Shown here piece by piece: positions 1 to 24,410 of a DNA stretch of 24,410 nt (position 1 is its first letter; each line of letters begins with the position of its first letter). The DNA is from a virus, in IMG/VR virus record IMGVR_UViG_3300023176_001598, positions 1-24,410 of that record; one strand, 5' to 3'. A program made the translations under genes and the position numbers. A model generated the notes under the pieces. It searched no databases and was not told where the DNA came from. It worked only from the letters and a program-made list of their open reading frames with translations.

Positions 1-291
1 TTTAGAAGAAAACCTTATGACCAAGACTTGCTTCCAAGTTCACATCCATTGTCATCTAAGAAATCTGGTACTAAAGCAGAGTCAGTTAGAGTTGGACAAG
101 CTGTAAGTTGGTCTATCAATAAAGAACCAGACCCACCATCAGTTGTTCATGGTATTGTAGTTTCTGTTAATGATGACGAAGCAACAATGCAAGTATGGGC
201 TCGTTTAGATAATGGAGACCATAGAAAAACTGATAGAAGAGTTACAATGCCTATTAGTAAATTGAGAATAATTTCAGATTTTAGAGATTAA
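1..291 (+). CDS. C-terminal part of an upstream protein, probably portal, with SH3-like tail (5' truncated)
   Basis: Frame 1 is open from the first base and ends at TAA 289-291, so only about 96 C-terminal residues are present; the TTG at 28 is just an internal codon. The readable tail begins FRRKPYDQDLLPSSHP, a proline/serine-rich linker, then a compact beta-rich segment with the pattern VRVGQAVSW, HGIVVSV, ATMQVWARL, ISKLRII. That rhythm (VGxxVxW, GxVxxV, closing KLRxI) resembles small SH3/Tudor-like barrels. Position directly before the protease and capsid genes makes it most likely the end of the portal protein, as in other HK97-type clusters; this is inference from gene order, since the diagnostic portal core lies outside the window. 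It converges with a minus-strand unit and no terminator is visible between them. Confidence 0.5.
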   Translation, partial: FRRKPYDQDLLPSSHPLSSKKSGTKAESVRVGQAVSWSINKEPDPPSVVHGIVVSVNDDEATMQVWARLDNGDHRKTDRRVTMPISKLRIISDFRD

Positions 292-365
292 GACTCGTCT
301 ATAAACCAGTCACCATTTTCACAAAAATCATCATAATCTTTACCGGTTAATATTTCTTCTTCCAT
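288..365 (-). CDS. Possible 25-residue acidic microprotein
   Basis: On the minus strand an ATG at 365-363 overlaps the TAA stop of the preceding minus gene (TAATG), the junction type used repeatedly elsewhere in this window. A purine-rich GGGGAG lies about 10 bases upstream. The reading frame gives 25 residues, starting MEEEILTGKDYDDF and ending DWFIDES, strongly acidic, and stops at 288, overlapping the convergent plus-strand stop codon. No family is recognised. The coupling geometry is the only argument that it is translated; it may be a chance ORF. Confidence 0.3.
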   Translation of the reverse strand: MEEEILTGKDYDDFCENGDWFIDES

Positions 366-631
366 TATTCTTCTTCTCCCCATATTTCTTCAATTAAAGT
401 TGTGTCTGACTCTTGTCCTTTTACAGATACATGAAACTTTCCGCCTATAAAATTTTTGTCTTCTATAGTTCTACCAGTTCTATCTTTCCAAGTATCATAT
501 CCTAACTGTATATTTTTATCAAATAATTTATTATAAATATCTTTTGCTTTTTCGTAGGTAGTTGCTTCTACAACAAATTCTACTTGAAAAGTTTCTTTGA
601 ATTTATATTTAGTAAATTCTTGGTCGTTCAA
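365..631 (-). CDS. Minus-strand 88-residue protein of unknown function, probable moron
   Basis: This is the only convincing gene on the minus strand and it sits inside the plus-strand late operon. The frame is open further upstream, with ATG codons at 712 and 661, but the likely start is TTG at 631-629: a strong GAGGAG Shine-Dalgarno lies 5 bases upstream (637-642), and a near-consensus promoter puts the transcription start near 653, so the upstream ATGs would not be transcribed. The product, about 88 residues, begins with NDQEFTKYKFKETFQVEF and has the pattern beta strand, then VVEATTYEKAKDIYNKLF helix, then beta strands (GGKFHVSVKGQ), with an acidic end (IEEIWGEEE). This looks like a small beta-alpha-beta (ferredoxin-like) fold; no family recognised. 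Own promoter plus opposite orientation fits a moron expressed outside late infection, for example a lysogenic or early host-modifying gene. That role is inference. Confidence 0.6.
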   Translation of the reverse strand: MNDQEFTKYKFKETFQVEFVVEATTYEKAKDIYNKLFDKNIQLGYDTWKDRTGRTIEDKNFIGGKFHVSVKGQESDTTLIEEIWGEEE

Positions 632-659
632 TTTTTCTCCTCTAAGTAATAACACAACC

Positions 660-688
660 ATTATTGCACATGTTGTTTTATTTGTCAA
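660..688 (-). promoter_or_regulatory. Near-consensus sigma70 promoter for the minus-strand gene
   Basis: On the minus strand TTGACA (688-683) is a perfect -35 box, followed by a 17-base spacer and AATAAT (665-660), 5 of 6 matches to TATAAT, preceded by TGC, an extended -10 element. Expected transcription start is near 653, leaving a leader of about 22 bases that contains the GAGGAG ribosome binding site of the TTG-started gene. It is by far the best promoter seen in the window. Confidence 0.7.
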
Positions 689-726
689 ATTATTTGTAAT
701 GTGAATAAACACTGAAATCTAAAAAG

Positions 727-751
727 ATAGTATAAAATACATAGTATAAAA
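727..751 (+). promoter_or_regulatory. Direct repeat with -10-like cores upstream of the protease gene
   Basis: The 11-base sequence ATAGTATAAAA occurs twice, at 727-737 and 741-751, 14 bases apart, in the divergent intergenic region between the minus-strand gene and the head genes. Each copy contains TATAAA. No good -35 box lies 16-18 bases upstream of either. A similar doubled AGTATAA lies before the tail tube gene. It may be a phage late promoter or activator site; the remaining intergenic DNA (632-802) shows nothing else clear. Confidence 0.35.
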
Positions 752-802
752 GCGCGCATCTTGAATATTTATTGTACAATCAAATACGAGGAACATTTAT
801 AA

Positions 803-1990
803 ATGAATAACGAATCTAAAAATATAGATATCGAACTCAAAGATGAGGGCGGTAAAGTAGAAGCAGTATTCAGCTTATTCAACTCTATAGATTCTGATGG
901 AGATGTAGTAATGCCTGGAGCTGTAAAATCCGGTTTTAAAAATAATCAAGTACCTATGGTTTGGTCTCATAAATGGGATATGCCTATCGGAAAAGGTACA
1001 ATTGACCAAGATGACGACAAAGCAGTTTTTAAGGGTGAGTTTTTTATGGACACTGAATCTGGTAGAGAAGCTTATAACCTAGTTAAAAACATGGGCGATA
1101 TGCAACAATGGTCATTCGGCTATAAAGTAAATGATTCTGAGTATGCAAAAGCCAAAGACAAAGAAGGCGAAGATACTAATGCTAGATATCTAAAAGACCT
1201 TACTGTTTATGAAGTTTCTCCAGTACTAGTTGGAGCTAATCAAGACACATACACATTAGCAATTAAATCTAATACTGAGTTATTAAAAGAAATTGCAGAT
1301 GTTAAAGGTGATGATAAAGAAGAACAATCATCTGGATGTGGTGCAAATTGTGGTTGCAGTCAAAAAAGTTACGGAGATGATGAAGATGAAATGAAAGGTT
1401 GTAAGTATCACGATGGTGGTCCTTGCATGAAGATGGAAGAGGATAAAAAAGAAATGAAAAGTGAAGAAGATTTAGAAGTTTCACAGGAAGACAGCAAGTC
1501 TTTCTCTGAAGAAGTCAAAGATGTGCTTGCCGCATTGGATGACTTAGTAGCCCGAGCAAAAGCTATTTCTATGCTCCGTGGTGAAGATGGTAGGAAATTA
1601 GGCGTTAAAGCCACTGAAGCACTTCGTGCAGTCGCAGACGACTTGAACGATGCTTGGACCGAGATTGATGAGTTCATCGGAAATGTCGGAACCGAGGGTG
1701 CTTTAGAGTTAGAAGTAGATGAAGAACTTGTGGAAGATGAACTAGCTGAAACAGAAGAGGTAGCTGAGGCTTCAACTGATACTATTGATGTTGAAACTGA
1801 AGTCGAAGAAGTTACTGAGGAAGAAGCACCAGCAGAGGAACCTGCTGTTGAAGAACCGGAAGATGAAGCTGCTGAAGAAGAAACTCCAGAAGATAACACT
1901 GATTCCTCTGACGAAGAATTTGATGCTGAGTGGGTAAGGGCACAGGAATTAATTGCTGAGTCCTTAATAGAAGAAATAGAAGAAGTATAA
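803..1990 (+). CDS. Prohead (HK97-family) maturation protease with cysteine cluster and acidic C-terminal extension
   Basis: Serine protease that cleaves scaffold parts from the capsid protein inside the procapsid. The first 160 residues match the HK97 prohead protease family (S78/U35): FNSIDSDGDVVMPGA, the catalytic-His region MVWSHKWDMPIGKG (His56), the catalytic-Ser region QQWSFGY (Ser104), and YEVSPVLVGAN (Glu137 as likely third member). His56/Ser104 correspond well to His65/Ser114 of HK97 gp4. The protein is 395 residues, about twice the usual length. The extension has a cysteine cluster (C179, C183, C185, C200, C208, with H203), a helical segment at 235-300 whose DNA is visibly more GC-rich, and a highly acidic Glu/Pro/Ala/Thr tail at 300-395. 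The tail could act as a scaffold or cargo domain; this is inference. Start ATG follows GAGGAAC at good spacing. It is directly followed by the capsid gene. Confidence 0.85.
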   Translation: MNNESKNIDIELKDEGGKVEAVFSLFNSIDSDGDVVMPGAVKSGFKNNQVPMVWSHKWDMPIGKGTIDQDDDKAVFKGEFFMDTESGREAYNLVKNMGDMQQWSFGYKVNDSEYAKAKDKEGEDTNARYLKDLTVYEVSPVLVGANQDTYTLAIKSNTELLKEIADVKGDDKEEQSSGCGANCGCSQKSYGDDEDEMKGCKYHDGGPCMKMEEDKKEMKSEEDLEVSQEDSKSFSEEVKDVLAALDDLVARAKAISMLRGEDGRKLGVKATEALRAVADDLNDAWTEIDEFIGNVGTEGALELEVDEELVEDELAETEEVAEASTDTIDVETEVEEVTEEEAPAEEPAVEEPEDEAAEEETPEDNTDSSDEEFDAEWVRAQELIAESLIEEIEEV

Positions 1991-2017
1991 GCAATTATAG
2001 ATTGGAGAAATCTAAGA

Positions 2018-3259
2018 ATGAGTAATCAAAACGAACTCATGGACAAAATTGCTGCTAAAAGAGCAGAATTAAAATCTGTTTTTGAATCCGCTGAAGACGG
2101 CAAGTACTCCGCTGAACAAAAAGAGGAAATAAAGTCAAGAAATGACGAACTTGCTGAATTAGTAGAAGACCTTTCCATTGAGAAGAAAAAACTTCAAAAT
2201 GAGAAAGCTCTTGATGAAGATTCAAAGCCAGTTGCAGAAATGCCACTAGCTTCAAACGAAGCAGAAGTTAAAACTGTTGGGCAGCTCTTTACAGAGTCCG
2301 ATGCTTACAAAAATTATGTAAGCGGTGGAGTTAAAGGTATTGACTCAAAAATTGAGACAAAAACAACTTTAACTACCACAGGTTATCCACCAGAGGTCTT
2401 AAGACAACCTGGAATTTTGGAAACCGCTCTTAGGGACCCAAACGCTGTTATATCATTATTTGATGTAATCAACACAGACCAAAATGCATTCAGCTATTTG
2501 GAAGAAACAACCTTCACAAATAACGCAGCTGAAGCAGCAGAAGGTTCTGCAGTTGGTGAAGCAGCTTTGGCTTTCACAGAGCAAACAGAAGCAATCCGTA
2601 AAATGGGTATTTTCATCCCAGTTACAGATGAATTATTAGCAGATGAATCTGGTATTCAAGGTTACTTGAACAGCAGACTTCAAACAATGATTCGTTTAAG
2701 ATTGGACAGCCAACTCCTTAGTGGTGATGGTACTGCTCCAAACCTTGAAGGTATCTTAGATGCTGGTAAAGCTTCAGTCGGTTCTACTGACTTTAGCTCT
2801 TACGCTGGTACACTCGGAAAAATTGGTGCTATTTATGGTGCTATTACCGACATCAGAGTAAACGCTTTCACTGAGCCAGACGCAATCATCATGCATCCAA
2901 ATGACTGGAATGACATTGTCACATCAGTTGGTGCTGATTTTGCAGGAACTTCATCCGCTGGATATACAGAAAAGTCACCACTTTTCGTAGCAGCAGGTGG
3001 AATGGGCGCTGGTCCTTCAGCTCAAATCTGGGGACTAAAAGTCGTTCCTACAACCGCAATTGCCGCAGGAACAGTTCTTGTTGGTAAATTCGGTGGCGGT
3101 GAAGCAGCTAATGTTGTAATGAGACAAGGTATCGAACTTGCTGTAACTGACAGCCATTCTGATTTCTTTATTAAGAATCAATTGGCCATCAGAGCTACAA
3201 TGAGAGTCGGTTTCCCTGTTTACAGAGAAGCAGCTTTCCATAAACTAACAAATATGTAA
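2018..3259 (+). CDS. Major capsid protein, HK97 fold
   Basis: Shell subunit of the icosahedral head. Residues 1-65 form a charged coiled coil (ELMDKIAAKRAELKSVFE and similar heptads), the delta/scaffold domain that the protease is expected to remove; residues 70-115 are a linker. The mature part carries family hallmarks: TTLTTTGYPPEVLRQPGI, NAFSYLEET, GIFIPVTDELLADE, SRLQTMIRLRLDSQLLSGDGT-type sequence followed by NLEGIL, and MHPNDWNDIVTS, ending RVGFPVYREAAFHKL. Length 413 is typical of HK97-like precursors. The start ATG is preceded by TTGGAGAAATC, a good Shine-Dalgarno. Codons are somewhat richer in C-ending forms than those of the neighbouring genes, as expected for a highly expressed gene. 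A strong terminator follows. The delta domain suggests that no separate scaffold gene is needed. Confidence 0.93.
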   Translation: MSNQNELMDKIAAKRAELKSVFESAEDGKYSAEQKEEIKSRNDELAELVEDLSIEKKKLQNEKALDEDSKPVAEMPLASNEAEVKTVGQLFTESDAYKNYVSGGVKGIDSKIETKTTLTTTGYPPEVLRQPGILETALRDPNAVISLFDVINTDQNAFSYLEETTFTNNAAEAAEGSAVGEAALAFTEQTEAIRKMGIFIPVTDELLADESGIQGYLNSRLQTMIRLRLDSQLLSGDGTAPNLEGILDAGKASVGSTDFSSYAGTLGKIGAIYGAITDIRVNAFTEPDAIIMHPNDWNDIVTSVGADFAGTSSAGYTEKSPLFVAAGGMGAGPSAQIWGLKVVPTTAIAAGTVLVGKFGGGEAANVVMRQGIELAVTDSHSDFFIKNQLAIRATMRVGFPVYREAAFHKLTNM

Positions 3260-3280
3260 TATTCGTTAGTAAACGATTTG

Positions 3281-3315
3281 AAGAGAGCCGGGTAAAACCG
3301 GCTTTCTTCTTTTTA
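3281..3315 (+). terminator. Rho-independent terminator after the capsid gene
   Basis: AAGAGAGCCGG (3281-3291), a six-base loop GTAAAA, and CCGGCTTTCTT (3298-3308) form an 11-bp stem with one G-U pair, followed by CTTTTTA. It lies 22 bases after the capsid stop codon and would cap the protease-capsid transcript or attenuate read-through into the neck genes. Confidence 0.8.
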
Positions 3316-3320
3316 TAGAG

Positions 3321-3326
3321 TAAAAT
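3321..3326 (+). promoter_or_regulatory. Possible -10 element for a near-leaderless mRNA
   Basis: TAAAAT just after the terminator ends 9 bases before the ATG at 3336. The following gene has no Shine-Dalgarno sequence, and transcription restarting here would give an mRNA with a leader of 0-3 bases. No clear -35 box. In AT-rich DNA such hexamers arise by chance, so support comes only from the same arrangement at two other genes. Confidence 0.3.
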
Positions 3327-3335
3327 GATTTTATT

Positions 3336-3596
3336 ATGTCAGATATATTTAAACCAGAGAAGACAATTTGGAAAATGAAGGACGGTTCGTTCTTCGAAGG
3401 CTCACTAGCAGAACTACCTAAATCTGGTGCTTCTAAAATTGCGCAAGCAGGAAAAGAAGTATCTAAGGAATGGTTAAAAGAGCAAGGTTGGAAAGATGCT
3501 TCTGAAAAGAAAGCTCCAGCTAAAAAAGATGCTCCTAAGAAAAAAGCTGCTAAAAAAGTCGAAACCAAAGCTGTCAAACCATCCGAAGATAAATAA
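3336..3596 (+). CDS. Small lysine/alanine-rich protein of unknown function
   Basis: An 86-residue protein with two parts. Residues 1-55 look folded, with MSDIFKPEKTIWKMKDGSFFEG and helix-prone EVSKEWLKEQGW. Residues 56-86 are a histone-like basic tail of KKAPAKKDAPKKKAAKK type. Small proteins of this kind are often found between capsid and connector genes; possible roles are a DNA-binding or packaging accessory, or head-decoration protein, but no family is recognised. There is no Shine-Dalgarno before the ATG, an ATG 8 bases upstream is out of frame, and the gene begins just after the terminator. The long minus-strand ORF opposite it is a shadow. Confidence 0.65.
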   Translation: MSDIFKPEKTIWKMKDGSFFEGSLAELPKSGASKIAQAGKEVSKEWLKEQGWKDASEKKAPAKKDAPKKKAAKKVETKAVKPSEDK

Positions 3597-3607
3597 AGGA
3601 GTCCTAA

Positions 3608-4252
3608 ATGGCTCTTTGTAGCGTTAGTGATGTAGAGCAATTCCTGCAGATAGATTTAAACTCTACTGTAGAAGCTTCCGTCACAAATACTTTTATACCC
3701 TATGTTGATGCTGCTATTAAGCGTTATTTAGGTCATGATGTTGAACAAGCAACTTATACAGAAACTTTTGATGGCAATGAACAACAAGATATATTTTTAA
3801 GACATGTTCCAATTGCTTCTATTACATCTGTTACTGAAGATGGTAATACACTTACACAAGGTAATGAAAACGATTATGTTTACTATGACAACGGAAGACT
3901 TAGAAGAATCGGTATTCGTTGGTCCGGTATTAAATTCAAAAATATATCTGTAACTTATGTTGGTGGATACCAATCTGCTGACATTCCAGAACAAATAAAA
4001 TTTAGTTCAGCTAGAGCATCTGCAAGATTGTTAATGACATCATTGCAGATATCAGCAAAATCAGATACAGGTGAAGTCTCATCTCACTTAGCAGATAACA
4101 CCTCTGTCACAAATTTTGATGTTGCTTTAACTGAAAGAATAGGTGATTATGATGTTGCATTTGGAGATGTAATTGTACAAAACTTAACACCTGTTCTTAC
4201 TAATGCAGAGATGATGATGCTTCAACCTTTTAGAAGCAGATTCTTTGTATAA
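3608..4252 (+). CDS. Head-tail adaptor/connector (gp6-like)
   Basis: Likely the ring protein docking under the portal. The N-terminus MALCSVSDVEQFLQIDLNST plus a following helix with IKRYLGHDVE is the usual start of gp6/adaptor proteins (a short helix over an acidic-hydrophobic patch, then a helix ending near a beta section). The central part has TETFDGNEQQDIFLRHVPI, SITSVTEDG and FKNISVTYVGGY, the beta-strand pattern and GY ending commonly seen in this family, and then a long helix (EQIKFSSARASARLLMTSL). At 214 residues it is longer than HK97 gp6. The start follows AAGGAG with 6-base spacing. Position after the capsid gene supports the call. In most relatives the head-closure gene follows immediately; here three unrelated genes intervene. 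Confidence 0.7.
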   Translation: MALCSVSDVEQFLQIDLNSTVEASVTNTFIPYVDAAIKRYLGHDVEQATYTETFDGNEQQDIFLRHVPIASITSVTEDGNTLTQGNENDYVYYDNGRLRRIGIRWSGIKFKNISVTYVGGYQSADIPEQIKFSSARASARLLMTSLQISAKSDTGEVSSHLADNTSVTNFDVALTERIGDYDVAFGDVIVQNLTPVLTNAEMMMLQPFRSRFFV

Positions 4253-4270
4253 TTAAATAAAAGGGAAGAT

Positions 4271-4909
4271 ATGGTACACAGAAAAGCTCCATCTTTGGAG
4301 GAAGCAACTGAATTATTTGCACAAGACCCCGATAAGATGCTGCAAGAATGGGCAGACGAATGGGGTGTTACTCATGAAAGAGTTCGTCAACTAAGAATAC
4401 AATCTGGTGTTCCTCAACGCGGTGCCTACAGTGAAGAAGTAGCAGAAGCTATATTAGATATTATAAGAAGTGGTAGAGGTGGCCTTACAACTCCTAGAAC
4501 TTACGAAGAACAACCTATTGGTTATGAAAGATTTTCAACCTGGATTGAAGAAGAAGAAGGTTTAGCTGAAAAAGTTATTGAAGCACAAAAGCAAGCTTCT
4601 AAAATGCTTACTGACCCTATAGAAAAAGAGTGTAGATATTGTCGTGAATGGAAACCAGTAGAAGATTTTAAAAGAACACAAAAATACCAAGATGGTTATA
4701 CCAAGTTTTGTGAAGTATGTTTAATACATTTAAAAGAGAATGCACCAGAAGAAGGTGAAAGATTAAAGAATTGTATATCTTGTAAATCAGAAAAATCAGT
4801 TAAAGAATTTTCAACAAATCCAAATTCAGCTGACGGTTTAAAATTGTTTTGTAAAGAGTGTCATAAAAAACAAAAAAGAAAGATTAGAAGAAGAAATGCC
4901 AAGATATGA
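4271..4909 (+). CDS. HTH protein with two tandem CxxC-CxxC zinc knuckles
   Basis: A 212-residue probable DNA- or RNA-binding protein. Residues 24-50 (LQEWADEWGVTHERVRQLR) form a helix-turn-helix similar to sigma-factor region 4 type recognition helices. Two duplicated zinc modules follow: C121/C124...C147/C150 and C168/C171...C194/C197. Both follow CxxC-(x4)-K-x-V-x2-F...DG...FCxxC, with an identical 22 residues between the inner cysteines of each module, so they arose by duplication. This layout is common in phage endonuclease VII-like and HNH proteins, but no HNH or catalytic histidine is visible. The C-terminus is very basic (KKQKRKIRRR). The start ATG follows AAGGGAAGAT. Its 3' end overlaps the FmdB-like gene. 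A regulator is more likely than a structural protein; the exact role is unknown. Confidence 0.6.
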   Translation: MVHRKAPSLEEATELFAQDPDKMLQEWADEWGVTHERVRQLRIQSGVPQRGAYSEEVAEAILDIIRSGRGGLTTPRTYEEQPIGYERFSTWIEEEEGLAEKVIEAQKQASKMLTDPIEKECRYCREWKPVEDFKRTQKYQDGYTKFCEVCLIHLKENAPEEGERLKNCISCKSEKSVKEFSTNPNSADGLKLFCKECHKKQKRKIRRRNAKI

Positions 4910-5135
4910 TTATAAATGTTTATCTTGTAAAAGAAATTATGAGATAACACACAAAATTAGTGAAGACCCAGAAATACTGTGTCCTAAAGATAATGTCGTT
5001 TGTAAAAGACAGATATCTAAGAATGTTATGTTTGAGACACCTATAGATGTAGATTGGGAAAAGAACCCTAAAGATTTATCTGAAAAATCATTTAGACAAT
5101 ATGAAAAAGCAAAGAAACAAAAATTTAGATGGTAG
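4896..5135 (+). CDS. FmdB-like zinc-ribbon protein
   Basis: 79 residues beginning MPRYDYKCLSCKRNYEI, which matches the FmdB-family putative regulatory proteins (MPxYxYxCxxC then an aromatic-Glu pair). The first cysteine pair is C8/C11; the second is C29 and C36, separated by six residues instead of the canonical CxxC, so metal binding may be altered. Residues 45-79 are a charged tail (EKSFRQYEKAKKQKFRW). It starts inside the previous gene (14-base overlap) and ends overlapping the next start by 7 bases, so the three genes are probably co-translated. FmdB relatives occur in bacteria and phages with no settled function; transcriptional regulation is only suggested by name. Confidence 0.65.
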   Translation: MPRYDYKCLSCKRNYEITHKISEDPEILCPKDNVVCKRQISKNVMFETPIDVDWEKNPKDLSEKSFRQYEKAKKQKFRW

Positions 5136-6298
5136 TTGACAATGGAATGGAAGAAGTACAATCTGGAAAAGGTAGATACTTCTTATTTTTTGATAGTTAT
5201 TCAATAAATAGAGACCCTGTTAATCATAAATCTCAAATAGTTTATTTAATTGTTCCTATAAAAGAATTAATATTCGATAAGCCAGGAATGAAACAAGATA
5301 TACCTATACATCCAGAATGTAAAATAATTGATTTAGATGATTTAGCAAAAAAAGAATTACAAGATGCTATTAAAGAACAACGAGGTGAAGAAGGAACACT
5401 GCATTTAAAAACACAGGGTATAACTATATTTACTGAAAATGCACAAATAGATGAAAATAAAATAACTTTAATGTTTAAAGACACAACAACAGAAGGAATT
5501 GTTGATGGTGCAAATTTATACAATGTTATTAAAAATCTTCGCATTGAAGATATTCCAAAAAAAAGTTATGTAAGAATTGTTGTATATATAAACAGTAACA
5601 AAGAACTATCAGACGAAATAGTTAATGGTTTGTCTAAAACACTACATAAAAAATCTAACGACATAGACATATCAGAAATTGAATGGATTAATGATGTATT
5701 AAAAGATACAGAATACAAAGATATGGATATGCTTACAGTTTTATCTTATATAAATTTATTTAGAAACAATTATGATGCTGATGTTCATAATCAACCAACA
5801 ATATCATACTCAAATAAAGAAAGAGTATTTGAACTGTACAGAGATAATCCAGAGTCATTTATTAAATACAAAAATATTGTTAAAGACATACTTTATTTAC
5901 ATGATTATATACAATATAAATCACAAGAAGTTTGGCCATCTAAACAGGGTAGTATTGGAAGTCTTGGTATAACTTATATTTACAAGCAAAAAGGTTATGA
6001 GTTTCCAATGATAAGTAAAAAAGCTGATTATAAATTACACGAGTCAGTAATTTGTATTCTTCTTGCTGCGTTAAGGAATTTTGTGATATTCAACTCTGAC
6101 GCTAAAGCAATATGGTCAAAAGATTTTTCCAAAATACTTAATTTATATGAATTAATTCTTCCAGACCTTATAACTATAATAAAAGATTTTAACGCACAAA
6201 TAGGTAACAATCCCCACTTACTTGGAAAAAACAGTTTGCTATATAGCAATATTTATAAAGAAGTTTTGATGGGTGATATGTTAAACCAATTTTTATAA
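5129..6298 (+). CDS. AIPR-like protein (abortive infection/phage resistance family)
   Basis: 389 residues, visibly more AT-rich than its neighbours. The pattern matches the AIPR superfamily: LHLKTQGITIF (91-101, the FHLKNxGIT element), TEGIVDGANLYNVI (121-134, the hGIVDGGHTxxxI element), then YVRIVVYINSNKEL, EIVNGLSKTLHKKSNDIDIS (the IAxxxNxSxxV element), and later ISYSNKERVFELY with ILYLHDYIQ. In the signature, the usual Gly-His-Thr is Gly-Ala-Asn here, so activity may be lost or changed. The family is named after plasmid abortive-infection proteins and its biochemical activity is not established to my knowledge. Start ATG at 5129 overlaps the previous gene; ATG 5147 is an alternative. No good Shine-Dalgarno. 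The gene separates the adaptor from the head-closure gene, so it is probably cargo, perhaps for superinfection exclusion or host control (inference). Confidence 0.6.
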   Translation: MVVDNGMEEVQSGKGRYFLFFDSYSINRDPVNHKSQIVYLIVPIKELIFDKPGMKQDIPIHPECKIIDLDDLAKKELQDAIKEQRGEEGTLHLKTQGITIFTENAQIDENKITLMFKDTTTEGIVDGANLYNVIKNLRIEDIPKKSYVRIVVYINSNKELSDEIVNGLSKTLHKKSNDIDISEIEWINDVLKDTEYKDMDMLTVLSYINLFRNNYDADVHNQPTISYSNKERVFELYRDNPESFIKYKNIVKDILYLHDYIQYKSQEVWPSKQGSIGSLGITYIYKQKGYEFPMISKKADYKLHESVICILLAALRNFVIFNSDAKAIWSKDFSKILNLYELILPDLITIIKDFNAQIGNNPHLLGKNSLLYSNIYKEVLMGDMLNQFL

Positions 6299-6308
6299 AT
6301 TCTTATTG

Positions 6309-6314
6309 TAAAAT
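6309..6314 (+). promoter_or_regulatory. Possible -10 element for a leaderless mRNA
   Basis: TAAAAT ends exactly 6 bases before the ATG at 6321, so the predicted first transcribed base is the A of the start codon. The gene has no Shine-Dalgarno. No convincing -35. It would re-initiate neck-gene transcription after the inserted accessory genes. Confidence 0.3.
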
Positions 6315-6320
6315 ACAAAC

Positions 6321-6656
6321 ATGCCTGTTAGAGATAGATTATATTCAGAGACCTGTTCAATTCAAAGAGTATCAGATACTACTGTAGATGAGAGAGGGTT
6401 GCCTAGTGATAATTGGGCAAACTCTTCTACTGATGTAAAAGCTAAATTTGAATCACAAGGTGCAGAAGAAGACAGAGATGGAAGAAATACTACTGTCGAA
6501 ACATTTATTGTATATATTGAAAGTGGAGTTGATGTTGTCCCGGGAGATAGATTAGTTAGAGGTTCTACATATCACGAAATTGCAATTGTAAGACCAGTAT
6601 TAGATAGATACGGTAACGAATCATATAAAGCTCTCACTACTTTAGTATATAGTTAG
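6321..6656 (+). CDS. Head closure / head-tail joining protein
   Basis: 111 residues with the profile of phage head-tail joining (stopper) proteins: MPVRDRLYSETCSIQRVSD strand, a proline/tryptophan loop (ERGLPSDNWANSS), VKAKFESQGAEED, then TTVETFIVYIESGVDVVPGDRLVRGS with the typical VxPGDRL turn, and YHEIAIVRPV. Length agrees with the family (about 100-120). It docks on the adaptor ring and closes the head after packaging. There is no Shine-Dalgarno, and a -10-like hexamer lies just upstream. It is followed after two bases by the gp10-like gene. Confidence 0.75.
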   Translation: MPVRDRLYSETCSIQRVSDTTVDERGLPSDNWANSSTDVKAKFESQGAEEDRDGRNTTVETFIVYIESGVDVVPGDRLVRGSTYHEIAIVRPVLDRYGNESYKALTTLVYS

Positions 6657-6658
6657 CC

Positions 6659-8485
6659 ATGGCCGAAAATAAGGTTAAAGTAAAAGGAGCAGGCGCTGCT
6701 TCTAAAACTAAAGTTAATAAGAGAATTGGTAGATGGCAAACTAAAATATATAAAGGCCTCAGTGTTCTTGGTGATATTAATGCAGTAGCGCAAAGTCAAA
6801 GAATAAATAAAATGCGTAAAGTAGGTTATCCTATTGCTCGTGCTACTAATACAGCTAAAGCAGGTTTTACAGGAAGATTTAAAGGTGCAGCTGGATTATC
6901 TGCTAGAGGTGCTTCTCTTGCAACTGGTTATATAACTGGTAAAGCAGTACAGTCAGTTGTTCCACAATTTTTAGGACCTGTATTAGGCCGTTTTGCTCGT
7001 AAAGAAGTTGCTGGTGCATTAAACAATACAAAATTTATAAGAGGACTGCATAACAAAACAAGAACTGTTATATCTTCAATTATATCTACCAATGGACCTC
7101 AAGTAAATAGTAGATTACAGCGAATGACTATCGGTCAAAAATCACAATATTTGCTTAGTATGATGGAAAATACAATGAGAGCTTATGCGCCAGATGTTTC
7201 CTCTGGCCAATATCTTATTGGCTTTAATGAAGCTACAAATGCCAAATACAGAGCAGAAGAATTAAAAGAAGATGTAATGATGAGAACAACTGGTGAAAAC
7301 TGGTTTGTTGATGGTGGTGGCTATAGAATAAAAAATTCTCCGAGAAGAGATATTTTTGGATTTAGTAAACCAGGACAAGCAAGAGCCTTCTTATTAAAAT
7401 CTATTGAACAAACTCCAATTCATCCTTCAAAAACGAGAGATGCTTTGCTTTATGGAGCTATAGCTGTCGGTGGTTCTCCACATTTTCCTTGGATACATGC
7501 TGTAGAATATGGTGGTAAATTGCCTTATTATACAAGGTCTAATTGGAATGCTAAGAAAGGCAGAAGAGATTATCAACAAGGTAAAGATAAATTAAATGAA
7601 AAATATATTCAACCTTCATTTTTTATCAACAGAGCTGTGGAAACATCAATTAAAATATTTAAAGATGCAGCAAGTATGTCGGTTAAAAAAGATGCTACTG
7701 CTTCAACTAGAAGATACAGCAAATGGAAAGCATTAGCAAAAAAACGAGGTGGTATTGATAAAATTGCTAAAAGTGAACAATCCTTTATGCCATCTTCTAA
7801 AAAAGCAAGTGCTATAACTCAACAATACAGACTTGATAAAGCTGCTAGAGGTTCTGTAATGCTATCAAAAATGGAGTCTAAAATACCTGGAGTTGTTGTT
7901 AATAATGCACACGGCAACTTTTACTCTCCAGAATTAGCCAAAGCCATAGGAGTTAAATTAGTACCAGAAGAAATTAACTTTACGATTACTGTTCCTAATA
8001 GTGCGAATTACAGCAAAAAGCAATTAAAAGAACTTTCTAGTGAATATATTAAAGGAGGTGGAGATAGGTCTGCTGTACAACCTAAGTTTGATGAAATATT
8101 AACAAGAGGAAGCAATGAGGGTCCTATGGGTAGAACTATAGCAAACTATACAACTGGTGGAGATGACAGGTTTGATGGTGGTAATTTATCTGTTTCTTCA
8201 CAAACATATCATGCATTTAGTTCCGCTTCTAAATTCTCAACTAATATCTCAGATAGAGAAAGATTTAATCAAATACTAGAAAATGTTTACACAATAAGTA
8301 CTAGGAAAAAAGGTGATAGTACTGTTGTAAGACTAACTAAGAAGCGTAGTGATGCAGGTAAAAGTAGAGCACCTAGAAAATCATATTCGAGTGGTGGTAA
8401 TAAAGCTAATAGAAATATGTACAGACTAGCACAAGAATTAGTATCTGGAATAGATATTAACGAAATAGATGACCTCTTGTCTTAA
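6659..8485 (+). CDS. HK97 gp10-like neck protein with unusually long extensions
   Basis: 608 basic residues where gp10-type neck proteins usually have 110-160. The middle carries the family signature around residues 270-330: a helix-rich segment, FPWIHAVEYGGKLPYYT (the YAxxVEYG element) and IQPSFFINRAVETSIKIF (the PxPFLxxAxE element). The N-terminal 130 residues are Lys/Arg/Gly/Ala-rich, with a possible amphipathic glycine-rich stretch (LATGYITGKAVQSVVPQFLG). The C-terminal 240 residues contain alternating charged helices, an HGNFYSPELAKAIGVKLVPEEI segment-like strand pattern, and a basic RKKGDSTVVRLTKKRSD region; I recognise no enzyme motif. Its position between head closure and tail terminator fits gp10. 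Start ATG follows the previous stop by two bases with no Shine-Dalgarno. Confidence 0.6.
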   Translation: MAENKVKVKGAGAASKTKVNKRIGRWQTKIYKGLSVLGDINAVAQSQRINKMRKVGYPIARATNTAKAGFTGRFKGAAGLSARGASLATGYITGKAVQSVVPQFLGPVLGRFARKEVAGALNNTKFIRGLHNKTRTVISSIISTNGPQVNSRLQRMTIGQKSQYLLSMMENTMRAYAPDVSSGQYLIGFNEATNAKYRAEELKEDVMMRTTGENWFVDGGGYRIKNSPRRDIFGFSKPGQARAFLLKSIEQTPIHPSKTRDALLYGAIAVGGSPHFPWIHAVEYGGKLPYYTRSNWNAKKGRRDYQQGKDKLNEKYIQPSFFINRAVETSIKIFKDAASMSVKKDATASTRRYSKWKALAKKRGGIDKIAKSEQSFMPSSKKASAITQQYRLDKAARGSVMLSKMESKIPGVVVNNAHGNFYSPELAKAIGVKLVPEEINFTITVPNSANYSKKQLKELSSEYIKGGGDRSAVQPKFDEILTRGSNEGPMGRTIANYTTGGDDRFDGGNLSVSSQTYHAFSSASKFSTNISDRERFNQILENVYTISTRKKGDSTVVRLTKKRSDAGKSRAPRKSYSSGGNKANRNMYRLAQELVSGIDINEIDDLLS

Positions 8486-8495
8486 TATTTAGATG

Positions 8496-8501
8496 TATAA
8501 T
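8496..8501 (+). promoter_or_regulatory. Possible -10 element before the tail terminator gene
   Basis: A perfect TATAAT ends 8 bases before the ATG at 8510, which has no Shine-Dalgarno. TTGTCT upstream is only 13 bases away, too close for a normal -35. Predicted mRNA leader is 0-2 bases. Confidence 0.33.
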
Positions 8502-8509
8502 AAATCATC

Positions 8510-9004
8510 ATGGGTATAAAAGCAACAGGCTCTCAGCCAGACCAAGCACAGAAGTTTGCACCAGATGCGGAAATAATATTTCGTGAGTGGGCTGTAAATA
8601 ATGCAGATATTACTGATGTTTGTAGCACTAGAGTAGCAACAAGATTACCTCGTAATGCGACATTACCTTTCTTAACATTTTTTTCTAATGGTGGGACTAT
8701 GATGACACCACGAAGCGAAGCATTTATATCATCAGTTGCTTTACAAGTTAATGCTTTTGCTGGTAAATGGGGTGGTGGTTCATCATCTCAACCAGATTAT
8801 GCTACAGCTTTACAGTTAGCAAATGGAGTAGCAGAAGCTGCATTAAAGACTGGAACAACTCGTGTTGTTACTCCAACTAGTGCAACAGCTGCTGTTATAT
8901 ACAGTTTTGAAGTAGTTGAATTACCAATCCGAGTGGAAGAGACTGAAACCGGTTTGGGACATTATCAGCTATCATTAATAATGAATTATCGAGGACTAGA
9001 TTGA
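8510..9004 (+). CDS. Tail terminator protein (lambda gpU / DUF3168-like)
   Basis: 164 residues. After a helix (DAEIIFREWAVNNADITDVC) comes RVATRLPRNATLPFLTFFSNGG, the typical P-x-LPFLTF strand of tail terminator proteins, then FISSVALQVNAFAG (the strand equivalent to LQIDxxA), a helix DYATALQLANGVAEAALK, and two final strands with GHYQLSLIMNYRG. These elements and the slot directly before the tail tube gene fit a ring protein that stops tail tube polymerisation and joins tail to neck. The start lacks a Shine-Dalgarno. Similar neck proteins (tail completion) have the same fold, so the subtype is uncertain. Confidence 0.65.
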   Translation: MGIKATGSQPDQAQKFAPDAEIIFREWAVNNADITDVCSTRVATRLPRNATLPFLTFFSNGGTMMTPRSEAFISSVALQVNAFAGKWGGGSSSQPDYATALQLANGVAEAALKTGTTRVVTPTSATAAVIYSFEVVELPIRVEETETGLGHYQLSLIMNYRGLD

Positions 9005-9005
9005 T

Positions 9006-9281
9006 ATGAAGAAGATAAAAGTTAAAATTAATCCTTTGTTGCTAGAGAAGACAACTGTTCGAGATACCGTAACAGGAACAGTCTTTAGTCACAAGGGGTG
9101 GGCTGAGATAGACATGGCCGTCTGGGAGCGCCTTAAAGAAGCTACATATAAACAGGGAACACAAAAAATTTCTGTTTTAATAGCTGATATTGAGGAAGAA
9201 CTAGACGACTCTCCATCAGAGGACGACAAGGAATCTGTTGAAGAGGTAGTGGAAGACTTCTTTATTGCTGAAGAAGAATAA
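9006..9281 (+). CDS. Small protein of unknown function with acidic tail
   Basis: 91 residues, start ATG one base after the previous stop, with GAGGA in the end of the preceding gene as ribosome binding site. The N-terminal 60 residues look beta-rich: MKKIKVKINPLLLEKTTVRD, GTVFSHKGWAEIDMAVWERL. The rest is strongly acidic (EEELDDSPSEDDKESVEEVVEDF). Parts of the DNA (around 9100-9135 and 9205-9230) use GC-rich codons unlike the neighbours. Small acidic proteins at this point between tail terminator and tube have no agreed function; no family recognised. Confidence 0.6.
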   Translation: MKKIKVKINPLLLEKTTVRDTVTGTVFSHKGWAEIDMAVWERLKEATYKQGTQKISVLIADIEEELDDSPSEDDKESVEEVVEDFFIAEEE

Positions 9282-9288
9282 CCGGCAA

Positions 9289-9326
9289 AGCTGAAATCGA
9301 CTTGAAAAAGTCGGCTGAGCTCAGCT
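9289..9326 (+). promoter_or_regulatory. Nested hairpins before the tail tube gene
   Basis: In the 82-base gap before the tail tube gene, CGACTT (9298-9303), GAAA loop, AAGTCG (9308-9313) form a perfect 6-bp stem with a GNRA loop. AGCTGA (9289-9294) can pair with TCAGCT (9321-9326) around it, while GCTGAGCTCAGC (9314-9325) is a 12-bp perfect palindrome. No U-tract follows, so it is not an ordinary terminator. It could be an RNA regulatory or processing element, or a dimeric protein site. Confidence 0.45.
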
Positions 9327-9328
9327 GA

Positions 9329-9346
9329 TAAGTATAAGTATAAGAT
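9329..9346 (+). promoter_or_regulatory. AGTATAA repeat, possible late-promoter element
   Basis: TAAGTATAAGTATAAGATA contains two overlapping AAGTATAAG units between the hairpin and the Shine-Dalgarno TTAGGAG of the tail tube gene. The same AGTATAA core is doubled upstream of the protease gene (727-751). No clear -35. These are the two longest intergenic gaps before highly expressed structural genes. Confidence 0.3.
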
Positions 9347-9363
9347 ATGTTAGGAGATAACAA

Positions 9364-10047
9364 ATGAGCTTTAATACAACAGGAACAATATCTGAAGTAT
9401 TAATAGGTACAGGTGTTCTCTATTATGCAGATAGAACTACAAGTTCTTTAGTATTCCCAGCCGATAACAGCGGCGCATGGGAAAACCCTACAACACTCTC
9501 AGTTCCATTCTCAGAAGTTGGTTATTCTGAAGATGGCTGGACTTTAGAAGTTGATAAAACTTTTGAAGATGTTATGGTTGCTGAAGAAGTAGACCCTATC
9601 AAGACTCTTAAGTCAGCACAAGAAGTAAGACTAACTGGTGAACTATCACAAGCTGGTATTGACAAACTACAAATCGCAATGGGTGGAGGTGTTAAAGCAG
9701 AAGATACAATTGCTGCAATAACAACTCAAACATCTGGTGATAGCGATTATGTAGATGGATATGATTCATATATTCCACCATTGTCAGATACTTTCACAGA
9801 ATATGCGATGGTATTACACACAGATGGTCCAGCAGGTGCGGACAGACAGTTCCACATTCCTAGAGCAGTGAATGTCGGTTCTTTCGCAATGAGTCACCAA
9901 AAGGCTCCAGCAAAAGTTAGTTTGGCAACAGAATTTAAACTTCTCGTTCCAGATTCAACTTTAAATGTTGGTAGCTCTGGCGGTGCATACTACTTGTTCA
10001 GAGTAATAGATAACACTAACGATACTGACGAGTTAGATATTAACTAA
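9364..10047 (+). CDS. Major tail tube protein
   Basis: 227-residue building block of the tail tube. It starts MSFNTTGTISEVLIGTGVLYYA, a common opening of siphophage tube proteins, followed by SVPFSEVGYSEDGWTLEVDK (the GxTxDGxxxxxxxxxxxI strand region), TFEDVMVAEEVDPIKTLK and EVRLTGELSQAG, the strands that build the inner beta barrel, and ends with PAKVSLATEFKLLVPDST, the conserved strand near the C-terminus. TTAGGAG lies 8 bases before the ATG. It has C-ending codons and a clean ribosome site, as expected for high expression, and lies directly before the chaperone pair and tape measure. Confidence 0.85.
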   Translation: MSFNTTGTISEVLIGTGVLYYADRTTSSLVFPADNSGAWENPTTLSVPFSEVGYSEDGWTLEVDKTFEDVMVAEEVDPIKTLKSAQEVRLTGELSQAGIDKLQIAMGGGVKAEDTIAAITTQTSGDSDYVDGYDSYIPPLSDTFTEYAMVLHTDGPAGADRQFHIPRAVNVGSFAMSHQKAPAKVSLATEFKLLVPDSTLNVGSSGGAYYLFRVIDNTNDTDELDIN

Positions 10048-10071
10048 AATAATTAGATTGGAGAATATAAA

Positions 10072-10416
10072 GTGGTAAAGTTTAAAGACTTTGACGAGGC
10101 TCTCGAAGCCGACAAAAAAGAAGAGTTGCAGATTAAAGTAGCTGGAAAGACATATAAATTGCCAGCTACTTTACCTGCACGAGCAGTACTTCAACAAATG
10201 AGAATTGCTGAAGATGGAGCAGAAGTTCCTTTTGAAGCTGTTCCTCAATGGATTGCATCATTAGTAGGACAAGACAAACTAGAAGAAATGCTAGAAAACG
10301 GAATGTCTTGGGAACAGATGAATGATTTGTTGAATTGGTTGATGGAAGCTTACGGGCTAACACTTCCACAAGAATCTGCAGAAGGTACTGAAGGGGACGA
10401 AGACTCCCCAAAATAA
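10072..10416 (+). CDS. Tail assembly chaperone, short form (gpG-like)
   Basis: 114 residues starting at GTG 10072 after TTGGAGAAT, a good Shine-Dalgarno. It lies between tail tube and tape measure, where gpG-type chaperones bind the tape measure during tail assembly. The sequence is FKDFDEALEADKKEELQIKVAGKTYKLP-like: an N-terminal strand pair, helices with LQQMRIAEDG and WIASLVGQDKLEEMLENGMSWEQM, then an acidic linker EGTEGDEDSPK. The gene ends with TCC CCA AAA TAA, a slippery heptamer placed right at the stop codon, so part of the ribosomes should shift into the next ORF and make a 223-residue G-T fusion. Confidence 0.8.
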   Translation: MVKFKDFDEALEADKKEELQIKVAGKTYKLPATLPARAVLQQMRIAEDGAEVPFEAVPQWIASLVGQDKLEEMLENGMSWEQMNDLLNWLMEAYGLTLPQESAEGTEGDEDSPK

Positions 10417-10456
10417 AATGGTCCTTTATGGATGTAATAACCCATTGGGGGGCCAT
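10407..10456 (+). other. Programmed -1 ribosomal frameshift site CCCAAAA with downstream stem
   Basis: C CCA AAA at 10407-10413 is an X XXY YYZ slippery heptamer read in the chaperone frame and followed at once by TAA (10414-10416). After a -1 slip the codons are ATA AAA TGG TCC TTT ATG, with no stop, entering the second chaperone ORF. ATGGTCC (10418-10424) can pair with GGGCCAT (10450-10456), seven pairs with one G-U, starting four bases after the heptamer; CCCATTGGG inside the loop can form an alternative small hairpin. This is the classic arrangement of gpG/gpGT in long-tailed phages. Confidence 0.8.
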
Positions 10457-10742
10457 AGAAGCAGATTTTCAAAGATTCTATAATATCAGTAATCCTCATC
10501 AAGAAGAGTACAAAAGATTTCTTCGTTTATTGGTATACATGCCAATAGAAGAATCAAGTTTCATGAAGATAATGTCTAATGAACAATTAGATGTTTTGGA
10601 AGATGGAACTATTATAAAGAAGCAAAATTCTGATAGTTATAGGGCAAAAATGGCACTTCGCAAACAACATAATAGAGACAGAAAACCTAGAGAAAAAATT
10701 AGTTTAGATGAATTTTTAGGTATAGCTGGAGGAGCTAAATAA
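10428..10742 (+). CDS. Tail assembly chaperone, T part expressed by frameshift (gpT-like)
   Basis: The ATG at 10428 has no Shine-Dalgarno, so expression as the C-terminal half of a G-T fusion is more likely: after the slip at 10413 the fusion adds IKWSF and then this 104-residue frame, 223 residues in total. The sequence MDVITHWGAIEADFQRFYNI, EEYKRFLRLLVYMPIEESSF is typical of chaperone T domains (a W-x2-I-x2-D-F segment and helical repeats), and it ends with a basic helix (ALRKQHNRDRKPREK) and GIAGGAK. Its TAA overlaps the ATG of the tape measure (TAATG). It recruits tail tube subunits to the tape measure in lambda; here that is by analogy. Confidence 0.78.
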   Translation: MDVITHWGAIEADFQRFYNISNPHQEEYKRFLRLLVYMPIEESSFMKIMSNEQLDVLEDGTIIKKQNSDSYRAKMALRKQHNRDRKPREKISLDEFLGIAGGAK

Positions 10743-13700
10743 TGGCGTCAATGGACGATATTCGCGTTGGTCTCAAGGTTACTGTTGATGAAGCACAGAA
10801 ACAAGCTGTAAATCAAACAGAAAAAATGGTTGCAGGTCTTGGTGCAAAAGTCGCATCAATGTCTACAGCTGCAACAGCTGGGATAGGTGTTGTATTAGCA
10901 GGTGTAGCTGGAACAGCAGCCGCTATGATAGCAACTGTTGGTGCTGCTTCTAAATTTGAAGATTCATTTGCCGGTATTAAAAAGACAGTTAATGCTACAG
11001 ATGTAGAGTTTGAAAAATTAGCCGGAAACATTAGAAGAATGGCTGTTGATATTCCTGTTGCAACAAGCCAGTTAAATGCAATTGGTGAAATTGGTGGACA
11101 GTTAGGTATTTCGGCAGCCGGTCTTACTAAATTTATAGATACAATTGCTAAGTTAGGTGTAGCAACTAGATTGTCTACAGAATCAGCAGCATTAGGTTTA
11201 GCAAGACTTAGAGAAATATTTCAATTATCTGAAAATGACTTTGATAACTTAGCTTCTACATTAGTTGATTTAGGTAACAACTTCGCAGCGATTGAAGATG
11301 AAATTTTAAATACAGCTCTTAGACTTGCAGCAGGTGGTAAAATTGCAGGTGCTACTGCACAAGATGTATTAGGTATTGCGACAGCACTTCAAGCAGTTGG
11401 TGTTCAATCACAAGCTGGTGGTACAGCAGTATCTCGTGTATTTCAACAAATTAGAGTAGCTGCTACAACAGGTGGTTCTGCTTTAGAAACATTCAATAAG
11501 GTTGCAGGAGATGGTTTTGCAGAATTAGCAGAAACAGATGCCGCTAGTGCGTTTAATCTTTTCTTACAAGGATTACAAGATATATCTAATCAAGGTGGAA
11601 ATGTTATCCAAGTTCTTGAGGATTTAGGATTAAAACAACAAAGAACTATTAGAGCATTATTATCACTTGCAGAAGCTGGTGACTTAGTTACAGAATCATT
11701 AGTAGTAGCTAATACTGCTTATGCGGCAAATATAGCTTTAAATGATGAAGCTAATAAAAGATTCGAGACTTTCAAATCTCAAACAAAACTTTTAGGCAAT
11801 GCATTTCAAGAATTAAGAATTGAAATGGGTACAGCTTTCTTACCTATTGCTAAAAGCATGGTAACAACATTAACAACTTTATTTAAAGCTATGGATTCTA
11901 ACTCAGACAGCGTTAAAGGACTTACTAGTACATTAGTAGGATTTGTAGCAGTAATAGGAGCTGTTGGCGGAATTATTGGTAAAGCTTTACCTGGATTAAT
12001 GTTGTTTAGAAATGTACAAAAATTAACAGGTGTAGCAGTAGGTCAAGTAGCAGCTAATTTTAAAGAATACTCAGACCAATTAGGTGGGCTTACAAAAGAA
12101 CAGTTATTACAAGCTCAGCAAAGTATGATGAAATTTAGAAAAATATTATTAGGATTTAATTTAGCTCTTATTGCAGGCGGAATAGCTTATGCAGTATATA
12201 GGAAAAGGCAAGAAAATACATTAGCTACAAGTAGAAGATTTATAGAAATAACAAGTGTACAAGAAGCTCTTACTATTAAATTAGCTGAAGCAACTGAAAA
12301 ATTAGAAAAAGCTCAATCTAGAGCAAATGGTGGTACATCTGCTGCTGTTGAACAAGCAGAAGCAGAAGTGGAAAGACTTCAAGAAATACTTACTGATGTA
12401 GAAAGAACACAGGTACAAACATTCTTTAGAGCTGCAGATTTTAAACTTTCTGACGCAGAAGCTGATGAGTTAATGGATAGTTATAAAGATTTATTTGGTG
12501 CTCTTTCTAAATTGAGTAATGATGATTTGGGAATAGATTTTAATGCACAAATAGCTGAAGCACTTTCAATATCTGAAGAAGATGCAATCGCTCTATATGA
12601 TAAAGGAATTGGTGCATTTTTTGAAGCTGTAATGGTTGGAGAAGCAGCTGGTAATTATTCACTTCAAAAAGTAAGACAAATATTTGCAGAAATAAGCACA
12701 GAAGTTGGTAGAGGTGTTGACGGTCTAGGGTTTATAGCAGAAGATTTTCCAGAAGAAATGAAAGTACTTCTAGAATATGCAAGTCAATTAGCACAAATAC
12801 AAATAGCTATCGGAAAAAATAATATGTCGGAAGAAGTCAGAATTGAAACATTGCAAAGAATGGTAGATGCTTATAATGATGCTAATGAATTAACTGGTAA
12901 AGCAGCAATTAAGGTAGACGATTTACAAAAAGGTACAAAGCTATATAATGATGTCATACAGCAAGAAATTCAATCTCTTGTAGGCGCTTCTGAGGTAACA
13001 AAAGACAACTCTGCGGCTATGCAAGAATTAGCAGATAGTTTTCTAGATGCTGCAGAACAAGCTACAAACTTAATAGTTGAATTAGACAAAATAGATGCTA
13101 TAGATGTAATGTCTGGTGACAGTATCGTTGCTGGATTTGAAAAAATGAATGACAGAATGATAGCAGGTAACTTTTTAATGGCAGAAATGACATCTAAAGG
13201 CTTCCCAGCAATAGCAAAAGCTGCATCTGAAATGGCTCCTGGAGAGCGTATAGCATATTTAACAGCTCAGTTACAAAATAGCAATTCTGAATTACAAGAT
13301 ATGGAAAGCTATTTAATATCAACTAAAGATGGATATCAAGAATTTGCAAATGTAACAGATGAAGGATTGCAAACAATTATAAATTCACTTACTGATGGTA
13401 TAGAAGATGAAACTGCATTAAAATCTTTATCTAATGTATTCACAGAAGTGTCTATATCTCAAAGAGCTGAAGAACTAGAAATACTAACGCAAATAGTATC
13501 AATGCAAAAATCTTCTAAAGCTGCAGCTGAAGCGATTGCTGATGCTCAACAAAAATTAGCTTCATTGACTGAAGATTTAGTCTATCAAGGTATAACAATA
13601 AGCCAAATTGATATAAGAAGAATGGAAGCTAAAGAAGCACAATTAGCATTTGAAGAGGCTATAGCTGAATATGGTGCAGAAGGTGTTATTACATCTAATG

Positions 13701-14818
13701 AGCAATTAAAACTTTTACAAATGACTTTAAACATTGACAGAATGCGTGATAAATTGTCACAACAAATGACTGCTCGTGAAGCTAAAAGAATCAGAGATAA
13801 AGAAAAAGAAGTTAAGTTCTTAGAGTTAGCTGTGGAACAAGGTGTTGCAGAGCAATTAGATTTAGATGCTGCAAAAGAAGAATTAGATGAATTAAAAAAT
13901 CCATTATCTGATGCAGAAAGAAAAATATTAGAGCTACAAAAAGAAATTGCCGAAGCACAAAAGGTTGCATATGAAGCAAGAATAGAATCAGTATCTCCAG
14001 AAGTACTTGATGCTATGCAAAATGTTGTAGATAAAGAAAAAGAAATGTCTAATTTCGGTAATCAAGTAGCGGATGCTCAAAAAAATGTTGCTGAAGCTTA
14101 TGCTGCAGCTCGAATAGAAGCAGATAAGAACAAACAAAAACTTCACGAGTTAATGATTATGTATCCAAATATGCAGGGAATGATAAAAGAACTAGCAGAC
14201 TCAATTGGTATCCCAGCAGAGATTACTCAAGCAGTTTTAGTAGAAATGGAAAAAAGTAAAGCAGCATATGAAAGTGAATTATCTATTATGAATAGCGATT
14301 ATGAAGCTTTTATAAAAGAAATTGCTACTAAACCTATTGTATTCACTGCAGATACTTCACAAGTAGATGCAGCATTAGATAGACTTACTTCAACAGGAAG
14401 GTCTAGATTTATAACAGATATGTTTGGCGACCCAGATGAATATTTTGGTAGAGTAACACAATATTCAACAGCACCTTTAACAGAAACTGGTCGCAGTAGT
14501 GGTATTACTAATATATTCGGAAACCCAGATGAATATTTTGGTAGGTACAGTGGCGGCATAATTCCAGTAGGAAGATACTCAACAGTTGGTGAAGCAGGTC
14601 CAGAAAAAGTTATGTCTCTAAGAGGTGGTGGCTCAATGGTCTTCCCTAATAAAACAGGTGGAGGCGGAAATGGTATTACAGTAGATAATATGAATATCAA
14701 CATAACAGGATTACCAGCAGACCCAATCACAGCTAGAAAAGTTGCCTTAAATATTAGAAAAGAATTAACTAAACTTGAAAAAGAAGGTAACGCAGGAACA
14801 GGATTGTTAAATAGATAA
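10742..14818 (+). CDS. Tail tape measure protein
   Basis: At 1358 residues this is one of the longest genes, setting tail length; about 200 nm if 1.5 angstrom per residue applies. Residues 70-130 (ASKFEDSFAGIKKTVNAT, ELAGNIRRMAVDIP-like, LNAIGEIGGQLGI) match the TP901-type tape measure core. Membrane-type segments lie at about 42-69, 400-421 and 468-485, as expected for a protein that enters the host envelope. Residues 500-1190 are mainly coiled coil. The C-terminus has SGGIIPVGRYSTVGEAGPEKVMSL, the GxxxVGExGPE motif typical of tape measures, and a duplicated FG(D/N)PDEYFGR at 1228 and 1259. The start overlaps the previous stop and follows GGAGGAG. The stop overlaps the next ORF. No lytic transglycosylase or peptidase motif was seen. 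Confidence 0.93.
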   Translation: MASMDDIRVGLKVTVDEAQKQAVNQTEKMVAGLGAKVASMSTAATAGIGVVLAGVAGTAAAMIATVGAASKFEDSFAGIKKTVNATDVEFEKLAGNIRRMAVDIPVATSQLNAIGEIGGQLGISAAGLTKFIDTIAKLGVATRLSTESAALGLARLREIFQLSENDFDNLASTLVDLGNNFAAIEDEILNTALRLAAGGKIAGATAQDVLGIATALQAVGVQSQAGGTAVSRVFQQIRVAATTGGSALETFNKVAGDGFAELAETDAASAFNLFLQGLQDISNQGGNVIQVLEDLGLKQQRTIRALLSLAEAGDLVTESLVVANTAYAANIALNDEANKRFETFKSQTKLLGNAFQELRIEMGTAFLPIAKSMVTTLTTLFKAMDSNSDSVKGLTSTLVGFVAVIGAVGGIIGKALPGLMLFRNVQKLTGVAVGQVAANFKEYSDQLGGLTKEQLLQAQQSMMKFRKILLGFNLALIAGGIAYAVYRKRQENTLATSRRFIEITSVQEALTIKLAEATEKLEKAQSRANGGTSAAVEQAEAEVERLQEILTDVERTQVQTFFRAADFKLSDAEADELMDSYKDLFGALSKLSNDDLGIDFNAQIAEALSISEEDAIALYDKGIGAFFEAVMVGEAAGNYSLQKVRQIFAEISTEVGRGVDGLGFIAEDFPEEMKVLLEYASQLAQIQIAIGKNNMSEEVRIETLQRMVDAYNDANELTGKAAIKVDDLQKGTKLYNDVIQQEIQSLVGASEVTKDNSAAMQELADSFLDAAEQATNLIVELDKIDAIDVMSGDSIVAGFEKMNDRMIAGNFLMAEMTSKGFPAIAKAASEMAPGERIAYLTAQLQNSNSELQDMESYLISTKDGYQEFANVTDEGLQTIINSLTDGIEDETALKSLSNVFTEVSISQRAEELEILTQIVSMQKSSKAAAEAIADAQQKLASLTEDLVYQGITISQIDIRRMEAKEAQLAFEEAIAEYGAEGVITSNEQLKLLQMTLNIDRMRDKLSQQMTAREAKRIRDKEKEVKFLELAVEQGVAEQLDLDAAKEELDELKNPLSDAERKILELQKEIAEAQKVAYEARIESVSPEVLDAMQNVVDKEKEMSNFGNQVADAQKNVAEAYAAARIEADKNKQKLHELMIMYPNMQGMIKELADSIGIPAEITQAVLVEMEKSKAAYESELSIMNSDYEAFIKEIATKPIVFTADTSQVDAALDRLTSTGRSRFITDMFGDPDEYFGRVTQYSTAPLTETGRSSGITNIFGNPDEYFGRYSGGIIPVGRYSTVGEAGPEKVMSLRGGGSMVFPNKTGGGGNGITVDNMNINITGLPADPITARKVALNIRKELTKLEKEGNAGTGLLNR
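14430..14544 (+). repeat. 22-bp direct repeat in the tape measure C-terminus
   Basis: The 22 bases at 14430-14451 recur without change at 14523-14544, in frame and 93 bp apart. They encode most of the repeated PDEYFGR motif. The flanking TGRS(R/S)xIT(D/N)xFG is also duplicated in protein, so a segment of about 31 codons was duplicated, with the exact DNA match kept only at its core. Confidence 0.85.
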
Positions 14819-14940
14819 TGATAGATAACAAATATACAGATATTTTAAAACCTTGTGAATCAGATTTTAAATGTGGTAATTATTTTTATCATACAAAATA
14901 TAGATACTGTGAGCAGTGTAGAGCAAAGGATGTATGCTAA
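14818..14940 (+). CDS. 40-residue zinc-knuckle microprotein
   Basis: A short ORF fills exactly the gap between the tape measure and the distal tail gene: its ATG overlaps the tape measure stop (TAATG) and its TAA overlaps the next ATG at 14940, so it is translationally coupled at both ends. It encodes MIDNKYTDILKPCESDFKCG, then NYFYHTKYRYCEQCRAKDVC. Cysteines C13, C19, C31, C34 and C40 plus H25 could form a small zinc knuckle (CxxC at 31-34). It is too short for most gene finders. No family recognised. Similar short CxxC proteins appear elsewhere in phages without known role. A tail function or a nucleic-acid-binding role are both open. Confidence 0.65.
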   Translation: MIDNKYTDILKPCESDFKCGNYFYHTKYRYCEQCRAKDVC

Positions 14941-16202
14941 TGACTAATACACATCAAGTAACAATAGGCCATTTAAGTTTTACCTCTCCAGGTTCTTTAT
15001 CTTATAATTCTAGTGGTAGCGGTAGAAGTTATTCACTTAGTGGTATTCTTGCCCATACAGATTCATCTGGTATAGATGTAGATGAAAATAAATATATTAG
15101 AGATGAGCTAATGTCAATGGCTGCGTACGATTTAGTATATCCATTTTCATACACAGGTGATACTACAATGTCTGGATATGTAAAAGTAGAATCTGCCGAT
15201 GTAAGTATTTCTAGATTTGCTGGTGCAGGTATGAATTATAATGTAAGTTTACAATGGTTAGGTAATCCAGGTGAAGTCAGATTTGAATCACAATTTTCTG
15301 GTGCTCTTATAGATAATGACCACAGTGTAACAAGTACTGATTCTCAATTTTTTACATCTCCGGCTGGAGCATTTTCTATGGACATACCTTCTGTAGGTAC
15401 AGGTTCACCACCAGACCAAGAAGATAGAATAGCATCTTATGGAGACTCGACAGTTACATTAAAATATTTTAGCGGTTCAAATTTAAGAAACAATAATATA
15501 GAATTTGAATGTAACCCAGTAGATTATTTAAAAGGTGCTGTAAAAGTTTCTACAAATGGAAAAGTTAGAAACGGTCTTTATAGTCCAAACACGAATGTAG
15601 ACCAAGTAGTTTTAGAAAATGGTTTAGTTAAATTTGAATTAACAAATAGTAATACTGAATCTAGATTTACAACATCATTGTGGGAAAACGATGATTGGAG
15701 AAGTCCTAAAGAGTATGCTGTATCTAAAGGAAGTTCACAAACTGAATGGGATGGATGGAATACTGTACAGATAATTAAAAATTATCCAGAATGTGCAACA
15801 TTAAGATTTACTTCGCAAGCAAATACTGATGGCAGTGGTAGGTTGACATTTGATGTATCTCTTAGAAGAGGAGCAAGATATTTTAGTCTTGTTGTATCTT
15901 CTTATGGTACAGCTGATGAAATAAGAATAGAGAGAACTACTACAGAGGCAGCTACAGCAGGAACTGGTTACATAACCTCTTCTACTAATGACTCTGAAGG
16001 TAATTTTTATATTCTTGGTTCACCAAACACCTTTAGTTCTAATACAACTGATGGTGGAATTTACCTTACTGCTACACAGATGAAAGCATTTGTCGGATAT
16101 GTTCTTGACGGTACTTCAGCTGCTGGACAAAATACTGCAGAGAATATGAGAGATTCATATCTTGATTTTGTTTATGAGCATGTAAGGTCAATTAAGTCAT
16201 GA
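14940..16202 (+). CDS. Distal tail (Dit-like) minor tail protein
   Basis: Protein of the tail tip, 420 residues with the start at ATG 14940. ATG 14934 also is in frame, but 14940 gives the TAATG overlap and a 9-base spacing to AAAGGA, against 3 bases for 14934. It begins MTNTHQVTIGHLSFTSPG; after an 80-residue beta-rich section (YVKVESADVSISRFAGAGMN, VSLQWLGNPGEVRFES) comes a second large beta domain with SLWENDDWRSPKEY, FDVSLRRGARYFSLVVSSYG. The first section resembles Dit proteins, with their ring domain at the N-terminus; the remainder could be a galectin/carbohydrate-binding module as in evolved Dits. Its end overlaps the next start by ATGA. Assignment rests on position between tape measure and tip protein and on the beta pattern. 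Confidence 0.6.
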   Translation: MTNTHQVTIGHLSFTSPGSLSYNSSGSGRSYSLSGILAHTDSSGIDVDENKYIRDELMSMAAYDLVYPFSYTGDTTMSGYVKVESADVSISRFAGAGMNYNVSLQWLGNPGEVRFESQFSGALIDNDHSVTSTDSQFFTSPAGAFSMDIPSVGTGSPPDQEDRIASYGDSTVTLKYFSGSNLRNNNIEFECNPVDYLKGAVKVSTNGKVRNGLYSPNTNVDQVVLENGLVKFELTNSNTESRFTTSLWENDDWRSPKEYAVSKGSSQTEWDGWNTVQIIKNYPECATLRFTSQANTDGSGRLTFDVSLRRGARYFSLVVSSYGTADEIRIERTTTEAATAGTGYITSSTNDSEGNFYILGSPNTFSSNTTDGGIYLTATQMKAFVGYVLDGTSAAGQNTAENMRDSYLDFVYEHVRSIKS

Positions 16203-19200
16203 GTGTAAATGAAAAATTAATGGCTCCAGGCACATTTAGTGTCAATTTAAATTTAGAGCAAACACCTAACTCAATAGTAAACAAAATAGTACCTTGGGGA
16301 AACATTGTACTTACACCAACACGAGTACAAGCAGAAGAATTTACAGATGCTCAACTTCGTGATATGGCTAGGTATGTAGGTATTGTTACCGCTCAAGAAA
16401 TATCAGAAGAAGGAATAGAAATATCTGGAAAAGGTATTTTGGCCTATTTAGGAGATAGCGATTCTAGAGGTATGGTACTTGCAAGAAATGCAGGAACAGG
16501 TGCTGTTAGAAGTTTTAATAGAGATACTTTAGATGATGTAATTGATAGAAGTAGTTCTACACCTTATGGTATTTTAAGAGATGAAAGTGCTAATCAGAGA
16601 GCAGTAAGAAAAGGTACAGTAACAGAAGTTTCTTTTGACAATACAGTACTGCTTTTAAATTATGAAGGTAATGATGGTGATACTACAACATCAGATGGTT
16701 CAGAATTTACATCTAATCAAGTAATAACATTTACCGGAACATCAGATATCTCAAGTGAGCAAGCTAAGTTCGGTAATACAAGTCTTAACTTGACTACTGA
16801 CGGTTTTGTTACAGTTGCTGATAGACCAGAATTAGATTTAACTTATCAAGAGTTTACAGTTGAATGGTGGGAATATAGAACATCATCTAGTGGTAATCCT
16901 ACTGTATGGGCTAGAAACAATGACACATATGCACCTTGGATATTTGGTAAAGCTGTTTCTGGTAGAAATAAAGCATTTATTACACATGACGGACAAGGAT
17001 ATGGAACTGATGAAGATTTAAATATAGATATGGGTTCTATTGATTTAAACCAATGGAATCACTTTGCAATATCACATAAAGGCGATTTTTTTAGAACTTA
17101 TAAAAATGGTGTACAGATAGCTGAAGTAAAAAGGCCAGAATTATTTGTTAGAGTTAGTTCTGATTCTTTACAAATTGGAAAAGGACAAGACGGAAACTTC
17201 TTTGAAGGTTATCTTGATGGAATGGTAATAACTAGAGGGACAGCAAAGTATTGGGACGCATTCACTCCTAGTACATCAGCTCCTACAGCTACTACAGCTA
17301 ACAAAACTTATACTGGTAAACATTACTTAGAATCTGCATATAGGTCAATTAAAACTATTTGTACAGCTCTTGATGCAGAATTTAAAATGCAAAACGATGG
17401 AACTATTGATGTAGGACCTAGAAGTGCATTGTTTACTGGACACGAAGATAGTACACCAGAGGGAATGATTGTAAGAAGATTATCTGGTTCTGACCCAAAT
17501 ATCAAAGGTTATTCTGGTGTAGATTTAAGTACAGAATTTAATGCTGAAGATTATGTAAGTAGAGTTGAGCTAACTGCTTCACAAGTAGGTTCAACTATTA
17601 ACTTAGGACAAGCAGATGCTAAAGATGTGCCTTATAAAGATTTATTTGGTAACGAATTAGAAAGAATACAGATACTTGCTGAAAATGATATACCAGACAC
17701 TATGCGTGATATCAGAGCAGAAGCTTATTTAAATGAATATAATAAAATACAAAAAACTTTAAATGTAGGATTAGAAGATTACGATATATCTGGAGATATT
17801 GATGTTGGAGATATTATTTATGTCTACGACCCAGATGTAGGTTTTGAAGATACTGCAACAGATGCAGCTTTAGAAAATAGAGATAGATTTGAAATAACAT
17901 ATCAAGGCCAAATATTACATCCTATAAAAATTCGTGTTATGGGATTATCATTCCCTATATCAGATGATATGGGTGTTTTCTATCGTGATAAAGATGGTAA
18001 TTACACAGACTTAACAGATTATGTAGTTTTTGAAACCGGAATAACACAAATAGAAGTTGGTGCAACTACTAAAACAATTAACCAAGATTTGAGAGCAACT
18101 GGTGCAATTATATCTGGAGGTTCTACTAATGAGTTTACCGTTCCAGATGCACCAACAAATTTAGCATCTGCTACAGGAAGCTATCAAGATGGTAGTGGTA
18201 GGCCTTTTGCTTTTGCAAGATTAACTTGGGATGAACCAACTAATACAGATGGTTCAAGAATTACTGACGGAAATATGTATCGTGTTAGATATAGGCAAGT
18301 TACAGATGTTGACGGTAATAATTTAATTGATAGTAATGATAATCAAGTTAGTGATTACGAATATTTAACAGTAGCATTTGGAACACAAGCTGTAGTTATA
18401 AAAGGTTTAGGTCCTAGTAATACATATGAGTTTGGTGTTCAAGCGATAGACAACTCTGGTTTTTCTGGTGGGTATTCTATATTAACTGCAGTGCAGATGC
18501 CTGTTGATGCAACTGTTCCTCCTGCACCTGTAGCACCTACAGGAACTTATGGAGCAATAGCTTCTAATGCAGCACAAATTCAAATATCTCATAAATTAGC
18601 AGCTGCTGAAGATGCAGATGGTAATCCAATAGCATCGCCAACAAATTTTACCTTACCTAGAGATATCGACCACCTCAATGTTTACAGAAGTCAAGATTCC
18701 ACTTTTACTCCTAGTGCAAGTACATTTGTTGGAGAGATAGCAGCTAGAGCTGGACACATTGACGGAGAAATAACAGCAATAAATACTTTTATTGTAAGCA
18801 CAGCAGGTACTTGGTATTACAAACTTACAGCAGTTGATGTTGTAGGAAATGAATCAGACCCTTCTACTGCGCAGCAAGCAGAACACGAGCTAATAACAAA
18901 AGAGTATATTGCAGACGCAGAAATTACTACTGTAAAAATTGGAGAAGCACAAGTAACTGACGCAAAGATAGTTGACTTAACTGCTTCTAAGATTACAGCA
19001 GGAACTATTAGCGGTAAAGAAATAATAATTGACACAGATAGCGCTACTGACCCATCTAATCCAGTACTAGGAACAATACGAAGTGATAATTATGTTCAAA
19101 ATACATCTGGTTGGATAATTAAATCTAATGGAGATGTTGAGTTTGATTCTGGTACATTTAGAGGTGACATTACAGGTGCTACTGGAACATTTTCTGGAAG

Positions 19201-20860
19201 TTTATCTTCTGGAGTTTCTATTAGTGCTCCAGTAATAACTGGTGGAAGTATTACAGGTACATCTGGCTCCTTTACAGGAGATATTTCTGGTGCTAGTGGT
19301 ACATTTACTGGTGACTTATCTGGTGCAGATATTTCTGGTGGAACTATCGATATAGGTAGTGGGACTTTTCAAGTAGATTCATCTGGTAACTTAACAGCTA
19401 CTTCCGCAACTATTACAGGTTCAATATCATCAACATCTGGAACTATAGGTGGTTGGACAATAGGTTCAACAGACTTATCTTCTGGAAATATATCAATAGA
19501 TTCAACAGGAAGTATATCCGGTAATTATTCTGCTAGTACGGGTTGGAGAATACAGTCAGATGGAAGTGCAGATTTTAATAATGTAAATATAAGAGGTGAC
19601 CTTTTAGGTGTAGAACTTAAAGGAGATTTAGACTTTAACGGTGGAATATTAAGAACATCTACATCTGGAACAAGAGTTGAGATAACAGATAGTAATAATA
19701 AGGAAGGAGAAATATCTTTTATAACAACCTCTGGTTATACAGGGAGAATATCAGCTGCTTCTGGAACGCAATTTTTACTTGAAAATGGTGTTTTATCTGG
19801 AGAAATAAAACTTGCTTTAGGTTCTGCACAAGACGAAATAGAATTTCAAGCTACAAGAATAAACTTTTCTGACCCTCTCGGTTTAAATCCAATAATTGAA
19901 ATAAATGGAGGTACAAATACAAATAAAGTATTAGGGGTAAATAGTAGTGGTAGATTAGAATTTCAAAGCGGTGGCGCTAGTCCATATTACACAAGTGGTA
20001 TACAAATAAATGGTCTTCAAATGCAAGACGGTTACAACTTTGACATTGTAGGTAGTGGTGATATAACTGTTACAACTACAAGTAGCCCGTATAGAGCAAC
20101 AATTTCTCATGATGACTCAAATCATTCATTTCCAAATTTAGGACCTTCTGGCGGTGATTATGGAAGTTCTGGAAACGCTGCAAGACTTGACCACGGTCAT
20201 ATAGGAACTGGTATATCTCAAATAAACTCTCCATCAGTAGGTCTATTTAGTAGCTATACTTTTAATAGCGGTACTGGGGCATTTTCAATATCAACTACAA
20301 GGTATAATGCAAATAGCTATAGTTTTTATAATGTGTTTCCTACTTCTGGTAGTACATCTGATTTAGGCAATAATTTTGGTAATGGTAGATGGAGAAGACT
20401 ATATACTTTAAATCAACCAGATGTATCTTCTGATGAACGACTAAAAGAAAACATTATAGACTTGCCTTATGGATTAGATTACATAAATTCTTTAGAACCT
20501 AAACAGTACAATCTTAAAAGGGTATTAATACGAGGATGTAACACTTGCAATCATCCTGTAGATGAAGGTGTAACAGAATGTTCTACTTGTCAAGAAAATG
20601 GTAATGTATCTAATATAGTTGATAATCTTGATGTCACTGGAGAAAAAGTAGGAGTTAAAAATTTTGGATTTATAGCACAAGATTTAATTACAACTCCTCC
20701 AGAACCAAATGTTGACATAGCATTAGTAGATTATGATGAAAATTCAGATGAATATGGTGTTAGATACAATGAACTTATCGCACCATTAGTAAAAGCAGTA
20801 CAAGAACTCTCAGCTAAAAATGATGAGTTACAATTAAGAATAGAAGCCTTGGAGGGATAA
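16199..20860 (+). CDS. Giant tail tip/fibre protein: hub, LamG insertion, FnIII modules, beta repeats, S74 chaperone
   Basis: 1553 residues, start overlapping the previous stop (ATGA). Residues 1-140 and 370-645 together look like a tail hub (Tal/gp27-like) region: PWGNIVLTPTRV..., GILAYLG, then TICTALDAEFKMQNDGTI and DYDISGDIDVGDIIYVYDP. Between them, residues 145-365 form an inserted concanavalin/LamG-like lectin (SLNLTTDGFVTVAD, FTVEWWEY, NQWNHFAISHKG, YLDGMVITRGTAKY). Two fibronectin-III-like modules follow (about 649-765 and 776-890). Residues 985-1130 hold Gly/Ser/Thr repeats of the SGTFTGD type, likely a beta-helical shaft. From about residue 1410, SSDERLKENI through FGFIAQD to a terminal coiled coil is the S74 intramolecular chaperone, which trims itself after trimerisation. 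It contains an extra zinc-knuckle loop (C1447, C1450, C1461, C1464). It is the likely receptor-binding protein. Confidence 0.85.
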   Translation: MSVNEKLMAPGTFSVNLNLEQTPNSIVNKIVPWGNIVLTPTRVQAEEFTDAQLRDMARYVGIVTAQEISEEGIEISGKGILAYLGDSDSRGMVLARNAGTGAVRSFNRDTLDDVIDRSSSTPYGILRDESANQRAVRKGTVTEVSFDNTVLLLNYEGNDGDTTTSDGSEFTSNQVITFTGTSDISSEQAKFGNTSLNLTTDGFVTVADRPELDLTYQEFTVEWWEYRTSSSGNPTVWARNNDTYAPWIFGKAVSGRNKAFITHDGQGYGTDEDLNIDMGSIDLNQWNHFAISHKGDFFRTYKNGVQIAEVKRPELFVRVSSDSLQIGKGQDGNFFEGYLDGMVITRGTAKYWDAFTPSTSAPTATTANKTYTGKHYLESAYRSIKTICTALDAEFKMQNDGTIDVGPRSALFTGHEDSTPEGMIVRRLSGSDPNIKGYSGVDLSTEFNAEDYVSRVELTASQVGSTINLGQADAKDVPYKDLFGNELERIQILAENDIPDTMRDIRAEAYLNEYNKIQKTLNVGLEDYDISGDIDVGDIIYVYDPDVGFEDTATDAALENRDRFEITYQGQILHPIKIRVMGLSFPISDDMGVFYRDKDGNYTDLTDYVVFETGITQIEVGATTKTINQDLRATGAIISGGSTNEFTVPDAPTNLASATGSYQDGSGRPFAFARLTWDEPTNTDGSRITDGNMYRVRYRQVTDVDGNNLIDSNDNQVSDYEYLTVAFGTQAVVIKGLGPSNTYEFGVQAIDNSGFSGGYSILTAVQMPVDATVPPAPVAPTGTYGAIASNAAQIQISHKLAAAEDADGNPIASPTNFTLPRDIDHLNVYRSQDSTFTPSASTFVGEIAARAGHIDGEITAINTFIVSTAGTWYYKLTAVDVVGNESDPSTAQQAEHELITKEYIADAEITTVKIGEAQVTDAKIVDLTASKITAGTISGKEIIIDTDSATDPSNPVLGTIRSDNYVQNTSGWIIKSNGDVEFDSGTFRGDITGATGTFSGSLSSGVSISAPVITGGSITGTSGSFTGDISGASGTFTGDLSGADISGGTIDIGSGTFQVDSSGNLTATSATITGSISSTSGTIGGWTIGSTDLSSGNISIDSTGSISGNYSASTGWRIQSDGSADFNNVNIRGDLLGVELKGDLDFNGGILRTSTSGTRVEITDSNNKEGEISFITTSGYTGRISAASGTQFLLENGVLSGEIKLALGSAQDEIEFQATRINFSDPLGLNPIIEINGGTNTNKVLGVNSSGRLEFQSGGASPYYTSGIQINGLQMQDGYNFDIVGSGDITVTTTSSPYRATISHDDSNHSFPNLGPSGGDYGSSGNAARLDHGHIGTGISQINSPSVGLFSSYTFNSGTGAFSISTTRYNANSYSFYNVFPTSGSTSDLGNNFGNGRWRRLYTLNQPDVSSDERLKENIIDLPYGLDYINSLEPKQYNLKRVLIRGCNTCNHPVDEGVTECSTCQENGNVSNIVDNLDVTGEKVGVKNFGFIAQDLITTPPEPNVDIALVDYDENSDEYGVRYNELIAPLVKAVQELSAKNDELQLRIEALEG

Positions 20861-21033
20861 TGCACGAATTAACAGAAGAAGAAAAAGAAGCTATTTTATT
20901 ATTACAAATAAAACAGGCTCGTGAAATATTATATGGAGCTCAAAATCTAAATGAAGATGAAGAAACCATAAATCATTTACAATCAAAAGTTGATACATTA
21001 GAAGCTAATTATTTAGAACAATTCGGTGAATAA
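20860..21033 (+). CDS. 57-residue helical acidic protein
   Basis: A short ORF coupled to both neighbours by TAATG overlaps, with GGAGGG upstream of the ATG. It encodes MHELTEEEKEAILLLQIKQA and ends KVDTLEANYLEQFGE; nearly all residues favour helix, with heptad-like leucines and isoleucines, so a two-helix coiled coil is likely. Such small helical proteins often lie after S74 tip proteins; function unknown. Possibly a fibre assembly chaperone or a lysis-associated helper (inference only). Confidence 0.65.
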   Translation: MHELTEEEKEAILLLQIKQAREILYGAQNLNEDEETINHLQSKVDTLEANYLEQFGE

Positions 21034-21320
21034 TGGCTGAAGAAAAACCTAAGAAAAAATCATTTGATTATAAATTATTATCACATGCAGATAAATTACA
21101 AATGGTTTTAGAACAATTACTTGGATTAGAAGAAACTATGTTTATGCATAATATAAATATGCTAGATAAAGACCATTCAGAATATAATGCTTGGTTAGCT
21201 ACTAGAAAAGAAATAGAAATAGAGATTATGAGATTGAGAACCATATTTGAAAAACTTGGAGGAAATTGGGAGTTAGTACAAAACGAACAAGAAGTTAACG
21301 AATATGGGGAACCAATCTAA
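21033..21320 (+). CDS. 95-residue helical protein of unknown function
   Basis: Begins MAEEKPKKKSFDYKLLSHAD (disordered basic start), then two long amphipathic helices (LQMVLEQLLGLEETMFMHNI; WLATRKEIEIEIMRLRTIFE) and a polar end (NEQEVNEYGEPI). No signal peptide or membrane segment. It overlaps both neighbours by TAATG; GGTGA is a weak ribosome site, consistent with coupled translation. It follows a similar small helical protein and precedes a fibre protein, so the two may work together in fibre assembly, but this is only a contextual guess. Confidence 0.65.
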   Translation: MAEEKPKKKSFDYKLLSHADKLQMVLEQLLGLEETMFMHNINMLDKDHSEYNAWLATRKEIEIEIMRLRTIFEKLGGNWELVQNEQEVNEYGEPI

Positions 21321-22453
21321 TGGTACAAACTAATCATACACATACATCAGAGGAGATGGCGACATCTACCTCTTTTACTTACTCTTTTCAAGGTTTTCAA
21401 GCAGAAAATTATACAACTAAGATAGAATCTTATCAAGACATACTTTATCTTGACGGTAAATCTATATTTTCAGATGGTGCTTTATCAATAGGTACATCTA
21501 GCAGTAATCCAATGTACTTAGGTACAGACTCAAATGCACATTTTAAAATAGAAACAGATGGAACAATTAATTTCTTATCTGGCAAAATGTCTATTGATGG
21601 AGATACAGGTTCTGTTGGTCAAGTTTTATCTACTGACGGAAGTGGTAATTTATCTTGGCAAACAGTAGATTTTACTCAATACGCTTTTTCTAATATTGCT
21701 GTATCTGGCGAAGTAAATGTACAAGCTAGTTCTACTAGTGATACATTGACTCTTGCTGCTGGTTCTGGTATAGATATTGCAACATCTGGTAGTACAGTAA
21801 CTATTTCTAGTGATAGCACTGCACATAATACTTTTAAATTTATAGCACCACTAGATGGAGCGGGTTCAACATCTGGAAATACTATTACAGCAGATAGCCA
21901 AAATGATACACTTACTTTTGTTGCTGGTAGTGGTATATCTTTAACTTTTGATGAAAACAATGACAAAATTACATTTGAAGCTAGTCAAGCAGGTGAAACA
22001 AACCAGAATGCTATTACATCTATTGGTGTTTCTGGACAATCTACATTATCTGCTGGTCAAGCAAGCGATTCAATAAACTTTGATTCTGTAGCAGATAGAA
22101 ATATAGTAGAGATTACAACAGACACTGCTAATAAGAAAGTTAACTTCAAAACCAAATTACCAAGAACTTTAAGTATGAGTGGTAGAATACCAACAAGGCT
22201 AAGTGACGGAAGTTTGTCTGGAATGCCCATCAACAATCACTTTATCAACAGAACTGTATCTGGAGCAGAAGTAAGTGGGGGTGGAACTTCAGTTGGATTT
22301 AGTACAAGAGCTGTTGTTTGCAATGAAGCAGACGGAACTAAACATAAAATAACAATGCCTGCTTCAGATAATAATAGTCTTTTACTTAGTTTAAGAAAAC
22401 CAGACGACTCTTTACAAGAGTTTGAAATAGACATGGCAGAGAGTAATTTATAA
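21320..22453 (+). CDS. Tail fibre-type protein
   Basis: 377 residues of Ser/Thr/Gly-rich beta sequence typical of phage fibres. Residues 1-100 contain LYLDGKSIFSDGALSIGTSS and GQVLSTDGSGNLSWQTVDF (a widely found fibre motif). Residues 120-265 have three related modules of the type VNVQASSTSDTLTLAAGSGI, DSQNDTLTFVAGSGISLT and TSIGVSGQSTLSAGQ, each about 45-60 residues. The last 90 residues (SMSGRIPTRLSDGSLSGMPI..., HKITMPASDNNSLLLSL) look like a separate compact tip domain. The start overlaps the previous stop, after GGGGA. It may bind to the distal tail or the receptor; no enzyme motif seen. Confidence 0.7.
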   Translation: MVQTNHTHTSEEMATSTSFTYSFQGFQAENYTTKIESYQDILYLDGKSIFSDGALSIGTSSSNPMYLGTDSNAHFKIETDGTINFLSGKMSIDGDTGSVGQVLSTDGSGNLSWQTVDFTQYAFSNIAVSGEVNVQASSTSDTLTLAAGSGIDIATSGSTVTISSDSTAHNTFKFIAPLDGAGSTSGNTITADSQNDTLTFVAGSGISLTFDENNDKITFEASQAGETNQNAITSIGVSGQSTLSAGQASDSINFDSVADRNIVEITTDTANKKVNFKTKLPRTLSMSGRIPTRLSDGSLSGMPINNHFINRTVSGAEVSGGGTSVGFSTRAVVCNEADGTKHKITMPASDNNSLLLSLRKPDDSLQEFEIDMAESNL

Positions 22454-24410
22454 ATGGCAGTTAAAAGTCCAATTAGGTATGTGTTCGATAATGATGGTAA
22501 TATTGTCGAGTTTTCAGAATTTCAATCCGCAGATTTTATAGGAATAGGTGACGGTGGTACTGGAGCAACAACAGCTTCTGGTGCAGCAGTCGCATTAGGA
22601 CTTGAAATTGGTGTAGATGTACAAGCTTACGATGTTAACTTAGATGAATTATCAGCTTTAACACCAGCAGATTCAAATTTTATAGTTGGTAATGGAACAG
22701 AATGGATAGTTGAGTCTGGTTCAACAGTTAGAGATTCTTTAGGTTTAGGAACTTCAGACGCAGTACAGTTCAACACAATACAAACTTCTAATTTAACAAT
22801 AGGTGGTCCTTCTTTAACATTAGAAGGTGCAACAGATGATTCTTTTGAGTCAACATTAGTTGTAACAGACCCTACTGCCGATAGAACAATAACTTTTCAA
22901 GATGCTTCTGGAACAGTTGCTTTATTATCTGATGTAACAGCACAAGATGTTGACTTTGCAGGTGATACAGGAACTGGTGCAGTTGATTTAGATTCACAAA
23001 CTTTTACAATTCAAGGTACTGCTAATGAAATAGAAACTAGTGCTAGTGGTCAGACTTTGACTATTGGTTTACCAGACGATGTCACTATAGGTAATGATTT
23101 AACAATTACAGGTAACTTAACTGTTCAAGGAACTCAAACAATATTGGAAACAGAAACCTTAACAGTAGATGATAATGTTATAGTTCTAAACTCTAATGCA
23201 ACTGGCTCTGCAACCGTAGACGCTGGTATAGAAATAGAAAGAGGAGATGACTCTAATGTAACTCTCGTATGGGACGAAACAAATAATAGATGGACTGTTG
23301 GTTTAGAATCATTTGTAGCTTCTACTTTTATAGGTAACTTAACTGGAAATGTAACAGGAGATTTAACAGGTAATGTTACTGCTACTTCTGTACTTGCAGA
23401 TGGCGTAACAGCTACTACACAAAGTGCTGGAGATAATTCAACGAAGGTTGCAACCACAGCTTATGTAGACACACAAGTAGAAACAGCTAATGAATTATCT
23501 GAACTTACAGATGTAACTTTAACAAGTTCACAAAATGGAGATTTTTTAAGATACAACGGTAGCGTATGGATTAATGACGCAGTTGATTTAGCTACAGATA
23601 CAGTTGGTAACTTTGTTGAAGATGTTACTGCTGGAGATGGATTAGCAAAAACATCTAGTGCTAGTGAAGGTCAAACTGTAGATTTATCTGTAAATGTAGA
23701 TGACAGTTCTATAGAAATAAGTTCTGATAGTTTACAAGTAAAAGCAAGTGGTATTACAAATGCAATGCTTGCTGGTTCAATTGAAAACGCAAAATTAACA
23801 AATAGTTCTGTAACTATTAATGCTAATGCTCTATCACTTGGTGGAACATTAACATTAGTTACAGATGATATAGCAGAAGATGGTTCACCAACTAATCTTT
23901 GGTACACAGATGCTAGAGTTGGAAGTTATTTAACAGCAAATAATTACGCTACAGAAACTTATGTTGATAACGCAGTAGCATCTGAAAACGAAATAAGCGA
24001 AATGAATGATGTCACATTGACATCTTTAGCTTCTGGTGAATTTTTACAATACAATGGAACTGCTTGGGTAAACATTGATTTAGATACTGACGACATTGAT
24101 GAAGGTTCTAATTTATTTTACACAACTACAAGAGCCAATACAGACATAGATGCAAGAGTAGATAAAGCATTTATTGATGCACTTAATGTAGATGCAGATA
24201 CTTTAGATGGTATTGATAGCACAGGATTTGCAACTGCTGCACAAGGAACATTAGCTGATAGTGCTTTACAATCTGGCGATAATATTACAGAGCTTACTAA
24301 TAATGCTAACTATATAGATTTAACAGATATCTCAGTAACAGATAGTGGCGGTGATGGTTCTTTAAGTTACGACAACACAACAGGTGTTATTACTTATACA
24401 GGACCAAGCC
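22454..24410 (+). CDS. Tail fibre protein, 3' end outside the window
   Basis: An open frame starts with ATG 22454, immediately after the previous stop, and runs without stop to the last base (652 codons). Fibre hallmarks in order: MAVKSPIRYVFDNDGN, IGDGGTGATTASGAAVALGL, FNTIQTSNLTIGG, FQDASGTVALLSD, NLTVQGTQTILETETLTVDD, GDNSTKVATTAYVDTQ, AMLAGSIENAKLTNSS, NLWYTDARV. These are common in fibres of aquatic phages and form stacked trimeric beta units. Two related modules, NELSELTDVTLTSSQNGDFL and NEISEMNDVTLTSLASGEFL, lie about 500 bp apart. There is only a weak GAGAG ribosome site. The C-terminal receptor-binding or chaperone domain is not in the window. Confidence 0.8.
   Translation, partial: MAVKSPIRYVFDNDGNIVEFSEFQSADFIGIGDGGTGATTASGAAVALGLEIGVDVQAYDVNLDELSALTPADSNFIVGNGTEWIVESGSTVRDSLGLGTSDAVQFNTIQTSNLTIGGPSLTLEGATDDSFESTLVVTDPTADRTITFQDASGTVALLSDVTAQDVDFAGDTGTGAVDLDSQTFTIQGTANEIETSASGQTLTIGLPDDVTIGNDLTITGNLTVQGTQTILETETLTVDDNVIVLNSNATGSATVDAGIEIERGDDSNVTLVWDETNNRWTVGLESFVASTFIGNLTGNVTGDLTGNVTATSVLADGVTATTQSAGDNSTKVATTAYVDTQVETANELSELTDVTLTSSQNGDFLRYNGSVWINDAVDLATDTVGNFVEDVTAGDGLAKTSSASEGQTVDLSVNVDDSSIEISSDSLQVKASGITNAMLAGSIENAKLTNSSVTINANALSLGGTLTLVTDDIAEDGSPTNLWYTDARVGSYLTANNYATETYVDNAVASENEISEMNDVTLTSLASGEFLQYNGTAWVNIDLDTDDIDEGSNLFYTTTRANTDIDARVDKAFIDALNVDADTLDGIDSTGFATAAQGTLADSALQSGDNITELTNNANYIDLTDISVTDSGGDGSLSYDNTTGVITYTGPS
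23491..24080 (+). repeat. Duplicated fibre module (protein level)
   Basis: The segments at 23491-23580 and 23987-24070 both encode N-E-(L/I)-S-E-(L/M)-(T/N)-DVTLTS...G(D/E)FL(R/Q)YNG(S/T)(V/A)W(I/V)N, each preceded by an AYVD/TYVD helix-turn element. DNA identity is only partial, so the duplication is old or functionally kept. It marks the repeat unit of the fibre shaft. Confidence 0.7.

What the first reader, a model, noticed from the sequence alone, without database searches (positions are those of the whole stretch)
5129..6298. AIPR-like (abortive-infection family) protein carried in a phage neck operon
Seen: the order LHLKTQGITIF, TEGIVDGANLYNVI, a strand VRIVVYI, a helix ending with KKSNDIDIS and ISYSNKERVFEL follows the AIPR arrangement, with Gly-Ala-Asn in place of the usual Gly-His-Thr. 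Known: AIPR proteins are named for phage-resistance plasmids. Inference: a phage carrying one between connector genes may use it against competing phages or to control the host; the altered signature may mark a divergent, possibly inactive or retargeted subfamily. This is the best candidate in the window for an undescribed system, together with its two zinc-protein neighbours.
Basis: partly seen in the sequence, partly recalled or inferred. Interest (0 to 1): 0.8.

Follow-up and report, generated by a model that had tools for sequence, protein, structure and literature searches.

The report
Defence-family protein fixed in marine phages
A protein family normally found beside bacterial anti-virus defences has become a permanent gene of one lineage of uncultured marine phages, in the middle of their virion-assembly operon, so it is probably a phage tool rather than a passing defence cassette.

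Summary
The ORF at 5129-6298 (389 aa) is real and is a divergent homologue of the AIPR family (PF10592). The window protein scores no Pfam hit itself. However, all annotated plasmid hits are AIPR proteins. Seven of 24 orthologues hit PF10592 (best 8e-10, 39 bits against a 25-bit cut-off). Profile-profile comparison gives 99.3% over 352 columns; an unrelated control gives 0.1%.

The interpretation needs changing. The gene is not an accessory cassette. All 107 loci (49 distinct sequences) holding both neck flanks carry the same HTH/zinc - FmdB - AIPR trio. AIPR usually starts inside the FmdB stop (7-nt overlap, 103 of 112). It evolves under purifying selection, so it is not decaying. The 'Gly-Ala-Asn' is a feature of one sub-clade; the position varies even in canonical AIPRs.

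A sister lineage (terminase 67% identical) lacks AIPR but keeps both zinc proteins, so they are not dedicated partners. There FmdB and an HNH gene have exchanged places.

Best reading: a bacterial AIPR was acquired once and domesticated as a late, DNA-linked or counter-defence protein, probably with a ParB/Srx-like nucleotide-binding domain. Identity is about 0.95 certain; the mechanism about 0.35.

The parts
3608..4252 (+). head-tail adaptor (Ad1-like), upstream flank of the cassette
   Evidence: phrog_442 4.4e-19
4271..4909 (+). HTH plus double zinc-ribbon protein (212 aa). The zinc part resembles that of endonuclease VII; the PHROGs matches I saw fall in that part. Ancestral: also present in the AIPR-less sister lineage
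   Evidence: PHROGs endonuclease VII matches in the zinc region; conserved WGVTHERVRQLRI and CxxC; sister lineage
4896..5135 (+). FmdB-type zinc ribbon protein (79 aa); lies in the neck only in the AIPR lineage, next to the terminase gene in the sister lineage
   Evidence: Zn_ribbon_8 5.5e-9
5129..5135 (+). ATGGTAG: AIPR start inside the FmdB stop; the 7-nt overlap is conserved in 103 of 112 loci, suggesting translational coupling
5129..6298 (+). AIPR-family protein (389 aa), the finding
5417..5596 (+). signature region (residues 97-156): GITIF, GIVDGANLYNVI, strand; equivalent to the AIPR 'NRGI...DGGHT' region and, by predicted order of elements, to the ParB/Srx motif region
   Evidence: alignment, predicted secondary structure
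6321..6656 (+). head-tail adaptor / head closure (Hc1-like), downstream flank
   Evidence: phrog_615 1.6e-4 and phrog_501 4.9e-4
3280..3309 (+). terminator-like stem-loop behind the capsid gene; no + strand terminator-like site inside the adaptor to head-closure stretch

Best explanation
The gene encodes a genuine but divergent AIPR-family protein. It entered the common ancestor of one marine phage lineage once and has been kept ever since as a core late gene, apparently translated by coupling from the FmdB zinc-ribbon gene in front of it. Most likely mechanism (inferred): the first half is a ParB/sulfiredoxin-like nucleotide-binding domain and the second half a helical domain; late in infection the protein acts as a nucleotide-dependent, DNA-associated factor that shields phage DNA from, or neutralises, a host restriction/modification-type defence. 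That means a defence-island component turned into a phage counter-defence or genome-maintenance protein. Shown by tool results: family membership, fixation, conserved overlap with FmdB, selection, one clade, absence from the sister lineage. Inferred: single acquisition, fold, nucleotide binding, DNA link, target.
For: Homology: with control. One monophyletic phage clade, separate from plasmid and other phage AIPRs (100/100 support). Present in 107 of 107 loci (49 distinct sequences) holding both flanks, and again in 23 of the 25 loci with both flanks found through an independent terminase anchor, many of them on the same contigs. Overlapping start/stop in 103 of 112. Purifying selection, window against L007 dN/dS 0.11. 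Fold: Foldseek against predicted viral proteins gives an AIPR protein (E 5.6e-5), then DNA-sulfur-modification (DndB-like) and ParB/Srx proteins at weak scores; with the better model the best PDB hit is the ParB-type CTPase Noc (E 0.18, not significant), with SspE and PadC also listed. DndB is reported to share its N-terminal domain with AIPR (PMC3506569) and to be a ParB-like ATP/GTP binder (PMC12704722). AIPR genes occur in restriction-modification operons (PMC2292703); here L009 is beside DpnII, Mrr and TIR genes and L010 beside Z1. In Bacillus phage Goe8 an AIPR lies between a tRNA-His guanylyltransferase and a sigma factor, close to RtcB, i.e. near tRNA-repair genes.
Against: No significant match to any solved structure. 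The ParB/Srx arginine (DGQHR) is missing in the AIPRs aligned here and the phage clade also varies the next residues, so nucleotide binding may be weak or lost. No DNA-modification gene was identified in the one relative read across 47 kb (not every ORF was scanned). Location among virion genes fits a virion-linked role equally well. A sister lineage lives without it.
Confidence: 0.4

Rival explanations
1. Anti-phage cargo: the phage uses the AIPR protein for superinfection exclusion or to kill competing phages, as AIPRs are thought to do on plasmids.
For: Family is named and catalogued as abortive infection (PMC3506569, PMC10121019); satellites carry AIPR cassettes (PMC9122126). Alleles are exchanged between near-identical phages: window against L007 is 99% identical in the capsid and adaptor, 80% in AIPR, 98.5% in head closure.
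Against: Fixed, syntenic and coupled inside the late operon rather than variable cargo; no integrase found in nine relatives (contigs may be incomplete); other genes (protease, tail tube) are equally mosaic; acting against later phages would favour early expression.
Confidence: 0.2
2. Virion or assembly protein: AIPR was recruited as a minor head/neck component, ejected protein or packaging helper.
For: Lies between adaptor and head-closure genes in every member; in unrelated phages L078 and L079 canonical AIPRs lie directly upstream of, or one HNH gene away from, the terminase genes; HNH and FmdB genes swap between neck and terminase sites.
Against: Adaptor and head-closure proteins are already accounted for by other genes; the sister lineage builds the same neck with a 110-aa protein and an HNH gene in this slot and no AIPR; no match to any connector or virion protein apart from a weak tail-fibre profile, 0.0016.
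Confidence: 0.2
3. Late-gene regulator: together with the HTH/zinc and FmdB proteins it controls late transcription, as DndB represses its own operon.
For: Neighbour with an HTH motif resembling sigma region 4 (WGVTHERVRQLR); DndB is an ATP-dependent repressor (PMC12704722, PMC4507180); many plasmid AIPR genes have an HTH regulator gene upstream on the other strand.
Against: Both neighbours exist without AIPR in the sister lineage; a 389-aa protein in the middle of the operon it would regulate is unusual; no promoter excess.
Confidence: 0.15
4. Relic under relaxed selection without function.
For: Faster protein divergence than capsid or adaptor (45-52% against 70-90% identity across the clade); signature residues altered.
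Against: dN/dS 0.02-0.13 in close pairs; intact in every contig except two that have frame breaks across many genes.
Confidence: 0.03

Closest known systems
AIPR family (PF10592), e.g. Terribacillus goriensis plasmid pT1 WP_041592334.1 beside a Z1 protein
   Same: Full-length homology (22% identity, 352 aligned columns in the profile comparison), same motif order, C-terminal N-P-x-x-x-G-K motif
   Different: No Z1, MORC, restriction or methylase partner seen; DGGHT replaced by DG(A/S)(N/H/Y/A)(L/I/F); ARNTS motif lost in the window's sub-clade, though kept in part (ARNT) in L121; phage late-operon location
Canonical AIPRs in other phages (IMG/VR L078, L079; Bacillus phage Goe8 QDP42941.1)
   Same: AIPR gene on a phage, not in an obvious defence island; L078 and L079 near the terminase genes
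   Different: Different phages; about 20-22% identity to the window protein (L078, L079); L078 and L079 keep DGGHT
DndB / DGQHR proteins and the ParB-CTPase (ParB/Srx) fold
   Same: Weak structural similarity, same order of predicted elements and a DG motif before a helix
   Different: No significant sequence or PDB match; lacks the QHR part of the motif
Neck slot of the sister phage lineage (L214, L219)
   Same: Adaptor, HTH/zinc protein and head closure in the same order
   Different: HNH endonuclease plus 110-aa protein instead of FmdB plus AIPR

Membership tests
AIPR (PF10592) | Score above the Pfam gathering cut-off (25 bits) | tested here: inconclusive
   The window protein has no hit. 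Orthologues at the same locus reach 39.3 and 38.0 bits; 7 of 24 orthologues match at E <= 0.1
AIPR (PF10592) | Homology along the family's whole length, to the exclusion of other families | tested here: met
   hhalign 99.3%, 352 columns; all annotated plasmid tblastn hits are AIPR; control 0.1%
AIPR (PF10592) | DG-x-H-T signature | tested here: inconclusive
   DG invariant; the following residues vary in the phage clade and in canonical L080 (DGATT), so the full motif does not define the family
AIPR (PF10592) | Neighbourhood with restriction-modification, MORC or Z1 genes | tested here: not met
   Neighbours are virion and zinc-ribbon genes. This is a contextual trait seen in many members, not a sequence criterion of the family
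AIPR (PF10592) | Phage resistance activity | not testable with these tools
   Needs expression and plaque tests
ParB/Srx (ParB-CTPase) fold | Significant structural match | tested here: inconclusive
   Noc E 0.18, PadC E 1.8, SspE E 0.62 in PDB; DndB-like and ParB/Srx proteins at E 0.06-2 in BFVD
ParB/Srx (ParB-CTPase) fold | G-x-x-R / DGQHR nucleotide-phosphate motif | tested here: not met
   DGANL in the window; no Arg in the phage clade or in the canonical AIPRs aligned
Phage connector / virion protein | Profile or fold match to a known connector | tested here: not met
   No PHROGs connector hit (only tail-fibre profile 0.0016), no PDB hit
Accessory moron / defence cargo | Patchy presence, own promoter and terminator, variable location | tested here: not met
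   107 of 107 loci, fixed site, overlapping start/stop, no terminator-like site on the + strand inside the stretch

The most novel reading that the evidence does not exclude
A defence-island protein family has been domesticated as a fixed core gene of a widespread marine phage lineage, where it works as a late nucleotide-switched DNA protein that turns a host restriction or phosphorothioate-type defence against itself (a phage-owned AIPR counter-defence), gained together with a reciprocal exchange of HNH and FmdB genes between the terminase and neck sites.
Probability: 0.2. Interest if true: 0.75.

Novelty: new variant of a known kind. Interest (0 to 1): 0.5.

Why it matters
AIPR proteins have been catalogued with abortive infection and restriction-modification systems for years, yet the papers found here give no established biochemical role. 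A phage lineage that keeps one as an invariant core gene gives a version without restriction-modification neighbours to study. It also shows that the presence of an 'abortive infection' family gene does not by itself mean a defence system: automatic defence annotation of phages can mislead. The clean gain or loss between two sister lineages gives a natural comparison for asking what the gene does.

Tried and rejected
Direct profile scans (Pfam, NCBIfam, PADLOC) of the window protein gave nothing; only orthologues and profile-profile comparison showed the family. The weak phrog_25848 'tail fiber' hit (0.0016) was not reproduced by the orthologues tested and was discarded. Genome-contig scans for bacterial or prophage copies of the phage clade found none, so there is no host link that way. 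Host inference from WhiB: one relative (G001) carries a WhiB gene (1.7e-25) but eight others do not, so a marine actinobacterial host is only a lead. Allele exchange at AIPR looked special at first, but other genes in the same phages are equally mosaic. The idea that the two zinc genes are AIPR partners was dropped after the sister lineage was found. First structure model (pLDDT 73.8) gave no PDB support; adding canonical AIPRs raised it to 80.7 but the PDB matches stayed non-significant. Family-wide AIPR sampling from bacterial genomes was not possible with the handles available. No paper naming AIPR in a phage neck operon was found among those searched.

Full report
What was checked. The window is a 24.4-kb uncultured virus record with head protease, capsid, adaptor, head-closure, tail and fibre genes in order.

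Is it AIPR? But tblastn against plasmids returns 8 records. The 7 that are annotated at the match are all 'AIPR family protein', the best at E 2e-7 over 94% of the query. The only phage-collection hit (MT838632, L009) encodes an ORF with PF10592 at 1.3e-26, beside DpnII, Mrr and TIR genes. Relatives of the window phage supplied an alignment of 24 orthologues down to 45% identity. Seven of them match PF10592, up to 39.3 bits against a cut-off of 25. Profile-profile comparison with plasmid AIPRs gives 99.3%, E 2.6e-20 over 352 columns; the phage's own capsid family as a control gives 0.1%. Foldseek of the model against predicted viral proteins includes an AIPR protein at 5.6e-5. The homology is therefore established, though the window protein alone stays below curated cut-offs.

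The altered signature. Within the phage clade, Asp-Gly is invariant and the next three residues are ANL in one sub-clade and SHI, SYI or SAF in the other. The deep branch L206 has GNL, and the canonical AIPR L080 has ATT. The ARNT motif of canonical AIPRs survives in L121 but not in the window's sub-clade. So Gly-Ala-Asn is a lineage feature of a variable position, not evidence of inactivation. dN/dS is 0.11 between window and L007 and 0.02-0.13 in other close pairs. Saturation of synonymous sites makes wider comparisons unreliable.

Core gene, not cargo. In all 107 loci that hold both the adaptor and the head-closure gene, the trio HTH/zinc - FmdB - AIPR lies between them. Many loci are overlapping pieces of the same contigs: they reduce to 49 distinct sequences and 38 distinct AIPR proteins. 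In 103 of 112 the AIPR start overlaps the FmdB stop by seven bases (ATGGTAG in the window), as in translational coupling. Those loci were found through the adaptor, the head-closure protein or AIPR itself. An independent anchor, the terminase, gave 80 loci, of which 25 held both flanks: 23 with the trio (many on contigs already seen) and two without AIPR.

The sister lineage. The two exceptions, L214 and L219, belong to phages whose terminase is 67% identical. Their neck reads adaptor - HTH/zinc - HNH - 110-aa protein - head closure. Their FmdB gene (in L219 62% identical to the window's) lies directly upstream of the terminase gene. In the AIPR lineage it is the HNH gene (48% identical) that lies upstream of the terminase, in all 61 loci where either gene could be seen; in the sister lineage it is FmdB in 10 of 10. 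HNH and FmdB have thus exchanged places and AIPR occupies the slot of the 110-aa protein. No AIPR is found elsewhere in the 24-kb and 38-kb sister contigs. More distant phages (L077, MW202444) have no cassette. Two conclusions follow. The simplest history is one gain (or loss) of AIPR between sister lineages, followed by fixation. The two zinc proteins do not depend on it, so 'AIPR plus two zinc proteins' is not a dedicated system.

Evolution within the lineage. The phage AIPRs form one clade apart from plasmid and other phage AIPRs (100/100; long branches, so the exact root is unsure). Between otherwise near-identical phages the AIPR allele has been exchanged: 80% DNA identity in AIPR against 99.6% in the capsid and 98.5% in head closure. 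The protease, tail-tube and other genes are mosaic too, so this is not special to AIPR.

How it may work. The better AlphaFold model (pLDDT 80.7) predicts strand - helix - strands - strand before DG - helix - strand in residues 36-154, then a largely helical second half. This order and the DG before a helix are what ParB/Srx proteins show (general knowledge; for the motif, PMC4619093). Foldseek lists Noc, SspE and PadC in PDB and DndB-like and ParB/Srx proteins among viral models, none significant. [quoted passage not shown] I therefore consider a ParB/Srx-like nucleotide-binding domain the most likely fold, with the caveat that the phosphate-contacting Arg is absent. AIPR genes travel with restriction-modification genes (PMC2292703), and in phage Goe8 one lies near tRNA-repair genes. 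My preferred function is a DNA-linked counter-defence or genome-protection role late in infection. Exclusion of other phages, a virion role and late regulation remain open.

Host and lifestyle. One relative (G001) carries a WhiB gene (1.7e-25), described as specific to Actinobacteria and found in their phages. Together with 35% GC this fits the low-GC marine Actinomarinales described in PMC7771536 and PMC3861242, but eight other relatives show none. No integrase was detected in nine relatives; all contigs may be incomplete.

Verdict. Observation confirmed; interpretation partly supported; a new variant of a known family whose novelty lies in its fixation as a phage core gene.

Noticed in passing
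L214:10942-12706 and L219:11603-13378, compared with window 4271-6656 and L131:8711-10328: HNH and FmdB genes have exchanged places between the terminase site and the neck site in two sister phage lineages, with AIPR in place of a 110-aa protein; clean in 61 and 10 loci at the terminase site.
   Followed up: yes
L009 (MT838632.1): A GenBank 'Bacteriophage sp.' clone from human faeces looks like a bacterial defence-island fragment (methylase end, Mrr, DpnII, TIR, AIPR with a frame break), not a phage.
   Followed up: partly
L139:3055-7803 (Bacillus phage Goe8): An AIPR gene lies between a tRNA-His guanylyltransferase and a sigma factor, with RtcB three genes further on; a possible counter-defence neighbourhood.
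   Followed up: partly
L078:5322-8491 and L079:4378-9227: Canonical phage AIPR genes sit just upstream of the terminase genes (with an HNH gene between in L078), behind a small regulator-like gene, in two Firmicutes-type phages (assignment from sequence reading only).
   Followed up: partly
L018:3767-4800, L037:7298-8331, L108:5001-6007: In part of the lineage an extra protein of about 260 residues (open stretch 255-264; ...CPAIVDIMTEG[FY]V[IV]PMW...) is inserted between the HTH/zinc gene and FmdB; unknown function.
   Followed up: no
window 16199-20860: 1553-aa tail-tip/fibre protein with lectin-like and fn3 domains and a C-terminal S74 chaperone; a CxxC...CxxC stretch (CNTCNHPVDEGVTECSTC) lies inside the matched S74 region.
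   Followed up: partly
window 800-10100 against L003, L007, L008: Fine mosaicism between nearly identical phages: blocks of 99-100% identity alternate with blocks of 67-85% in the protease, AIPR, head-closure/608-aa and tail-tube genes.
   Followed up: partly
L130:62-358 (-), L131:2505-3404 (-), L131:7700-8008 (-): One relative carries WhiB, an IrrE/ArdC-like protein and a small SET-domain protein, leads to an actinobacterial host and anti-restriction functions.
   Followed up: partly
IMG/VR 3300046170_000155 (L126) and 3300050343_000137 (L124): Both 56-kb contigs show frame breaks in several genes (protease or HTH/zinc, capsid, AIPR), suggesting sequencing errors rather than pseudogenes.
   Followed up: no
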